A stretch of 64,000 nucleotides of DNA from Petropleomorpha daqingensis (lineage in GTDB: Bacteria; Actinomycetota; Actinomycetes; Mycobacteriales; Geodermatophilaceae): contig NZ_JACBZT010000001.1 of assembly GCF_013408985.1 (NCBI RefSeq), positions 3,472,001 through 3,536,000 of the forward strand. The letters are read 5' to 3'. Below are positions 1 to 64,000 of this stretch, in pieces (position 1 is the stretch's first letter; each line of letters begins with the position of its first letter). A model generated the notes under the pieces. It was not told where the DNA came from and did no database searches. It saw only the letters and a list, made by a program, of their open reading frames with translations. The position numbers and the translations under genes were made by a program.

Positions 1-75
1 GGCGACGAGGCTGCGCCGGGCCAGCTCGGCGAGATCGCCGGGCCAGTCGACGAGGGTGGGGGTCAGGGCGGTCAC
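1..75 (-). CDS. 5' end of an unidentified gene running off the window
   Basis: Reading leftwards from a GTG at 75-73, the frame stays open for 25 codons to the window edge. A good ribosome binding site (GAAGGAG) lies just upstream on the minus strand. The translated start is V-T-A-L-T-P-T-L-V-D-W-P-G-D-L-A-E-L-A, too short for me to recognise a family. It is divergent from the HIT gene, so the 106 bases between them must hold both promoters. Confidence 0.55.
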   Translation of the reverse strand, partial: MTALTPTLVDWPGDLAELARRSLVA

Positions 76-181
76 GGGAGGCTCCTTCGCGCAGTCGGTG
101 CGGACGGCGGAAGGGTGCGAGCGGCCGCTTGACGCCTGCTTGCCGGTGTCTGAACGCCCGGCCCCCCCATAAGGTCGGGGC

Positions 182-550
182 GTGAGCGACTGCCTGTTCT
201 GCCGCATGGTCGCCGGGGAGATCCCGGCCGACGTCGTCCACGAGACCGACCGGGTGCTGGCGTTCCGGGACATCAACCCGCAGGCGCCGACGCACGTCCT
301 GGTCATCCCGAAGGAGCACCACCGCAACCTCGCCGCGCTCGCCGCGGCCGACGCCGAGCTGCTCGCCGCGGTGGCGCGCGCCGCCGGCGAGGTGGCGCGC
401 CAGGAGGGGCTGGTCAGCGACGGCGGCGTCGAGCCCGGCTACCGGGTGGTGACCAACACCGGTCCGGACGCCGGGCAGTCGGTCGACCACGTGCACCTGC
501 ACCTGGTGGGGGGACGGCCGCTGGGCTGGCCGCCCTTCCCGAAGGGCTGA
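182..550 (+). CDS. HIT family nucleotide hydrolase/transferase
   Basis: A 122-residue histidine-triad protein of the Hint type, a family that hydrolyses nucleoside phosphoramidates and related nucleotides in the cytoplasm. The triad HVHLHL (His103, 105, 107) is intact, and Cys4/Cys7 near the N-terminus look like the zinc pair of bacterial Hint proteins. Length is normal. The GTG start has no clear ribosome binding site. A TANNNT-type -10 (TAAGGT, 170-175) ends six bases before it, so the message may be leaderless, as is common in actinobacteria; this is inference. The crotonase gene starts three bases after the stop. Confidence 0.9.
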   Translation: MSDCLFCRMVAGEIPADVVHETDRVLAFRDINPQAPTHVLVIPKEHHRNLAALAAADAELLAAVARAAGEVARQEGLVSDGGVEPGYRVVTNTGPDAGQSVDHVHLHLVGGRPLGWPPFPKG

Positions 551-553
551 GAC

Positions 554-1366
554 GTGACCGAGCCCGTACGCATCGAGCGGGACGGCGACGTCGCCGTCGT
601 CGTCCTGGACAACCCGCCGCTGAACCTGTTCGACGAGGCGACCTTCGCCGGGTTCGAGCGCGCGGTCGGCGAGCTGGTCGGCCTGACCGATCCGGCGCGG
701 CCCGACCGGGCGCGGGCGGTGCTGATCGAGGCCCGCGGCAAGGTCGTCTCCGCCGGTGTCGACGTGCACGAGTTCGACGCGATCGCCTCCTCGCCGGACG
801 CCGTCGCGCGGGGGAGTGCGCTCTGGCGGCGACTGCTGGCGATCAGCCACACGCTGGAGAACCTCCCGGTGCCCACGGTGTTCGCCGCGCACGGGCTGTG
901 CCTGACCGCGGCGTTCGAGATCTCGCTCGCCTGCGACATCCTCCTGGCCGCCGAGCGCGCCGCGTTCGGCCTGGTGGAGATCGTCGTCGGGCTGACGCCG
1001 TCGATGGGCGGCCCGCAGCGGCTCGCCGAGCGCGCCGGACCCGCCCGGGCCAAGGAGCTGATCTTCACCGGCGAGCGCTATCCCGCCGCCGTCCTCGCGG
1101 GGTGGAACGTGGTCAACCGGGTGCTCCCGGACGACGGCTTCGCCGAGGCCGCGCGCGACTACGCGCGCCGGGTCGCGGCCGGGCCCACCGTGGCGCACGC
1201 GGCGACGAAGCGGCTGGTCACCGCGGCGGTCCGGGACGGTGTCCGCGCCGCCGACGAGCTGACCCCGTCGCTGTCGGGCGCGCTGTTCGCCACCGAGGAC
1301 CTGCGCGGCGCGGTCGCGTCCTTCCTCGCCGACGGACCGGGGAAGGCGACCTACACGGGCCGCTGA
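554..1366 (+). CDS. Enoyl-CoA hydratase/isomerase (crotonase) family protein
   Basis: A 270-residue crotonase-fold protein that probably acts on an acyl-CoA. The N-terminal strand VAVVVLDNPPLNLFDEAT and the 'SAGVDVHEF' oxyanion-hole segment are typical. The second oxyanion loop, normally Gly-rich (GGG), reads HGLCLTAAFEIS, so the usual glycines are missing. The region LVEIVVGLTPSMGGPQRL keeps one acidic residue where crotonases carry catalytic Glu. The altered loop makes the exact reaction (hydratase, isomerase or other) uncertain. It starts three bases after the HIT gene and is probably co-transcribed. Confidence 0.85.
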   Translation: MTEPVRIERDGDVAVVVLDNPPLNLFDEATFAGFERAVGELVGLTDPARPDRARAVLIEARGKVVSAGVDVHEFDAIASSPDAVARGSALWRRLLAISHTLENLPVPTVFAAHGLCLTAAFEISLACDILLAAERAAFGLVEIVVGLTPSMGGPQRLAERAGPARAKELIFTGERYPAAVLAGWNVVNRVLPDDGFAEAARDYARRVAAGPTVAHAATKRLVTAAVRDGVRAADELTPSLSGALFATEDLRGAVASFLADGPGKATYTGR

Positions 1367-1390
1367 CCTGCCCCCGGACGGGTCAAAGCG

Positions 1391-1420
1391 GAGGTTCTCG
1401 TCGCCGCCCGCGGGTAGACT
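1391..1420 (+). promoter_or_regulatory. Candidate promoter for the phoH operon
   Basis: A TANNNT -10 hexamer, TAGACT, lies at 1415-1420. GAGGTT about 18 bases upstream is a weak -35. It lies about 50 bases before the phoH start and after the crotonase stop, where a promoter for the phoH-ybeY-corC operon is expected. It is a pattern match only. Confidence 0.35.
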
Positions 1421-1466
1421 TCACAGGGTCCGTAGCCCCGTAGCAGGAAGGCAGGGTCGAGGGTTC

Positions 1467-3665
1467 TTGCCCGACACCGCCCCAGGCGCCCCAGCCGCCG
1501 GTCTCCCCACGTCCCGTGAGGCCTCGGCGCGGGCCGCCGCCACGGACGACGCCCCGCTCGCGACGCAGCCGGCCGCCGTCCGGACCACCATCACCGTTCC
1601 CCAGTCCGTCTCGATGGTCGCCCTCCTGGGCTCCGGCGACGAGCTGCTGCGCCTCGTCGAGGCCGAGGTCGACGCCGACGTCCACGTGCGCGGCAACGAG
1701 ATCGCCGTCACCGGGCAGCCGGCCGACAACGCCTTCGCCGTCCGCGTCTTCGACGAGCTGATCGCGCTGCTCGGCACCGGCCAGCAGCTGCGCCCCGACT
1801 CGGTGCGCCGGGTCATCGGCATGCTGCGCAGCGGCGGCTCCGAGCGCCCGGCCGACGTCCTGTCGCTGGACATCATCAGCCGGCGCGGCCGCACCATCCG
1901 GCCCAAGACGCTGAACCAGAAGCGCTACGTCGACGCGATCGACGCGCACACGATCGTCTTCGGCATCGGCCCGGCCGGTACCGGCAAGACCTACCTGGCC
2001 ATGGCCAAGGCCGTGCAGGCGCTGCAGACCAAGCAGGTCAACCGGATCATCCTGACCCGGCCCGCGGTCGAGGCCGGCGAGCGGCTGGGCTACCTGCCCG
2101 GCACGCTGTCGGAGAAGATCGACCCGTACCTGCGGCCGCTGTACGACGCGCTGCACGACATGGTCGACCCGGAGTCGATCCCCCGGCTCATGCAGGCCGG
2201 CACGATCGAGGTCGCGCCGCTGGCGTACATGCGTGGCCGAGCTCAGCCGTACCGCTCGGAGGTCCTCACTCCAGAAGGCTTCGTTCCGATCGGCACGCTG
2301 CGAGTCGGCGACCTCGTCATCGGGTCCGACGGAACTCCGACGCCGGTCCTCGGCGTCTACCCCCAGGGCGTCAAGCAGGTGTACCGGGTCGCGACGCAGG
2401 ATGGCGCGTGGACCCTGGCCTGCGGCGAACACCTCTGGACAGTCGCCACTCCAGAGGACAAGCGGCGTGGGAAGACTCGCACGCTCGAGACGCAGGAAAT
2501 GGTCGGAAAGCTGCGGCGGGGAGCGATCCGTCGTTACGAACTGCCGTTGGTGCAGCCCGTGCACTTCGAGCCCACGGACGTTCCCCTCGACCCCTACGCG
2601 CTGGGCCTCCTCTTGGGCGACGGATGCCTCACGACGACCACGACGCCTGCCTTCTCGACTGCCGATCCTGAACTGGCCGTGGCGCTCGAGCATGCCCTTG
2701 ACGGCATCTCGGTGGAGCGCAGGAGCGGCTACGACTACGTCCTTCGCCATCGCGACGGTGGTCGCGGCGGCCTGCGGATCGCCAATCCGGTGACCGTCGT
2801 CCTGCGCCAGTTGGACCTCGCGGGTACGACGTCTGCCACGAAGTTCGTCCCTGAGAACTACTTGCGAAACTCGGTGACCGTACGGACGGCCGTCCTGCAA
2901 GGGCTGCTGGATTCGGACGGCGGCCCGGTGACGCAGACAGGCCGGACGTGTCGGATCCAGTACACGACGACATCCCCAGGTCTCAAGGACGACGTCACGT
3001 TCCTGGTCCGCTCGTTGGGCGGTGTCGTCTACACCCGCTTGCGTGAGTCCGCGGGACGTCCACCGGGCAGGGCGAACGGCCGGCCGGTCGAGTACCGCGA
3101 AGATGCCTACATTCTCGACATCCGCCTCCCGGCGGACATCCAGCCGTTCCGTCTGACGCGCAAGCGCAGGGCCTACGAGCTGGCGGGCGGCGGGCGGCCG
3201 ATGCGGTTCATCGACAGCATCGAGCCCATCGGCGAGATGGACACCCTGTGCATCCAGGTGGGCGCGCAGGACTCGCTCTACGTGACCGACGACTTCCTGG
3301 TCACGCACAACACGCTGAACGACGCGTTCGTCATCCTCGACGAGGCGCAGAACACGACCGCCGAGCAGATGAAGATGTTCCTGACGCGGCTCGGATTCGG
3401 TTCGAAGATCGTGGTCACCGGAGACGTCACGCAGGTCGATCTCCCCGGCGGCGCGCAGAGCGGGCTGAAGATCGTCCGAGAGATCCTCGACGGGATCGAC
3501 GACGTGCACTTCGCGAACCTGACCAGTTCGGACGTCGTCCGGCACCGGCTGGTCGGCGACATCGTCGACGCCTACGAGCGCTGGGACAACGCCAAGCAGC
3601 AGCAGAACCGGCCCGCGTCCGGGCCGCCCGTGCGCGCCAACCGCCCGCGCCGGCAGGGGAGCTGA
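1467..3665 (+). CDS. phoH: PhoH-like ATPase, interrupted by an in-frame intein
   Basis: A 732-codon frame encodes PhoH (about 375 residues) split by a 357-residue intein. The N-extein has a KH-like N-terminal region and the Walker A motif GPAGTGKT (168-175). The C-extein restarts at [13 protein letters not shown], the Walker B strand. PhoH proteins are cytoplasmic P-loop ATPases linked to RNA metabolism. Neighbours ybeY and the CBS protein follow as in the conserved actinobacterial operon, with ybeY starting five bases after the stop. A TTG start is chosen because it follows a GAGGG-type site and gives the usual N-terminal length; the next in-frame ATG (about 1614) would remove conserved sequence. 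Splicing must occur to restore the ATPase. Confidence 0.93.
2241..3311 (+). mobile_element. Class 3 intein with LAGLIDADG homing endonuclease, inserted in PhoH
   Basis: The insert occupies PhoH codons 259-615 (357 residues), between MRGR and TLNDAF just before Walker B. It begins with Ala, not Cys or Ser, so there is no N-terminal nucleophile. It carries the three hallmark residues of class 3 inteins: Trp66 in block B (GEHLW), Cys337 in block F (DTLCIQV) and Thr355 before the terminal His-Asn (VTHN); the +1 residue is Thr. Two dodecapeptide motifs, LGLLLGDGC (about 121-129) and LQGLLDSDG (about 219-227), keep their acidic residues, so the homing endonuclease looks intact. Codon use is slightly less GC-biased than in the extein. 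Confidence 0.93.
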
Positions 3666-3670
3666 GCGAC

Positions 3671-4174
3671 ATGCCCGTCGAGGTCGCCAACGAGAGCGAG
3701 ATCGCCGTCGACGAGGCCGAGCTGGCCGGCATCTGCCGGTACGTGCTGGCCCAGCTCGAGGTGAACCCGCTCGCCGAGCTGTCGGTGCTGTGCGTCGACC
3801 CGGACTACATGAGCACCCTGCACGAGCGGTGGATGGGGGAGAAGGGCCCCACCGACGTGCTGGCCTTCCCCATGGACGAGCTCGACACCGCCCGGCCCGA
3901 CGACCCCGATCCGGGGCCGGCGCTGCTGGGGGACGTCGTCCTGTGCCCCTCGGTGGCGGTCCGCCAGGCGCGCGCCGCCGGCCACTCGATGGACGACGAG
4001 CTCGTCCTGCTGGCCACCCACGGCGTGCTGCACCTGCTGGGCTACGACCACATGGAGCCCGAGGAGGAGAAGGAGATGTTCGGCCTGCAGCAGAAGCTGA
4101 TCGACGGCTGGCGCTCCGCCCCGCGCGAGCCGGTCACCGGCGAGCCGACGGCCAAGGAGACGGGGCCCCGATGA
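3671..4174 (+). CDS. ybeY: Endoribonuclease YbeY
   Basis: A 167-residue zinc-dependent RNase/rRNA maturation factor involved in 16S rRNA 3'-end processing and ribosome quality control. The zinc motif H-x3-H-x5-H is intact in [12 protein letters not shown] (His117, 121, 127). The conserved segment [12 protein letters not shown] and the GDVV strand are also present. Its C-terminus extends about 15 residues past the zinc motif region, as is common in actinobacteria. The stop overlaps the next gene's start (ATGA), indicating translational coupling with the CBS-domain protein. Confidence 0.95.
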
Positions 4175-5520
4175 GCCCCGGCGCGGTCACCCTGCTGGTG
4201 ATCGCCATCTGCCTGGTCCCGCTGGCCGGGCTGTTCGGCGCGATGGACGCCGCCCTGCAGCGGGTGTCCAAGGCCCGCGTCGAGGAGATGCGCCGCGAGG
4301 GGATCAAGCGCGCGAAGGCCCTGGAGCAGGTCGTCGAGGACCGTGCCCGGCACGTCTCCCTGCTCCTGCTGCTGCGGATCGTCTGCGAGACGCTCGCCAC
4401 GGTGCTGGTCACGCTGCTCCTGTTCGACCTGTGGGGCGGCGGCTGGCGGGCGGTGATCGCCGCGGTCGCGATCATGACCGTGGTCAGCTACGTGCTGGTC
4501 GGCGTCGGCCCGCGGACCCTCGGCCGGCAGCACGCCTACGGCGTCGCCCTGCACACCGCGGGCCTGATGAAGCTGCTCGGCCGCGTGCTGGGGCCGATCG
4601 CCACGCTGCTGATCTTCATCGGCAACGCGATCACGCCCGGCCGCGGCTTCCGCGACGGGCCGTTCTCCTCCGAGGTCGAGCTGCGCGAGCTGGTCGACAT
4701 GGCCGAGGAGCGCGGCGTCGTGGAGTCCGGCGAGCGCAACATGATCCACTCGGTGTTCGAGCTCGGCGACACCATCGCCCGCGAGGTGATGGTCCCGCGC
4801 ACCGACGTCGTGTGGATCGAGCGGCACAAGACGGTCCGCCAGGCGCTCGCCCTCGCGCTGCGCAGCGGGTTCAGCCGGATCCCGGTCATCGGCGAGAACG
4901 TCGACGACGTCGTCGGGGTGGTCTACCTCAAGGACCTCGTCCGGCGGTCCCAGAACAGCACCGACCGCAACGGCACCAAGACCAGCGGGCCGCGGGTCGA
5001 GGAGCTCATGCGCCCGCCGACGTTCGTGCCGGAGTCCAAGCCGGTCGACGAACTGCTGCGCGACATGCAGGCGCAGCGGATCCACATCGCGATCGTGGTC
5101 GACGAGTACGGCGGCTTCGCCGGGCTGGTCACCATCGAGGACATCCTCGAGGAGATCGTCGGCGAGATCGCCGACGAGCACGACCGCTTCCAGCGGCCGC
5201 CGGTCGAGGAGCTGCCCGACGGCTCGGTGCGGGTCACCGCGCTGCTGCCGGTGCAGGACCTCGCCGAGGTCTTCCCCGGCGTCGAGGTGCCCGAGGACGA
5301 CGACGTCGAGACCGTCGGCGGCCTGCTCGCCCGCGCGCTGGGGCGGGTGCCGATCGAGGGGTCCGCCGCCGAGGTGGCCGGGCTGCGGCTGGTCGCCGAG
5401 AGCACCGGCGGCCGGCGCAACCGGATCGACACGCTGCTCATCTGCCGGGTGCCCGAGCCCGAGGACGGCGAGGCGGCCGAACCCGCCCGCGCGGAGGAAC
5501 CGGCCGCCGTGGAAGGCTGA
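4171..5520 (+). CDS. CorC/HlyC-type membrane protein with DUF21 and CBS domains
   Basis: A 449-residue protein of the HlyC/CorC (CNNM-like) family, associated with Mg2+/Co2+ homeostasis. The start is the ATG overlapping the ybeY stop. The N-terminal DUF21 region has about three to four hydrophobic segments (residues 1-25, 65-95, 100-125, 140-155). It is followed by two CBS motifs (containing [13 protein letters not shown] and [19 protein letters not shown]) and a C-terminal CorC/HlyC domain (about 350-425). It corresponds in position to the gene between ybeY and era in the conserved actinobacterial cluster. The acidic, Ala-rich tail is probably disordered. Confidence 0.9.
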
Positions 5521-5526
5521 CGCCTC

Positions 5527-5886
5527 GTGTCAGAACTCGACCCCGAGGACGCCAAGCTCGTCACGCTCGCCCGCTCGGCCCGCGGCCGCACCGGTGCACC
5601 GGAGGGGGCCGCGGTCCGCGACACCGACGGTCGCACCTACCTCGCGGCCGGCGTCGCGCTGCCGTCGCTGCGGCTGTCCGCGCTGCAGGCCGCCGTCGCC
5701 GCCGCCGTGTCCAGCGGGGTGACCGGGCTCGAGGCCGCCGCGGTGGTCAGCGAGTCCGAGGCCGTCGAGCAGGACGGGCTGGCCGCCGTCCGCGACCTGA
5801 CGCCGTCCGCCCCCGTGCTCCTCGCCGCCCCCGACGGCACCCTCAAGGGGACTTTTGGCACCCTCAAGGGGACTTTTTCGGGCTGA
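5527..5886 (+). CDS. Deaminase-like protein lacking zinc ligands
   Basis: A 119-residue protein in the position of the conserved small gene between the CBS protein and era (annotated as a cytidine-deaminase-like protein in other actinobacteria). The secondary-structure pattern fits the cytidine deaminase fold (RTYLAAGVALPSLRLSALQAA). The protein has no cysteine, and the usual zinc-binding H/C-x-E and P-C-x2-C motifs are absent, so it is probably not an active deaminase. The GTG start is six bases after the upstream stop. The C-terminal 14 residues come from a 21-bp tandem duplication, which also forms the end of the convergent gene. Confidence 0.7.
   Translation: MSELDPEDAKLVTLARSARGRTGAPEGAAVRDTDGRTYLAAGVALPSLRLSALQAAVAAAVSSGVTGLEAAAVVSESEAVEQDGLAAVRDLTPSAPVLLAAPDGTLKGTFGTLKGTFSG
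5836..5877. repeat. Two perfect tandem copies of a 21-bp unit at a convergent gene boundary
   Basis: The unit GGCACCCTCAAGGGGACTTT(T) occurs twice in a row. The core CCCTCAAGGGG can fold into a small hairpin followed by a T run, so each unit resembles a miniature terminator. It encodes the repeated G-T-L-K-G-T-F tail of the deaminase-like protein and overlaps the last codons of the opposite DUF1801 gene. Confidence 0.85.
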
Positions 5887-6235
5887 AGTCCCGCTTGGCG
5901 AGGGCGTCGCGGACGTAACCGGCCACGGCACCGGGGTCGATCTCGGCGCCGAACGGGAAGTCCCACGTCATCAGGTGCGAGCTGCCGGCCCGGAGCACCC
6001 CGAGCGGGTCGTCGAGCAGCACCCCCTGCAGGAACCGCAGCTGCACGCCGCGGGTGCTGGTGCCGACGGCGATGATCCAGTTCCGCCACTTCGCGTCGAG
6101 CGTGTACATGACCATCCGGTACTTCACGGCGACGTCGAAGCCCGGCTCGACGCCCCGGATCGCCGCGTCCAGCGCCCGCACGATCGGGTGCGCCGCCTCC
6201 TCCTGCCCGGCGAGGTAGTCGTCGACCACGCTCAC
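5864..6235 (-). CDS. DUF1801 domain protein
   Basis: A 123-residue protein resembling the DUF1801/YdhG family: an N-terminal helix (DDYLAGQEEAAHPIVRALDA) followed by the KYRMVMYTLDAKW core, an RNWIIAVGTSTRG strand and a C-terminal helix ending in LAKRDF. The family has a small alpha/beta fold and no well-established biochemical role. The GTG start overlaps the stop of the upstream minus-strand gene by four bases, so the two are coupled. Its 3' end overlaps the tail of the convergent deaminase-like gene by 23 bases, inside the tandem repeat. Confidence 0.75.
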   Translation of the reverse strand: MSVVDDYLAGQEEAAHPIVRALDAAIRGVEPGFDVAVKYRMVMYTLDAKWRNWIIAVGTSTRGVQLRFLQGVLLDDPLGVLRAGSSHLMTWDFPFGAEIDPGAVAGYVRDALAKRDFSPKKSP

Positions 6236-6474
6236 AGCGCACCGTCGCGGGCCCAGGTCTCCATGGCCGCCCGGATCGGCCGCGGCGCGAGCAGCAGCAC
6301 CGGCCGCAGCTCCTCCCAGCCCGGCTCCTTGCAGCGCATCGCGTAGGCCTGGTGCTCGGCGTCCACCGGGTTGGCCAGGTCGAGCCCGCCGCCGTCCTCA
6401 CCGGACAGCTGCAGGTGGTAGAGCCACTCGGTGCCGTCGGCATCGGTGTGCCGGAAGGTCGCCTCGAACGCCAT
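6232..6474 (-). CDS. Small DUF6176-like protein, start uncertain, possibly N-terminally truncated
   Basis: From the ATG at 6474 the product is 80 residues. The similarity-like segment (R-Y-E-E-C-L-D-T-L-S-A-E-R) extends upstream of that ATG. A strong AGGAGGAGG site lies near 6530-6541, but the codon it points to is CTG at 6522-6520, and no ATG, GTG or TTG is in frame nearby. The residues around WLYHLQLSGEDGG and PVDAEHQAYAMRC remind me of DUF6176 proteins, which are longer. The gene may use a CTG start, or may have lost its 5' end. It is translationally coupled to the DUF1801 gene. Bases 6523-6626 hold no other gene that I can see. Confidence 0.5.
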   Translation of the reverse strand: MAFEATFRHTDADGTEWLYHLQLSGEDGGGLDLANPVDAEHQAYAMRCKEPGWEELRPVLLLAPRPIRAAMETWARDGAL

Positions 6475-6626
6475 CCGCTCGGCCGAGAGGGTGTCCAGGC
6501 ACTCCTCGTAGCGCTGGTGCAGCGGTAAGGACCTCCTCCTCCCCACTCCTCGCACGCTCGGAGCGGTGCCCTGGAGGAGGCCGGCCGGGGGCCACGAACC
6601 GCGGCACCGGGAAGCGCGCCCGCCCG

Positions 6627-7217
6627 TCACAGCGGGCGGTCCAGCGCGTCGGCGAACGCCTCCGGGTCGCGCACCCAGACGGTGAGCGCCCGGTCGGTCA
6701 CGGTGTCGGGCGCCAGGTGCCGGACGGCGACCCGCGTGCGCCCGGGCCACCACCCGCCGCGCCCGCGCGCCCGCGGCCAGTCCGCCGGCGGCGCCCCGAC
6801 GACGACCTCGCGCACCAGCGACAGCGGGACCACACCGAACGACGACGCCCGCCGCAACCCGGCGATGTCGGTGGACAGCGCGGTGTCGGACACGGTCAGC
6901 CGCCCGGTCGAGCCCAGCACCACCAGCACGGCCAGGACGACGACCAGCGGCAGCTCGTCGGTCACCGCGGACGCGCCGTCCCGGATCCCGATCACGGCCA
7001 GCCAGACCGCGGCCGCCACCAGCACCAGGACGACGACGACCCAGCGGGCGGCATCGAACTGCCAGTACCGCAGCGGCGCCGGCGTGACCGTGACGCTGCG
7101 CCGCGGCCGACGGGGGAAGAGGAAGCCGAAGGACGCCACCCCCGCCAGGTGCCGCTCCCGCTCGCGCGCCGCGCGCACCGCCAGTGGTTCCTCGCCGCGC
7201 CGCGTCCGTCCCGCCAC
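6627..7217 (-). CDS. Two-TM membrane protein with PH-like/DUF3093-like C-terminal domain
   Basis: A 196-residue protein: a basic cytoplasmic N-terminus, two adjacent membrane helices (about residues 52-72 and 80-98), then a soluble domain beginning GRLTVSDTALSTDIAGLRR. The domain has the strand pattern of PH-like modules and is loosely similar to the actinobacterial DUF3093 proteins. The GTG start at 7217 has a GGGAGG site about eight bases upstream. No catalytic motif is visible and I cannot assign a function. It lies between two apparently accessory genes on the same strand. Confidence 0.65.
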   Translation of the reverse strand: MAGRTRRGEEPLAVRAARERERHLAGVASFGFLFPRRPRRSVTVTPAPLRYWQFDAARWVVVVLVLVAAAVWLAVIGIRDGASAVTDELPLVVVLAVLVVLGSTGRLTVSDTALSTDIAGLRRASSFGVVPLSLVREVVVGAPPADWPRARGRGGWWPGRTRVAVRHLAPDTVTDRALTVWVRDPEAFADALDRPL

Positions 7218-7252
7218 GCCCCGGATCCTCCCAGGTGCCGGAGCCGGCGCCG

Positions 7253-8140
7253 TCAGGTGATGGGCCGCGGCGTGAGCTCGTCGAAGCGCTCCACGGCGTC
7301 CTCGGTCGGCCCGTCCGCCGGTACGTAGGTGACCATCCGCAGCCCGGTGCCGGGGCTGAGCCAGCCGTGCGTGAAGGTGAACTGCAGCAGGCCGAGGTCG
7401 CGGTGCAGCACCCGTTTGCGCGCGGTCTCCGGCTGCGCGACGTCGTGCCGGGCCCACAGCGCCGCGAACGCGGGTGACACCTGGTGCAGCCGCTTGACCA
7501 GGCACTTGTACGCGGGATCGGCAACGTGTTCGGCAATGGACGCGCGCAGCTGCGCCACCATCCGCCCGCGCGCCTCGTCCCGGTCGACGAAGCACTTGCT
7601 CGTCGTCTCCTTGGCGAAGATCAGCCAGAGCGAGTTGCGCTCCTCGAGCGGCAGCCCGTCGACGTCGCCGACGAGCACGCGGTACGCGCGGTTGGTCGCC
7701 AGCAGGTCGTAGCGGCCGTTGGTGACGAACGCCGGGAACGGGTGCAGCTTGTCCAGGACGGCGCGCACCTCCGGGCTGACCACCTGCGCGTCGCCCTCGG
7801 ACGGCGGAACGGCCGCGCCGGCGAGGACGAACAGGTGCCGCCGCTCGTGCGGGTCCAGCCGCAGCTCCCGGGCGATCGCCTCGAGGACCTGCTCGGACAC
7901 GTGGATGTCCCGGCCCTGCTCCAGCCACGTGTACCAGGTGACCCCGACGCCGGCGAGCAGCGCGACCTCCTCGCGGCGCAGCCCGGGAGTGCGCCGGCGG
8001 CCGCCCGCCGGCAGGCCGACGTCGGCGGGTGCCAACCGCTCGCGGCGGCTGCGCAGGAAGTCCGCCAGCTCGCGCCGGCGCAGCTCGTCCGGGACCGGGG
8101 GTGCGGGACGGGCGGGGACGGTCGTCGTCACGCCGTCCAT
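7253..8140 (-). CDS. XRE-family transcriptional regulator with MmyB-like C-terminal domain
   Basis: A 295-residue regulator. An N-terminal helix-turn-helix (about residues 20-85, including RRTPGLRREEVALLAGVGVT and WYTWLEQGRDI) is characteristic of the large actinobacterial MmyB-type family. The C-terminal ligand-binding region (about 105-280) contains PAFVTNGRYDLLATNRAYR and a terminal HGWLSPGTGLRM segment. It is divergent from the MFS transporter, and two perfect TGGTACCA palindromes sit between the genes. By analogy with this common arrangement it is likely a repressor of the exporter and of itself. Confidence 0.9.
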   Translation of the reverse strand: MDGVTTTVPARPAPPVPDELRRRELADFLRSRRERLAPADVGLPAGGRRRTPGLRREEVALLAGVGVTWYTWLEQGRDIHVSEQVLEAIARELRLDPHERRHLFVLAGAAVPPSEGDAQVVSPEVRAVLDKLHPFPAFVTNGRYDLLATNRAYRVLVGDVDGLPLEERNSLWLIFAKETTSKCFVDRDEARGRMVAQLRASIAEHVADPAYKCLVKRLHQVSPAFAALWARHDVAQPETARKRVLHRDLGLLQFTFTHGWLSPGTGLRMVTYVPADGPTEDAVERFDELTPRPIT

Positions 8141-8175
8141 GCTGGTCCTCCGCCGAGGCGGGTGCCAGGTGCTGC

Positions 8176-8206
8176 TGGTACCAGGATGAGCACTGTCTTG
8201 GTACCA
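8176..8206. promoter_or_regulatory. Twin TGGTACCA palindromes, candidate operator
   Basis: Two identical 8-bp self-complementary sites, TGGTACCA, lie at 8176-8183 and 8199-8206. Their starts are 23 bp apart, about two helical turns. They lie between the divergent XRE regulator and MFS genes, 28 bases from the transporter start. The position and dyad symmetry fit an operator bound by the XRE protein; no binding data are available. Confidence 0.55.
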
Positions 8207-8233
8207 CCCTCGCGGCGCCCGCAAGGTCGGGTC

Positions 8234-9667
8234 ATGACCGCAGTCGACCGCCCCCGCACCGAGGTCCCGGCGCCCGTCGTCGCACCCGCCCTGACCGCCG
8301 CCGGGCTGGCCACGGTCCTGGTCGGCGTGCTGCTGCCGATGCTCGACTTCTTCATCGTCAACGTCGCGCTGCCCACGATGGCGGCCGATCTGGACGCCTC
8401 CACCGCGGCGCTCGAGCTCGTCGTCAGCGGGTACGCGACGGCCTACGCCGTCCTGCTCGTCGTCGGCGGCCGGCTCGGCGACGCCTTCGGCCGCCGGCGC
8501 CTGTTCCTCCTCGGCATGGCCCTGTTCACGATCACGAGCCTGCTGTGCGGGCTCGCCCCGACGGCGACGACGCTCGTGCTCGCCCGCGTGCTGCAAGGGG
8601 CAGCGGCGGCACTGCTGGTCCCGCAGACGCTCTCCACGATCCAGGCCACCGGCGACCAGGTCTCGCGAGCCCGGGCCGTCGGCTGGTTCGGCGCCACCGG
8701 CGGCATCGCGGCGGTCGTCGGTCAGGTGCTCGGCGGGGCGCTCGTCTCCGCCGACCTCGACGGCACCGGCTGGCGCCCGATCTTCCTGGTCAACGTGCCG
8801 ATCGGACTCCTCGGGCTGTGGGCGGCCCGGCGGCTCCTGCCCGAGACCCGGTCGCCGGTGTCGGCCCGGCCGGACCTGCCGGGCACGGCGCTGCTCGCCG
8901 CCGCCGTCGTCGCGGTGCTGCTGCCGCTCACCGAGGGCCGTGCCCTGGGCTGGCCGGCGTGGTCGGTGGTCCTGCTCGCCTCGACACCGGGATGGGTGGC
9001 CGCCTTCGCCGTCGTCGAGCGCCGGCTGGAGCACCGGGGACGCACGCCGCTGCTGCCGCCGTCGATCCTCGAACACCGCAGCATGCGCCGGGGACTGCTG
9101 CTCGCCGGGCCGTTCTTCGCCGGCTTCGGGGCGTTCATGTTCGTCTACGCGCTGGTCGTGCAGGGCACCCTCGGCTGGAGCGCGGGGGAGGCCGGACTGG
9201 CGCTGCTCCCGCTGGCGCTGCCGTTCCTGGCCGCGTCCCTGCTCATGCCCCGCGTCGTCGGCCGGCTGGGCCGCACGGTGATCACGATCGGCGCGGCGCT
9301 CCAACTGGTGGGCCTGGCCGCGCTGGCCCTGACGCTGGAGGTCGGCTGGCCCTCGATCGGGGTGTGGGACCTGGCGCCGGCCTTCGTGGTCATGGGCTTC
9401 GGCCAGGGCTGGATCATGCCGTCGCTGATCCGCGTCGTCCTGTCCGACGTGCCCGTCGCCTCGGCGGGGGTCGGCAGCGGGGTGCTGACGACGACGCAGC
9501 AGGTGAGCCTCGCCGTCGGCGTCGCCACGCTCGGCACGCTGTTCGTCAGCCTCGCCGGGCGCGCCGGGACGCTGGACGCCGCATTGCTCGTGTTCGCCGT
9601 GCAGGCCCTCGTCGCCGTGGGCATCGTGGTCGGCAGCAGAGGACTGCCCGGAGCCCGGCGCACCTGA
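8234..9667 (+). CDS. MFS drug/multidrug exporter, DHA2 (14-TM) type
   Basis: A 477-residue integral membrane protein with about 14 predicted helices. Motif A of the major facilitator superfamily is visible after helix 2 (GGRLGDAFGRRRLF). The first helix carries the DHA2-type LPMLDFFIVNVALPTM, and motif C-like residues occur in helix 5 (GATGGIAAVVGQVLGG). The family exports drugs or metabolites using the proton gradient. The adjacent divergent XRE regulator and shared operator-like sites suggest induction by a substrate. Substrate cannot be told from sequence. Confidence 0.92.
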   Translation: MTAVDRPRTEVPAPVVAPALTAAGLATVLVGVLLPMLDFFIVNVALPTMAADLDASTAALELVVSGYATAYAVLLVVGGRLGDAFGRRRLFLLGMALFTITSLLCGLAPTATTLVLARVLQGAAAALLVPQTLSTIQATGDQVSRARAVGWFGATGGIAAVVGQVLGGALVSADLDGTGWRPIFLVNVPIGLLGLWAARRLLPETRSPVSARPDLPGTALLAAAVVAVLLPLTEGRALGWPAWSVVLLASTPGWVAAFAVVERRLEHRGRTPLLPPSILEHRSMRRGLLLAGPFFAGFGAFMFVYALVVQGTLGWSAGEAGLALLPLALPFLAASLLMPRVVGRLGRTVITIGAALQLVGLAALALTLEVGWPSIGVWDLAPAFVVMGFGQGWIMPSLIRVVLSDVPVASAGVGSGVLTTTQQVSLAVGVATLGTLFVSLAGRAGTLDAALLVFAVQALVAVGIVVGSRGLPGARRT

Positions 9668-9703
9668 GCCGGGCTGTCGGTGCGGGGTGGGAGACTGGAC
9701 GGC

Positions 9704-10621
9704 GTGACCGCACCCGACGAGCAGCCGTACCGCAGCGGCTTCGCCTGCCTGGTGGGTCGCCCCAACGCCGGCAAGACGACGCTGACCAACGCGATGGTCG
9801 GCACCAAGGTCGGCATCGTCAGCAACCGCCCGCAGACGACGCGGCACGCGATCCGCGGCGTGCTCACCCGCCCGGGCGGCCAGCTGGTGCTCGTCGACAC
9901 CCCGGGGCTGCACAAGCCGAAGAGCCTGCTCGGCCGCCGGCTCAACGACGTCGTCCGCGACACCCTCGCCGACGTCGACGTGATCGTCTTCTGCGTCCCC
10001 GCCGACCAGCCGGTCGGCGCCGGTGACCGGTTCATCGCCCGCCAGCTCAAGGAGTTCACGGCCCCGGTCGTCGTCGTGGTCACCAAGACCGACGCGGCGA
10101 GCAAGAAGCAGATCGCCGAGCAGCTGATGGCCGCCAGCTCCCTGGTCGAGGCCGCCGAGGTCGTGCCGGTCAGCGCGGTCGCCGGCGACCAGGTCGAGCT
10201 GCTCGAGGACCTCCTGGTCGGGCTGCTGCCCGAGGGCCCGCCCATGTACCCGGAGGAGCAGCGCACCGACGACGACGTCGAGCGGCAGATCGCCGAGCTG
10301 ATCCGCGAGGCGGCGCTGGAGAAGGTGTACGAGGAGGTGCCGCACTCCCTGGCGGTCACCGTCGAGGAGCTCGTCCGCCGTCCCGACCCCAAGAAGCCCG
10401 GCGCCGAGCTGGTCGAGGTGCACGCGCTGCTGCACGTCGAGCGGCAGACCCAGAAGCCGATGCTGCTCGGCCGCGGCGGCGAGATGATCAAGCGGATCGG
10501 CACCGAGGCCCGCGCCGGGCTCGAGCAGCTGCTCGGCGCCCGGGTGCACCTCGACCTGCACGTCACGGTGCTGGGCGAGTGGCAGGACGACCCCAAGAAG
10601 CTCAACCGGCTGGGGTACTGA
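9704..10621 (+). CDS. era: GTPase Era
   Basis: A 305-residue ribosome-assembly GTPase that binds the 3' end of 16S rRNA. The GTPase motifs are complete: G1 GRPNAGKT (18-25), switch region NRPQTTRH, G3 DTPGLHKP and G4 VTKTDA. The C-terminal KH domain contains [15 protein letters not shown]. The GTG at 9704 is preferred over one at 9680 because it gives the normal Era N-terminus. recO begins one base after the stop, so era-recO-uppS form an operon. Confidence 0.96.
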
Positions 10622-10622
10622 C

Positions 10623-11369
10623 GTGTCGACCACCCCGAAGTCGCTGTACCGGGACGAAGGCGTCGTCCTCCGCACCCAGAAGCTCGGCGAGGCCGACCGG
10701 ATCGTCACGGTGCTCACCCGCCGGCACGGCAAGGTCCGCGCGGTGGCCAAGGGCGTGCGCCGCACCAAGAGCAAGTTCGGTGCCCGGCTGGAGCCGTTCA
10801 GCCACGTCGACCTGCAGTTCTACACCGGCCGCAACCTCGACATCGTCAACCAGGCGGAGTCGATCCGCGCCTACGGCGAGCCGATCGCCGCCGACTACCC
10901 GGCCTACACCGCGGGCACCGCCGTCCTGGAGACCGCCGACCGGCTCACCGCCGAGGAGAAGGAGCCGTCGCTGCGGCTGTTCCTGCTCGTGATCGGCGCG
11001 CTGCGGTCGCTGGCCGAGCAGGCCCACCCCGCCGGGCTCGTGCTCGACGCCTTCCTGCTGCGCGCGATGTCGGTGGCCGGCTGGGAACCGGCGCTCGGCG
11101 ACTGCGCCCGCTGCGGCGAGCAGGGCCCGCACCGGCACTTCTCCGTCCCGGCCGGCGGCACCGTCTGCCCGCCGTGCCGCCCCACCGGCTCGGCGATGCC
11201 GAACCCGCTCACCATCGAGCACCTCGACGCGCTGCTGACCGGCGACTGGGACCGCGCCGAGGCCAGCCTCGGCCCGCAGTGCCGGGAGGGCAGCGGCCTG
11301 GTCGCGGCGCTGCTGCAGTGGCACCTGGAGCGGGGGCTGCGCTCGCTGTCGCTGGTGGACCGCAGCTGA
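10623..11369 (+). CDS. recO: DNA repair protein RecO
   Basis: A 248-residue recombination mediator that works with RecR to load RecA in the RecF pathway. The N-terminal OB fold starts with [19 protein letters not shown], followed by the [12 protein letters not shown] segment. The C-terminal zinc site is complete: CARC and CPPC pairs separated by about 20 residues. Length is typical of actinobacterial RecO. The stop overlaps the uppS start (TGATG), so translation is coupled. Confidence 0.95.
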
Positions 11370-12124
11370 TGCCGCAGCCGCCGACGCCGCACCCGTCCGG
11401 TGCCCGCCCGCCGGACATCCCGAAGGACAAGGTCCCGCGGCACGTCGCCCTGGTCATGGACGGCAACGGCCGCTGGGCCAAGCAGCGCGGGCTGCCCCGC
11501 ACCAAGGGCCACGAGGCCGGCGAGCACTCGCTGTTCGACTGCGTCGAGGGCGCCATCGAGCTCGGCGTGAAGGCGCTCTCCGCCTACGCGTTCTCCACCG
11601 AGAACTGGCGCCGCAGCCCCGAGGAGGTCCGCTTCCTCATGGGCTTCAACCGCGACGTGATCCGCCGCCGCCGCGACGAGATGCACGCCCTCGGGGTGCG
11701 GGTGCGCTGGGCCGGTCGCCGTCCGCGGCTGTGGCGCAGCGTGATCAAGGAGCTCGAGATCGCCGAGGAGCTCACCAAGGACAACGACGTCCTCACCCTG
11801 ACCATGTGCGTCAACTACGGCGGGCGGGCCGAGATCGCCGACGCCGCGGCCGCCATCGCCCGCGAGGCCGCCGCCGGGCGGCTGGACCCCGACAAGGTCG
11901 ACGAGGCCACCGTCGCCCGGTACCTCGACGAGCCGGACATGCCCGACGTCGACCTGTTCGTGCGCAGCTCGGGGGAGAACCGCACGAGCAACTTCCTGCT
12001 GTGGCAGTCGGCCTACGCCGAACTGGTCTTCCTCGACACCCTCTGGCCGGACTTCGACCGCCGCCAGCTCTGGGCGGCGTGCGAGGAGTACGCCTCGCGG
12101 CAGCGTCGCTTCGGCTCCGCGTAA
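11369..12124 (+). CDS. uppS: Cis-prenyl transferase (undecaprenyl/decaprenyl diphosphate synthase)
   Basis: A 251-residue cytoplasmic isoprenyl transferase that makes the long-chain Z-polyprenyl diphosphate carrier for cell-wall synthesis. The catalytic motif [13 protein letters not shown] (Asp31) and the C-terminal [20 protein letters not shown] motif are present. The usual Arg in R-T-S-G-E-x-R-L-S is preserved as R-x-x-G-E-N-R. The start overlaps the recO stop. Chain length (C50 or C55) cannot be read from sequence; actinobacterial homologues in this position often make decaprenyl diphosphate. Confidence 0.93.
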
Positions 12125-12259
12125 GGCGTCGCTGACCGGCTTCGCAAGGCTCGCGCAAGCCCGGTCCAAGTCCTCCCGGGGACTCTTCGGACGCCGCCCG
12201 GACACCCCGTCCGAGCCGGTCCCGACGACCATTCGGCCACGACTGCTCGCAGCGCGCGG

Positions 12260-12279
12260 GGACCCGTTGACACGGGTCC
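12260..12279 (+). promoter_or_regulatory. Dyad around a TTGACA hexamer upstream of the oxidoreductase operon
   Basis: GGACCCG-TTGACA-CGGGTCC is a perfect 7-bp inverted repeat whose six-base loop is the consensus -35 hexamer. It lies 50 bases before the oxidoreductase start. No good -10 follows at 16-18 bases, so whether it is a promoter, an operator or chance is open. Confidence 0.35.
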
Positions 12280-12328
12280 TCAGCGAGCCCGAGAGTGGCG
12301 GCTCCCCGTGAGAGGACGGACCCCCACC

Positions 12329-13879
12329 GTGAGCGAGAGCACCATCGCGCCGCAGCATGGCCAGGGTGCCGCGGCACCTGCCCAGCCGGGCGACCTCAAC
12401 GACCAGTTGATCGCCAGTGATTTCTGGACCGACCAGATGCTGGCCGAGGCCGGCATCCCCATCATCGACGTCCCGTTCGTCACGGTCGGGGGTGGTATCG
12501 GCTCGTTCGTCATGGCCGACTACCTGCGGATCTCCGGCGTCCCGACGAACTCCATCCGCGTGCTGACGCCGCTGAAGACGCCGTGGGAGAGCTACGAGTA
12601 CCTCACCACGGTCTCCCAGGTGCCCCGCAAGGAGCGGCTGCGGTCGGACTCGCAGTCCCGGCCGGACAACATCTGGGGCTTCCCCAGCTACGCCCTCTCC
12701 GAGGGACTGCACGGCAACATCAAGATGCTGTGGAACGTCCTCGTCGAGCCGATCTTCGCGAACTACTACACGCCCAAGGCCGGCGTGGTGTTCGAGGGCA
12801 TCGAGCGGGAGATGTACCGCATCCGCTACCCGGAGATGGTCGTGCACGGCCAGGTCCGCATGGTGCGGCGGCGCGTCGGTGGCGGGTACTTCACGATCCT
12901 CACCCCGCCCGAGGGCGCGGCCCCGACCAAGCGCATCGCCTACCGCAGCCAGTGGGTGCACGTGGCGATCGGCTACCCGGGCCTGAAGTACCTCGACGAC
13001 CTGCAGAACTACCGCTCCACGTACAACGACTACAAGGTCGTCAACGCCTACGAGTCGCACGAGCACCTGTACGAGAAGCTCGCGCTCAAGCCGGGCATCG
13101 TGCTCATCCGCGGCGGCGGCATCGTGGCCTCCCGCGTGCTGCAGCGGCTGATCGACGACCGGGACGCCAAGGGCCTGCAGACCCAGATCATCCACCTGTT
13201 CCGCACCTACACGGACAAGCCGCACGGGCCGGGCATCTTCAAGCGCCGCAAGGGCGCCGACGGCTGGGCCTACCAGGGCTTCAACTACCCGAAGTCGGTG
13301 TGGGGCGGTCAGCTCAAGGCGCAGGTGCGCAAGTCCGAGGGGGCCGAGCGCGCCAAGCTCTACAAGGAGATGGGCGGCACCAACACCCCCTTCCGGCGCA
13401 ACTGGCTGGAGCAGCTCAGCCGCGGCCGCCGGGAAGGCTGGTACCGGGTGATGATCGGCGAGATCACGTCGATGAAGCCGGTGGGTGAGCTCGTCGAGGT
13501 CGGGCTGAACACCGACCAGGGCCCGCAGGTCGGCACCGTGGACTTCGTGCTCGACTGCACGGGGCTCGAGGCCGACATCCGCGAGCACCGCGTCCTCGCC
13601 GACCTGCTCGACCACTCCGGCGTCGGGCGCAACCCCGTCGGCCGGCTGGACGTCGAGCGTTCGTTCGAGCTCCGCGGGGCGCAGAACGGCGGCAAGATCT
13701 ACGCGGTCGGCAGCGCCACGCTCGGTGGCTACTTCCCGGGCGTCGACACCTTCTACGGCCTGCAGATCGCCTGCGTGGAAGTCCTCGACGACCTGGTCAG
13801 GCAGGGCTTCACCAAGAAGATCGGCCCCGGACGATCGACGAGCCAATGGTTGAAGTGGATGCGGAACAAGACGATCTGA
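12329..13879 (+). CDS. FAD/NAD(P)-type oxidoreductase of unknown function (first gene of an FHA operon)
   Basis: A roughly 516-residue protein with an N-terminal Rossmann dinucleotide motif (FVTVGGGIGSFVMADYL) and a second glycine-rich segment mid-protein (IVLIRGGGIVASRVLQRLI), typical of two-dinucleotide flavoproteins. The C-terminal part has DFVLDCTGLEADI and the flavoprotein-like signature YAVGSATLGGYFPGV near the end. I do not recognise the subfamily or substrate. The GTG at 12329 is chosen over one at 12308 for its GAGAGGA site; both are in frame. It is followed 43 bases later by a small membrane protein and then an FHA protein, all co-directional, so a membrane-linked redox function under phospho-signal control is plausible but unproven. 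Confidence 0.75.
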   Translation: MSESTIAPQHGQGAAAPAQPGDLNDQLIASDFWTDQMLAEAGIPIIDVPFVTVGGGIGSFVMADYLRISGVPTNSIRVLTPLKTPWESYEYLTTVSQVPRKERLRSDSQSRPDNIWGFPSYALSEGLHGNIKMLWNVLVEPIFANYYTPKAGVVFEGIEREMYRIRYPEMVVHGQVRMVRRRVGGGYFTILTPPEGAAPTKRIAYRSQWVHVAIGYPGLKYLDDLQNYRSTYNDYKVVNAYESHEHLYEKLALKPGIVLIRGGGIVASRVLQRLIDDRDAKGLQTQIIHLFRTYTDKPHGPGIFKRRKGADGWAYQGFNYPKSVWGGQLKAQVRKSEGAERAKLYKEMGGTNTPFRRNWLEQLSRGRREGWYRVMIGEITSMKPVGELVEVGLNTDQGPQVGTVDFVLDCTGLEADIREHRVLADLLDHSGVGRNPVGRLDVERSFELRGAQNGGKIYAVGSATLGGYFPGVDTFYGLQIACVEVLDDLVRQGFTKKIGPGRSTSQWLKWMRNKTI

Positions 13880-13922
13880 TCCCGACTGCGGCTATCCCAC
13901 CCCTCGACCGAGAGAGACGACC

Positions 13923-14363
13923 GTGCTGCCCACCCTGAACGGCCGCATCCAGACAAGGATCTTCCTGCTGGCTGTGGTCGGCTCGATCTGGACCCTGATC
14001 ATCACCCCGGTTCTCCCCATCGACGCCCCGCTGTCGACGGCGTACAAGGTCACCTTCTCGGTGCTCCTGGTGACGACCGTGCTGGGCGTGGTCTGGGAGT
14101 TCATCTACCACGGCATCCAGCAGTTCCGCTGGGAGAAGGACTGGCCCACCCTGTTCGGGCTGCTCACCGCGATCCCCGAGGGCCTGCTCGTCTGGTTCCT
14201 CTTCAAGGGCGGCGCGGTGTGGTGGATCGACCCCGACCAGCTGCCCGGGCCGGCGTTCGTGATCGACTTCGCGACGACCTGGCTGCTGGTCTGGCTCGTC
14301 GCCAACGGCCCCATGCGGGTGCCGTTCATCCACTGGCGGATCAACGGCGGGAGGCTCATCTGA
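13923..14363 (+). CDS. Small integral membrane protein, unknown function
   Basis: A 146-residue protein with four hydrophobic segments (about residues 12-32, 40-62, 78-96, 110-128). It contains the polar loop VWEFIYHGIQQFRWEKDWP, rich in aromatic and charged residues. GTG start. It ends in TGATG, overlapping the FHA gene start, so the two are translationally coupled. No family is recognised. Its invariant association within this three-gene unit suggests it anchors the oxidoreductase or the FHA protein at the membrane. Confidence 0.75.
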   Translation: MLPTLNGRIQTRIFLLAVVGSIWTLIITPVLPIDAPLSTAYKVTFSVLLVTTVLGVVWEFIYHGIQQFRWEKDWPTLFGLLTAIPEGLLVWFLFKGGAVWWIDPDQLPGPAFVIDFATTWLLVWLVANGPMRVPFIHWRINGGRLI

Positions 14364-15847
14364 TGGCGGCCGACAGCGCGCTCGCTCCGGCGAGCTCCAC
14401 CGGGCCGGCCCCGACGACGGTGCCGCCGTTCGACCAGGTCTCGGTGGCGATCGCCCCCGGCGACGACCTGATCGTGCGGATGCCCGGCATCCTGCTCGTC
14501 GTCGGCGTCGAGGCCACGCCGGCGCCGCCGGCCGCACCCGCCCCGAAGCTGGGCGGCTGGGGCGCGGCGCCGGTCAAGGCCCCGGCCGCCGCCCCGGTCG
14601 GCGACACCAAGGTCGGCGAGCTGGTCGCCCTGTGCCGGCGGGTCTCCGCCGCCGGCAGCCGGGCGCCGGGCCGCCGGCTGCACGACGAGCTGCGGGCGTG
14701 GCTGCCGACGGTGTCGGACCTGCCGTCGTTCGCGCTCGCCGCGGCCACCGAGGAGGGGCTCGCGGTCGCGCTGGTGGGGGAGGGTGTCGCCGAGGTGCCC
14801 GACCTCGGCCTGCGGCTGACCCCGGCGGACGGCGAGCGGCTCCAGGACGGCACCCGCATCCTCGACCGGCTCGTCGACTGGCCGCCGGCACCGCTGCGGC
14901 TCTCGGCGGGCGGCCCGCTCGACATGGCCCCGCACCCGCTGGCCGACCTCGAGTCCGGCGTCGTCCCCGGCGCGGCGGCGGTGCTCTCGCCCGCGGTCGC
15001 CCCGGCGCCGACACCGATGCCCGACGCACCGTCGCCCACCGCGCTGGTGCGGCTGCCCTCGCCGAGCTCGCTGCTGCCGCCCCCGGGCGTCCCGGCGCAG
15101 CCGGTGGCGGTCGCTCCCACGCCGGTGGCGCCACCGCCGGTCGCGCACGACCACGACCACGCGCACCCGCACGAACACGCGGTCCCGGAGCAGGCTGCCG
15201 CTCCGCAGGCCGAGGAGGCGCCCGCGCCGCCCCCGGTGGAGCTGCCGCCGCCGGCGTTCGCGTCGTCCCTGCTCGCTCCGCCGGAGGAGGAGGCTCCCCG
15301 CGAGCCGCTGCCGGTGCTCGACCGCGAGCAGCCGCCGGCCGCTCTGATCGAGCAGGAGCCCGAGGACACCCGGCCCAAGGTCAAGGGCTTCCTCTGCTCG
15401 CGCGGGCACCTCAACGACCCGCGGGTGCTGTTCTGCAACCTCTGCGGCATCCGCATGGCGGAGCGGACCGGCGTCTTCATCGAAGGTGTCCGGCCGCCGC
15501 TCGGGCTGCTGGTCTTCGACAACGGGGCCACGGTCTCGCTCGACATGGACTACCTGCTCGGCCGCGAGCCGGAGACCGACGACCGGGTCACCTCCGGTCA
15601 GCTGCGCCCGCTGCTGGTCGTCGACCAGACCGGTGGGGTCAGCCGGCACCACGCGGAGATCCGGCTCGAGGGCTGGGACGTCGTCCTGGTCGACATCGGC
15701 TCGGCCAACGGCACCCTCGTCGCTCCGCCCGGGGCCCCGGCCTGGCAGTCGCTGGTGCCCAACCAGCCGGTCCGGCTCGTGCCGGGCATGGCGGTCCGCA
15801 TGGGCAGCCGCCAGTTCGCCTTCGAGTCGCCGCACGGCGCCACGTAA
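14363..15847 (+). CDS. FHA-domain protein with His-rich linker and zinc ribbon
   Basis: A 494-residue soluble protein. The N-terminal about 190 residues form an uncharacterised domain. A long Pro/Ala-rich linker (about 195-340) contains a metal-binding-like run HDHDHAHPHEH (about 259-269). A two-pair zinc ribbon follows (CSRGH and CNLC, about 345-365), then a C-terminal FHA domain with the phosphothreonine-binding signature GREPETDD, GVSRHHAEI and DIGSANGT. FHA domains bind phosphothreonine peptides, so the protein may be a phospho-dependent adaptor, possibly for the Ser/Thr kinases encoded nearby at 18.4 and 21.2 kb. Partner assignment is inference. Confidence 0.82.
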   Translation: MAADSALAPASSTGPAPTTVPPFDQVSVAIAPGDDLIVRMPGILLVVGVEATPAPPAAPAPKLGGWGAAPVKAPAAAPVGDTKVGELVALCRRVSAAGSRAPGRRLHDELRAWLPTVSDLPSFALAAATEEGLAVALVGEGVAEVPDLGLRLTPADGERLQDGTRILDRLVDWPPAPLRLSAGGPLDMAPHPLADLESGVVPGAAAVLSPAVAPAPTPMPDAPSPTALVRLPSPSSLLPPPGVPAQPVAVAPTPVAPPPVAHDHDHAHPHEHAVPEQAAAPQAEEAPAPPPVELPPPAFASSLLAPPEEEAPREPLPVLDREQPPAALIEQEPEDTRPKVKGFLCSRGHLNDPRVLFCNLCGIRMAERTGVFIEGVRPPLGLLVFDNGATVSLDMDYLLGREPETDDRVTSGQLRPLLVVDQTGGVSRHHAEIRLEGWDVVLVDIGSANGTLVAPPGAPAWQSLVPNQPVRLVPGMAVRMGSRQFAFESPHGAT

Positions 15848-15865
15848 GGGCCGCGAGAAGCACGC

Positions 15866-15902
15866 CGGCGCCCGCGCCCCCGCTCCGGGGACGCGGGCGC
15901 CG
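15866..15902 (+). terminator. GC-rich hairpin after the FHA gene
   Basis: An 11-bp perfect stem (CGGCGCCCGCG with CGCGGGCGCCG) with a 15-base loop starts about 20 bases after the FHA stop. No U-tract follows, which is usual for actinobacterial terminators. Confidence 0.6.
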
Positions 15903-15946
15903 TCACGTTCAGGGCGTCTTCCCGGGTGTCCGGCGTCCCCCGGACC

Positions 15947-16014
15947 CGAGAAGGCGATCTGTGCAGCCGACACGCCCCGACACGCCGGGCGATCGTGCAC
16001 GGATTGCCTTCTCG
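15947..16014. repeat. Long imperfect inverted repeat between convergent genes
   Basis: The 19-base arms CGAGAAGGCGATCTGTGCA (15947-15965) and TGCACGGATTGCCTTCTCG (15996-16014) pair with two mismatches around a 30-base spacer. It lies between the FHA operon and the convergent antiporter gene. It could be a bidirectional terminator or a member of a dispersed REP-like family. Confidence 0.7.
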
Positions 16015-16041
16015 AGGCAGCGCCCTCCCGGTCGGGTGCGG

Positions 16042-18138
16042 CTAGGTCGTCGCAGGACCGGCGGAGATACCGGCCAGCGTCTCGTCCATGTCCCGGTCGC
16101 TGTCGGCGATGCCGGCGTGGACGGTCAGCACCGGGGTGAGGTCGGCGTCCGCCATCTCCGTCGGCACCCCCGCGGGGGCCACCAGCAGCGACGGCACCGC
16201 GGCCGGGTCCTCCTCCTCGGCCACGGTCACGCCGGCACGGCGCAGGCCCTCGGCGACGCCGGAGACCCGCCGCCCGGCCCGCCAGCCCTCGCCTGCCCGC
16301 AGCTGCAGCGGCACCGACCGGCCCATCGACGCCTGCGCGGCCAGCCGCAGCGCGGCCCGCCCGTCGGCGTCGCCGTCCGTGACCACCGAGACCGGGCCCT
16401 GCGGGACCAGACCGGGCTCACCCAGCTCCCCGGAGACGAGGACGACGGACCCCAGCAGCCCGGCCGGCCACGGCGTCTCGGACGCAGTGCCGCTGTCGGG
16501 CACGCCCCAGCCGCGCCGGGCCAGCACGAGGTCGGCCTCGCTGCTCGTGGCGATCTCGCAGAGGTCGGTCCAGGGCTCCGCGCTGAACCGCGACGCCACC
16601 GAGGCCTTGATCCCGCGCGCCTCCACCAGCCGGGCGAGGTCGCGCAGCTCCAGGCCGGCCTCGGCGATGAGCGCCAGATCGGCCCCGATCCCGCTGGCGA
16701 CCTCGGGCTTCGGCGTCGTCCGGCGGACGACGCGGACCAGCACCACCTGAGCCGGGGACTCCCGCCCGACCAGGTCGCAGGCGAGGTGCACCAGTGCCTG
16801 GTCGTGCACCGGGTCGTCCACCGCGACCACCACGGTGTAGGCGTCGACGAGGCCCAGCTCGGCCTTCTCGGCGGCGGCGATGTCGCGGGCGAGCACCCGG
16901 GGCGGGTAGATGACCTTGAGCAGCGGCGAGGTCATCACCGTCGTCACGATGGCCATGATCACCAGCAGCGTGAACATCTCGCCGTCGAGCACGCCGAGCT
17001 GCACACCGATGTTGAGGATGACCAGCTCGGTGAGACCTCGGGTGTTCATGAGCGTCGCCAGCGCCGTCGCCTGGCGCCGCGGGACCCGCTGGAGCCGGGC
17101 CGCGGTGAACGCGCCGATGAACTTCCCGGCGATCGCGGCCAGCAGGATCAGGAGGAGCTCGACGAGGCCGGCCGCGTCGATCGCGCCGAGGTCGACGTTG
17201 AACCCGGTGATCACGAAGAACACCGGCAGCAGCAGCAGGACGCTGACCTGCTCCAGCCGGTCGACGATGTCGTGGGTGAGCGCGGCGGCGTGCTTGCGCG
17301 GCATGATCACGCCGAAGATGAAGGCACCGAAGATGAAGTGGATGCCGATCTCCTCGGTGATCCACGAGCTGGCCAGGATGCCGACGAGCACCACGGCCAT
17401 CATCTCGGGGGTCAGCCGGCCGAACCGTTCGTAGCGGGTCACCAGCGCCGTGAGCAGGCGGCGGACCACGAGGAACATCACCAGGGCGAAGATGATCGTC
17501 AGGGCGATGATCTTCGCGACGCCGACCAGCGACCCGGCGGAGACGATCGCGACCACCACGGCCAGCAGCGCCCACGCCAGGACGTCGTCCACCGCGGCGC
17601 AGGCCAGGGAGAGGACGCCCACCGGGATCCGGTGCATGCCGCGTTCGGTCAGGATCCTCGCCAGTACGGGGAACGCCGTGATGGACATCGACACACCGAT
17701 GAACAGCGCGAAGGCGAGGAAGGTGACCTTGTCGCCGTTCACCACCGAGTGCGAGGCGTACAGCACCGAGGCGATCAGGACGCCGAGAGCGAACGGCAGG
17801 ATGATCGACGACAGCGACACCGACACGGCGATCCGCTCGCGGCCGCGGATGAACGACAGGTCGACCTCGAGACCGACCAGGAACATGAACAGCACCAGGC
17901 CGAGCTGGGCCAGCACGTTCAGGAAGGGCCGGACGTCGGGCGGGAAGAGCTTCGTGTCGAGGTCCCCGGGCAGGGCGCCGAGCAGCGTCGGGCCGAGCAG
18001 GATGCCGGCGATGATCTCGCCGACGACGGCGGGCTGGCCGACCCGCAGGGCCAGCCGCCCGAACAACCGGGCGACCACCACGATCACCGCCAGGTCGAGG
18101 AAGACGTAGCTGACGATCTCGGCCGGTGTGTGGTCCAC
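16042..18138 (-). CDS. CPA2-family cation/proton antiporter with C-terminal universal-stress-like domain
   Basis: A 698-residue protein. The N-terminal about 400 residues form 12-13 membrane helices of the KefB/GerN/CPA2 type, including QPAVVGEIIAGILLGPTLLG, LFLVGLEVDLSF-like and the ion-site segment LACAAVDDVLAWALLA with the paired aspartates of electrogenic exchangers. The C-terminal about 280 residues look like one or two UspA-like alpha/beta domains (VVVAVDDPVHDQALVHLA) that may regulate transport. The function is probably Na+/H+ or K+/H+ exchange; the ion cannot be fixed from sequence. GTG start at 18138; convergent with the FHA operon. Confidence 0.88.
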   Translation of the reverse strand: MDHTPAEIVSYVFLDLAVIVVVARLFGRLALRVGQPAVVGEIIAGILLGPTLLGALPGDLDTKLFPPDVRPFLNVLAQLGLVLFMFLVGLEVDLSFIRGRERIAVSVSLSSIILPFALGVLIASVLYASHSVVNGDKVTFLAFALFIGVSMSITAFPVLARILTERGMHRIPVGVLSLACAAVDDVLAWALLAVVVAIVSAGSLVGVAKIIALTIIFALVMFLVVRRLLTALVTRYERFGRLTPEMMAVVLVGILASSWITEEIGIHFIFGAFIFGVIMPRKHAAALTHDIVDRLEQVSVLLLLPVFFVITGFNVDLGAIDAAGLVELLLILLAAIAGKFIGAFTAARLQRVPRRQATALATLMNTRGLTELVILNIGVQLGVLDGEMFTLLVIMAIVTTVMTSPLLKVIYPPRVLARDIAAAEKAELGLVDAYTVVVAVDDPVHDQALVHLACDLVGRESPAQVVLVRVVRRTTPKPEVASGIGADLALIAEAGLELRDLARLVEARGIKASVASRFSAEPWTDLCEIATSSEADLVLARRGWGVPDSGTASETPWPAGLLGSVVLVSGELGEPGLVPQGPVSVVTDGDADGRAALRLAAQASMGRSVPLQLRAGEGWRAGRRVSGVAEGLRRAGVTVAEEEDPAAVPSLLVAPAGVPTEMADADLTPVLTVHAGIADSDRDMDETLAGISAGPATT

Positions 18139-18419
18139 GAGTTACTCCGCAGGGGAACCGGCCTGCGCTGCCAGGGCCGGGAAGACGGGCGGACACCGTG
18201 CCCCGGGGCTCGGGACACGCCCGCAGCACGCGTGCGAGCGCGCGGATGCTAACCGCGCCGCGGGGCCCGTGGGGGGTTCCCGAGCGCCCTGGGAGAACTG
18301 CCCCGCAGCGGGCGCGCAACAGGGTTCCGCCACCGCCCCGTCCCCGGCAGACTGACCCGCTGCCGCGCACTGCGGCGCCCCGGGCGACCGGGGATGCGCA
18401 AGGTTTCTGGAGGACATGC

Positions 18420-19259
18420 ATGGACGCCGCCGGCCTGGTCGGTTCCGCCCCCGCCGCCATCGCGGACTACCAGGTGGTCCGGTTGCTCGGCGAGGGCAAC
18501 CACGGCCGCTTCTACCTCGCCCGCCCGCCGGCGCGGCTCGGCCTGCCCGACGAATTCGTCGCGGTCAAGGTGTTCACGGGCCAGCACAGCGAGCAGGCGT
18601 ACGAGCGGGGGGTCCGCGAACTGCGGGCGTTCGCGCAGGTCAAGTCGCCGTACCTGGTGAAGGTCTACGACGCCGTCCTGCAGGACAGCTTCCTGTACGC
18701 GATGGAGTACCTGCCGCTCGGCTCGCTCGCCGCCCCGGCCCGGCCGCTCTCGCGCGGTGAGGTGCTGCGGGCCGTCGCACACGCCGCGCACGCCCTGCAC
18801 GCGCTGCACGAGGCGGGGCTCACGCACGGTGACCTGAAGCCGGCCAACATCCTGCTGACCGAGGACGGCGCGAAGCTGTCCGACCTCGGCCTGGCCCGCT
18901 ACCTGACCCCGGGCGTCACGCTGACCGGCATGGCCAGCGCGGCGTCGGTGGAGTACCTCGACCCGGCGCTGCTGCGCGGGGAGCGCCCGTCGCGGGCCAC
19001 CGAGGTGTTCGCGCTGGGGGCCACGCTGCACCGGGCGCTGACCGGCACCGGCCTCTACGGCGAGCTGCCCGACTCCGAGCCGCTGCTGGCCATCCGCAAG
19101 GTGATGAGCGCCGAGCCGACCGTCGCCTCGGGGCTGTCCCCGGAGGAGGCGGACCTGGTGCGCGCCTGCCTGGCCCCGGTGGGGGAGCGGCCGGCGACCG
19201 CCGAGGAGGTCGCCCAGCGGCTGGAGGCGCTCGCCGCGCCCGCGCTCGCCAACGCCTGA
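18420..19259 (+). CDS. Soluble Ser/Thr protein kinase, non-RD (HGD) type
   Basis: A 279-residue protein that is essentially a bare kinase domain, without membrane segment or extracellular sensor. The glycine loop GEGNHGRFY (24-32), Lys50 (VAVKVF), catalytic Asp138 in THGDLKPANILL and metal Asp155 in SDLGLA are present. The HRD motif is HGD and DFG is DLG, so activation-loop regulation probably differs from PknB-type kinases. The ATG at 18420 follows a GGAGG site. It stands alone, divergent from the antiporter and convergent with a PknB-like kinase, separated by a strong terminator. Confidence 0.88.
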   Translation: MDAAGLVGSAPAAIADYQVVRLLGEGNHGRFYLARPPARLGLPDEFVAVKVFTGQHSEQAYERGVRELRAFAQVKSPYLVKVYDAVLQDSFLYAMEYLPLGSLAAPARPLSRGEVLRAVAHAAHALHALHEAGLTHGDLKPANILLTEDGAKLSDLGLARYLTPGVTLTGMASAASVEYLDPALLRGERPSRATEVFALGATLHRALTGTGLYGELPDSEPLLAIRKVMSAEPTVASGLSPEEADLVRACLAPVGERPATAEEVAQRLEALAAPALANA

Positions 19260-19264
19260 ACGAC

Positions 19265-19306
19265 GCAGAACGGCCCCGCTCCCTGGGAGGAGCGGGGCCG
19301 TTCTGC
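19265..19306. terminator. Strong bidirectional terminator between two convergent kinases
   Basis: A perfect 18-bp stem (GCAGAACGGCCCCGCTCC with its complement) and a six-base loop lie between the convergent stops at 19259 and 19314. It can serve both strands. Confidence 0.85.
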
Positions 19307-19313
19307 TGTGCCG

Positions 19314-21224
19314 CTAGAGCTGGAAGTCGCTGTTGGCGCCGTCGCGCCACCAGGTCCAGAGGGTGGCCAGCCCCTCGGTGCCGCCACCGGTCAGCTGCAC
19401 GACGGCCTCGGCGTGGGCGTCGTCCTGGGTCCAGACCAGGACGGCGTTGTTGTCGTCGCTGACGTAGCAGGCCACCCGGCCGGCCTGGTCGCCGTTCGTG
19501 CCGGTGTAGTAGTAGTAGCCCTGGGTGTCCGGGCAGGCCTGGTCCGCGCTCAGCTCGGTGAGGTTCACGCCGGTGACGTCGTCCAGGAACACCTGCTCCA
19601 CCGTGGCGCTGTCGGGGTAGAGGTAGAACCGGGAGAAGTCCGGCCCGGGCTGCGACGTCGCCGCGCCGCAGTCGAGCGCGGCGAGGTCCCCGTCGCCGGC
19701 CGGCGCCAGCGTGGTGCAGCTCGCCGAGTCGAAGCCCGCGGGGATCTCCGAGCGCAGCGTGTCCTCGTCACCCGACGCCGAGGGCGTCGTCTCGGTGGTC
19801 GTCGTCTCGGTCGACGTCGACGTCTCCGACGAGGTGGACGTCGAGGAGGAGCTGGTCACAGGCGGGTTGTCGCCCCCCTTGCCGCCGGTCAGCACGATCA
19901 CCAGGACGACGACGCCGACGACGACCAGCGCGCCGACCCCGAGCAGGATCGGCAGCAGGGTCTTCTTGCCGCCGCCGGATCCCGGTGCGCCGGTGGGACC
20001 GCCCGGCGCGTACGGCGGGGGCCCGCCGGCCTGCCCGGGCGGGGCGTACGTCGAGGGGCCCTGCGAGTAGAAGCCCTGCCCGGGGCTGGACGGCGGCCCG
20101 TAGCTGCCGCCGGGGTTCGACGGCGGCCCGTAGCCGGTCGACGGGCCCGGGTTGGACGGCGGCCCGTAGCCGCCGCCGGGGTTGGACGGCGGCCCGTACC
20201 CGGTGGCGGGCAGGCCGGGGCTGGACGGCGGCCCGTAGCTCGCCGCCTGGCCCGGGTTGGACGGCGGGCCGTAGCCACCGGCGGGACCGGGGTTGGAGAA
20301 GCCCACCGTCTGCGGCGGGATGTAGGGGATCGGCGTGATCGAGGTCGGCGGCGCCACCGGTGCCTTCGCCTCGGGCTTGACCGTCACGCCGGCGGCGTGC
20401 AGCGCCTTGCGGGCGGCCGAGGCGAGCTCACCGGCGGTGCCGTAGCGCTCGTCGGGGTCCTTGGCCAGACCCTTGAGCACCACCTCGTCCAGCGCGGCGG
20501 GCAGGTCGGGGCGCACCGACGACGGCGTCGGCGGGGCGGTGTTGAGGTGGGCGTACATCAGCGTGGCCAGACCGTCGCCGACGAACGGACGACGTCCGGT
20601 CAGGCACTCGAAGAGCACGCAGGCCAGCGCGTAGACGTCGACCCGCTTGTCCACCGGCTTCTCGAGGAAGCGCTCGGGGGCCATGTAGTCGAACGAGCCC
20701 AGGGCCGCGCCGGTCTGGGTCAGCGCGGGTCCCGACGTGTCGGTGGTGGAGCGGGCGATGCCGAAGTCGACGAGGTAGACGAACTCGTCGTCGCCGTCGC
20801 CGGTCAGCAGCACGTTCGAGGGCTTCACGTCGCGGTGGACGAGACCGTCGGCGTGGGCGGAGTCCAGGGCGCGGGCGACCTGGCTGACGATCGAGACGGC
20901 CCGCTCGGGGCCCATCGGGCCCTCCTGCGCGAGCACCGCGGCGACGTCGCGGCCCGGCACCAGCCGCATGTCGAGGAACAGCCGCCCGTCGATCTCGCCG
21001 TAGCGGTGGATCGGGACGATGTGCGGCTCGTTTAGCCGGGCGGCGAGGTGGGCCTCGCGGCGGAAGCGCTCGCGGTAGCCGCGGTCGGCGGCCAGCGCCT
21101 CGGAGAGGACCTTGAGTGCCACGACCCGGTCGTGCTCGGTGTCGAAGGCCCGATAGACCTCACCCATGCCACCGCGACCGAGCAACGCCTCGATGCGATA
21201 GGCACCGAACTGTTCGAATTCCAC
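19314..21224 (-). CDS. PknB-like membrane Ser/Thr protein kinase
   Basis: A 636-residue receptor-like kinase. The cytoplasmic kinase domain (about 8-270) has GRGGMGEVY, Lys38, [11 protein letters not shown] and VDFGIA, all intact, with the bacterial PknB signature. A Pro/Gly linker carries six copies of a nine-residue G/S-Y-G-P-P-S-N/S-P-G repeat, then a single membrane helix (about 425-447). After a Ser/Thr-rich stretch, the extracellular domain (about 480-636) contains several cysteines and is not a PASTA domain. The GTG start at 21224 is divergent from the DUF4878-like gene. The external ligand is unknown. Confidence 0.92.
20085..20290 (-). repeat. Degenerate coding repeats in the kinase linker
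   Basis: The DNA encoding six copies of the nine-residue Y-G-P-P-S motif shows recurring GGACGGCGGCCCGTA blocks at intervals of 27-36 bases. This is ordinary low-complexity linker sequence and prone to copy-number change. Confidence 0.85.
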
Positions 21225-21333
21225 CGCGAAACCTTCCGTGTGGCCGCCGGCCAGGGCGCTCGTCGGATAGGCGCCGGGCGGTCGTCGGGGCGGAGTCTAG
21301 GTACCGGCCTGGCCCGCGAACAGGCATCACGTC

Positions 21334-21361
21334 CTCGGCGAGCCGGATCTCGCTCGCCGAG
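21334..21361. promoter_or_regulatory. Perfect 10-bp dyad in the divergent kinase / DUF4878-like promoter region
   Basis: CTCGGCGAGC (21334-21343) and GCTCGCCGAG (21352-21361) form a perfect inverted repeat with an eight-base spacer. It lies in the 283-base gap between the divergent starts at 21224 and 21508, and may be an operator or an RNA hairpin in the 5' leader of the downstream gene. The rest of the gap holds no gene that I can see. Confidence 0.45.
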
Positions 21362-21507
21362 CGGTCCGCCGGGACGAGCGGGGCATTTCGTGACGGACCC
21401 GTGACAGATACCGCGCACGAACCCGTAGGCGGCGGCACCGCCGATCACTACCTTGGCCGCCGCCACGGGCGAGCGCCGCCCCCCGCACGTCGAACGAGAG
21501 AAGCACG

Positions 21508-22392
21508 ATGAGCCAGCCTCCAGGTCCTTACGGCGGCCAGTACGGCCAGCCGGGTCAGCCCGGCCCGTACGGGCAGCCCGGTCAGCCCGGCCCCTACGGC
21601 CAGCCCGGCCAGCAGGGGCAGCCCGGTCAGTACGGACAGCCCGGTCAGCCGGGTCAGTACGGCCAGCCGGCGTACGGCCAGCCCCAGCAGCAGCCGGGGC
21701 CGTACGGCGCTCCCGGGGGCGGGTTCCCGCCCGGTGGCGGCGCTCCCGGTGGCTACCCGCCCTACGGTCAGCCGCCGAAGAAGAGCCCTCTGCCGTGGAT
21801 CATCGCCGCGGTCGTCGTCGTCCTGGTGGCCGCCGGTGTCGTGCTGTTCGTCGTCCTGAACAAGGACGACAACAACTCCGCGACGGCGGCGAGCACCACG
21901 ACGTCGACCAGCTCGTCGAGCTCCAGCTCCTCGTCGAGCAGCTCGTCGGAGTCGATGCGGCCGATGAACACCGACATGAGCCTGCCCGGCGGTGCGGAGC
22001 CCCCGCCCACCAACCCGGGCGGCTCGATGGGCGGCGACCAGACCGGCGCCGACAACGGCTCGTTCGCCGGCTCGGGCCAGGCGGCTCTGGACTGGGTGAA
22101 CGCCATGGTCAGCGGCGACTTCACGACGGCCTACAACTCGCTGTGCCCCGACTGGCAGTCGACCATCGCCCAGGCGGCGTCGGAGAACGGTGTCTCCCCG
22201 GAGGACGCGACCCAGATCCTCTTCTACCAGGTCACGCTCAGCGGCCACGGCATCTCCGGCGGCAACGTGGACGGCGTGGAGAACGGCGGTGACCTCGACA
22301 TCGTGTCGTTCACGCTGCAGCTCGACGACGGCAGCACGTACGACCTGGTCGTCGGCGTCGACCAGAACCTGGCGGTCTGCGGCTGGCAGTGA
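21508..22392 (+). CDS. Single-pass membrane protein with Gln/Gly/Pro-rich N-terminus and DUF4878-like domain
   Basis: A 294-residue protein. Residues 1-85 are a cytoplasmic repeat-rich tail of Y-G-Q-P-G-Q-P-G units, typical of actinobacterial membrane proteins. A membrane helix (about 91-115) and a Ser/Thr-rich spacer follow. The exported C-terminal domain (about 190-294) begins [20 protein letters not shown] and resembles the DUF4878/lumazine-binding-like fold. No catalytic residues are evident. It is divergent from the PknB-like kinase and may share its regulation or be its substrate, which is inference. Confidence 0.75.
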
Positions 22393-22406
22393 CCCAGCCA
22401 GTGGTC

Positions 22407-22440
22407 GACGGCCCTCGCACCCCACGGTGCGGGGGCCGTC
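22407..22440. terminator. Hairpin terminator between the DUF4878-like gene and zur
   Basis: A 15-base arm GACGGCCCTCGCACC pairs with GGTGCGGGGGCCGTC around CCAC with one wobble or mismatch. It sits between convergent stops at 22392 and 22447. Confidence 0.8.
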
Positions 22441-22446
22441 GTCGTC

Positions 22447-22842
22447 TCAGCTCTCGGCCGGGACGACGCGGCAGTCGGCGCAGGTGCCGAAGATCTCCAG
22501 CGTGTGGCTGACGTCGGCGAAGCCGTGCTCGTCGGCGATGCTGTCGGCCCAGCGCTCCACCGTCGGCCCCTCCACCTCGACGGTCCGGCCGCACGCCCGG
22601 CACACCAGGTGGTGGTGGTGCTGGCGGCTGCACCGGCGGTAGAGCGCCTCGCCGGAGTCGGTGCGGATCGAGTCCAGCTCGCCGTCGTCGGCCATCGCCT
22701 GCACGGTCCGGTACACCGTCGACAGCCCGACCTGATCGCCGGTCGAGCGGAGCAGTCCGTGCACCTCCTGGGCGCTGTGGAAGCCCTCCAGCCCGGCGAA
22801 GACGGCGCGGACCGCTGCGCGCTGTCGGGTGGTGCGGGCCAT
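22447..22842 (-). CDS. zur: Fur-family metalloregulator, Zur/FurB type
   Basis: A 131-residue regulator: N-terminal winged helix (TRQRAAVRAVFAGLEGFHSA, then STVYRTVQAMADDGELDSIR) and a C-terminal dimerisation/metal domain with the QHHHHLVCRACGR segment and paired CxxC motifs (CRAC and CADC) for the structural zinc. In Mycobacterium the furB/zur gene lies close to glyS, as here, which supports a zinc-sensing role over iron. The ATG at 22842 gives a standard Fur N-terminus. No classical Zur box was found next to it. Confidence 0.85.
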   Translation of the reverse strand: MARTTRQRAAVRAVFAGLEGFHSAQEVHGLLRSTGDQVGLSTVYRTVQAMADDGELDSIRTDSGEALYRRCSRQHHHHLVCRACGRTVEVEGPTVERWADSIADEHGFADVSHTLEIFGTCADCRVVPAES

Positions 22843-22906
22843 TACCTCATGGTGCCATTCGCACCTGCGCGTTTCCGCCGTCTCGTCGCGTGGCACCGTC
22901 GTGCGC

Positions 22907-23188
22907 ATGTTCGCCGTCACCCGCCTGCGTGCTCCCGCGAACGAGGACCTCACCACCGCGGTGGGTGAGCTGCTCGCCGCGTTGGCCGCCCGTCCCGGTT
23001 TCGTCGACGGCGAGTTCGGCCGGTCGACCGAGGACGGCGACCTGTGGGCGCTGGTCACGCGGTGGGACGGCGTGGGCTCCTACCGCCGGGGGCTGTCCGC
23101 CGCCGAGGTGAAGATCGCCGGGGCGCCGGTCTGGGTGCACGCGGTCGACGAGCCCGGCGTCTACGTGGCCGCCGAGGACCCCGCGTGA
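22907..23188 (+). CDS. Small ABM-like (dimeric alpha-beta barrel) protein
   Basis: A 93-residue protein with the pattern of antibiotic-biosynthesis-monooxygenase-like domains: strand FAVTRLRA, helix LTTAVGELLAALAARPG, strands GFVDGEFGRS and LWALVTRWDG, and a second helix YRRGLSAAEVKIA. Many such proteins are small monooxygenases or stress proteins; the role here is unknown. The ATG start leaves a 64-base gap from the divergent zur gene, so Zur could regulate it. It overlaps the next gene by four bases (GTGA). Confidence 0.7.
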   Translation: MFAVTRLRAPANEDLTTAVGELLAALAARPGFVDGEFGRSTEDGDLWALVTRWDGVGSYRRGLSAAEVKIAGAPVWVHAVDEPGVYVAAEDPA

Positions 23189-23430
23189 CCCGGCCGCCGG
23201 ACGAGCCGGAACCCACCGACGAGATGCGCGTGCCGGCCCCGGGTCCGGCCGAGCCGCCGCTGGTCGACCTGCCGACCGAGCAGGTGGGGATGCCGGCCGT
23301 GCAGGCCGAGCCGACCACGCCCCTCGCGCCGGTTCCGGTCGCCCGCCACCGCCGGACGGCGGTCCTCGTGACGGCGCTGGTGCTGCTGGTCCTCGCCGTG
23401 ATGGCGGTCGCCGTCCTGGTCTGGGGGTGA
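23185..23430 (+). CDS. Small C-tail-anchored membrane protein
   Basis: An 81-residue protein: a Pro/Glu-rich cytoplasmic part (1-53), the basic segment ARHRRTAV and one C-terminal membrane helix (about 58-79). The GTG start overlaps the ABM-like stop by four bases, indicating translational coupling. No family recognised. Confidence 0.65.
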   Translation: MTRPPDEPEPTDEMRVPAPGPAEPPLVDLPTEQVGMPAVQAEPTTPLAPVPVARHRRTAVLVTALVLLVLAVMAVAVLVWG

Positions 23431-23502
23431 CGGCGGGGGGAAGCGCGGCCCAACTACCGTGGAGCGGTCAACCCGCCGACCGCCAGCCGGATGGAGCCTT
23501 TC

Positions 23503-24909
<1,407 letters not shown>

Positions 24910-24910
24910 C

Positions 24911-24956
24911 GTGGTTTCGCGTGCTTAACCGCGCGCGGTCAAGCACGCGAAACCAC
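24911..24956. terminator. 46-base near-perfect palindrome after glyS
   Basis: Two 23-base arms, beginning GTGGTTTCGCGTGCTT and ending AAGCACGCGAAACCAC, pair with a single mismatch and no loop. It starts right after the glyS stop and could terminate transcription; its length and perfection are also REP-like. Confidence 0.75.
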
Positions 24957-24960
24957 CCGT

Positions 24961-24981
24961 GACATCTCTCACGGGGATGTC
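24961..24981. promoter_or_regulatory. Candidate operator upstream of the ABC transporter operon
   Basis: GACATC-N9-GATGTC is a perfect 6-bp dyad, with flanking CGTGA/TCGTGA symmetry, 50 bases before the ABC ATPase start. It may be the site of the LuxR-type response regulator encoded at the end of the same operon. Confidence 0.4.
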
Positions 24982-25030
24982 GTGATGCGCGGCAGAGGTG
25001 GTCGGGGCCGCCGCTCCCGATGCTCTACGC

Positions 25031-25965
<935 letters not shown>

Positions 25966-25969
<4 letters not shown>

Positions 25970-26760
25970 CCGCCGCGATCGCCACCGTCCCCCAGCGCCG
26001 CGTGCCCCCGCTGGGCGGCTTCTCGCTCACCTTCCTGCGGCTGGAGATCACCAGGATGCTGCGCAACCGCCGCACCCTGGTGTTCACGCTGATCATGCCG
26101 CCGGCGTTCTTCCTGCTCTTCGGCGGACTCAGCGACGCCTACCAGCACCAGGTCGCCGGCCGCGGCAACGTCTCGGCGTACCTGATGATCAGCTTCGCCG
26201 TGTACGGCTCGATGATCGCCAACACCGCCGCCGGCGCCTCGGTCGCCGTGGAGCGGGCGCTCGGCTGGTCGCGCCAGCTGCGGCTCACCCCGCTCAACCC
26301 GCTGGCGTACATGGCCACCAAGGTGCTCACCGCCATGGTCATGGGCGCGGTCTCGGTGGCCATCGTGTTCGCCGTCGGCGGCCTGAGCGGCGCGGTGCGG
26401 ATGCCCGCCTGGGCGTGGGTCGTCAGCGGGCTGGTCGCCTGGATCTGCGCGGTCGTCTTCGCCGCGTTCGGCCTGTTCATCGGCTACCTGGTGCCGTCGG
26501 AGAACGTCATGCAGCTGCTCGGCCCCGCGCTGGCGCTGCTGGCCCTGATGGGCGGCATCTTCGTGCCGCTCGACGTCCTCAGCCACACGCTGCAGACCCT
26601 GGCGAAGTTCACCCCCGCCTACGGCGTGGGCGCGCTGGCCCGGGCGGCGCTGATCGAGGACCACGTGAACCTGGCCGCGATCGCCAACGTCATCATCTGG
26701 ACGGCGCTGTTCGCCGCCGGCGCGGTGTGGCGGTTCCGCCGCGACACCGCCCGCGTCTGA
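25966..26760 (+). CDS. ABC-2 type permease (DrrB-like)
   Basis: A 264-residue permease with six membrane helices (first TLVFTLIMPPAFFLLFGGL; last near LAAIANVIIWTALFAAGAVW) and the ABC-2 type layout. It starts in an ATGA overlap with the ATPase gene, so a heterodimeric exporter is likely. Substrate unknown. Confidence 0.9.
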
Positions 26761-26781
26761 CCGGGAGTCACACTGCTCTCC

Positions 26782-27945
26782 GTGACCACCACGACCGAGG
26801 GGACCGCGCCGCACGGTGCGGTCCCCTCCGGCGTGCCCGCGGACGCCGGCATCCGCCGCCCCGGGCGGTTTGGGTGGGTCTTCGCCGCGGTCTGGCTTTA
26901 CTTCCTGTACCAGCCGCTCGAGGCCGCGTGGAACTCCGACGCCGCGCTCGGCTGGCGGGTTGTCGGCATCGCGGCGCTCCTGACGTTCGCCGGCGGCTTC
27001 GTCTGGTTCTTCGCCCGGATCCGTTACCGGCGCGGCTTCAGCCGGCCGCCCACCGCGCAGGTGTGGTGGGTGCTGGCCGGCGGGCTCGGCCTGCTCGCGC
27101 TCGCCGCCCCCGCCGCCGGCGAGGAGGCGATGGCCGGGCTCATCTACGTCGGGGTCACGGCGGTGATGACGCTGCGGGCGCGGGCGGCGTGGGCGGTGGT
27201 CGCCGGGCTCGTCGTCCTCGTCGTCGTCCTGCCCCTCGTGATCCCCGGCTGGAAGCCGCTGGGCGACTTCCTGCCCAGCCTCCTGCTCGGCTGCTTCGCC
27301 GCGTTCGGGATCAGCCAGGTCATCGAGCGCAATGCCCAGCTCGCCCAGGCGCGCGAGCAGCTGGTGGACCTCGCCGTCACCCAGGAGCGGGAGCGCCTGG
27401 GCCGGGACGTGCACGACATCCTCGGCCACTCGCTGACCGTCATCACGGTGAAGACCGAGCTGGCCGGCCGGATGTTGGAGACCCTGCCGCCCGGTCCGGC
27501 CACCGACCGAGCTCGCAGCGAGGTCGCCGACGTCGAACGGCTGGCCCGCGAGGCGCTCGCCGACGTCCGCGCGACCGTCTCGGGCACCCGCGAGGTCTCG
27601 CTCACCGGGGAGCTCGCGGCGGCCCGGTCGGCGCTGGCGGCGGCCGGGATCTCGGCCGACCTGCCCAGCGGGGTCGACGTCGTCCCGGCCCGGCACCGGG
27701 AGCTGTTCGCCTGGGCGCTGCGGGAAGGGGTCACCAACGTGGTGCGGCACTCCGGTGCGAGCTGGTGCGGCGTGCACCTGACCGCCGACTGCGTGGAGGT
27801 GCGCGACGACGGTCGCGGGCCGGGCACCTACCAGAGCGGTGGCAACGGCCTGGCCGGGCTGCAGGCGCGGGCGGCGACGTCGGGCGCCACGCTCGAGATC
27901 GAGCGCGCGCCGGAGGGCGGCTTCCTGCTGCGGGTGGTCGCGTGA
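26782..27945 (+). CDS. Sensor histidine kinase, NarL/DesK type
   Basis: A 387-residue membrane kinase. Five or so membrane helices (about residues 30-180) without a large external domain suggest membrane-state or intramembrane sensing. The HisKA_3 phosphoacceptor lies in RERLGRDVHDILGHSLTV, and the ATP-binding domain has GVTNVVRHSGA (N box), VRDDGRGPG (G1) and GGNGLAGLQAR (G2). The GTG start is 22 bases after the permease stop. Its stop overlaps the response regulator start. The pair probably controls the upstream ABC exporter, the usual arrangement for DesK/DesR-type systems. Confidence 0.92.
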   Translation: MTTTTEGTAPHGAVPSGVPADAGIRRPGRFGWVFAAVWLYFLYQPLEAAWNSDAALGWRVVGIAALLTFAGGFVWFFARIRYRRGFSRPPTAQVWWVLAGGLGLLALAAPAAGEEAMAGLIYVGVTAVMTLRARAAWAVVAGLVVLVVVLPLVIPGWKPLGDFLPSLLLGCFAAFGISQVIERNAQLAQAREQLVDLAVTQERERLGRDVHDILGHSLTVITVKTELAGRMLETLPPGPATDRARSEVADVERLAREALADVRATVSGTREVSLTGELAAARSALAAAGISADLPSGVDVVPARHRELFAWALREGVTNVVRHSGASWCGVHLTADCVEVRDDGRGPGTYQSGGNGLAGLQARAATSGATLEIERAPEGGFLLRVVA

Positions 27946-28550
27946 TCCGGCTGCTCCTCGCCGATGACCAGGCCCTGGTCCGTGGCGCGCTCGCCGCGCT
28001 GCTCGCGCTGGAGTCCGACCTGGAGGTGGTCGCCGAGGTCGGCCGGGGCGACCAGGTGGTCGAGGCGGCGGTGCGGGAGAAGGCGGACGTCGTCCTCATG
28101 GACGTCGAGATGCCCGGGCTCGACGGGATCGCGGCCACCGCGGTGCTGCGCAAGGCCCTGCCGTCGTGCCGGGTGCTGATCGTGACCACGTTCGGCCGGC
28201 CCGGCTACCTGCGCCGCGCGATCGAGGCCGGCGCCAGCGGGTTCGTCGTCAAGGACACCCCCGCCCGGCAGCTGGCCGAGGCGGTGCGCCGGGTGCACGC
28301 CGGGCTGCGGGTGCTCGACCCCGCCTTGGCCGAGGAGTCGCTGGTGTCGGGCGCCAGCCCGCTCACCACCCGGGAGACCGAGGTGCTCCGGGCGGCGCGC
28401 GGTGGGGACACGGTCGCCGACGTCGCCGCCGTCCTGCACCTGTCGGAGGGGACGGTGCGCAACCACCTCTCGGCCGCCATCGGCAAGACCGGCGCGCGCA
28501 ACCGCGCCGAGGCCGTCCGCCTCGCCGAGGACCGCGGCTGGCTCCTGTAG
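27942..28550 (+). CDS. Response regulator, NarL/DesR type
   Basis: A 202-residue LuxR-type regulator. The receiver domain has the acidic pair in LLLADDQALVRG, phospho-Asp in VVLMDVEMPGLDG and Lys in FVVKDTPARQ. The C-terminal helix-turn-helix spans LTTRETEVLRAARGGDTVAD and SEGTVRNHLSAAIGKTGARN. Its GTG start overlaps the kinase stop (GTGA). Likely target: the operon promoter near 24.96 kb. Confidence 0.93.
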   Translation: MIRLLLADDQALVRGALAALLALESDLEVVAEVGRGDQVVEAAVREKADVVLMDVEMPGLDGIAATAVLRKALPSCRVLIVTTFGRPGYLRRAIEAGASGFVVKDTPARQLAEAVRRVHAGLRVLDPALAEESLVSGASPLTTRETEVLRAARGGDTVADVAAVLHLSEGTVRNHLSAAIGKTGARNRAEAVRLAEDRGWLL

Positions 28551-28575
28551 GTGGTCTCGCCGCGCGACCGCACGC

Positions 28576-28651
28576 GGGTCAAGCCGCCTGGGGAGGGGAT
28601 GAGCCGCAGGAGCATGCGGCTCAACCCCGCCTCGGATGGGTCAAGCCGGGG
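28576..28651. repeat. REP-like GGTCAAGCCGC / GCGGCTCAACC cluster, left flank
   Basis: Several related copies lie together: GGGTCAAGCCGC (28576-28587), GATGAGCCGC (28599-28608), GCGGCTCAACCCCG (28616-28629) and GGGTCAAGCCGGGG (28638-28651), in both orientations. The same core recurs on the other side of the nuclease-like gene (29824-29899). The stop codon of that gene is inside this cluster. Confidence 0.6.
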
Positions 28652-29715
28652 ACGACGATGCGGTCGTCGGCGCGGGGTAACCAGCCGTCATCCCCTGTGT
28701 CCTCGCCCCGGAACCGACCCTCGACCCGCGGGATCTCCTGGAAGTCCCGCACCGTGGGCCCTGGGGTCTCGAGCGATCGCCGCACCTGTCGCTCCAGCGC
28801 GTCACGGCCTCCGTTCAGGTCCTCGGCGGCGACCCGCACGAACCGCACTCCCAGGGAGCGCAGATGATCCTCCGCCCGCTTCTCCCGCCACAGCTCTTCG
28901 TCCGGGGTGCGGCCGTACCTCGGTCGCTGGTACTTGATCCGGCCGTCGAACTCGATCGCCAGTGCGGCCTCGGGATACCAGCCGTCGACCACCTTGAGCA
29001 GCGTGCCGTCGACCCACAGCTCGACCTGCGGGACGAACCGCGGTAGCCCGAGGGCGGCGAAGGTCAGCCGGCCGCAGGTCTCCAGCCACGACTCGGCCCT
29101 GCCGTCAGCCAACGCGACCGCGCGGACCGCGCGGGGCACACCCGGGACGAAGCATTGCCGGGCCAGCACCGCGGCCAGTTCCTCACGACTGGTCAACCGG
29201 CGCAGCAGTGCGGCGTCGACCGCGGCGACCGCATGCACTTCGGGCCAGATGCGGGCGACGTCCACCAATGTCCGCGCCGCTGTGGTCACCCGGTATGCGC
29301 CACGGACGACCACGTCCTCATCGGGAAGGGTGGCGCGGGTCATCAGCCAGCCGGTTCCGCGACGCCAGCGGTGCGGATCGGTCAGCTGTACGACGTCGGT
29401 GCTCGACCGTGGGCCAGGCAGTCCCCAGATCCACGCGGCAGTGGCCCCGCTGAAGACGGCGGATGGTCGATCCAGGCTCGCCATGACGGCCAAGGCATCG
29501 AGACCGGGACGGCGGCTCGTCCGCGTCACCTCGGCGAGGTCGGCGGCAGTGACGAAGACGCCAGGTCGCAGCCGCACCCAGGTGCCGGCGCGCACGGCGG
29601 CGGCGGTCTCGACCTTGCCGATGCCGGAGGCGGTGAGGTCGGCGGCTGTGAACACGCCGAGCCGCCGGCGCACAGGCAGGTCGATGGCGAGCGGTAGGAA
29701 GAGCGGCGCGGGCAC
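28621..29715 (-). CDS. AbiEi-like/DUF559 nuclease-fold protein
   Basis: A protein of about 364 residues. The N-terminal third looks like the AbiEi-type winged-helix and antitoxin-like region (RRLGVFTAADLTASGIG, RAGTWVRLRPGVFV). The C-terminal part is a DUF559/Vsr-like PD-(D/E)XK fold: LAIEFDGRIKYQRPRY with acidic residues and Lys, then EKRAEDHLRSLGVRFVRV. Such proteins are common, often multicopy and poorly characterised in actinobacteria; no partner toxin is next to it. The GTG at 29715 is the first good in-frame start, without a strong ribosome binding site. REP-like repeats flank it on both sides. Confidence 0.7.
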   Translation of the reverse strand: MPAPLFLPLAIDLPVRRRLGVFTAADLTASGIGKVETAAAVRAGTWVRLRPGVFVTAADLAEVTRTSRRPGLDALAVMASLDRPSAVFSGATAAWIWGLPGPRSSTDVVQLTDPHRWRRGTGWLMTRATLPDEDVVVRGAYRVTTAARTLVDVARIWPEVHAVAAVDAALLRRLTSREELAAVLARQCFVPGVPRAVRAVALADGRAESWLETCGRLTFAALGLPRFVPQVELWVDGTLLKVVDGWYPEAALAIEFDGRIKYQRPRYGRTPDEELWREKRAEDHLRSLGVRFVRVAAEDLNGGRDALERQVRRSLETPGPTVRDFQEIPRVEGRFRGEDTGDDGWLPRADDRIVVPGLTHPRRG

Positions 29716-29823
29716 GGGTCCGAGGGTGGCGCCCCGCGCGAAGGCCGTGACCCTGCTCGTGGAATCTGTGGAGGGCGCGGTCTCCTGAGGAGGGGTGGGC
29801 CGGGACGGGGGCGATCGGTGATA

Positions 29824-29899
29824 GCGGCTCAACCCGGGCCGGTCGGGGGAGAGCCGCGGGAACACGCGGGCCCACCCAGCCCTGAGCGGCTCAACCCGG
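29824..29899. repeat. REP-like GCGGCTCAACCCGG pair, right flank
   Basis: Two identical 14-mers, GCGGCTCAACCCGG, at 29824-29837 and 29886-29899, with an inverted GAGCCGCGG at 29851-29859 between them, lie upstream of the nuclease-like gene and just before dus. The core matches the cluster at 28.6 kb. Confidence 0.65.
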
Positions 29900-29926
29900 A
29901 CAAGTCCGCCCACCTACCCTGGGGAC

Positions 29927-31072
29927 GTGACGACGACGGTGGCGCTCCCGGCCCTGAAGCTGGGGACGTTGAGCGTCGACCCCGCCGTCGTCCTCGCGCC
30001 GATGGCCGGCATCACGAACCCGGCCTTCCGGACCCTGTGCCGGGAGTTCGGGGCCGGCCTCTACGTCTGCGAGATGATCACCACCCGGGCGCTGGTCGAG
30101 CGCAACGAGAAGACGCTGCAGATGGTCCGGGCGACGCCGGACGAGAAGGACGCCTTCTCCGTGCAGCTCTACGGGGTCGACCCCGCCACCGTCGGCCGTG
30201 CGGTGCAGATGCTGGTCGACGAGGGGATCGCCGGCACCCGCCCGGCGCACATCGACCTCAACTTCGGCTGCCCGGTGCCCAAGGTGACCCGCAAGGGCGG
30301 CGGCTCGGCGCTGCCCTGGCGGCGAAGGCTGTTCGAGAACATCGTCCGTGAGGCGGTGCGAGCGGCCGGCGACGTCCCGGTGACGGTCAAGACCCGGATC
30401 GGCATCGACGCCGACCACCACACGTACGCAGACGCCGGCCGGATCGCGCAGGACGCCGGCGCCGCCGCGATCACCCTGCACGGCCGCACCGCCGACCAGC
30501 TCTACAGCGGCACTGCCGACTGGTCGCACATCGCCCGCCTGGTCGAGACCGTGGACATCCCGGTGCTGGGCAACGGCGACATCTGGGAGGCCGACGACGC
30601 GCTGCGCATGGTCGCCGAGACCGGGTGCGCGGGCGTCGTCATCGGCCGCGGCTGCCTGGGGCGGCCGTGGCTGTTCGGGGACCTGGCCGCCGCGTTCGCC
30701 GGGCAGCCGCGACGGGCGCTGCCGACCCTGCGGGAGGTCGCCGCCGTCATGCACCGGCACGCGACACTGCTCGGCGAGGAGCAGGGTGAGCGGCACGGCT
30801 GCACCGACTTCCGCAAGCACGTCGCCTGGTACCTCAAGGGTTTCTCGGTCGGCTCCGACGTCCGCAAGGCCCTCGCCATGGTGAGCTCCCTCGACGAGCT
30901 GGCCGACCTGCTCGCGCGGATCCCCGACCAGCCCTACCCGGTCGAGGTGCTCGGTGCCCCGCGGGGGCGCACGAGCCCGCCGCGGCCGGTGGCGCTCCCC
31001 GAGGGTTGGCTGGCCGACCGCGACGACCCTCGGCCGCCGGCCGGCGCGGAGCTCGAGGTGAGCGGCGGGTGA
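29927..31072 (+). CDS. dus: tRNA-dihydrouridine synthase (DusB-type)
   Basis: A 381-residue FMN enzyme that reduces uridines in the tRNA D-loop. The TIM-barrel start VVLAPMAGITNPAFRTLCRE, the catalytic-Cys segment LNFGCPVPKVTRKGGGSALP, the HGRTADQLYSG motif and the FMN-phosphate site CAGVVIGRGCLGRPWLF are all present. The C-terminus is somewhat extended by Pro-rich residues. GTG start; it overlaps the following DUF4878-like gene by four bases. Confidence 0.94.
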   Translation: MTTTVALPALKLGTLSVDPAVVLAPMAGITNPAFRTLCREFGAGLYVCEMITTRALVERNEKTLQMVRATPDEKDAFSVQLYGVDPATVGRAVQMLVDEGIAGTRPAHIDLNFGCPVPKVTRKGGGSALPWRRRLFENIVREAVRAAGDVPVTVKTRIGIDADHHTYADAGRIAQDAGAAAITLHGRTADQLYSGTADWSHIARLVETVDIPVLGNGDIWEADDALRMVAETGCAGVVIGRGCLGRPWLFGDLAAAFAGQPRRALPTLREVAAVMHRHATLLGEEQGERHGCTDFRKHVAWYLKGFSVGSDVRKALAMVSSLDELADLLARIPDQPYPVEVLGAPRGRTSPPRPVALPEGWLADRDDPRPPAGAELEVSGG

Positions 31073-31524
31073 CCGAGGGCCCGTACCTGTACGACGAGGG
31101 GCCGGAGCCGCTGCACACCGGCGCGGGCCGCCGCCGAGGCCGCCTCCTGGTGCTGATCTTCGCCGGCACCGTCCTGCTGGCGATCGCCGCCGTCGTCGTG
31201 CTGCCGCTGGTCAAGGGGACGGCGGAGGAGCAGTCGACCCAGGCCGTGCAGGTCTTCTACGCCGCCCTGGAGCAAGGTGACACCGACACCGCGTACAGCC
31301 TGCTCTGCAACGACGAGCGCGCCCGGTTGCAGCCGGACCAGGTCGCCGGGAAGTACGTCCGGTCCGGGACCCCCACGGTCGGGAAAGCGACAGCGGATCC
31401 CGGTGACAGCGGCGCCCGTGTGGTGACGGTCCGCTGGACCGACGGCGGGGCCGTGACCAGCACGTTCCTGACCGTCGTCAACGAGGACGGCGCCCACATC
31501 TGCGGAACGACGACGGACGGCTGA
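31069..31524 (+). CDS. Single-pass membrane protein with DUF4878-like domain
   Basis: A 151-residue protein: short cytoplasmic N-terminus, membrane helix (about 24-46, LLVLIFAGTVLLAIAAVVVL) and exported domain starting QAVQVFYAALEQGDTDTAYS, the same pattern as the C-terminal domain at 21.5 kb. Two cysteines (LLCN and HICG) may form a disulfide. It is translationally coupled to dus by GTGA overlap; the functional link is unclear. Confidence 0.7.
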   Translation: MTEGPYLYDEGPEPLHTGAGRRRGRLLVLIFAGTVLLAIAAVVVLPLVKGTAEEQSTQAVQVFYAALEQGDTDTAYSLLCNDERARLQPDQVAGKYVRSGTPTVGKATADPGDSGARVVTVRWTDGGAVTSTFLTVVNEDGAHICGTTTDG

Positions 31525-31581
31525 ACGAGACCGCGCGGACCGGGACCGGAAGTCTTCTCAGGAGCCGGTGAGGCTGCCACC

Positions 31582-31941
31582 ATGGCGCGCGCAATCGCTG
31601 GGCCAGCTCGAGAGGACGATCCGTTGTCGCAGCCGCCGTACCCGCCCGTTGCCGGTCCCCAGGTGGGCTATGTTCCCCCGGCCCCCGGCGCGCCGGCGCC
31701 CGGTGGGCCAGCGCCCGCCGCGCCGACCCAGGTGGTCTTCCCCGGTCAGGTGCAGCTCCCGCCGCAGCCGCAGTACGCGCCCACCCCGGCGCAGCAGCAG
31801 CCGCAGTCGTTCGCCACCGGTTTCCCGCAGTACCGGTCGCCGGCGCCGTCGCCCAAGAACCGGACCGGCCTGATCGTCGGCATCATCGTGTGCCTGGTCG
31901 TGATCGCCGGCGCGGTGATCGGGTTCCTGCTCATCGGCTGA
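31582..31941 (+). CDS. Small Pro-rich tail-anchored membrane protein
   Basis: A 119-residue protein with a Pro/Gln/Ala-rich soluble part and one C-terminal helix (about 95-117, TGLIVGIIVCLVVIAGAVIG). Two starts are possible: ATG 31582 with GGTGAGG upstream, or TTG 31624 with GAGAGGA upstream, which would give M-S-Q-P-P-Y-P-P, a common beginning of this protein type. No function recognised. Confidence 0.6.
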   Translation: MARAIAGPAREDDPLSQPPYPPVAGPQVGYVPPAPGAPAPGGPAPAAPTQVVFPGQVQLPPQPQYAPTPAQQQPQSFATGFPQYRSPAPSPKNRTGLIVGIIVCLVVIAGAVIGFLLIG

Positions 31942-31956
31942 GTTCCGCACTGGCCG

Positions 31957-31988
31957 GGTCCCGGGGGCGCTGCGGCGTGCCCGGGACC
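31957..31988 (+). terminator. Hairpin after the Pro-rich membrane protein
   Basis: GGTCCCGGG and CCCGGGACC form a perfect 9-bp stem around a 14-base loop, 16 bases after the stop. No U-tract. Confidence 0.65.
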
Positions 31989-31996
31989 TGTGTCGT

Positions 31997-32022
31997 CCAG
32001 GTCACATCGGTGTGCGACCTGG
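31997..32022. promoter_or_regulatory. Candidate operator upstream of ppdK
   Basis: CCAGGTC-N12-GACCTGG is a perfect 7-bp dyad with inner near-symmetry (GTCACA...TGTGCGAC) resembling CRP/GlxR-type half-sites. It lies about 120 bases before the ppdK start. A CRP-type regulator would fit a gluconeogenic gene, but this is only a pattern. Confidence 0.35.
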
Positions 32023-32144
32023 GCCGTCGTCCGCCAAGATCGCTCTAATTCCTGAAAGTGGACGTCCCAGACGTCTGCTCATCTGACCGCGTCTGCTCCA
32101 CGATGGAACGGTCCGGTCCGGGTGAACGAGCGCGGAGGTGCGCG

Positions 32145-34844
32145 GTGGCTGGCACGAAGTGGGTCTACGACTTCAGCGAGGGCAACAAGGACCAGAAGGA
32201 CCTGCTCGGCGGGAAGGGCGCGAACCTCGCCGAGATGACCAACCTGGGCCTGCCCGTCCCGCCCGGGTTCACCATCACCACCGACGCCTGCCGCTTCTAC
32301 CTGGAACACGGGTCGACTCCTCCGGACCTGTCCGACGAGGTCACCGAGCACCTGACCGCGCTCGAGAAGGCCATGGGCAAGACCCTCGGCGACCCGTCGG
32401 ACCCGCTGCTGGTCTCCGTGCGCTCCGGGGCGGCCGCCTCCATGCCCGGGATGATGGAGACCGTCCTCAACGTCGGGCTCAACGACGAGTCGGTGCAGGG
32501 CCTGGCCACCCAGTCCGGCAGCGACCGGTTCGCCTGGGACTCCTACCGCCGGCTGATCCAGATGTTCGGCAAGACGGTGCAGGGCATCGACGGCGAGCTG
32601 TTCGACGAGGCGCTCGACGAGGTCAAGCGCGAGCAGGGCACCGAGCTCGACCTGGACCTCGACGCCGAGCACCTCCAGGACGTCGTCCGGCGGTTCAAGG
32701 AGATCGTCAAGCAGCACACCGACCGCGACTTCCCGCAGGACCCGCGCGAGCAGATGGACCTCGCGATCAACGCCGTCTTCGACTCGTGGAACTCCGACCG
32801 GGCGATCCTCTACCGCCGCCGCGAGCGCATCCCGGGCGACGCCGGCACCGCGGTCAACGTGGTCGCGATGGTGTTCGGCAACCTCGGCATGGACTCCGGC
32901 ACCGGCGTCGCCTTCACCCGCGACCCGGGCAGCGGCGAGCAGGGTGTCTACGGCGACTACCTGCAGAACGCGCAGGGCGAGGACGTCGTCGCCGGCATCC
33001 GCAACACCGTGGCGCTGACCGAGCTCGAGCAGATCGACAAGGACGCGTACGACGAGCTGCTGCAGACCATGTCGACGCTCGAATCGCACTACCGGGACCT
33101 GTGCGACATCGAGTTCACGATCGAGCGCAACAAGCTGTGGATGCTGCAGACCCGCGTGGGCAAGCGCACCGCGGGCGCGGCGTTCCGGATCGCCACCCAG
33201 CTGGTCGACGAGGGCCTCATCGACATGGACGAGGCGGTCCGCCGGGTCACCGGCGACCAGCTCGCGCAGCTGATGTTCCCGCGCTTCACCGAGGGCGGCG
33301 ACGCCAAGAAGCTCACCCAGGGGATGAACGCCTCGCCGGGTGCCGCCGTCGGCAAGGCCGTCTTCTCCTCCGAGGCCGCGGTCGAGCAGGCGCAGAACGG
33401 CGAGAAGGTCATCCTCGTCCGCCGAGAGACCAACCCCGACGACCTCGCCGGCATGATCGCCGCCCAGGGCGTGCTCACCAGCCGCGGCGGCAAGACCTCG
33501 CACGCCGCCGTCGTGGCCCGCGGCATGGGCAAGACCTGCGTCTGCGGCGCCGAGGAGCTGCAGGTCGACACCAAGGCCAAGAAGTTCACCGCGCCCGACG
33601 GCACGGAGGTCACCGAGGGCGACGTCATCTCGATCGACGGCTCCACCGGCAAGGTCTGGCTGGGGGAGGTCCCGGTCGAGCCGTCGTCCGTCGTCCGGTA
33701 CTTCGAGGGGGAGGTGGATCCCGAAGCTGATGACACCGAGGCTTTGGTGAACAGCGTGCACCGGATCCTGACCCACGCCGACTCCCGCCGGCGGCTGGAC
33801 GTGCGGACCAACGCCGACACCCCGGAGGACTCCGCCCGCGCCCGTCGCTTCGGCGCGCACGGCATCGGGCTGTGCCGGACCGAGCACATGTTCCTCGGCG
33901 ACCGTCGTCAGCTGGTCGAGAAGCTGATCCTGGCCGAGGGGGACGACGACCGGCAGGCGGCGCTCGACGGCCTCGCCCCGCTGCAGAAGCAGGACTTCGT
34001 CGAGATCTTCGAGGCCATGGACGGGCTGCCGGTGACCGTGCGGCTGCTCGACCCGCCGCTGCACGAGTTCCTGCCCGACCTCACCGACCTCTCGGTCCGC
34101 GTGGCTGTCGCCGAGGCCGAAGGGCACCCCGACGAGGCCAACCTGCGGCTGCTGGCTGCCGTCCGCCGGCTGCACGAGCAGAACCCGATGCTCGGCCTGC
34201 GCGGCGTCCGGCTCGGGCTGGTGGTACCCGGCCTGTTCGCCATGCAGGTGCGCGCCATCGTCGAGGCGGCCTGCGAGCGGAAGAAGGCCGGCGGCGACCC
34301 GCGGCCGGAGATCATGATCCCGCTGGTCGGCGCGGTGCAGGAGCTCGAGGCGATCCGTGAGGAGACCGAGCAGGTCATCGCCTCGGTCTGCGAGGAGCAC
34401 GGTGCCGAGATCCGGCCGCTGATCGGCACGATGATCGAGGTCCCGCGGGCCGCGCTGACCGCGGCCGAGATCGCGCACTCGGCGGAGTTCTTCTCCTTCG
34501 GCACCAACGACCTGACCCAGATGACGTGGGGTTTCTCCCGGGACGACGTCGAGGCGGCGTTCTTCCACGCCTACCTGGACAAGGGCATCTTCGGGATCTC
34601 GCCGTTCGAGTCGCTGGACCTGGACGGCGTCGGTCGGCTGGTGCGGGTAGCGGCTCGCGAGGGCCGGGAGGCGCGGCCGGAGCTGAAGCTCGGGATCTGC
34701 GGCGAGCACGGCGGCGACCCGGAATCGGTGCACTTCTTCCACGAGGTCGGGCTGGACTACGTCTCCTGCTCGCCGTTCCGAGTGCCCGTGGCGCGGCTCG
34801 AGGCCGGCCGCGCGGCGCTCGGCGCGGAGAGCGTCGGGTCGTAG
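32145..34844 (+). CDS. ppdK: Pyruvate, phosphate dikinase
   Basis: An 899-residue enzyme interconverting pyruvate, ATP and phosphate with phosphoenolpyruvate, AMP and pyrophosphate. The N-terminal ATP-grasp domain begins WVYDFSEGNKDQKDLLGGKG. The phosphohistidine domain carries GGKTSHAAVVARGMGKTCVCG with the catalytic His, and the C-terminal TIM barrel has the GLCRTEHMF and GTNDLTQMTWGFSRDD motifs and CGEHGG. The GTG at 32145 is chosen for its GGAGGT site eight bases upstream. Length is standard. It would supply PEP from the pyruvate produced by pathways such as the one at 43-62 kb; that link is inference. Confidence 0.96.
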   Translation: MAGTKWVYDFSEGNKDQKDLLGGKGANLAEMTNLGLPVPPGFTITTDACRFYLEHGSTPPDLSDEVTEHLTALEKAMGKTLGDPSDPLLVSVRSGAAASMPGMMETVLNVGLNDESVQGLATQSGSDRFAWDSYRRLIQMFGKTVQGIDGELFDEALDEVKREQGTELDLDLDAEHLQDVVRRFKEIVKQHTDRDFPQDPREQMDLAINAVFDSWNSDRAILYRRRERIPGDAGTAVNVVAMVFGNLGMDSGTGVAFTRDPGSGEQGVYGDYLQNAQGEDVVAGIRNTVALTELEQIDKDAYDELLQTMSTLESHYRDLCDIEFTIERNKLWMLQTRVGKRTAGAAFRIATQLVDEGLIDMDEAVRRVTGDQLAQLMFPRFTEGGDAKKLTQGMNASPGAAVGKAVFSSEAAVEQAQNGEKVILVRRETNPDDLAGMIAAQGVLTSRGGKTSHAAVVARGMGKTCVCGAEELQVDTKAKKFTAPDGTEVTEGDVISIDGSTGKVWLGEVPVEPSSVVRYFEGEVDPEADDTEALVNSVHRILTHADSRRRLDVRTNADTPEDSARARRFGAHGIGLCRTEHMFLGDRRQLVEKLILAEGDDDRQAALDGLAPLQKQDFVEIFEAMDGLPVTVRLLDPPLHEFLPDLTDLSVRVAVAEAEGHPDEANLRLLAAVRRLHEQNPMLGLRGVRLGLVVPGLFAMQVRAIVEAACERKKAGGDPRPEIMIPLVGAVQELEAIREETEQVIASVCEEHGAEIRPLIGTMIEVPRAALTAAEIAHSAEFFSFGTNDLTQMTWGFSRDDVEAAFFHAYLDKGIFGISPFESLDLDGVGRLVRVAAREGREARPELKLGICGEHGGDPESVHFFHEVGLDYVSCSPFRVPVARLEAGRAALGAESVGS

Positions 34845-34917
34845 GCCCGGGCGGGCGGGAAGCCAACACCGTCCCCAGGCGTCCCACCCCGTCGTCCACG
34901 CGTGGTACCCATGACGC

Positions 34918-35547
34918 GTGGGGGTGCGGCTCGGGACGCTGATCGGCAGGATCGTCGGGGCCGCCGTGCTCGCGTTCGTGCTGCTGGTCACCTCGACGGC
35001 GCTGGGCATCTGGTGGACGGCGCGGCAGGACTCGCGCCCGCACTCCGACGCGATCGTGGTGCTGGGCTCGGCGCAGTACAACGGCGTCCCGTCGTCGATC
35101 TTCGAGGCACGGCTGGAGCACGCGATCACGCTGTACGAGGCCGGAGTCGCGCCGGTGATCGTCACCGTGGGTGGCAAGAAGTCCGGTGACCAGTTCACCG
35201 AGGCCGAGGCCGGCCGCGACTACCTGGCCCAGGCGGGCATCCCGTCCGACGCGCTGCTCGCCGTGCGCGGCGGGGTGGACACGCTGGAGAGCATGAAGCT
35301 GGTCGCCTCCGCGTTCCGCGAACGGGGGTGGACGTCGGCGGTGCTGGTCACCGATCCGTGGCACGCGATGCGCGCCGAGCGCATGGCCGACGACTCCGGC
35401 ATCGACGCCGCCAGTTCGCCGACCCGGCAGGGCCCGGCAGTGCAGACCCGCACCACGCAGTTCAAGTACATCCTCCGCGAGACGGCGGCGTACCTGCTCT
35501 ACCGCGCGACCGGGCACAGCGTGGCCGGCGCACCAGGGATCGGCTGA
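34918..35547 (+). CDS. YdcF/DUF218-family membrane-anchored protein
   Basis: A 209-residue protein with an N-terminal signal-anchor helix (about 7-33) and a DUF218 Rossmann-like domain (about 41-195) containing DAIVVLGSAQYNGVPS, VIVTVGGKKSGDQFTEAEAG and VLVTDPWHAMRAERMA. Family members have been linked to cell envelope or nucleotide-related functions, without a firm reaction here. It ends 11 bases before dnaG, so both may be co-transcribed. Confidence 0.85.
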   Translation: MGVRLGTLIGRIVGAAVLAFVLLVTSTALGIWWTARQDSRPHSDAIVVLGSAQYNGVPSSIFEARLEHAITLYEAGVAPVIVTVGGKKSGDQFTEAEAGRDYLAQAGIPSDALLAVRGGVDTLESMKLVASAFRERGWTSAVLVTDPWHAMRAERMADDSGIDAASSPTRQGPAVQTRTTQFKYILRETAAYLLYRATGHSVAGAPGIG

Positions 35548-35558
35548 GGGAGAAGCAC

Positions 35559-37451
35559 ATGGCCGGTCGAGGCAAGATCCGGGCCGCGGACATCGCGCTG
35601 GTCCGCGAGCGCAGCCGGATCGACGAGATCGTAGGGGAGCACCTCCAGCTCAAGCGCGCGGGCGGAGGCAGCCTCAAGGGGCTGTGCCCGTTCCACGACG
35701 AGAAGTCGCCGTCCTTCCACGTGACGCCGTCGAGAAATCTCTATCATTGTTTTGGCTGCGGCCAAGGCGGCGATGTTATTTCTTTCATCCAGCAGATCGA
35801 CCATTTGTCGTTTGGTGAAGCCGTCGAATACCTGGCCGGTCGGACCAACATCGAGCTGCACTACGAGGACGACGGGGGGCGACCGACTGGCGGGCCCGAC
35901 CGGGCGCAGGGCGGCCAGCGCGCCAGGCTCGTCGCCGCGAACCACGCGGCCGCGGAGTTCTACGCCGAGCAGCTGAAGAGCCCCGAGGCGGCCCCGGCCC
36001 GGCAGTTCCTCGCCGACCGCGGCTTCGACCGGCAGGTGGCCCTCGACTTCGGCTGCGGGTTCGCGCCCGGCGGCTGGGACGGGCTCACCCGGCACCTGCG
36101 CAGCAAGGGCTACACGCAGCAGGAACTGGTCACCGGCGGGCTGGCCAAGGAGTCCAGCCGCGGCACGCTCATCGACCGGTTCCACCGCCGGCTGATCTGG
36201 CCGATCCGCGACATCACCGGCGACGTCATCGGGTTCGGCGCGCGCAAGCTGTTCGACGACGACCAGGGCCCGAAGTACCTCAACACCCCCGAGACGCCGC
36301 TCTACAAGAAGAGCACGGTGCTCTACGGGATCGAGCGGGCCAAGCGCGACATCGCCCGGCGGCACCAGGCGGTCGTCGTCGAGGGCTACACCGACGTCAT
36401 GGCCTGCCACCTGGCCGGCGTGACCACCGCCGTCGCGTCCTGCGGTACCGCGTTCGGGCCCGAGCACATCGCCGTCCTGCGGCGGCTGCTCATGGACCAG
36501 GACGAGTTCCGCGGCGAGGTGGTCTACACCTTCGACGGCGACGCGGCCGGCCAGGCGGCGGCGATGAAGACGTTCAAGGAGGACCAGCGCTTCGTCGCGC
36601 AGACCTTCGTCGCCGTCGAGCCCGACGGCCGCGACCCCTGCGAGCTGCGGCAGGCGCACGGCGACGCCGCCGTCCGCGACCTGGTCGCCCGGCGCACGCC
36701 GCTGATCGAGTTCGTCCTGAAGACGACGCTGGCCGAGTACGACCTGGAGACCGTCGAGGGCCGGGTGCACGCGCTGGAGCGGACCGCGCCGCTGCTGGCC
36801 TCGATCAAGGACCACGCGCTGCGCCCCGCCTACGCCCGCCGGCTCGCCGCGCTGATCGGCGACACCGACGAGGCCGACGTCATGCGCCGGGTGCGTCGCG
36901 CGATGGGCGGCGGCGAGGAGCCCGAGCAGTCCCGTGGGCGGGGCCGGGTGCCCCGCAAGAGTCCGGACGACGTCGCGATCGAGGTCGAACGGGAGGCGAT
37001 CAAGGCCGCCCTGCAGGTGCCGGAGCTGGCCGGGCCGTCGTTCGACGCGATCCCGGCCGAGGCCTACACCGACCCGGACTACGCCGCGATCGCCGCCGCG
37101 GTGGCCGGCGCCGGGGGAGCGGCGGCCACGCACGTGACCGGTCCGGCCTGGCTGGAGGCCGTGGCGGCGCAGTGCCCGCGGGAGACCGCGCAGGCCCAGC
37201 TGACCGCGTTGGCCGTCGAGCCGCTGCGCTCGGTGAACGGGGAGTCCGACACCGTGTACGTGAACGCGATCCTGGCGCGGCTGCAGGAGATGGCGACCGT
37301 GCGCCAGGTGGCTGCGCTCAAGGGCCGGCTGCAGCGGATGAACCCGGTCGAGGAGGCCGACGCCTACAACAAGGCGTTTCTGAAGCTGCTCGCGCTGGAG
37401 CAGCAGGCGCGGTCGCTGCGGGAGCGGGCGATGGGCGGCCTGACCCCGTGA
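35559..37451 (+). CDS. dnaG: DNA primase DnaG
   Basis: A 630-residue primase that makes RNA primers for replication. The N-terminal CHC2 zinc domain is intact (Cys43, His46, Cys64, Cys67), followed by the RNA polymerase core, the TOPRIM motif (VVVEGYTDVMA and YTFDGDAAGQAA) and a C-terminal DnaB-interacting domain. ATG start after GGGAGAA. A patch at 35733-35831, coding for part of the zinc domain, uses AGA, AAT, TAT, CAT, TGT, TTT, ATT and TCT codons that are rare in the surrounding genes. The stop overlaps the next start (GTGA). Confidence 0.96.
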   Translation: MAGRGKIRAADIALVRERSRIDEIVGEHLQLKRAGGGSLKGLCPFHDEKSPSFHVTPSRNLYHCFGCGQGGDVISFIQQIDHLSFGEAVEYLAGRTNIELHYEDDGGRPTGGPDRAQGGQRARLVAANHAAAEFYAEQLKSPEAAPARQFLADRGFDRQVALDFGCGFAPGGWDGLTRHLRSKGYTQQELVTGGLAKESSRGTLIDRFHRRLIWPIRDITGDVIGFGARKLFDDDQGPKYLNTPETPLYKKSTVLYGIERAKRDIARRHQAVVVEGYTDVMACHLAGVTTAVASCGTAFGPEHIAVLRRLLMDQDEFRGEVVYTFDGDAAGQAAAMKTFKEDQRFVAQTFVAVEPDGRDPCELRQAHGDAAVRDLVARRTPLIEFVLKTTLAEYDLETVEGRVHALERTAPLLASIKDHALRPAYARRLAALIGDTDEADVMRRVRRAMGGGEEPEQSRGRGRVPRKSPDDVAIEVEREAIKAALQVPELAGPSFDAIPAEAYTDPDYAAIAAAVAGAGGAAATHVTGPAWLEAVAAQCPRETAQAQLTALAVEPLRSVNGESDTVYVNAILARLQEMATVRQVAALKGRLQRMNPVEEADAYNKAFLKLLALEQQARSLRERAMGGLTP

Positions 37452-38026
37452 GCCTTCTGGACACGTGGCGCCGGCGCTGGACCCGGGCGCCCGAACTGGT
37501 GCGCGCGGTGCTGCAGGCGTCGCCGGACCCCGACGAGCACCTGCTGGGCTGGGGCGTGCTGGTGCGCGACGAGGGCTGGCTTGTGGCGACGTCCCGCGGG
37601 CTGCGCCGGGTGCCGGCCGACCTGTCCCTCGACCGCGCCGGTGAGGTGGGCGTGCTGCGCTGGCACGAGATCGGCTCGGCGAAGTGGAACAAGATCGCCG
37701 ACGGCGGCACGTTCGAGGTCACGCCGCTGACCGAGGTCGAGCCCGGTGTGCAGGCGCGGCTGCCGGTGGAGAAGCACGTGCTGACCGACGCCCGCGACCT
37801 GCCGCCCGTCGTCCGCCGCCGGGTCGACCAGACCGTGGTGGCCAGCCGGCGCTCGCCCCTGCCTGGCGGGGGAGGGGTGCTGCTGGTCGCGCGCCGGATC
37901 CCCGGTCAGGCGGCGCGGGAGTGGACCGTCGTGTTCGACGACGACGCCGACCGCACCGACGAGCAGTCGCGCGAGGTGGCGCGGCAGAAGCTGGCCGACG
38001 CGGTCGCCGCCGACTCCCCGGAGTGA
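37448..38026 (+). CDS. Conserved hypothetical protein downstream of dnaG
   Basis: A 192-residue soluble protein (LVRAVLQASPDPDEHLLGWG, then GLRRVPADLSL, VGVLRWHEIGSAKWN). It looks like a small beta-rich domain with a C-terminal helix (SREVARQKLADAVAA). No catalytic motif or family is recognised. It is translationally coupled to dnaG by a GTGA overlap and followed by another GTGA overlap, so it belongs to the dnaG transcript. Confidence 0.75.
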   Translation: MSLLDTWRRRWTRAPELVRAVLQASPDPDEHLLGWGVLVRDEGWLVATSRGLRRVPADLSLDRAGEVGVLRWHEIGSAKWNKIADGGTFEVTPLTEVEPGVQARLPVEKHVLTDARDLPPVVRRRVDQTVVASRRSPLPGGGGVLLVARRIPGQAAREWTVVFDDDADRTDEQSREVARQKLADAVAADSPE

Positions 38027-38244
38027 CGGAGGTCCTGCTCGCCGTCGGCGGGCTCGTCGTCCTGGTCGGCGTCCCGGTGGGCTTCCTGCTGCTGGGCCGG
38101 CGGGCCCGGCGACGGGGGATCGGCGGCTCGGTGCTCGCGCCGCTCGAGGAGATCTGGGACCCGGTCGCGCACCGGACCAACATCGAGATCCAGGTGCAGG
38201 CAGAGGCCGAGGCGCCGGCGCCGTCCCCCGACGACCGGCCGTAG
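38023..38244 (+). CDS. Small single-pass membrane protein
   Basis: A 73-residue protein with an N-terminal helix (about 4-25, VLLAVGGLVVLVGVPVGFLL), a basic RRARRRG stretch and an acidic tail with the D-P-x-x-H-R segment. GTG start overlapping the previous stop. Function unknown. Confidence 0.65.
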   Translation: MTEVLLAVGGLVVLVGVPVGFLLLGRRARRRGIGGSVLAPLEEIWDPVAHRTNIEIQVQAEAEAPAPSPDDRP

Positions 38245-38245
38245 G

Positions 38246-38455
38246 TCAGCGCGGGGCGTCGCTGCCCATCTTGGCCTTGACCGACTGGACGACGTTGTCG
38301 GCCTGGGCCTGCGCCATGCCGGCGACGCTCTGCAGGCGCGGGTCGTCCTTGGCGTGGTCCCAGGCGCGCACGATCTGCTCGTAGCGCTCGCGGCCGGCGC
38401 GGGAGCCGAGCACGTAGCCGACGCCGAACCCGGCGAGGAAGGACAGCTTCGCCAC
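38246..38455 (-). CDS. YtxH-like small protein
   Basis: A 69-residue protein beginning with the glycine-zipper helix LSFLAGFGVGYVLGSRAGRERY, typical of YtxH-type small membrane proteins, followed by an amphipathic helical tail. GTG start preceded by GGAGGT. Such proteins are widespread in actinobacteria; role unknown. It is convergent with the preceding gene with one base between stops. Confidence 0.75.
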   Translation of the reverse strand: MAKLSFLAGFGVGYVLGSRAGRERYEQIVRAWDHAKDDPRLQSVAGMAQAQADNVVQSVKAKMGSDAPR

Positions 38456-38555
38456 GAGAGACCTCCTGGGACTGGGAACGTCGTGATCACGCTACCTGTG
38501 GCGCGGCGCACTCGTCGGACCGCGAGCCGGTCCCGGGGTGCGGGGGGCCGTCAGG

Positions 38556-38561
38556 TACTCT
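38556..38561 (+). promoter_or_regulatory. Candidate -10 box of the tRNA-Asn gene
   Basis: TACTCT, a TANNNT hexamer, lies 28 bases before the mature tRNA 5' end. No clear -35 is seen. Confidence 0.4.
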
Positions 38562-38589
38562 GGTCGGGCGCGCGGGTCAGGCCCGCCCG

Positions 38590-38662
38590 TCCCCCGTAGC
38601 TCAATTGGCAGAGCATGCGACTGTTAATCGCAGGGTTATTGGTTCGAGTCCAATCGGGGGAG
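38590..38662 (+). tRNA. tRNA-Asn (anticodon GTT)
   Basis: A complete cloverleaf: acceptor TCCCCCG pairs with CGGGGGA, D-arm GCTCAATTGGCAGAGC, anticodon stem TGCGA/TCGCA around CTGTTAA with GTT at 38633-38635, and T-arm ATTGGTTCGAGTCCAAT. CCA is not encoded. The sequence after it has island-like content. Confidence 0.97.
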
Positions 38663-38915
38663 CAAAACCGCAGGTCAGTGGGGCAAAATTCGTGACCCGG
38701 GGCAACGAGCCCCATCAAACCCCCAGCTTTGGTTATGTGGTCGGCTCAGCGAGGAACCATCTAAGGGTTCGGTCCGCAGGTTCCGATACGTCGGCTGAGG
38801 ACGCGCACCCGCTCCAACGAGCAGTGGGTGTGACGGCTATTGATCTTGCTACCTCCAGGGCGTTCGTGGGGTGCACGTGGCCCCGGAGAAGCCGGCGAAG
38901 ACTGGAGGCAGCAGG

Positions 38916-39536
38916 TCAGTTGGCGGCTGGGCGCTCTTGCGGGAGCTCGCTTGGCATGCGTGCCACCGGGTACCAGGGGCGACGCCAAAGGCCTGCCCAT
39001 GCTCGCCGACGCCATGGCAGCAGGTCCCACCCCAACGCCTTGTTGGTTGCGTTGACCGTCTTCTGAATCGCATCGAGTACGCCGAGCCGTGCAGCAGTTA
39101 GGCGTTGCTGGCTCAGCGCGAGCGGGGCGGGGTCTCGACGAGCGATTGCGTCAACCGCGGCAGCTCGAGCGACGTCGAATTTCACCAGTGCGGCCTGCAG
39201 TTCTGCCGACGCGTAGACGTATCGCCGGGTTAGCACATCGCGCCATGCCGCATCGACGTCATCGATGCGCTCAGCTTTGACCTCCACTCGTTTGCCGAGT
39301 GCAGCATCCCCGACCTGTACGTAGACCAGTTCCAAAAAGTCGACGGCGCTACAGACATCTGCCGCATAGGAGGTGTGACGGTCGATCTGACCCGCGAGGA
39401 ACTCTCGTCCCCATCGTCGGCGGTCACGGGCCGAGGTGAGGAACGAGCCAACGATGGCGCCCAGAAGAGTGCCCAGGACCGCCACCCACGGGCCGTTCCA
39501 CCAGGGCGCCGCGTCTGTCATTGCTGCAGCATTCAT
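38916..39536 (-). CDS. Membrane-anchored hypothetical protein in the tRNA-adjacent region
   Basis: A 206-residue protein with one N-terminal membrane helix (about 10-30, WWNGPWVAVLGTLLGAIVGS) followed by a helical, charged cytoplasmic domain (about 35-175). No family is recognised; the layout recalls small anchored proteins encoded in phage- or island-derived DNA. A second in-frame ATG lies 15 bases downstream. Codon use is less GC-biased than in the dnaG block. The 253 bases between the tRNA and this gene show no convincing gene. Confidence 0.55.
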   Translation of the reverse strand: MNAAAMTDAAPWWNGPWVAVLGTLLGAIVGSFLTSARDRRRWGREFLAGQIDRHTSYAADVCSAVDFLELVYVQVGDAALGKRVEVKAERIDDVDAAWRDVLTRRYVYASAELQAALVKFDVARAAAVDAIARRDPAPLALSQQRLTAARLGVLDAIQKTVNATNKALGWDLLPWRRRAWAGLWRRPWYPVARMPSELPQERPAAN

Positions 39537-39802
39537 GAGAGCGCGCCGTGCGCGGGGTCGGTGACGTTTCTGTCGAGCGAGCCTAGAGCGGTCAGCAGGG
39601 GGGCTCGGAGTAGGCACAAAGGGTGGGAGGTTGGCACGGAGGACAGCTTGCTTGACGCTCGACCGTCAGATGTGGCGGACGGGGTTGGGCCCCTCGGGTG
39701 CCCTCGCGGACGATGCGCCAGCTCGAGGCGGTGGCATGGGTGCGCCGGTGCCGGTTGATGTCGCTATCTAACGTGTCGTAGGCGCTCTTTAGCGTTGAGG
39801 AC

Positions 39803-40573
39803 GTGGGTGCGGCGTCATCTGGATCGGTGGTCAAGTTCCTCGTCGGTGACCGAGCGCTGGGCAAGTGGAGCTACGGCTGGCGAATCGGAAGCGGCGGATC
39901 GTCCTTCTACGTCAAACCCCTAGCCGGCTGGGCTCAAGACATCAAGGTCAGCATTCACGGTCCCGACATCGCTCGCGGGCTCGTTGGCGGATACAAGATC
40001 GAGCTTGACAGCTCAGCTGTCGGGGTCGTCAACAGCGCTGGCGGAGCTGCCCGCAAGCGAACCAACTGGCCAGATAAGTACTGGTTCTCTGGCGCTCCAG
40101 TATGCGACGACGTGGACTTGGTTATGCGACTGAGGTTTGCGTGGGACCTGTTCACTCCGGAGGCAACTACAGTCCCTTCGCCTAAAGCGCCCCGGGGTCG
40201 GGAGTTCGGAGGGCTCATTGCGGTCCCGCAGCGTGACCGTGCCGTCGATGTGGAGCTTCTGGTCTGCAAGTCCGTCCCCTGGTGGCCCAACGAGGCTCAA
40301 GCTCGAGAGGACAACGCCTGTCTCGGTCCTGTCGTGAACAAGTCTGGGCAGCACCTAACTGGCGTGGTGGTTCATCGGGACATTGCGGCTGAGCCATCGC
40401 CGCTGATGCAATACGAGCCCGCGGGGCAGGTCGGAGGGCCCCCCTTGTTTGATCGTGGCCGAGGGATCGGCGCGGCAGTCGATCCGCGCGGCTTCCTTTG
40501 GGTTCACGAGTGTTGGCTTTCCCGGTCGGAGCTAGAGGCGGAGAGATTCGCGATGTTCCGGTCTGAGAGCTGA
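39803..40573 (+). CDS. Hypothetical protein of the tRNA-adjacent island
   Basis: A 256-residue soluble protein starting at a GTG, with residues such as FLVGDRALGKWSYGWRIGSG and RFAWDLFTPEATTVPSPKA. It lacks a signal peptide, membrane helix or recognisable motif. The C-terminus contains GAAVDPRGFLWVHECWLSRS. Codon use (more A/T at third positions, e.g. AAG/GAT/TTT mixtures) differs from the core genes, consistent with recent transfer. No neighbour suggests a function. Confidence 0.55.
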   Translation: MGAASSGSVVKFLVGDRALGKWSYGWRIGSGGSSFYVKPLAGWAQDIKVSIHGPDIARGLVGGYKIELDSSAVGVVNSAGGAARKRTNWPDKYWFSGAPVCDDVDLVMRLRFAWDLFTPEATTVPSPKAPRGREFGGLIAVPQRDRAVDVELLVCKSVPWWPNEAQAREDNACLGPVVNKSGQHLTGVVVHRDIAAEPSPLMQYEPAGQVGGPPLFDRGRGIGAAVDPRGFLWVHECWLSRSELEAERFAMFRSES

Positions 40574-40874
40574 GCGAAGCAGACCACGCGGCGTGAGCAG
40601 TCGCACTTGGTGGCCAGTCGCGTGATGAACCTTCCTCGGGCATCAGGCTGCCTATGAGGGCTGGATGTTGCCGATGACTCAGACCACCATTACGCGGCGT
40701 TCGGGCAGGTCCGCCTTCGTTCGCGTTCGTCCCGCACGCCGGAATGACGGGAGTAGGCGTACGACGGTGAGCGTGGGCGAATGTGAGGCTGAAGGCTGAG
40801 GGTCAAGAGCTCATTGGGGCCGAGCGCAGAGGCGGGGGAGTCGGCGAGGTGTCTCTTAAGCACCCATTCAGTCC

Positions 40875-41091
40875 CGGATGCCCCTGCGGGGCACCAGCAA
40901 GGATGAGAATCGCGGGCGGCCGCCCGTAGAGCCCGGGAATGTCACTGGCGCTGTGAGCCCGTCATTCAGTCTGGCGCCGGGGCCTTTAGGAACCAACAAC
41001 TGTCGCCGCGAGCACGAGTGTCAGAGTCTTCGATGCGCAAAGGTCCCACGGGCGGCCACCCCTGATTCACATCACAGGGAGGGGCCTCGAG
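40875..41091 (+). ncRNA. IS110 left-end non-coding region, candidate bridge RNA
   Basis: In IS110-group elements the non-coding left end upstream of the recombinase gene is transcribed as a bridge RNA with two loops that pair with target and donor DNA. The 217 bases here have no coding gene and several foldable segments: GCCCC-TGC-GGGGC, the palindrome CGGGCGGCCGCCCG (40913-40926) and later GC-rich arms. The more distal 40574-40874 shows no gene either. Loops and guide bases have not been resolved. Confidence 0.4.
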
Positions 41092-42348
41092 ATGGACGTA
41101 CTGGTGGATCGGTGCGCGGGGCTGGACGTGCACAAGGACACCGTCATGGCGGTGGTGCGCCGCCCGAGGAAGGACGGCTCCGGGCGCGAGCAAGAGGTGC
41201 GCCAGTACCGGACCTTCACCGGCGCGCTGCGCGAGTTACGCGACTGGCTGGTGGCCGAGCGGGTCACGCAGGTGGCGATGGAGGCGACCGGCTCGTACTG
41301 GAAGCCGGTCTGGCATGTGCTGGAGGCCGAGACCGGCTATGAGTTGCTGCTGTGCAATCCGCGGCACGTGAAGAACCTGCCCGGGCGCAAGACCGACGTC
41401 GGCGACGCCGCCTGGCTGGCCCAGATGCTGGAGTGCGGGCTGCTGCGCGGCAGCTTCGTGCCCACCCCGGTGATGGCCCGGCTGCGCGACCTGACCCGCT
41501 ATGCCAAGAAGCTGACCGAGGAGCGCACCCGGGAGATCCAGCGGCTGCAGCGGGTGCTGGAAGACGCCGGGATCAAGCTGGACTCGGTCGCCTCCGACGT
41601 GATGGGCAAGTCCGCCCGGGCGATGCTGGAGGCGCTGATCGCCGGCGAACGCGACCCGGCGGTGCTGGCCGATTTCGCGCAGACCCGGATGCGGGTGAAG
41701 ATCCCCGACTTGCGCCTGGCACTGGAGGGCGGGTTCAGCGAGCACCACGCACTGCTGCTGCGCATGCTGCTGGCCCACATCGACCACCTCTCCGCCGCCG
41801 TCGACCAACTCCATGCCCGGGTGGAGGCCGAGATCGCCCCTTTCTCCCGGGCGGTTGAGCTGCTCGGCACCATCCCCGGCGTCGGTCCCCGCACGGCGTG
41901 GGTACTCCTGGCCGAGGCCGGCCCCGACATGACCCGCTTCCCGACCGCGGCGCACCTGGCCTCCTGGGCGGGGCTGTGCCCGGGCAACCACGAGTCGGCC
42001 GGCAAACGACCCTCCGGGCGCGCCCGCAAGGGCGACACCGCGTTGCGCACCGCGATGGTGGAGGCCGCCTGGGCCGCGACCCGCACCCGCAGCACCTACC
42101 TGGGCGCGCAGTACCAGCGCTTCCGGCGGCGCTTCGGCAGCCGGGGCGAGACCAAGGCCATCTTCGCCGTCGCCCACACCATGCTGGTGATCGCCTGGCA
42201 CGTCCTCGCCGAGCACAAGCCTTACGCCGAGCTCGGGGTCGACTACTTCACCCGCCGAACCGACCCCGAGGCGCACGCCCGACGCCTGGCCCGCGAAATC
42301 GAGAAGCTCGGCTTCGACGTCACCCTCCAGCCGCACGCCGCCGCCTGA
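41092..42348 (+). CDS. IS110-family transposase (bridge-RNA-guided recombinase type)
   Basis: A 418-residue recombinase. The N-terminal RuvC-like domain has the DEDD residues Asp12 (AGLDVHKD), Glu64 (AMEATGSYW), Asp102 and Asp105 (GRKTDVGDAAWL). A helical region follows, then the Transposase_20 domain with the helix-hairpin-helix TIPGVGPRTAWVLLAEAG and the conserved Ser of CPGNHESAGKRPSG, the candidate nucleophile. Both domains are full length, so the enzyme looks intact. ATG start with GGGAGGGG upstream. The order of left non-coding end then gene matches the IS110 group, not IS1111. Confidence 0.95.
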   Translation: MDVLVDRCAGLDVHKDTVMAVVRRPRKDGSGREQEVRQYRTFTGALRELRDWLVAERVTQVAMEATGSYWKPVWHVLEAETGYELLLCNPRHVKNLPGRKTDVGDAAWLAQMLECGLLRGSFVPTPVMARLRDLTRYAKKLTEERTREIQRLQRVLEDAGIKLDSVASDVMGKSARAMLEALIAGERDPAVLADFAQTRMRVKIPDLRLALEGGFSEHHALLLRMLLAHIDHLSAAVDQLHARVEAEIAPFSRAVELLGTIPGVGPRTAWVLLAEAGPDMTRFPTAAHLASWAGLCPGNHESAGKRPSGRARKGDTALRTAMVEAAWAATRTRSTYLGAQYQRFRRRFGSRGETKAIFAVAHTMLVIAWHVLAEHKPYAELGVDYFTRRTDPEAHARRLAREIEKLGFDVTLQPHAAA

Positions 42349-42355
42349 ACAAGCG

Positions 42356-42424
42356 CCCTCACGCACCGCGGCTCAGCCCCCTCACGCACCGCGGCTCAGC
42401 CCCCTCACGCACCGCGGCTCAGCC
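42356..42424. repeat. Three perfect tandem copies of a 23-bp unit next to the IS110 gene
   Basis: CCCTCACGCACCGCGGCTCA(GCC) is repeated exactly three times head to tail (42356-42378, 42379-42401, 42402-42424), beginning eight bases after the transposase stop. Exact identity indicates recent amplification or function at the right end. Confidence 0.95.
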
Positions 42425-42468
42425 GTGGAACTGACGCCTGCCTACGAACACGGATTCTCGTGTCAGGG

Positions 42469-42645
42469 TCAGTGGTCGAACGCGTCCTGCACCTCGTCCG
42501 AGTTCAACTGGCATCCCGACGTGCAGTCAATCTCGGTGGGTTCATCCTCGACGGGTTCGCCCGACGCCCATGCCACCGTCGTCCAGCCCACGGCCGCGGG
42601 GGCTCCGCACTTCGGGCACTTCTCCCATGTCACCCGGTCGCTCAT
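42469..42645 (-). CDS. Small zinc-ribbon protein
   Basis: A 58-residue protein starting MSDRVTWEKCPKCGAPAAVG with a CPKC pair and a C-terminal C-T-S-G-C pair, typical of small zinc-ribbon proteins of islands and phages. The ATG at 42645 has GGAG eight bases upstream. Rest of the protein is acidic. Function unknown. Confidence 0.55.
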   Translation of the reverse strand: MSDRVTWEKCPKCGAPAAVGWTTVAWASGEPVEDEPTEIDCTSGCQLNSDEVQDAFDH

Positions 42646-43066
42646 GAGTCCGGCTCCCTGCTCCGGAGGAGGCTTACGCATTACCCCAGATCCGGGCGAA
42701 AACCTTCGCCGGTCGCCGCCTGTTCCGGATCGGGGTCTCTCGGATATAAGTGCAGGCAGCCGCCGAGCGGTGGCAGAGGGCGCTCCCCAGATGGGGACGT
42801 CCGGGGCACGTCGCCCGGCGGTCTCGAAGCTGCGCCTGCGCAGCTCCAGGACGACGTGGAGTGAAGCCCCCCAAAACCGCCGTCAGGGCGAGTAGGCGAC
42901 TCGCCCTGACGGCCCATTCAGAGAGCCCGGCGCCTCGCCCCCTGCCTCCGCGGACCGGCGAGATCGGCGGTCTCGCACGGTTTCCGCCGCCAAAGGTGTC
43001 ACACCGACTCCCGGGGCTCGTCGCTGGCCGGGTCCGGCGCCGTCTTGACCGGCGCTCTGACGACGT
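42646..43066. other. Intergenic stretch between the island and the catabolic cluster
   Basis: I see no convincing gene in these 421 bases. The open frames here are GC-driven and lack family-like sequence. The only clear feature is the hairpin at 42879-42913. Confidence 0.6.
42879..42913. terminator. Perfect 15-bp hairpin
   Basis: GCCGTCAGGGCGAGT and ACTCGCCCTGACGGC pair without mismatch around AGGCG. It follows the A-rich CCAAAA and could terminate leftward or rightward transcription between the island and the lactonase gene, whose stop is 154 bases further on. Confidence 0.7.
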
Positions 43067-43975
43067 TCATCGGCCTGCCCACACCGCATCGTCGGCCATG
43101 ACCGGGTCGAGATCGACGCGGACCAGGCTGGCCTGCCAGTCGAGGCTGGGGTTGGCGCTGCGGTACGGCGCGGCGACGCAGGCGTAGAGGGTGTCCGCGG
43201 CCGGCCCCCCGACGGCTACGGCGAAGGCCGTCCGGGTGCCGAAGCCGATCCGCTGGAGGACCTCGCCGCCCTGCGCGACCCGCAGGACCCCCTGGCGGGC
43301 GGCGTCGGCGACCCACAGGGTGCCGTCCGCGTGCAGCGCGATCCCATCGGGCAGGACGGCCCCGGAGGCCATCGCCTCGGTGAGGGTCGGAAAGGTCGCG
43401 CCGTCGGCGAAGTCCGCCCAGACGCGACGGTCGCTCAGGGAACCGTCGTCGCCGATGGTGAAGGCGGTGACGCGCGCGGCGAAGGTCTCGGCGACGAGGA
43501 ACGTGGCGCCGTCCGGGGTGATCGCCATGCCGTTGGGGAAGACCAGGTCGGTGGCGGCCGTCGATACCGAGCCGTCGGGGTCGACGCGGGCGATGACGGT
43601 GGCGGCGATGGTGTCGACGGTTCCTTCGTCCCAGCCGAAGTTCCCGACGTAGCTGCGGCCGGAGCCGTCGACGATCAGGTCGTTGGCGTGCCAGGGGAAC
43701 AGGCCGCTGAGGTCGGCGAGCTCGGTCAGCTCACCGTTCTCGAGCCGTAACAGGCGACGGTCGAGCATCGAGACGACGTGCAGCACGCCGTCCGGGCTCC
43801 AACCGAGCCCGGAGGGCTGCCCAGGGACCTCGCAGACGACGTCGCGGACGCCGTCCCCGTCGAAGGTGAGCACCGTCCTGGCGAAGAAGTCGGACGCGTA
43901 GAGGCGGCCGTCGCGCCAGCGGGGGCCCTCGAGGAACCCGTGGCCGATGCTGACCACGGTCTGGCTCACGGTCAT
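43067..43975 (-). CDS. SMP-30/gluconolactonase-family sugar lactonase
   Basis: A 302-residue six-bladed beta-propeller hydrolase that opens aldono-lactones. Metal ligands are recognisable: Glu in FLEGPRWRDG, Asn in FPWHANDLIVDGSG, Asn in DLVFPNGMAI and Asp in VLPDGIALHADG. In the proposed pathway it would convert L-rhamnono- (or other 6-deoxyaldono-) lactone to the free acid. It is the last gene of the leftward operon, 13 bases after the SDR. Confidence 0.88.
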   Translation of the reverse strand: MTVSQTVVSIGHGFLEGPRWRDGRLYASDFFARTVLTFDGDGVRDVVCEVPGQPSGLGWSPDGVLHVVSMLDRRLLRLENGELTELADLSGLFPWHANDLIVDGSGRSYVGNFGWDEGTVDTIAATVIARVDPDGSVSTAATDLVFPNGMAITPDGATFLVAETFAARVTAFTIGDDGSLSDRRVWADFADGATFPTLTEAMASGAVLPDGIALHADGTLWVADAARQGVLRVAQGGEVLQRIGFGTRTAFAVAVGGPAADTLYACVAAPYRSANPSLDWQASLVRVDLDPVMADDAVWAGR

Positions 43976-43987
43976 GGGGCCGTCCCT

Positions 43988-44764
43988 TCAGCTCTCGGGC
44001 TCGAAGCCGACGTTGCCGTTGATGGTCATCCCGCCGTCGACGACGAGCTCGTGCCCGCAGACGTAGCTCGCCGCGTCCGAGCACAGGAACAGCACCGCGG
44101 TGGCGATGTCCCGCGGAACGCCGATGCGTCCGAGCGCGATGCGGTCCTCGTAGACGGCGCGGACGGCCGGCGTGTAGAGCTCGGCGTTGAGCGGCGTGGA
44201 GATCGCGCCCGGAGCGACGGCGTTGACGCCGATGCCGAGCGGGCCCACCTCGAGGGCGAGCGCCTTCGTGAAGGAGACGACGCCGCCCTTCGCGGTGATG
44301 TACGCCGTCATGTCGGTGATGGCCTGGTGGGCGGTGATCGAGGAGATGTTCACGATCCGGCCGGTTCGGCGCGGAGCCATCCGGCGGACCGCGGCCCGCG
44401 CGCCGTGGATGTACCCGAAGAGGTTGGACCCGAGCAGGCGGCTCCAGTCCTCGTCGCTGGTCTCCAGGAACGGTTTGACCATGATGGCGGCGGCGTTGTT
44501 GACCCAGATGTCGATGTCGCCGAGCTCGTCGGTGACGCGGTCGGCGAAGGCCTCCACGACATCGGGAGCTGCGGTGCTCCCGTCCACGAACAGGGCCCGT
44601 CGCTCGAGCGCCTCGACCTGCTCGACGGTGTCGCGGTTACCGTCGGGCTCCGGCAGATGCAGGCTGGCGACGTCTGCGCCGGCCTCGGCGAGGGCCACCG
44701 CGATCCCCTGCCCGATCCCGCGGGATGCCCCGGTCACGACGGCGACCTTGCCCGACAGATCCAT
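43988..44764 (-). CDS. SDR-family NAD(P)-dependent dehydrogenase
   Basis: A 258-residue classical short-chain dehydrogenase: coenzyme motif VTGASRGIGQG, NNAAA, catalytic Ser in NISSITAHQ, Tyr/Lys in YITAKGG. It is a candidate sugar 1-dehydrogenase oxidising L-rhamnose (or related sugar) to the lactone, because the lactonase gene follows directly. An alternative is an epimerase/alcohol role. ATG start at 44764. Confidence 0.88.
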   Translation of the reverse strand: MDLSGKVAVVTGASRGIGQGIAVALAEAGADVASLHLPEPDGNRDTVEQVEALERRALFVDGSTAAPDVVEAFADRVTDELGDIDIWVNNAAAIMVKPFLETSDEDWSRLLGSNLFGYIHGARAAVRRMAPRRTGRIVNISSITAHQAITDMTAYITAKGGVVSFTKALALEVGPLGIGVNAVAPGAISTPLNAELYTPAVRAVYEDRIALGRIGVPRDIATAVLFLCSDAASYVCGHELVVDGGMTINGNVGFEPES

Positions 44765-44829
44765 CGTTGCTTCCCTCTCTCGCTGCGTTGTCGGCGATGC
44801 CCGGCGCAGACGCGCTGAGCGCTCGTGCG

Positions 44830-45804
44830 TCAGGGCCGGTCGCCCATGACGTGACCGTCCTGGTCGACACCGGTGATGACGGCGGGCAGCTGCTCCGGGA
44901 GCGCCACGGTGATCCACGACTCCACGGACCGGCCGGGCGCGACCGTGAGCTCCTGGCCGCGGGAGCGGGCGCCGGCGAGGCCGTCGAAGGGCCAGGCGCG
45001 TTGTGGTTCGACGGCCAGGCAGCGAAGGCGGCCGAACCAGGGGAAGCCGGTCGCGGCGCGGTTCTGCCAGATCCACGTCGCGGGGTATGCGGCGACGTCC
45101 CAGGACAGGGCGGCGTGCGGGAGCAGGCCGTTCTGCTCCACCACCGCCCAGCCCTCGTCGTGGCCGTGGCAGTAGACGAGTCGCTGGCCGGTCGCGGCGC
45201 TGAACCGCGACAGGTCCACCGGTCCGTCGGGAGCGGAGGACGTCGGCCAGGTGCCTTCCGTGGTGTCGAGGCCGTCGGGCTGCGCCGGGTCGACGGAGTA
45301 GCGGGTGGCCGGGAGGTGGAGCACGGTGCCGGCATCCGCGGCGAAGGCCGGGTGGTGGCCCCACACCATCGGGACGGGCAGCAGGCCGGTGTTCGTCACC
45401 CGCGTCGCGACCTGCACGGCGGGGTGGGTGGCGGACAGCGTCATGGACCGGGTGGCGGACAGCGTCGGGCGCAGGTGGGTCGCGACGACGCAGTGGTCGG
45501 GCCCGGACTCCACCACCTGCCAGGGGATGAAGGAACCCTCGCCGTGGAAGGGAAGCGGCATCCCGTCGAGGTGCGAGGCCTGACCGGCGTTGGGCAGCGT
45601 CTCCTGCCAGCCGCCGTGGTAGCCGGAGAGCCAGTCGAGCTCGGGGTCGTAGTAGGAGCTGACGCCGTCCGCGGCCGGTGGGCTGTCCCAGGTCTCGAAC
45701 GCGAGGGCGTTGACGTCGTCACCGGCTCGCGAGAGCTCGACGATCTGGGCGCCACGCGCGGGCTCGATCGTCAGGCTCACGTGCACGTTGGACAGTCGGA
45801 GCAT
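44830..45804 (-). CDS. Aldose 1-epimerase (galactose mutarotase-like) protein
   Basis: A 324-residue beta-sandwich protein of the aldose 1-epimerase superfamily, which interconverts sugar anomers. Recognisable parts are LTIEPARGAQIVELSRAG at the N-terminus, FHGEGSFIPWQ, MVWGHHPAFAADAG (with the catalytic-type His) and WFGRLRCLAVEPQRAWPFDG near the end with the acidic residue. It would supply the anomer used by the dehydrogenase. The ATG start is followed leftward by the SDR 65 bases away. Confidence 0.82.
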   Translation of the reverse strand: MLRLSNVHVSLTIEPARGAQIVELSRAGDDVNALAFETWDSPPAADGVSSYYDPELDWLSGYHGGWQETLPNAGQASHLDGMPLPFHGEGSFIPWQVVESGPDHCVVATHLRPTLSATRSMTLSATHPAVQVATRVTNTGLLPVPMVWGHHPAFAADAGTVLHLPATRYSVDPAQPDGLDTTEGTWPTSSAPDGPVDLSRFSAATGQRLVYCHGHDEGWAVVEQNGLLPHAALSWDVAAYPATWIWQNRAATGFPWFGRLRCLAVEPQRAWPFDGLAGARSRGQELTVAPGRSVESWITVALPEQLPAVITGVDQDGHVMGDRP

Positions 45805-45967
45805 GCGGATTCCCTCCTGGTAGGCGTCATGAGGAAGGGGCAGGGTGGTCCAGCGGGGGCTGTGCTCTCCGCGACGGGCCCCGCCGCTCGCTGCTGAACG
45901 GTGAGTTCGACGAGCACCACGGACAGCGGCTCGATCGCGACATTCAGATCGATCGAGCCGCTGCGCG

Positions 45968-48169
45968 TCAGATGTCCAGGACCAGGCGTCGTCCTCGGCA
46001 GCGGGAGACGCAGGTCATCACGGTCTGGTTGGCGAGCCTTTCCTCGAGACCGAGCACTGAGTCCCGGTGCTCGGGGATGCCGTCGAGGACGTGGACCTCG
46101 CAGGTCCCGCAGGTGCCTTCGCGGCAGGTCGACAGCACGTTGGCGCCGACCCGGTTGACCGCATCCAGCATGGTGTCGTCCTCGGCCACGGTCACGACGG
46201 TGCCGCTGCGGGCGAGCACCACCTCGAACGGCCGGTTCGGTTCGTAGGTTGCGGGGCGGGCAGCGAACCGCTCCACCACGAGTTGCGATTCGCGGCCGAC
46301 CCGGCGGGCGGCGTCCTCCAGGCCGGACAGCAGTTCCTCGGGTCCGCAGGCGTAGACGTACGCGCCGTCCGGCAGCTCCGCCCACAAGCCTGCGAGGTCG
46401 AACCGGCCCAGCTCCTGGCTGGGCCACGTCTCCACGCGTGACCCGTGCCGGGTGACGAGGTCGTCGACGTAGGCCATCCGCTCGCGGGACCGGCCGAGGT
46501 AGACCAGCCGCCAGTCGGTACCGCGGCGTTCGGCCTCCTCGATCATCGCCAGCAGGGGAGTGATCCCGATACCGCCGGCGACGAAGACCAGCGAGTCCGC
46601 CGGTCGCAGCCGGAAGTGGTTGCGCGGTCCGCGGATCCGCAGCCGGTCGCCGGCCTGCACCTGGTCGTGCACGGTGACGGATCCCCCGCGACCGGTCTCC
46701 TCCCGCAGCACCGCGATGCGGAGCTCGGCAGCACCGGGGCGTCCGCACAACGAGTACTGCCGCAGGGCGCCGTCGGGGAGCTCCAGGTCGATGTGCGCCC
46801 CCGGCTCCCAGGTCGGCAGCCTCTCCGGCTGGTCGACTGTGAGAGTCAGCTCGACGACGTCCGTCGTCAGGGCCCGCCGGGCCGCCACGGTCACGGGGAC
46901 GGCCTCGGCCGCGGCCACCTCCACCGCGCGAACAGCCGTGCGCTCGGTCACCGGGACCGGCGTCCACGCCAGCGGAAGCGCCACCATGCCCCGGGCCTCC
47001 GAGACCATGGTGTACTCCAGGGCCTCGTACGGAACGGCCAGCCGCAGGTCGGGCAGCCGCTCGTGCAGGACGTCAAGCTCGACTCGGAGCAGCAGCCGGG
47101 CCAGCGGGGCGCCGATGCAGGCGTGCACGCCCTGACCGAAGCCGAGGTGGGGAACGGCCCACGACCGGTCGAGATCCAGTTCGTCCGGGTGGGAGAAGCG
47201 GCTGGTGTCTCGGGATCCGGACGCGTAGGCGAGGAACACCTGCTCGCCCGCCTTCAGCGGCACACCGCCGAGCGTGGTGTCTCGGGTGACCAGCCGCTTC
47301 ATCCCGGTGATGGCCGACTCGTAGCGGAACAGTTCCTCGAGGGCGGCCGCGCGGCTGGTGTCGTCCTGCTGCGCCGCCGCGTAGCGGGCGGGGTCGGCCA
47401 GCAGGTGCGACAGGCCCGTGCAGATGAGGTTGGACGACGTGTCGTGGCCGGCGAGCATCAGTCCCGGGAAGAGCGACAACATCTCGAAGTCGCTCATCTC
47501 CACCGTGCCCGCGTCCCGCATGTCCCAGACGTGGCTGATCAGGTCGTCCCGCCGATCATGCTTGCGCTCGGCCATGACCTCGAGGACGTAGTCGTGCAGG
47601 TCGAGCAGCAGCTGCGCCTTCTCCTCCGGCGTCCCGGAGTGGTAGATGTCGCCCGGGCCCAGGAAGAAGCCGAGCGCGGCACCGATCCAGTCGGCGCGCT
47701 CGACGTCCAGACCGACAACGTGGGCGATGACGCGCAGGGGCAGCGGCCGAGCGAACGAGAGCTTCAGGTCGGTGTTGCCCTGCTCGACGAAGCCGTCGAC
47801 CAGTCGGTGCGCCTGCTCGCGGATCCACGGCTCGTAGCGGGCCAGGCGGCGCGGCATGAAGAAGGTGTTGACGGCGGCCCGCAGCCGGTCGTGGTCGGGG
47901 TTGTCGAGACCGATCAGGGTGCCTCGGCTGGGCACCCGGCCCGCGAACTGCTCTCGGAACGGCGGCGGCATCTCGGGGACCGTCGCCGTGGAGGAGAAGG
48001 TGTCCGGGTCGTGCAGCGCCACGGTGATGTCGTCGTACCGGCTGACCACCCGGGAATCGAAGACCTGGGAGTACGGAAAGCCGTCGGTGGCCCGGGTGGC
48101 CGCGAGGTCCTGGAAGAGGTGGCGCGGATCGGAGAACGGGCAGGCGCCCTGGGGCTGCTGAGAGGACAT
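45968..48169 (-). CDS. Self-sufficient cytochrome P450 fused to FMN reductase and [2Fe-2S] ferredoxin (class VII-like)
   Basis: A 733-residue fusion. The P450 domain (about 1-400) has the I-helix AGHDTSS (240-246), ExxR in EELFRYES and the heme loop HLGFGQGVHACIGAPLA with Cys351. A phthalate-dioxygenase-reductase-like module follows: FMN site RQYSLCG (about 470), NAD site GGIGITP (about 531) and YACGPEELL. The C-terminal plant-type ferredoxin has CREGTCGTC (about 682-690) and a final Cys about 30 residues on. This is the P450RhF/CYP116B architecture, receiving electrons directly from NAD(P)H. The ATG at 48169 is preferred over an upstream GTG overlapping the previous gene. Its position among sugar genes suggests a sugar-derived substrate. 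Confidence 0.95.
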   Translation of the reverse strand: MSSQQPQGACPFSDPRHLFQDLAATRATDGFPYSQVFDSRVVSRYDDITVALHDPDTFSSTATVPEMPPPFREQFAGRVPSRGTLIGLDNPDHDRLRAAVNTFFMPRRLARYEPWIREQAHRLVDGFVEQGNTDLKLSFARPLPLRVIAHVVGLDVERADWIGAALGFFLGPGDIYHSGTPEEKAQLLLDLHDYVLEVMAERKHDRRDDLISHVWDMRDAGTVEMSDFEMLSLFPGLMLAGHDTSSNLICTGLSHLLADPARYAAAQQDDTSRAAALEELFRYESAITGMKRLVTRDTTLGGVPLKAGEQVFLAYASGSRDTSRFSHPDELDLDRSWAVPHLGFGQGVHACIGAPLARLLLRVELDVLHERLPDLRLAVPYEALEYTMVSEARGMVALPLAWTPVPVTERTAVRAVEVAAAEAVPVTVAARRALTTDVVELTLTVDQPERLPTWEPGAHIDLELPDGALRQYSLCGRPGAAELRIAVLREETGRGGSVTVHDQVQAGDRLRIRGPRNHFRLRPADSLVFVAGGIGITPLLAMIEEAERRGTDWRLVYLGRSRERMAYVDDLVTRHGSRVETWPSQELGRFDLAGLWAELPDGAYVYACGPEELLSGLEDAARRVGRESQLVVERFAARPATYEPNRPFEVVLARSGTVVTVAEDDTMLDAVNRVGANVLSTCREGTCGTCEVHVLDGIPEHRDSVLGLEERLANQTVMTCVSRCRGRRLVLDI

Positions 48170-48200
48170 CGGGTGCTCCGGGTCGGGATGGCAGGGATGG

Positions 48201-49301
48201 TCAGATGTGGCCACGGGTCGTCAGCGGGGCGAGCACGGACGAGTCGACGTCCGCGAGGCGGGCGGCGCCTGTGATGGCCATGACCTGCGCCAGCTCGTCG
48301 CGCAGGATGCCGATGACGCGCTCGACTCCGTCAGCGCCGCCGACGGCGAGCCCCCACAGGGTGGGACGGCCGATCAGCACGGCCCGGGCGCCGAGCGCGA
48401 GCGCGCGGAGCACGTCCGCTCCCGTCCGGATGCCGCTGTCGGCGTAGACCTCGAGGTCGTCTCCCACGGCGTCCACGATCGCGGGCAGCGCGTGGGCCAC
48501 CGGCATCGAGTACCGCAACCCCTGGCCGGCGTGGTTGGACACGATGACAGCGGCGGCGCCGTGCTCACGGGCGAGGACGGCGTCCTCGGGCCGGATGACA
48601 CCCTTCAAGATCAGCGGCAGGTCCGACAGCCCGCGGAGCCACTCCAGCTCGGCCCAGGTGACCGCGGAGTTCGGGAAGGTCGAGCCGAACGGCTTGTGCT
48701 GGTAGTCGTGGCGGACGTACATCATGTGCTCGTCGGTGGCCCACTGCTCGTCGAGCGCCCGAGACGCGGCCCGCATGCGGGCGGGGAAGGACGGCATGAC
48801 CGGCAGGTCCACCGTCAGGCACAGGCCCGTGGCGCCGGCCGCGACCGCCCGGTCGACCATGTCCTTGACGACGTCGCGGTCGCGCAGCCAGTACAGCTGC
48901 TGCCAGTAATGGCCGGCGGCCACCGCTCCGACCTGCTCGGGTGTCCGGGAGCCCATCATGCTCAGGGTGGTGATCGTCCCGGCGGCCACGGCTCCCCGCG
49001 CCGTGGCGATCTCGCCGTCCGGGTGGACGAAGGTGGAGCCGACGAAGGGCGCGGTGATGACCGGTGCCGTGATGTCCTGGCCGAGGACGGTGACCGACGT
49101 GTCGATGGCGCTGACGTCGGTCAGGGCGCGGGGGCGCAGGTGCAGCCCGCGCCACGCCCCGAGGTCGTCGCGCAGCGTCTCGTCCATCCCGACGTTGTTC
49201 ACGAAATCCCGGTAGGCCTCGGGCATCACGCGCTCCGCCGCGGCCTGGAACTCCTCGATCTCGACGAGGTCGGTGAGGTCTGCCGTCAGGTCCGTGGTCA
49301 T
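48201..49301 (-). CDS. FMN-dependent alpha-hydroxyacid-oxidase-fold protein with altered active site
   Basis: A 366-residue TIM-barrel flavoprotein. FMN-binding regions are conserved (ITAPVITAPFVGSTFVHPDG, QQLYWLRDRD, LILKGVIRPEDA, VYADSGIRTGADVLRALALG, AVLIGRP). The signature S-N-H-G-[AG]-R-Q reads SNHAGQGLRYS: the active-site His is kept but the substrate Arg is Gln. The second carboxylate Arg (normally in G-R-R-E) is also absent; the segment reads VMPSFPARM. Loss of both arginines argues against simple 2-hydroxy acids as substrates. The ATG at 49301 follows AAAGGAC. It lies immediately upstream of the P450. Confidence 0.85.
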   Translation of the reverse strand: MTTDLTADLTDLVEIEEFQAAAERVMPEAYRDFVNNVGMDETLRDDLGAWRGLHLRPRALTDVSAIDTSVTVLGQDITAPVITAPFVGSTFVHPDGEIATARGAVAAGTITTLSMMGSRTPEQVGAVAAGHYWQQLYWLRDRDVVKDMVDRAVAAGATGLCLTVDLPVMPSFPARMRAASRALDEQWATDEHMMYVRHDYQHKPFGSTFPNSAVTWAELEWLRGLSDLPLILKGVIRPEDAVLAREHGAAAVIVSNHAGQGLRYSMPVAHALPAIVDAVGDDLEVYADSGIRTGADVLRALALGARAVLIGRPTLWGLAVGGADGVERVIGILRDELAQVMAITGAARLADVDSSVLAPLTTRGHI

Positions 49302-49434
49302 CGCCGCTGTCCTTTTCAATGAGCGTGCCGGTGGGAGCTGGTGAGCGTCGGAGAACGCGAGACCCCGGTGTTCCGGGTGCGTGGTCGCACGGAGGGGCGT
49401 CGATCCGGAACCGGGTTCGGGCCGGGCCGCAGGC

Positions 49435-50463
49435 TCAGGCTTCTAGCGCATGGAGGTCCTCGGCGTGCCGCACGCCGAGTTGTGCGGTGGCCTCTTCCAA
49501 GACGGAGAGGACGGCGAGCGTGTCCGTCCAGGGCACGACCGTGCTCTCGGTGCGTCCGTCGAGGACGCACCGGGTGACCTCGGTCAGTTCGGGAACGTAT
49601 CCCTGGCCCGGGATGGGGTCGTGGAACGTCTCCGGCTCTGCTCCACGACGGTGGAGCTGCAACCGCTCCGGCCGGAGGAACGGCGGACCGACGTCGATCC
49701 AGCCGGCGCTCCCGAACACGCGCGCCGACGCCGGCATGCCATGGCGCATCGACAGGGTGAAGGAGGCGCTGCGTCCCCCTGTCCAGCCCAGCAGCAAGCC
49801 GACCTCCTCGTCGACGCCGGTGGTGGATCGCACGCCGGTCGCTGCGACCGTGTCGGGAGCGCCTAGGATCATCTGCGCCAACGAGACCGCGTACACGCCG
49901 ACGTCGAGCAGCACGCCGCCTCCCAGCGCCGCGTTGTAGAACCGGTCGGCCGGGTCGGTCGGCAGGGGCAGCCCCGCGGTGATGTGCAGTGCGCGCACGT
50001 CGCCGATGGCCGCCTGGGCCAGCAGGTCGCGCAGCCGGGCGATCGCCGGGTGGAAGCGCATCCAGACGCCCTCCATGGCGAACCTGCCGGCCTTGCTCGC
50101 GGCGTCGAGGATCTCCTCGGCGCCGGCCAGCGTCAGCGCCAACGGCTTCTCGACCAGGACCGACTTGCCGGCCCGCAGGGCAGCTACCGCGATCGCGTGG
50201 TGTTGAGCACTGGTGGTCGCGATGTACAGCACGTCGATCTCGGGGTCGTCGAGCAGCTGGCCGTAGCTGCCGTAGGCGCGCCCGATGCCGTGCCGGCGTG
50301 CGAAGTCCTCCGCGCGGGACGCAGAGCGGGAGGCGACCGCCACGACCTCGGCGCCCTCGACGAGCGGGAAGTCGGCCATCACGGTCTCGGCGATGCGCCC
50401 GGGGCCCACGATGCCCCACCGCACGGCTCGTCCGTCAGTGGACGGGGAAGCTGGCTGCACCAC
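49435..50463 (-). CDS. Gfo/Idh/MocA-family oxidoreductase
   Basis: A 342-residue NAD(P)-dependent sugar dehydrogenase-like protein: N-terminal Rossmann motif RWGIVGPGRIAETV, the conserved E-K-P in SVLVEKPLALTLAG, and a C-terminal alpha/beta domain containing GGGVLLDVGVY with the usual His/Tyr-type catalytic helix. Members oxidise sugars, inositols or aminosugars at C1 or C3. It could act at C1 or at another ring carbon of the pathway sugar. A GTG pair at 50463/50460 follows a GAGGAGA site; it heads the leftward oxidase-P450 gene group. Confidence 0.88.
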   Translation of the reverse strand: MVQPASPSTDGRAVRWGIVGPGRIAETVMADFPLVEGAEVVAVASRSASRAEDFARRHGIGRAYGSYGQLLDDPEIDVLYIATTSAQHHAIAVAALRAGKSVLVEKPLALTLAGAEEILDAASKAGRFAMEGVWMRFHPAIARLRDLLAQAAIGDVRALHITAGLPLPTDPADRFYNAALGGGVLLDVGVYAVSLAQMILGAPDTVAATGVRSTTGVDEEVGLLLGWTGGRSASFTLSMRHGMPASARVFGSAGWIDVGPPFLRPERLQLHRRGAEPETFHDPIPGQGYVPELTEVTRCVLDGRTESTVVPWTDTLAVLSVLEEATAQLGVRHAEDLHALEA

Positions 50464-50506
50464 CGGATCTCCTCGCTGAGAAGCGCTGCGGCATGTCGGT
50501 CCAGCG

Positions 50507-50535
50507 ACCTTATCCGAGTCGGAACATTAGTTCTA
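50507..50535 (-). promoter_or_regulatory. Candidate promoter/operator for the leftward oxidoreductase-P450 genes
   Basis: The 98-base gap upstream of the Gfo/Idh gene contains, on the minus strand, a TAAGGT -10-like box (50512-50507). Near its -35 position is the dyad GAAC-ATTA-GTTC (50522-50533), followed by an A/T run unusual for this GC-rich region. A repressor site overlapping the promoter is plausible. Confidence 0.45.
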
Positions 50536-50561
50536 GTTTTTTCCGCGACGAACTTGCATGG

Positions 50562-51242
50562 CTAATAGGTGGCTCGGCCCCCGCTGATGTCGTAGACGGC
50601 GCCGGTGGAGAAGCTGACCCGGTCCGAGCAGAGGAACGCGACCAGCTCGGCGACCTCCTCGGGTCGTCCGATGCGCTTCATCGGGATCAGGCTCGTGATG
50701 TGCGCGAGCACGTCCGGCGCGGTGTCGTCGTTCATCGGGGTCGCGATCACCGCTGGTGCGATGACGTTGACCAGGACCCCGGAGGTGGCCAGTTCCTTGC
50801 CCGCGGACTTGGTCAACGCGATCACGGCGGCCTTGGACGCCGAGTAGATCGACAGGTTCGGGTTGCCGTCCTTGCCGGCCATGCTGGCGAAGTTGACCAC
50901 GCGGCCCCACCCCCGCTCCCGCATGCCGGGGACGAAGGCGCGCATGGTGTTCACGGTGCCGACGACGTTGATGTCCAGGACGCGGCGCCACTCCTCGGCG
51001 GTGGTCTCGACCAGGGGTTTGTTGGGGCCGACGACGCCGGCCGCGTTGACCAGCACGTCGACCGGGCCGATCTCCTGGGCGATCCGGCGCAGCGCGTCGT
51101 CGTCGGTGACGTCGGCGGAGATGTCCGCCCCGGTGAGGTCCAGGGTGGTCACGGCCACGCCGTCGGCTCGCAGGCGGTCGGCGGTGGCGGCGCCGAGGCC
51201 GCGGCCCCCGCCGGTGACGAGTGCGGTCCGGGTGGTCGTCAT
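50562..51242 (-). CDS. SDR-family dehydrogenase
   Basis: A 226-residue short-chain dehydrogenase with ALVTGGGRGLGAATA, VLVNAAGVVG, FASMAGKDG (catalytic Ser) and YSASKAAV (Tyr/Lys). It resembles sugar or 3-oxoacyl reductase-type SDRs and is a second candidate for the sugar 1-dehydrogenase or for the 2-keto-3-deoxy acid dehydrogenase. It is encoded 28 bases after the FAD/Fe-S dehydrogenase on the same strand. Confidence 0.87.
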   Translation of the reverse strand: MTTTRTALVTGGGRGLGAATADRLRADGVAVTTLDLTGADISADVTDDDALRRIAQEIGPVDVLVNAAGVVGPNKPLVETTAEEWRRVLDINVVGTVNTMRAFVPGMRERGWGRVVNFASMAGKDGNPNLSIYSASKAAVIALTKSAGKELATSGVLVNVIAPAVIATPMNDDTAPDVLAHITSLIPMKRIGRPEEVAELVAFLCSDRVSFSTGAVYDISGGRATY

Positions 51243-51270
51243 GGGTCTCCTGTCGGCGGAAGGTAGCTGC

Positions 51271-54078
51271 TCACCGGGTGACGGTCTCGAGGAGTTCGAG
51301 TACGTGCCGGTAGGGATGTCCGGTGGCTCGCGTCATGCCGAGCTCGCAGGTGCGGTTGACCGACGCGTAGGCGCTGGCCGGGTGTTCCCGGACGGCGTGG
51401 GCTTCGGCTGCGGTGGCGCTGGCGGTGAGTTCGGGGTGCAGCAGACCGCGGTCGCCGGCGAAGGCGCAGCACGTCCAGTCGTCGGGGCGCACGACCTCGT
51501 CGGCGACCGCTGCGGCCACCCGCAGCAGCGCGTCCTCGATGCCGAGCTGGGTCGAGGAGCAGGTCGGGTGCACGACCACCGAGGCGATCCGGCGGGCGGC
51601 GGGCAGTCGCGGCAGCACGGTGGCGTCGACGAACGCGACGGCGTCCACGACGTCGATGCCCTGTTCGCCCAGCAGGAGCTGCAGGCCTTCGGTGCACGAG
51701 GTCGCGTCGACCGCCACCGGAAGAGCGCCCCCGTCGGTGGCGCGTCGCAGCACAGGGAGGACGCGTTCCCGCATCGCGGCGTACCCCTCGGTCAGGCCCT
51801 TGGACTTCCACGGTGTTCCGCAGCACAGCGAGCCGATGCCCTCCGGCACGCGGACGGGGACGGCGGCCCGATCGCACAGCTCGAGGAACGCGTCGCGGAC
51901 CCCCAGGGCGCCGGCTGCAGGGCCGAACATGGTCGAGATGCAAGCCGGGAAGTACACGGCTACGGGTTGCTCGGCCGGGTGGGGGAGGCGGCGGCTGCCT
52001 CCCCGGGGCAGCTCCGGGGACCAGGCAGGGACGACGTCGTCGCCGAGCAGCGCCCGGCCGGCGGCCGTCACGGCGCGGGGGAGGGGGGCGGGCACCGCCC
52101 TCGCGGCGGTCAGCGCGGCCGCGGCCGCGCGGGTGGCGGCGTCCCAGTGCCGGGCCGCGGTGGTCCAGGCCTTCTGCTCGATGCGGCCGTGGGACTCTGC
52201 GCGCAGCCGGCGGGTGAGGTCGCCGGTGTCGATGAGCACGGGGCAGGCGGTCCGGCACATGCCGTCGACCGCGCAGGTCTCCACCGCGTCGTACCGGTAC
52301 TCGTCCTCCAGGCACTCGAGCAGCGCGGCGTGCCCGGCATCCCGGGCGCGGGCCATCTCGCGGCGCAGCACGATCCGCCGCCGGGGCGTGGTGGTGAGGT
52401 CCTTGCTCGGGCACACCGGCTCGCAGTAGCCGCATTCCACGCAACGGTCGACCTCGACCTCGACGGTCGGGGTGGACTTGAGATGGCTGACGTGGCCGGC
52501 CGGGTCCTCGTCGAGCAGGACGCCAGGATTGAGCAGGCCGCACGGGTCCAGCAGCCGCTTGGTCTCGCGCATGACCTCGTACAGCTCCTCGCCGTACTGC
52601 CGTCGCACGAACGGGGCCATGATCCGGCCGGTGCCGTGCTCGGCCTTGAGCGTGCCGCCCGCGTCCAGCACGAGGCCGACCATGTCGTCGGTGAAGCGCA
52701 GGTAGCGGTCGACGTTGCCGGCCGCGTCGAAGTTCTCGTTGAGCAGGAAGTGGACGTTGCCGTCCTTGGCGTGGCCGAAGATCACGCTGCCGGTGTAGCC
52801 GTGGACGTCGAACAGCCGGACGAGCTCTTGGCAGGTGGGCAGCAACTCGGGCACGGGGACGGCGATGTCCTCCAGCAGTGCCGTCGTCCCGGACGGGCGT
52901 GCCCCGGCCACGGCGGTGTAGAGGCCCTTCCGGATGTGCCACAGCGCTGCCCGTTCGGCCGCGTCGGCGGAGAGGGCCGCGGGGGAGGACAGCGGCAGGC
53001 CGGCGAGCACCCGCTCGGATGCGGCGACGCGGTCGGCGAGCTCTTTGTCGGTGGGCTGCTGGTGCTCGACGAGCAAGGCGGCGTGGTCGCGTACCTCGAG
53101 GGATCGGAGGGCGGCGATCGCCCCCGGGTCGGTCTGGGCGACGCGCAGGCTCGTGGCGTCGAGCAGTTCGATGGTGGCCAAGCCCGAGTCCACCAGCGCA
53201 GGCAGCGAGCCGGTGGCCGCGGCGAGATCGGGGAACACCAGCAGCGCGGTGGCGGCGTGCCGGTGGGCGGGGACGGTGCGGAAGGTGGCCTGGGCGACGA
53301 AGGCCAGCGTGCCCTCGGAGCCGATGACGAGGTGCAGCAGGACGTCGACCGGCCGGTCGTGGTCGAGAAAGGAGTTGACCCCGTACCCCATGGTGTTCTT
53401 CAGCGAGTAGAGGGCCTGGATGCGGCGCACCGAGCCGGGGTTGCCGCGCACCCGGTCGCGCAGCCGGGCCAGGCCCTCGTACACGTCGGGCTCGAGTGCC
53501 CGCAGGCGCTCGTCGGCGTCCGGAGCCCCGGTGTCCAGGACCGTGCCCGAAGGCAGTACCAGGATGGCGGACTCCAGCGTTCGGTAGGTGTTCAGCTCGG
53601 TGCCGCAGGCCATGCCGGAGGAGTTGTTGGCGACGACGCCGCCGATCGTGCAGGCGGATTCGCTGGCCGGGTCGGGGCCGAGCTTGCGCCCGTACCGCGC
53701 CAGCCGGGTGTTGACCTCGCGCACCGTCGCTCCGGGCTGCACACGTACCCGGGCGCCGTCGTCGAGCACCTCGATACGCCGGAAGTGCCGCCGCGTGTCG
53801 ACCAGCACGCCGTCGTTGGTCGCCTGCCCGGACAGGCTGGTGCCGCCCGAGCGGAACGTCAGCGCCAGCCCGGAGGCGGCAGCGGTGCGTAGCAGGGCGC
53901 CCACCTGGCTCGCGTCGCGCGGGCTGACGACCGCCTGCGGGACGAGCAGGTAGTGCGAGGCGTCGTGGGCGAACCCGAGCCGGTCGGTGGCCCGGGCCGC
54001 GACCGCGCCGGGCGCGGCCTGCTCCAGCGCGGCGAGCAGCCCGGGGTCGGGGGAGAGGAGGTCCTCAGTGCGACTCAC
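51271..54078 (-). CDS. FAD-linked/Fe-S D-lactate-dehydrogenase-like protein
   Basis: A 935-residue membrane-associated type flavoprotein. The N-terminal PCMH-type FAD domain has TFRSGGTSLSGQATNDGVLV and CTIGGVVANNSSGMACGT. The FAD-oxidase C-terminal domain contains GHAKDGNVHF and LKAEHGTGRIMAPF. The ferredoxin-like part carries two 4Fe-4S clusters (CVECGYCEPVCP and CAVDGMCRTACP), and CCG-type cysteines occur near the end (LCCGTPW, TCCAF). The architecture matches respiratory D-2-hydroxyacid (lactate/glycolate) dehydrogenases feeding quinone. In the proposed pathway it would oxidise lactate released by the FAH hydrolase. It overlaps the dehydratase gene by 14 bases. Confidence 0.92.
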   Translation of the reverse strand: MSRTEDLLSPDPGLLAALEQAAPGAVAARATDRLGFAHDASHYLLVPQAVVSPRDASQVGALLRTAAASGLALTFRSGGTSLSGQATNDGVLVDTRRHFRRIEVLDDGARVRVQPGATVREVNTRLARYGRKLGPDPASESACTIGGVVANNSSGMACGTELNTYRTLESAILVLPSGTVLDTGAPDADERLRALEPDVYEGLARLRDRVRGNPGSVRRIQALYSLKNTMGYGVNSFLDHDRPVDVLLHLVIGSEGTLAFVAQATFRTVPAHRHAATALLVFPDLAAATGSLPALVDSGLATIELLDATSLRVAQTDPGAIAALRSLEVRDHAALLVEHQQPTDKELADRVAASERVLAGLPLSSPAALSADAAERAALWHIRKGLYTAVAGARPSGTTALLEDIAVPVPELLPTCQELVRLFDVHGYTGSVIFGHAKDGNVHFLLNENFDAAGNVDRYLRFTDDMVGLVLDAGGTLKAEHGTGRIMAPFVRRQYGEELYEVMRETKRLLDPCGLLNPGVLLDEDPAGHVSHLKSTPTVEVEVDRCVECGYCEPVCPSKDLTTTPRRRIVLRREMARARDAGHAALLECLEDEYRYDAVETCAVDGMCRTACPVLIDTGDLTRRLRAESHGRIEQKAWTTAARHWDAATRAAAAALTAARAVPAPLPRAVTAAGRALLGDDVVPAWSPELPRGGSRRLPHPAEQPVAVYFPACISTMFGPAAGALGVRDAFLELCDRAAVPVRVPEGIGSLCCGTPWKSKGLTEGYAAMRERVLPVLRRATDGGALPVAVDATSCTEGLQLLLGEQGIDVVDAVAFVDATVLPRLPAARRIASVVVHPTCSSTQLGIEDALLRVAAAVADEVVRPDDWTCCAFAGDRGLLHPELTASATAAEAHAVREHPASAYASVNRTCELGMTRATGHPYRHVLELLETVTR

Positions 54079-55774
54079 GGCTCACCTCGGAGCCGCTGGA
54101 GCCGACGAGGAAGTCCAGGTCGGCGCCGGTGTCGGCCTGCAGGACGTGGTCGACGTAGAGCCGCTCCCAGCCGCGGGCGGGGTTGGCGAAGCCGGCGACG
54201 GTGGCCTCGTTCGGAGTGCGGGCGGCCAGCACGGCGTCGTCGATCTCGACGTCGATCCGGCGGGCCTCGACGTCCAGGCTGATCACGTCGCCGGTGCGGA
54301 CCAGCGCGAGCGGGCCACCCGCGGCGGCCTCGGGGGCGACGTGCAGGACGACGGTGCCGTACGCGGTGCCCGACATCCGCCCGTCGCAGACCCGGACCAT
54401 GTCGCGCACGCCGGCCTCGAGCAGCTTCTTGGGCAGCGGCATGTTCGACACCTCGGGCATGCCCGGGTAGCCCTTCGGTCCGCAGCCGCGCAGCACGAGC
54501 ACCGAGTCGGCGGTGACGTCGAGGTCGGGGTCGTCCACGCGGGCGTGGAAGTCCTCGATCGAGTCGAAGACGACGGCCGGGCCGCGGTGGCGCAGCAGCT
54601 TCGGCGACGCGGCGGCGGGCTTGATGACCGCGCCGGACGGGGCGAGGTTGCCGCGCAGCACCGCGATGCCGCCGTGGGCGACCAGCGGGTCGGTGCGCGG
54701 GCGGATCACCTCGGCGTCCCAGATCGGGGCGTCGTCCAGGTAGTCGACCAGCGGCTTGCCGGTGACCGTGAGCGCGGAGGGGTCGAGCAGGTCGCGCACC
54801 TCGCGCAGCACGGCGAGCAGGCCGCCGGCGCGGTGGAAGTCCTCCATGAGGAACCGGCCGGCCGGCTGCAGGTCGACCAGGACGGGTACCTCCGAGCCGA
54901 TGCGGTCGAAGTCGTCGAGGGTCAGGTCGATGCCCAGCCGGCCGGCGATGGCCAGCAGGTGGACGACGGCGTTGGTGGACCCGCCGATCGCGGCCAGCGC
55001 GACGATCGCGTTGGTGAACGACGCCTTGGTGAGGAAGGTCGAGGGCCGCCGGTCGGCGGTGACCAGGTCGACGACCAGCCGGCCGGTGCCGTGGGCGGCC
55101 TCGAGCAGCCGGCTGTCGGCGGCCGGGGTGCCGGCCACGCCGGGGACGACGGTGCCCAGGGCCTCGGCGACCAGGCCCATCGTCGAGGCGGTGCCCATGG
55201 TGTTGCAGTGCCCGCGGGAGCGGATCATCGCCGACTCGGAGCGGGTGAACTGCTCGGCCGACAGCGTGCCGGCGCGGACCTCCTCGCTCAATCGCCACAC
55301 GTCGGTGCCGCAGCCCAGCGGCACCCCGCGGAAGGTGCCGGTCAGCATCGGGCCGCCGGGGACGACGACCGCCGGCAGGTCGACCGAGGCCGCGGCCATG
55401 AGCAGCGCCGGGATCGTCTTGTCGCAGCCGCCGAGGAGCACCAGCCCGTCGATCGGGTTGGCGCGGAACATCTCCTCCATCTCCATCGCGGCGAGGTTGC
55501 GCCAGAGCATCGCCGTGGGCCGCACGTTCGTCTCGCCCAGGCCCAGCACCGGCAGCTCGAGCGGGGTGCCGCCCGCGGCGTGCACGCCGTCGCGCACCGC
55601 CGCGGCCACCTCGGTCAGGTGCCGGTTGCAGGGCACGAGGTCCGAGGCGGTGTTGGCGATGGCGATCTGCGGCCGGTCGAAGCCGTCGGAGGGGATGCCG
55701 CGGCGCATCCAGGCGCGGTGGATGTAGGTGTTGCGGTCGTCGCCGGCGTACCACTGCGCGCTGCGGAGACTCAT
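54065..55774 (-). CDS. IlvD/Edd-family sugar-acid dehydratase
   Basis: A 569-residue Fe-S dehydratase of the IlvD/Edd family, closer in pattern to arabinonate/xylonate-type sugar-acid dehydratases than to dihydroxy-acid dehydratase. The cluster ligands are Cys49 (LVPCNRHL), Cys117 (GGCDKTIPA) and Cys190 (RGHCNTMGTASTMG). The lid and metal segment CDGRMSGTAYG is present. It would convert a 6-deoxyaldonate to the 2-keto-3-deoxy acid. Known rhamnonate and fuconate dehydratases are mostly enolase-superfamily enzymes, so this would be a different enzyme at that step. ATG at 55774; divergent from the IclR gene. Confidence 0.92.
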   Translation of the reverse strand: MSLRSAQWYAGDDRNTYIHRAWMRRGIPSDGFDRPQIAIANTASDLVPCNRHLTEVAAAVRDGVHAAGGTPLELPVLGLGETNVRPTAMLWRNLAAMEMEEMFRANPIDGLVLLGGCDKTIPALLMAAASVDLPAVVVPGGPMLTGTFRGVPLGCGTDVWRLSEEVRAGTLSAEQFTRSESAMIRSRGHCNTMGTASTMGLVAEALGTVVPGVAGTPAADSRLLEAAHGTGRLVVDLVTADRRPSTFLTKASFTNAIVALAAIGGSTNAVVHLLAIAGRLGIDLTLDDFDRIGSEVPVLVDLQPAGRFLMEDFHRAGGLLAVLREVRDLLDPSALTVTGKPLVDYLDDAPIWDAEVIRPRTDPLVAHGGIAVLRGNLAPSGAVIKPAAASPKLLRHRGPAVVFDSIEDFHARVDDPDLDVTADSVLVLRGCGPKGYPGMPEVSNMPLPKKLLEAGVRDMVRVCDGRMSGTAYGTVVLHVAPEAAAGGPLALVRTGDVISLDVEARRIDVEIDDAVLAARTPNEATVAGFANPARGWERLYVDHVLQADTGADLDFLVGSSGSEVSRESH

Positions 55775-55780
55775 GTGCCC

Positions 55781-55815
55781 TTCCAACTATCGACATGATG
55801 GTCTAACTTCTGGAA
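55781..55815. promoter_or_regulatory. Divergent promoter/operator between dehydratase and IclR genes
   Basis: Only 45 bases separate the two divergent starts. The gap contains TTCCA-N25-TGGAA and an inner ATCGACATGAT near-dyad in an AT-richer stretch. IclR proteins often autoregulate and control divergent catabolic genes, so this is the probable binding site. Confidence 0.5.
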
Positions 55816-55819
55816 CGCC

Positions 55820-56641
55820 ATGGACAGTACGCAGACATCGGGCCGAGCAACAGCACCCGCCGCCGGCACCGTGCAACGGCTCGACGAGGCGCGGCTCGTG
55901 GGCTCGGACCGGGTGCTGGCGGTGCTCAAGGAGCTGGGCCGGTTCCCGGACGGGGTCGGCCTCGAGGAACTGACCCGTGCCATCGGCAGCCCCAAGCCGA
56001 CCGTGCACCGGGCCCTGCAGTCGCTGCGCCGGGCCGGCCTGGCCGACCAGGACGCGCGCGGCCACTACCTGCTCGGCGACGAGTTCCTCCGCTTGGCCTT
56101 CGCTCACCACGAGGTCCGACCGGAGCACGTGCGCATCCGCCCGGTCCTCGAGGCGCTGGCTGCGAAGTTCGGCGAGACCGCGCACTACGCCGTCCTCGAC
56201 GGCCGCGACGTGGTCTACCGGGCCAAGGTGGACCCTCCCGCAGGAGCTGTTCGGCTGACCTCCACGATCGGTGGCCGCAACCCCGGCCATTCCACGGGGG
56301 TCGGCAAGCTGCTGCTCGCTCAGCAGTTGCCGACTCTCGACCGGGTGACCGCCTGGGTGGGGTCGGCCGAGTTGGAACGCCGCACCCCGCACACCCGGTG
56401 CTCGGCCGCCGAGCTGCACCGCGATCTGGTGGAGATACGGGACCGCGGGTACGCCAGCGACGACCAGGAGAACGAGATCGGGATCAACTGCGTGGCGCTG
56501 CCTGTCTACGCGTTGTCGCCGGCCGCGCCCTCCGGGGCGGTCAGCGTCAGCGCGCTGGCCTACCGGACGCCGTTAGCAGCGCTCGTCGACGCTGTCCCCG
56601 AGATCCGACGCCTGCTCGGCCCGTTGGCCGGCGGCCGCTGA
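55820..56641 (+). CDS. IclR-family transcriptional regulator
   Basis: A 273-residue regulator: winged helix (about 30-90, VLAVLKELGRFPDGVGLEEL, IGSPKPTVHRALQSLRRAG) and C-terminal effector domain (about 100-260) with GETAHYAVLDGRDVVYRAKV, GRNPGHSTGVGKLLL and the terminal YASDDQENEIGINCVALPV. IclR proteins bind small carboxylic or sugar-acid effectors. It is divergent from the dehydratase operon and 30 bases ahead of the FAH gene, so it sits at the centre of the catabolic cluster and probably regulates both arms. Confidence 0.92.
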   Translation: MDSTQTSGRATAPAAGTVQRLDEARLVGSDRVLAVLKELGRFPDGVGLEELTRAIGSPKPTVHRALQSLRRAGLADQDARGHYLLGDEFLRLAFAHHEVRPEHVRIRPVLEALAAKFGETAHYAVLDGRDVVYRAKVDPPAGAVRLTSTIGGRNPGHSTGVGKLLLAQQLPTLDRVTAWVGSAELERRTPHTRCSAAELHRDLVEIRDRGYASDDQENEIGINCVALPVYALSPAAPSGAVSVSALAYRTPLAALVDAVPEIRRLLGPLAGGR

Positions 56642-56671
56642 CCCGTTCCTCGAATCCTGGAGAGCTGTGCT

Positions 56672-57532
56672 GTGTTCCTGATGCGCATCGGCGCGCCCGG
56701 CGCCGAGAAGCCGATCGCCCGGCTCGACGACGACACCTACGTCGACCTGGCCGACGTCGTCGACGACTTCGACGAGGCCTTCTTCGGCAGCGGGGGACTG
56801 GACCGCATCCGCCCGGTCGTCGCCGAGCGGGCCGCGGCCGGCCAGGTCTCCCGGTTCGCCGGCGAGCGGATCGGCGCCCCGATCGCCCGGCCGCACCAGA
56901 TCCTGTGCATCGGGCTCAACTACCGCGACCACGCCGCCGAGACCGGCCAAGCCGTGCCCGCCGAGCCGATCCTGTTCACCAAGTCGCCCAACACCCTCAT
57001 CGGTCCGGACGACGACGTGCGCATCCCGCGCGGCTCGACCAAGCCCGACTGGGAGGTCGAGCTCGGCGTCGTCATCGGCCGCCGCACCAGCTACCTCGAC
57101 TCGCCCGAGGAGGCGCGCGACGCGATCGCCGGCTTCTGCGTGGTCAACGACGTCAGCGAGCGGGCGTTCCAGATCGAGCGGGCCGGTCAGTGGGTCAAGG
57201 GCAAGTCGGCCGAGACGTTCAACCCGGCCGGCCCCTGGCTGGTGACCCCCGACGAGATCGACGACGTCCTGGACCTGGACATGTGGCTCGACGTCAACGG
57301 CGTGCGCCGGCAGACCGGCAACACCAAGACGATGGTGTTCGACCCGTACGTGATCGTGCACTACCTCAGCCAGTTCCTCGTGATGGAGCCCGGCGACCTC
57401 ATCAACACCGGCACGCCGCCCGGCGTCGGGATGGGCTTCGACCCGCCGGTCTGGCTGCAGCCCGGCGACGTCATGGAGCTGGGCATCACCGGGCTCGGCG
57501 CGCAGCAGCAGACCGTGCTCGCGCCCCGGTGA
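56672..57532 (+). CDS. FAH-family hydrolase, probable 2,4-diketo-3-deoxy-sugar-acid hydrolase
   Basis: A 286-residue fumarylacetoacetate-hydrolase-fold enzyme. Metal ligands are in KPDWEVELGVVIG (two Glu) with Asp in VVNDVSERAFQ, and the C-terminal GDLINTGTPPGVGMG is conserved. The segment VKGKSAETFNPAGPWLVT is typical of hydrolases acting on 2,4-diketo-3-deoxy acids such as LRA6 of the non-phosphorylative rhamnose pathway, yielding pyruvate and lactate. The start is GTG 56672, or ATG 56681 in the same frame. The stop overlaps the zinc dehydrogenase start. Confidence 0.9.
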   Translation: MFLMRIGAPGAEKPIARLDDDTYVDLADVVDDFDEAFFGSGGLDRIRPVVAERAAAGQVSRFAGERIGAPIARPHQILCIGLNYRDHAAETGQAVPAEPILFTKSPNTLIGPDDDVRIPRGSTKPDWEVELGVVIGRRTSYLDSPEEARDAIAGFCVVNDVSERAFQIERAGQWVKGKSAETFNPAGPWLVTPDEIDDVLDLDMWLDVNGVRRQTGNTKTMVFDPYVIVHYLSQFLVMEPGDLINTGTPPGVGMGFDPPVWLQPGDVMELGITGLGAQQQTVLAPR

Positions 57533-58560
57533 GCACGCCGACCATGCGGGCCTACGTCCTCACCGGTCCCCGGCAGGGCTCGGTGCAGGAGGTCCCCGCG
57601 CCGGTGGCCGCACCCGGTGAGGTCGTCGTCGACGTGGAGCGAGTCGGCGTCTGCGGCACCGACGTCGAGTTCTTCACCGGCGAGATGGCCTACCTGCACC
57701 AAGGGCACGCCGCCTACCCGATGCGCCTGGGGCACGAGTGGGCCGGCACCGTGACCGCCATAGGGCCGGGCGTGGACCCGGCCTGGGTGGGCCGCCACGT
57801 GACGGGCGACACCATGCTCGGCGACCAGGTCTGCCGCCGGTGCCGCAAAGGCCAGCAGCACGTGTGCGAGGACCGACAGGAGCTGGGGATCCGCGGCGGC
57901 CGGCCCGGTGCGCTCGCCGAGCAACTCGCCGTCCCGGCGTGGTCGCTGCACGCGCTTCCGGAGTCCGTCGGCGCCGTCCTGGGCGCGCTCGTCGAGCCCG
58001 GCGGGAACGCGCTGCGGGCCGCACAGGCCGCCGATCTCGAGCCCGGTGAGCGCGTGCTCGTCACCGGTCCGGGCACGATTGGGCTGCTCGTGGCCATGTT
58101 CGCCCGCGCCGCCGGCGCGGAGGTCCACCTCCTCGGCCGCTCGGACAGATCCCTCGCCTTCGCCCGCGGGCTCGGCTTCGAGCACACCTGGACCGAGGAC
58201 GAACTACCCGCCCTGCCGTTCGACGCCGTGGTGGAGGCGTCCAACGCGGTGCATCTGCCGGCGCGTGCCCTGGACCTGGTCGAGCCTGCCGGCCGGGTCG
58301 TCTACATCGGCCTGGCCGGGAGCCCCAGCACGATCGACACGCGGACCCTCGCGCTCAAGGACGTCACCGCCGTCGGGATCCTCTCCGCCTCACCGGGCCT
58401 GCCCGACACCATCGCCGCCTACGCGAGCGGCGCTGTCGATCCGCGGCCGCTGGTAGCGGCCACCGTCGGACTGGATCAGGTCGGTTCCGTGCTCGCCGGG
58501 GCACGGCCGCAGGGCGCCGGTCCCGGACCCAAGGTCCACATCGACCCCCGCCTCGTCTGA
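57529..58560 (+). CDS. Zinc-dependent alcohol/polyol dehydrogenase (MDR family)
   Basis: A 343-residue medium-chain dehydrogenase with catalytic-zinc residues (RVGVCGTDVEFF, LGHEWAGTV) and coenzyme loop VTGPGTIGLLVAMFARAAGA. The structural-zinc loop reads D-Q-V-C-R-R-C-R-K-G-Q-Q-H-V-C: the first of the four usual cysteines is Asp. It may oxidise the sugar, the keto-deoxy acid or a side-chain alcohol. The GTG start overlaps the FAH stop; the SDR starts 10 bases after its stop. Confidence 0.9.
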   Translation: MSTPTMRAYVLTGPRQGSVQEVPAPVAAPGEVVVDVERVGVCGTDVEFFTGEMAYLHQGHAAYPMRLGHEWAGTVTAIGPGVDPAWVGRHVTGDTMLGDQVCRRCRKGQQHVCEDRQELGIRGGRPGALAEQLAVPAWSLHALPESVGAVLGALVEPGGNALRAAQAADLEPGERVLVTGPGTIGLLVAMFARAAGAEVHLLGRSDRSLAFARGLGFEHTWTEDELPALPFDAVVEASNAVHLPARALDLVEPAGRVVYIGLAGSPSTIDTRTLALKDVTAVGILSASPGLPDTIAAYASGAVDPRPLVAATVGLDQVGSVLAGARPQGAGPGPKVHIDPRLV

Positions 58561-58570
58561 AGGGACGAAC

Positions 58571-59311
58571 ATGGACGACTTCGAGGGCCTCGTCGCCCTG
58601 GTCACCGGCGGTGCCAGCGGCATCGGCGCCGCCACCGCCGCGCACCTGCAGGAGCGCGGCGCGCGCGTGGCGGTTCTCGACCGGGACCCGGCCGGCGCGC
58701 CGGACGGCGTGCTGGCCCTGGGCTGCGACATCACCGACAGCGGCGCGGTCGACTTGGCCGTCGCATCGGTGGTCGACCGGCTCGGCGGCCTCGACGTGGT
58801 GGTGAACAACGCCGGCATCGGTGCCACCGGCGACGTAGCCGGCAACGACGACGCGGAGTGGGCCCGCGTGCTCGATGTCAACGTCACGGGCATGGCCCGG
58901 GTGTCGCGGGCGGCTTTGCCGCACCTACGCGCGTCACGGCACGCCGCGGTGGTGAACATGTGCTCGGCGGTGGCGTTCGTCGGCGTTCGGCAGCGGGCGC
59001 TCTACAGCGCCAGCAAAGGCGCCGTCCTCGCCCTCACGCTGGCGATGGCCGCCGACCACGCGGCCGACGGGATCCGGGTGAACGCGGTCGCGCCGGGCAC
59101 CGCCGACACCCCGTGGGTAGGGCGGCTGCTCGCGGCCGCCGACGACCCGGAGGCCGCGGCCGAGGCGCTGCGCAGGCGGCAGCCGATCGGCCGGCTGGTC
59201 ACCGCGGGCGAGGTCGCCCATGCGATCGCCTCGCTCGCCTCTCCCTCGGCCGCTTCGATCACCGGCACCGTCCTCCGGGTCGACGGCGGCATGACCACGC
59301 TGCGACTGTGA
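58571..59311 (+). CDS. SDR-family dehydrogenase, probable 2-keto-3-deoxy-sugar-acid dehydrogenase
   Basis: A 246-residue short-chain dehydrogenase: ALVTGGASGIGAATA, an early Asp after strand 2 (VAVLDRDP), which favours NAD, VVNNAGIG, and YSASKGAV. Its place beside the FAH hydrolase fits the step that oxidises C4 of the 2-keto-3-deoxy acid to the 2,4-diketo acid. ATG start with AGGGACGA upstream. The stop overlaps the start of a truncated gene. Confidence 0.9.
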   Translation: MDDFEGLVALVTGGASGIGAATAAHLQERGARVAVLDRDPAGAPDGVLALGCDITDSGAVDLAVASVVDRLGGLDVVVNNAGIGATGDVAGNDDAEWARVLDVNVTGMARVSRAALPHLRASRHAAVVNMCSAVAFVGVRQRALYSASKGAVLALTLAMAADHAADGIRVNAVAPGTADTPWVGRLLAAADDPEAAAEALRRRQPIGRLVTAGEVAHAIASLASPSAASITGTVLRVDGGMTTLRL

Positions 59312-59457
59312 CCGCGGACGCGGACCTGCCACTTCTGCGCGTGGTCATCCTCGGGGCCGCCCGCATCGCCGAAGCGGCCGTGGTGACGCCGGCCCCCGAC
59401 ATCGGCGCGGACGTCGTCGGCGTCGCGGCCCGCGATCTGTGGCGAGGGGAGTCCTAG
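59308..59457 (+). pseudogene. Truncated N-terminal fragment of a Gfo/Idh oxidoreductase
   Basis: A 49-codon frame, starting in a GTGA overlap with the SDR, encodes LRVVILGAARIAEAAVVTPA and VVGVAARD, the Rossmann start of Gfo/Idh proteins. It then ends at a TAG. The rest of the gene is absent: the next 85 bases do not continue it in any frame that I can see. It looks like a deletion remnant. Confidence 0.65.
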
Positions 59458-59542
59458 GGACGCGGCGGTCGGTTGTCGGCTGGTCGGGTGATGGCTGCGC
59501 GCGGTCGCTGCGTCACAGGTCGGGGCCCCGTACCGTCGTGGC

Positions 59543-60193
59543 GTGGCCGACGTCCAGCCCTTCGTCCGGGAACCCAAGCAGGAGCGCAGCCGTCAGTCCT
59601 TCGAGAAGGCACTCGACGCAGCCGTGGCCCTGATGGTGGAACGACGATCGGGCGCATTCACCCTCGCCGAGGTCGCCGAGCGGGCCGGGGTGTCCATCGG
59701 GTCGATGTACGGGCGGGTCGACAGCAAGGATGACCTCATCCGCACGGTTCACGCCCGCGAAATGGCCCGCATCCGCAACGAGCAGGAGGAGGTCTTCGCC
59801 ACGGCTGCGCCGGCCGACGAGGACCTCCCCCGGCTGGTCCGACGCATCATCGTGACGACAGCGGAGCACCTGCGCCGCAACGCCGCGGTTCTGGCGCCAC
59901 TGATGGTGGTCGGCAGCCAGGACCCGCAGGTCTTCGCGGCTGGACGCCCGGTCTACTACGGCCTGGTCGAGGCCTTCTGCTCGGCGTTGCTCACCCACCG
60001 CGACGAGATCCGGCGCGCGGATCCGGACCGGGCCGTGGTCTGGAGCTTCGACGTCGTCTACAGCGTCGTGGCCCGCCACCTCGGGCTCGGGAGCGCCCCG
60101 GATTTTGCCGTCGGTCTGGCTGACTGGGACCAGGTCCTCGACGATCTCACGGAGATCGTGACGGCCTTCCTGCAGGGCTCGACCGCGGGCTGA
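59543..60193 (+). CDS. TetR-family transcriptional regulator
   Basis: A 216-residue regulator with an N-terminal helix-turn-helix (about 15-62: RSRQSFEKALDAAVALMVER, FTLAEVAERAGVSIGSMYGR) and a helical ligand domain. GTG start. It could regulate the downstream Gfo/Idh-rhamnosidase genes, in front of which lies a strong dyad (60342-60379); this is inference. Confidence 0.88.
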   Translation: MADVQPFVREPKQERSRQSFEKALDAAVALMVERRSGAFTLAEVAERAGVSIGSMYGRVDSKDDLIRTVHAREMARIRNEQEEVFATAAPADEDLPRLVRRIIVTTAEHLRRNAAVLAPLMVVGSQDPQVFAAGRPVYYGLVEAFCSALLTHRDEIRRADPDRAVVWSFDVVYSVVARHLGLGSAPDFAVGLADWDQVLDDLTEIVTAFLQGSTAG

Positions 60194-60201
60194 ATCCCTG
60201 T

Positions 60202-60223
60202 CGCCCGGTCGCCCGACCGGGCG
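60202..60223. terminator. Hairpin after the TetR gene
   Basis: CGCCCGGTCG and CGACCGGGCG form a perfect 10-bp stem with a two-base loop, eight bases after the stop. Confidence 0.75.
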
Positions 60224-60341
60224 GGAAGCACCCGTGGCCAGCGAACTGGGTTCGACGCACGCCATGTCCAGGCCGTGCCTCCTCGCCGGCGCTACTCCCG
60301 TGCCTCGGGCACCCATTGACCTGTGGGCAAGCGCACTCTAG

Positions 60342-60379
60342 CCTCAGATCAAAATCGTGATTCTGAAACTTATCTGAGG
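60342..60379. promoter_or_regulatory. AT-rich dyad, candidate operator/promoter for the rhamnosidase arm
   Basis: CCTCAGAT (60342-60349) and ATCTGAGG (60372-60379) are perfect inverted arms flanking 22 bases that themselves contain the dyad AATC-GT-GATT (60353-60362). This is the most AT-rich stretch nearby. A TetR- or LacI-like protein could bind here. Confidence 0.5.
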
Positions 60380-60683
60380 GTGGGCGATGTCCGAGTGGCC
60401 AGCGGGCCGGTTTCTGCGGCGGACTTCCGCTGGACTCTCGGGCACTACCCGACCGGGGTGGCCGGAGCGGTACGTGGGTGGCGAGCTGGTGCGGTCGTCG
60501 GCCCCGGTGCAGGCGCGGGCGGCCGGTGACGTCGCCGCCCTCGGCCGACTGATGTCCGCCTCGCTCGGCGGCGATCTGCGGGTGACGACCAAGCAGGCCG
60601 ACGGGACCGTGGCAGCGGTGCCCGGCGCCGCCGCGCCGCGGTCGGTGCTCGACCCCACCGGTCAGCCCGGGCGACTGCGGTGA
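60380..60683 (+). pseudogene. Short broken frames, possibly a flavin-reductase-like remnant
   Basis: From the GTG at 60380 the frame encodes ADFRWTLGHYPTGVA, which resembles the first helix of flavin-reductase-like domains (F-R-x-A-L-G-H-F-P-T-G-V), and stops at 60529. An overlapping frame from ATG 60387 runs 98 codons and ends in a GTGA overlap with the Gfo/Idh start, but its sequence is not protein-like. Either it is a decayed flavin reductase or an unrecognised small gene. Confidence 0.35.
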
Positions 60684-61621
60684 CGCCGCTCCGGATCGGC
60701 CTGGTGGGGGCCGGGCCGTGGGCCGGCCTGTCCACCGGGCCCATGATCGCCGCCGGTGCCGCCACCGAGCTGTCGGCGGTCTACGCGCGCCGGCAGGACG
60801 CGGCGGCGTCGATCGCTGCGCGGCACGGCGGCGTCGTCGCCCGCACCTTCGACGATCTGCTCGCCTCGTGCGACGCGGTCGCCTTCGCGGTGCCCCCGGA
60901 CGTCCAATCCGACCTCGCGCCCCGCGCCGCCGCCGCCGGGCGGCACCTCCTGCTGGAGAAGCCCCTGGCCGGATCGGTGGCCGCGGCCGAGGCGGTCGCC
61001 GCGGCCGCCGCGGAGGCCGGTGTCGTCACCCAGATGGTGCTCACCAACCGCTACACGCAGCCGGTGCGCGACTTCCTTCGCCAGCTGTCCGAGGAAGTCG
61101 TCCGCGGAGTGTCCGCGCAGCTCATCAGCGGGGCGGCCCTGACCGGTTCGCCGTTCGCCACACCGTGGCGGGACCGGAACAGCGCCCTGCTCGACGTCGG
61201 CCCGCACGTGCTCGACCTGCTCGACGCCATCGCGGGCCCGATCTGCGCGGTCTCCGCCGTCCGGGACCCGTCCGGCTGCCTGGCCTTGACCTGCCGCCAC
61301 AGCGGCGGGGCGATCAGCACGGCGCTGCTGTCCTCGACGACCCCGGGGACCCGCGGGCCGCTCCGCTGCGAGGTCCTCACCGACCGCGGACTCCTCGTGC
61401 TCCCGGACCCGAGCAGCCACCCGCGCGCCGACCTGCAGCGGACCATCGCCGACGAGTTCGCCGCGGCGGTCGCGAACCGATCGCCCCACGCCCTCGACGT
61501 GGTCCACGGCCTGCGGCTCCAGCGGCTGCTGGACGCTGTGGAGCGTTCGGCCGCGAGCGGCGCGCCGGTCGCGCTCGACACCGCCTCTCCGCAACACCCA
61601 GTCGTCGAAGGAGACAGATGA
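60680..61621 (+). CDS. Gfo/Idh/MocA-family oxidoreductase
   Basis: A 313-residue protein with IGLVGAGPWAGLSTGPMIA (Rossmann start), the E-K-P motif in LLLEKPLAGSVAA and a C-terminal domain with LLDVGPHVLDLLDAI carrying the conserved His. It probably acts on a sugar or sugar derivative. GTG start. It is translationally coupled to the rhamnosidase gene (ATGA), which points to a substrate released by that enzyme. Confidence 0.87.
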   Translation: MTPLRIGLVGAGPWAGLSTGPMIAAGAATELSAVYARRQDAAASIAARHGGVVARTFDDLLASCDAVAFAVPPDVQSDLAPRAAAAGRHLLLEKPLAGSVAAAEAVAAAAAEAGVVTQMVLTNRYTQPVRDFLRQLSEEVVRGVSAQLISGAALTGSPFATPWRDRNSALLDVGPHVLDLLDAIAGPICAVSAVRDPSGCLALTCRHSGGAISTALLSSTTPGTRGPLRCEVLTDRGLLVLPDPSSHPRADLQRTIADEFAAAVANRSPHALDVVHGLRLQRLLDAVERSAASGAPVALDTASPQHPVVEGDR

Positions 61622-64000
61622 CCGAGCACCACCCCGTGACGGTGGCCATCACGCAGGTCGAGTACCTGGCGGGCTCCCGGTTCGTCCCGGTGCCGGCGCC
61701 CCGCCTGACCTGGGTCACCGAGACCGACGTCCCCGACTGGCGTCAGGCGTGGGCGGAGGTCGAGAGCGGTGGCTCGGTTGCCCGCGTCGACGGCCGCGAC
61801 TCGGTGCTCGTCCCGTGGCCCTTCGCCCCCCTTGCGCAGGGGGAGGGCCGGGCGGTGCGGGTGCGGGTGCACGGTGAGGACGGGTCGGTCTCCGGGTGGA
61901 GCGAGTGGCGCGAGGTCGAAGCCGGCTTCCTGGCCGAGGGGGCCTGGTCGGCATGCCTGGTCGGGTTGGCCGCTCCCGACCGGACGTCGCAGCCGGCGCT
62001 GCTGCGCGGGGAGTTCGACGTCACCGGCCCCGTGCGGCGGGCGACGCTCTACGCCACGGCCCGGGGCCTCTACCAGGTCGAGATCAACGGCTCGGCCGTC
62101 GACGAGGACACCCTCAAGCCCGGGTGGACCTCCTACCAGTGGCGCTACGTCCACGAGACGACCGACGTGACCGCGCTGCTGCGCCCCGGGCGCAACGCCA
62201 TGGGCATCCAGCTCGCCGGCGGCTGGTACAGCGAGAGCTACGGCTTCGGGGAGGACAAGAAGCCGTTCTACGGCGACCAGCCGGCGGCGGCCGCCCAGCT
62301 GGTCATCACCTACCAGAACGGGAACACGGCCGTGGTCGCCACCGGGGAGTCCTGGACGGCGTCGGGGGACGGCCCGGTCGTGAGCGCCAGCATCTACGAC
62401 GGCCAGCACGACGACGCGCAGCGGAACCAGCCCGGGTGGTCGACGGCGGGGTTCGACGACTCCTCCTGGGACCCGGTGCGTGCGCAGACGGCGCCCACCC
62501 CGGCGCCACGGCTCGGGCCACCCGTTCGCGTCGTCGCCGAACTCCCGGTGGTCGAGCGGTGGGTTGCGCCGTCGGGGGTCACGATCCTCGACTTCGGGCA
62601 GAACATCGCCGGCCGCCTGCGCCTGCGTGTCGACGCGCCCGCGGGCACGACGATCGTCGTGCGGCACGCCGAGATCCTCGACGGCGAGGAGCTCGACACG
62701 CACTCGCTGCGCGGCGCCGCCGCCACGGACTCGTTCGTCTCCGACGGCTCCCCGGGAACCTGGGAGCCGCAGTTCACCGTCCACGGGTTCCGCTACGCGA
62801 GCATCGACGGGTGGCCCGGCGGCGTGCCCGAGGGTGCGGTCACCGCCGTCGCGATCTCCAGCGACCTGGAGCGCACCGGATGGCTGGAGACGTCGCACCC
62901 CCTGGTGGACCGGCTGCACGAGAGCGTCGTGTGGAGCATGCGCGGCAACTTCGTCTCGCTGCCGACGGACTGCCCGCAGCGGGACGAGCGACTGGGCTGG
63001 ACCGGAGACATCCAGGTGTTCGCGCCGACCGCCGCCACCTTGTTCGACGTCAACGGCTTCCTCGCCAACTGGCTGGCCGATCTCGCCCTCGAGCAGAAGC
63101 GGCTCGACGGCGTCGTGCCCTACGTCGTGCCCAACATCTCGGGTGTGCCGACCTTCGCCACGGCGGCGTGGGGGGACGCGGCGACGGTGGTGCCGTGGGT
63201 GCTGCACCACCACTACGCCGACACGCGGGTGCTCGAGGACCAGTACGAGAGCATGACGACCTGGGTCGACCTCGTCGACCGGCTCGCCGGGTCGGGTCAT
63301 CTGTGGAAGGGCGGCTTCCAGTTCGGGGACTGGCTCGACCCGACGACACCGCCGGAGTTCCCGCTCGACGCCCGGGCGGACGCCGAACTGGTCGCCACCG
63401 CCTATTTCGCCTATTCGGCGCAGCTCCTCGCCTCGAACGCCGCCGCGCTGGGCAAGGCGGATGACGCGGCGAGGTACCGCGACCTGGCGGCCGGGATCAA
63501 GGCGGCCTTCCACGAGGAGTACGTCACGGGCAACGGCCGCGTGGTGTCGGACGCGCAGACCGCCTACGCGCTGCCGATCGTCTTCGGTCTCGCCGCGGAC
63601 GAGGAGGAGGTCCGCCGTCTGGGCGCGAACCTCGGCGCGCTCGTCCGCCGCAACGGCTACCACATCGGTACCGGCTTCGCGGGCACGTCGTTCCTCGCCG
63701 AGGCGCTGTCCCGGTCCGGCCAGCTCGCTGTCCTGGACCGCTTGCTGACCCAGACCGAGCAGCCGTCCTGGCTCTACCCGCTCACCCAGGGTGCGACGAC
63801 GACCTGGGAGGCCTGGGACGCCATCCGGCCGGACGGATCACCCCACCCGAACCACGTGTCGTTCAACCACTACGCCTTCGGCGCCGTGGCCCACTGGCTC
63901 CATGAGGGTCTGGCCGGCCTCGGCGCGGCCGAGCCGGGGTGCCGCACGCTGCGCATCGCACCGACGCCGCTGCCCAGCTTCGACCACGCCCGTTCGCGGA
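61618..64000 (+). CDS. GH78 alpha-L-rhamnosidase, truncated by the window end
   Basis: 794 codons are visible with no stop; complete bacterial homologues are usually about 870-1000 residues, so only the C-terminal beta-sandwich part is missing. The N-terminal and carbohydrate-binding beta domains come first (ATLYATARGLYQVEINGSAV, GWTSYQWRYVHETTDVT). The (alpha/alpha)6 catalytic barrel follows, with the GH78 hallmark SLPTDCPQRDERLGWTGDIQ and the acidic residue of TTTWEAWD. There is no signal peptide, so it probably cleaves imported rhamnosides in the cytoplasm. ATG start overlaps the Gfo/Idh stop. Confidence 0.93.
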   Translation, partial: MTEHHPVTVAITQVEYLAGSRFVPVPAPRLTWVTETDVPDWRQAWAEVESGGSVARVDGRDSVLVPWPFAPLAQGEGRAVRVRVHGEDGSVSGWSEWREVEAGFLAEGAWSACLVGLAAPDRTSQPALLRGEFDVTGPVRRATLYATARGLYQVEINGSAVDEDTLKPGWTSYQWRYVHETTDVTALLRPGRNAMGIQLAGGWYSESYGFGEDKKPFYGDQPAAAAQLVITYQNGNTAVVATGESWTASGDGPVVSASIYDGQHDDAQRNQPGWSTAGFDDSSWDPVRAQTAPTPAPRLGPPVRVVAELPVVERWVAPSGVTILDFGQNIAGRLRLRVDAPAGTTIVVRHAEILDGEELDTHSLRGAAATDSFVSDGSPGTWEPQFTVHGFRYASIDGWPGGVPEGAVTAVAISSDLERTGWLETSHPLVDRLHESVVWSMRGNFVSLPTDCPQRDERLGWTGDIQVFAPTAATLFDVNGFLANWLADLALEQKRLDGVVPYVVPNISGVPTFATAAWGDAATVVPWVLHHHYADTRVLEDQYESMTTWVDLVDRLAGSGHLWKGGFQFGDWLDPTTPPEFPLDARADAELVATAYFAYSAQLLASNAAALGKADDAARYRDLAAGIKAAFHEEYVTGNGRVVSDAQTAYALPIVFGLAADEEEVRRLGANLGALVRRNGYHIGTGFAGTSFLAEALSRSGQLAVLDRLLTQTEQPSWLYPLTQGATTTWEAWDAIRPDGSPHPNHVSFNHYAFGAVAHWLHEGLAGLGAAEPGCRTLRIAPTPLPSFDHARSR

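Follow-up and report, generated by a model that had tools for sequence, protein, structure and literature searches.

The window analysed here, a stretch of 64,000 nucleotides of Petropleomorpha daqingensis DNA, contains a gene for a cytochrome P450 fused to its own redox partners, and sequence comparison places this enzyme in a separate family, outside CYP116B. Ten of the eleven loci at which the family was found are glycoside-catabolic, the exception being that of a paralogue in the same genome. The role that we propose, with about an even chance of being right, is that the P450 oxidises the aglycone, by hydroxylation or aromatic O-demethylation, during plant-glycoside catabolism; such a step appears more likely than the removal of methyl groups from free sugars.

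The P450 gene is intact and encodes 733 amino acids, from an ATG at 48169 to a stop at 45968 on the minus strand. A GGAG box precedes the ATG, which is separated by 31 nt from the stop of the FMN-dehydrogenase gene, and an in-frame GTG at 48214 is a longer alternative start. Because the gene is the sixth in a same-strand run of nine sugar-acid genes, from the dehydratase (55786) to the lactonase (43067), it is probably co-transcribed with them. The features of the region are the following:

43067 to 43975, minus strand: SMP-30/gluconolactonase-type lactonase
43988 to 44767, minus strand: short-chain dehydrogenase (SDR), placed by NCBIfam in the glucose-1-dehydrogenase subfamily; the start is an estimate based on where the domain lies
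44830 to 45804, minus strand: DUF4432 protein ("mutarotase" is a reading of its fold)
45968 to 48169, minus strand: self-sufficient P450; heme domain at about 46958-48169, FMN/NAD(P)H reductase at about 46250-46900, 2Fe-2S domain at about 45998-46210
48201 to 49319, minus strand: FMN-dependent alpha-hydroxyacid dehydrogenase/oxidase (PF01070)
49435 to 50463, minus strand: Gfo/Idh/MocA oxidoreductase
50562 to 51242, minus strand: short-chain dehydrogenase
51271 to 54078, minus strand: FAD/4Fe-4S oxidase, GlcD-like (2-hydroxyacid dehydrogenase type)
54065 to 55786, minus strand: IlvD/EDD-type sugar-acid dehydratase; a second copy (95%) lies elsewhere in the genome
55820 to 56641, plus strand: IclR-type regulator, divergent from the minus-strand run
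56672 to 57532, plus strand: FAH-family hydrolase, scoring below the cut-off of its closest model (2,4-didehydro-3-deoxy-L-rhamnonate hydrolase)
58571 to 59311, plus strand: short-chain dehydrogenase
59543 to 60193, plus strand: TetR regulator; six other P450-family loci have relatives of it (39-62%)
60680 to 61621, plus strand: Gfo/Idh/MocA oxidoreductase
61640 to 64000, plus strand: GH78 alpha-L-rhamnosidase; start approximate, continuing beyond the window end

The sequence-only reading of the window had described a fusion of P450, FMN reductase and ferredoxin lying between a mutarotase and an FMN oxidase homologue. The open reading frame, the Pfam domains and the matches to PDB sequences agreed on the fusion, and the two flanking genes, both on the minus strand, were those of the DUF4432 protein and the FMN-dependent dehydrogenase. 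Pfam detected p450 at residues 190-363 (E 3.5e-21) and Fer2 at residues 654-724 (7.8e-11), with FAD_binding_6 (426-519) and DmmA-like_N (524-628) slightly under the cut-off. Residues 11-732 matched 6kbh (E 3.2e-109) and residues 33-733 matched 6laa (6.1e-107), each of which is a fused P450-reductase over its length. The motifs AGHDT, FGQGVHAC (C351) and C-x4-C-x2-C were read directly. The chain carries a heme domain, an FMN reductase and a 2Fe-2S domain in that order, as does P450RhF, and electrons would pass from NAD(P)H through FMN and the 2Fe-2S centre to the heme. The AlphaFold2 model, made with six sequences, had a mean pLDDT of 51.9 and a pTM of 0.35 and was therefore too poor for reading the active site. 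The genome, a single contig of 5.38 Mb, gave 14 P450 HMM matches, some of which are pieces of one gene.

In P450 naming, one family by convention comprises proteins of at least 40% identity. The heme domain of the window P450 was 27-32% identical to those of seven CYP116B-like fusions, and membership in CYP116B was rejected; the earlier label "P450RhF type" is right for the architecture and wrong for the family. That the enzyme is a true CYP116B protein with the 2-hydroxyphenylacetate role reported for that subfamily is most improbable: it has the same three-domain architecture, but so low a heme identity and the glycoside neighbourhoods of its relatives speak against it. The seven fusions were called CYP116B-like from their mutual grouping and from the part of PMC8449657 that names homologues in B. 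multivorans and Cupriavidus. Heme parts within the family were 57-86% identical among themselves and 27-32% identical to those of other P450 fusions, the exception being L013, at 37% over just 154 residues. Among full-length heme domains from outside the family, the closest found were those of three unfused Amycolatopsis P450s (34-36%). The reductase part was 43-50% identical to those of the other fused proteins compared and up to 53% identical to stand-alone reductases.

The family formed one clade (100/100) in a tree of heme domains that omitted six of the seventeen control fusions and the control locus L027 (no complete ORF called); unfused P450s stood between the fused groups, and long branches were present. 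In AU tests, a single clade of all fusions was rejected (p 0.0002), as were a clade of the family and a second fused group (p 0.006) and a clade made up solely of the family and the seven CYP116B-like fusions (p 0.0001), a constraint that forces out an unfused P450 of Rhodococcus jostii RHA1. When that P450 was included with the family and the CYP116B-like fusions, the clade was not rejected (p 0.116). The RHA1 protein is encoded on plasmid pRHL3, where a stand-alone reductase gene is followed by the unfused P450 gene (L115:1387-3756); it groups with the CYP116B-like heme domains, so that the tree intermingles fused and unfused forms. From these comparisons it is plausible that the fusion arose independently of that in CYP116B.

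Ten intact copies and one decayed copy of the family were found, in five lineages. The window protein was about 82% identical to the copies in genomes G082 and G773, 78% to the paralogue in its own genome (2437655-2439847), 71-72% to two Arthrobacter copies, 58-60% to two Amycolatopsis copies and 51-54% to two Novosphingobium plasmid copies. A motif-based scan of the contigs of 84,980 species genomes, strict enough to miss members, gave six loci. Whole-genome searches (E <= 1e-135), in sets that overlap and are samples, found members in 4 of 397 genomes of the order (one of the four, G582, shares coordinates with the A. sacchari genome), in 1 of 396 genomes of the phylum (that of the window), in 1 of 345 genomes of the family of Arthrobacter S39 (S39 itself) and in 2 of 19 genomes of the genus of Amycolatopsis tucumanensis, both already among the ten. 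A match at 1e-60 was present in 83 of 146 relatives, and a family-level match in two genomes only, including that of the window. The best two of 2226 matching plasmid records, both from Novosphingobium, were family members; matches in phage records were only partial (16 records, none covering 80% of the protein), and the three matches listed were to the reductase end. Such a rare, patchy distribution is consistent with horizontal transfer. Past the 3' end of the P450 run, at a distance of about 0.7 kb, there is an IS110-family transposase gene (window 41092-42348, plus strand), as would fit a region with a history of mobility. Our literature search, which left most subscription journals outside, found no description of this fused P450 family.

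Neighbourhoods of the family members were annotated by running Pfam on one representative and by homology for the others. Deglycosylation machinery recurred at these loci (either GH106/GH43/GH3 or a glycoside 3-oxidase with a C-deglycosidase-like protein), together with a TetR regulator and other oxygenases. Both Arthrobacter loci had GH43, GH3, GH106 and a sugar ABC transporter, with an esterase and a DUF5597 protein in S39 only. The Novosphingobium loci had GH43, two GH3, a DUF5597 protein and a "glycosyl hydrolase" matching GH106, and TetR lay directly upstream of the P450. GH43, GH3, a glycoside 3-oxidase and TIM-barrel proteins were present in G082 and G773, with GH106 and a luciferase-like monooxygenase further out; in both, the gene directly upstream of the P450 on the same strand was that of an FAD_binding_3 monooxygenase. 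Genes read in one direction in A. tucumanensis in the order TetR, C-deglycosidase-like TIM barrel, short ORF, GMC oxidase, short ORF and P450, and in A. sacchari in the order P450, TIM barrel, GMC oxidase, TIM barrel and Gfo/Idh. The A. sacchari TIM barrel matched 8qvc (9.1e-110) and, lower in the list, a chain named DgpC1; we take both chains to be C-glycoside deglycosidases. The A. sacchari GMC protein matched 7qf8 (E 5.9e-201), which is PsG3Ox, the mangiferin 3-oxidase (PMC10646112). The 3-oxidase match of A. tucumanensis contained one internal TGA in the whole-genome search.

In Microbispora siamensis the P450 (L041:10001-10832) is decayed: it is missing residues 151-566 and has one stop and frame breaks. 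Around it are a 3-oxidase-like gene, a second match interrupted by two stops, and several genes of the C-deglycosidase-like kind; the step therefore seems dispensable there. The paralogue in the window genome adjoins cysS, DUF445 and a trypsin-like protease, and no marker gene was found in the approximately 40 kb around it. The same genome has an island at about 4.83-4.87 Mb (4820000-4878500) with GH106, GH43, two glycoside 3-oxidase-like genes and several C-deglycosidase-like genes, without this P450. Inspection by eye of 32 stretches upstream of P450 and TetR genes, many with starts that are approximate ORF starts, revealed no common palindrome as a shared operator.

Co-conservation was measured against ten control loci, taken from 18 fetched related P450 fusions and chosen for contig room, five from the same bacterial family and five from other families of the order. 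Markers were sought by tblastn within 18 kb on either side (E <= 1e-12, half coverage), and same-lineage markers were omitted for the family loci. At least one of GH106, GH43, GH3, 3-oxidase and luciferase-like monooxygenase was present at 40% identity or more at nine of the ten family loci and at none of the ten controls, and the TetR marker likewise (9/10, at 29-57%, vs 0/10). The markers were picked from family loci, no more than five lineages are represented by the ten loci, and the five controls from the same bacterial family may all be orthologues at a single locus. Matches at control loci were to the C-deglycosidase/TIM barrel at five (30-32%), FAH at two (32-35%), FMN dehydrogenase at one (40%) and dioxygenase at one (29%). 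Counted with these cross-lineage markers, glycosidases or a 3-oxidase with a C-deglycosidase lay near the P450 at 9/10 loci. The window locus scored on TetR alone: the GH78 gene, although within range, counts as a marker of that locus itself, and the GH43 genes are more than 18 kb away. No marker was found for the paralogue, which is outside the ten and for which 19.9 kb was searched.

The run in the window had been taken for a deoxy-sugar cluster, which is plausible: the GH78 rhamnosidase supports rhamnose, but three of the enzymes fell short of the cut-offs of specific models. The FAH hydrolase scored 324 bits against a cut-off of 500 for NF053535 (2,4-didehydro-3-deoxy-L-rhamnonate hydrolase), its nearest model. 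The dehydratase passed only the generic subfamily model PRK06131 (767 against 882 for L-arabinonate dehydratase), and the SDR at 43988, over the cut-off for the glucose-1-dehydrogenase subfamily, scored 194 against 400 for the L-rhamnose 1-dehydrogenase Lra1. Rhamnose freed by the neighbouring GH78 enzyme would be used by the sugar-acid operon, and the FMN dehydrogenase perhaps oxidises L-lactate from the diketo-hydrolase pathway, as knowledge of that pathway suggests. Within 12 kb past the window end are a peptide-type ABC transporter, an esterase and two GH43 genes. Window-side genes have homologues in the G082 and G773 islands (TetR 61-62%, ABC 80-81%, binding protein 63-66%, esterase 60-70%), and one of the GH43 genes has a 62% homologue in G082.

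Among genes called beside other family members, no match was found (E 1e-8, 40% coverage) to the dehydratase, the FMN dehydrogenase, the DUF4432 protein, the lactonase or the GlcD-type protein of the window, and the FAH, SDR and Gfo/Idh proteins had generic matches only (26-41%). A specific link of the P450 to rhamnose catabolism was rejected, as rhamnose-type pathway genes lay beside no other member in the neighbourhoods compared. The co-conservation expected of the P450 and its cluster was found for glycoside catabolism in general and failed for rhamnose or fucose pathway genes. The dehydratase occurred in 26 of 97 genomes searched, including that of the window, and no family P450 lay near it in six regions examined (the second copy of the same genome and five relatives). 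At 5347000-5366500 the window genome carries further copies of the dehydratase (95%), FAH hydrolase (93%) and SDR (84%) genes, without the P450. In the five relatives the dehydratase (86-90%) does not have the FAH hydrolase and SDR genes as neighbours and so may serve another sugar there.

The role first suggested was oxidative O-demethylation of a methylated deoxy-sugar, in which hydroxylation of the O-methyl group would release formaldehyde and make the free sugar available to the operon. The position of the P450 in a sugar-acid run with a rhamnosidase would suit it, GH106, GH43 and GH3 enzymes at other loci could release methylated sugars, and demethylation of 6-O-methyl-galactose in marine bacteria is a precedent in the portion of PMC10033563 consulted. 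We nevertheless consider it unlikely. Besides the isolation of the rhamnose-type genes, neither GH106 nor GH78 lay within 18 kb at the C-glycoside-type loci of Amycolatopsis and Microbispora; GH106 was not found anywhere in the genomes of A. sacchari and Microbispora, and A. tucumanensis had partial matches on another contig. The annotated neighbours, a part of all neighbours, included no formaldehyde-handling gene. None of the results points to O-demethylation of a sugar.

The other target suggested at the outset, an aromatic aglycone, fits better, as the sugar-releasing enzymes vary by lineage, the P450 stays and aromatic-type oxygenases recur. A constant P450 beside a varying means of sugar removal argues for action on the aglycone or the glycoside core. 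Oxygenase company at the family loci comprised FAD_binding_3 and luciferase-like monooxygenases, an extradiol dioxygenase with a cyclase, FAH and an amidohydrolase, which, in a comparison of gene types and not of fde or ifc sequences, resembles the A-ring route of flavonoid catabolism in the available part of PMC11069340. A luciferase-like monooxygenase (56-68% across lineages) occurred at family loci from Novosphingobium to Amycolatopsis (L060:12894-14030, L038:20078-21214, L029:17917-19131, L064:16330-17460). Extradiol-type dioxygenases and luciferase-like monooxygenases lie further from the P450 at other family loci; the ring-cleavage genes, about 15-19 kb away in Arthrobacter, Microbispora and Novosphingobium, may serve other compounds. 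Demethylation of methoxy compounds by CYP116 enzymes, as given in the consulted part of PMC11889516, makes aromatic O-demethylation a natural guess for the window P450. On this reading the enzyme, a member of a small, distinct class-VII-type family, belongs to catabolic islands for plant O- and C-glycosides, probably phenolic or flavonoid ones, and may oxidise the aglycone or the intact glycoside, by aromatic hydroxylation or aryl O-methyl removal, so that deglycosylation or ring cleavage can proceed. Counting against oxidation of the aglycone, the immediate neighbours in the window are sugar-acid and not aromatic genes, the nearest annotated FAD_binding_3 gene being about 28 kb from the P450; so do the markerless paralogue, the TetR-only score of the window locus and the Microbispora remnant.

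A further alternative is a broad-range detoxifying or scavenging P450 that travels with mobile catabolic islands and has no set place in the breakdown of glycosides; we regard it as rather unlikely. The patchy distribution, the second copy beside housekeeping genes and the Microbispora remnant would all agree with it, but the same kinds of genes accompany the P450 repeatedly in five lineages, and in two species an operon-like order joins it to 3-oxidase and C-deglycosidase-like genes. Returning to oxidation in plant-glycoside catabolism, we advance tentatively, and at less than even confidence, a fuller proposal: a new self-sufficient P450 family, with its own fusion of a P450 to a phthalate-dioxygenase-type reductase separate from that of CYP116B, would be dedicated to plant O- and C-glycoside breakdown and act on the glycoside or the aglycone in concert with modules of the 3-oxidase/C-deglycosidase or rhamnosidase kind. 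For most fused P450s the natural role has yet to be settled; if the proposal is true, a fused family that is separate and linked to the catabolism of glycosides and C-glycosides would provide a class of natural substrates that can be tested and a new biocatalyst made of a single component, and would supply an oxidative step so far missing from the use of recalcitrant plant glycosides by soil and plant bacteria.

The marine P450 system for 6-O-methyl-D-galactose demethylation works with separate redox partners. The window P450 is like it in its carbohydrate-catabolic setting, a comparison of setting and not of sequence made with the portion of PMC10033563 consulted. With CYP116B/P450RhF enzymes (class VII; OhpA, CYP116B234, CYP116B46) it shares the order of heme domain, FMN reductase and 2Fe-2S domain and the 43-50% reductase identity; it is unlike them in its distant heme domain, its separate clade and its glycoside context, the natural role reported for CYP116B in the sections consulted of PMC8449657 and PMC11889516 being oxidation of 2-hydroxyphenylacetate. 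The unfused Amycolatopsis P450s (L117, L118 and L119), with the nearest full-length heme domains found outside the family, are without a fused reductase. Five family-bearing loci resemble C-glycoside clusters of the PsG3Ox or CarA type in having homologues of both the 3-oxidase and the C-deglycosidase; the main text of PMC10646112, on such clusters, does not contain the term "P450". The window genome differs from these clusters in that its 3-oxidase and C-deglycosidase-like genes lie about 1.3 Mb from the P450.
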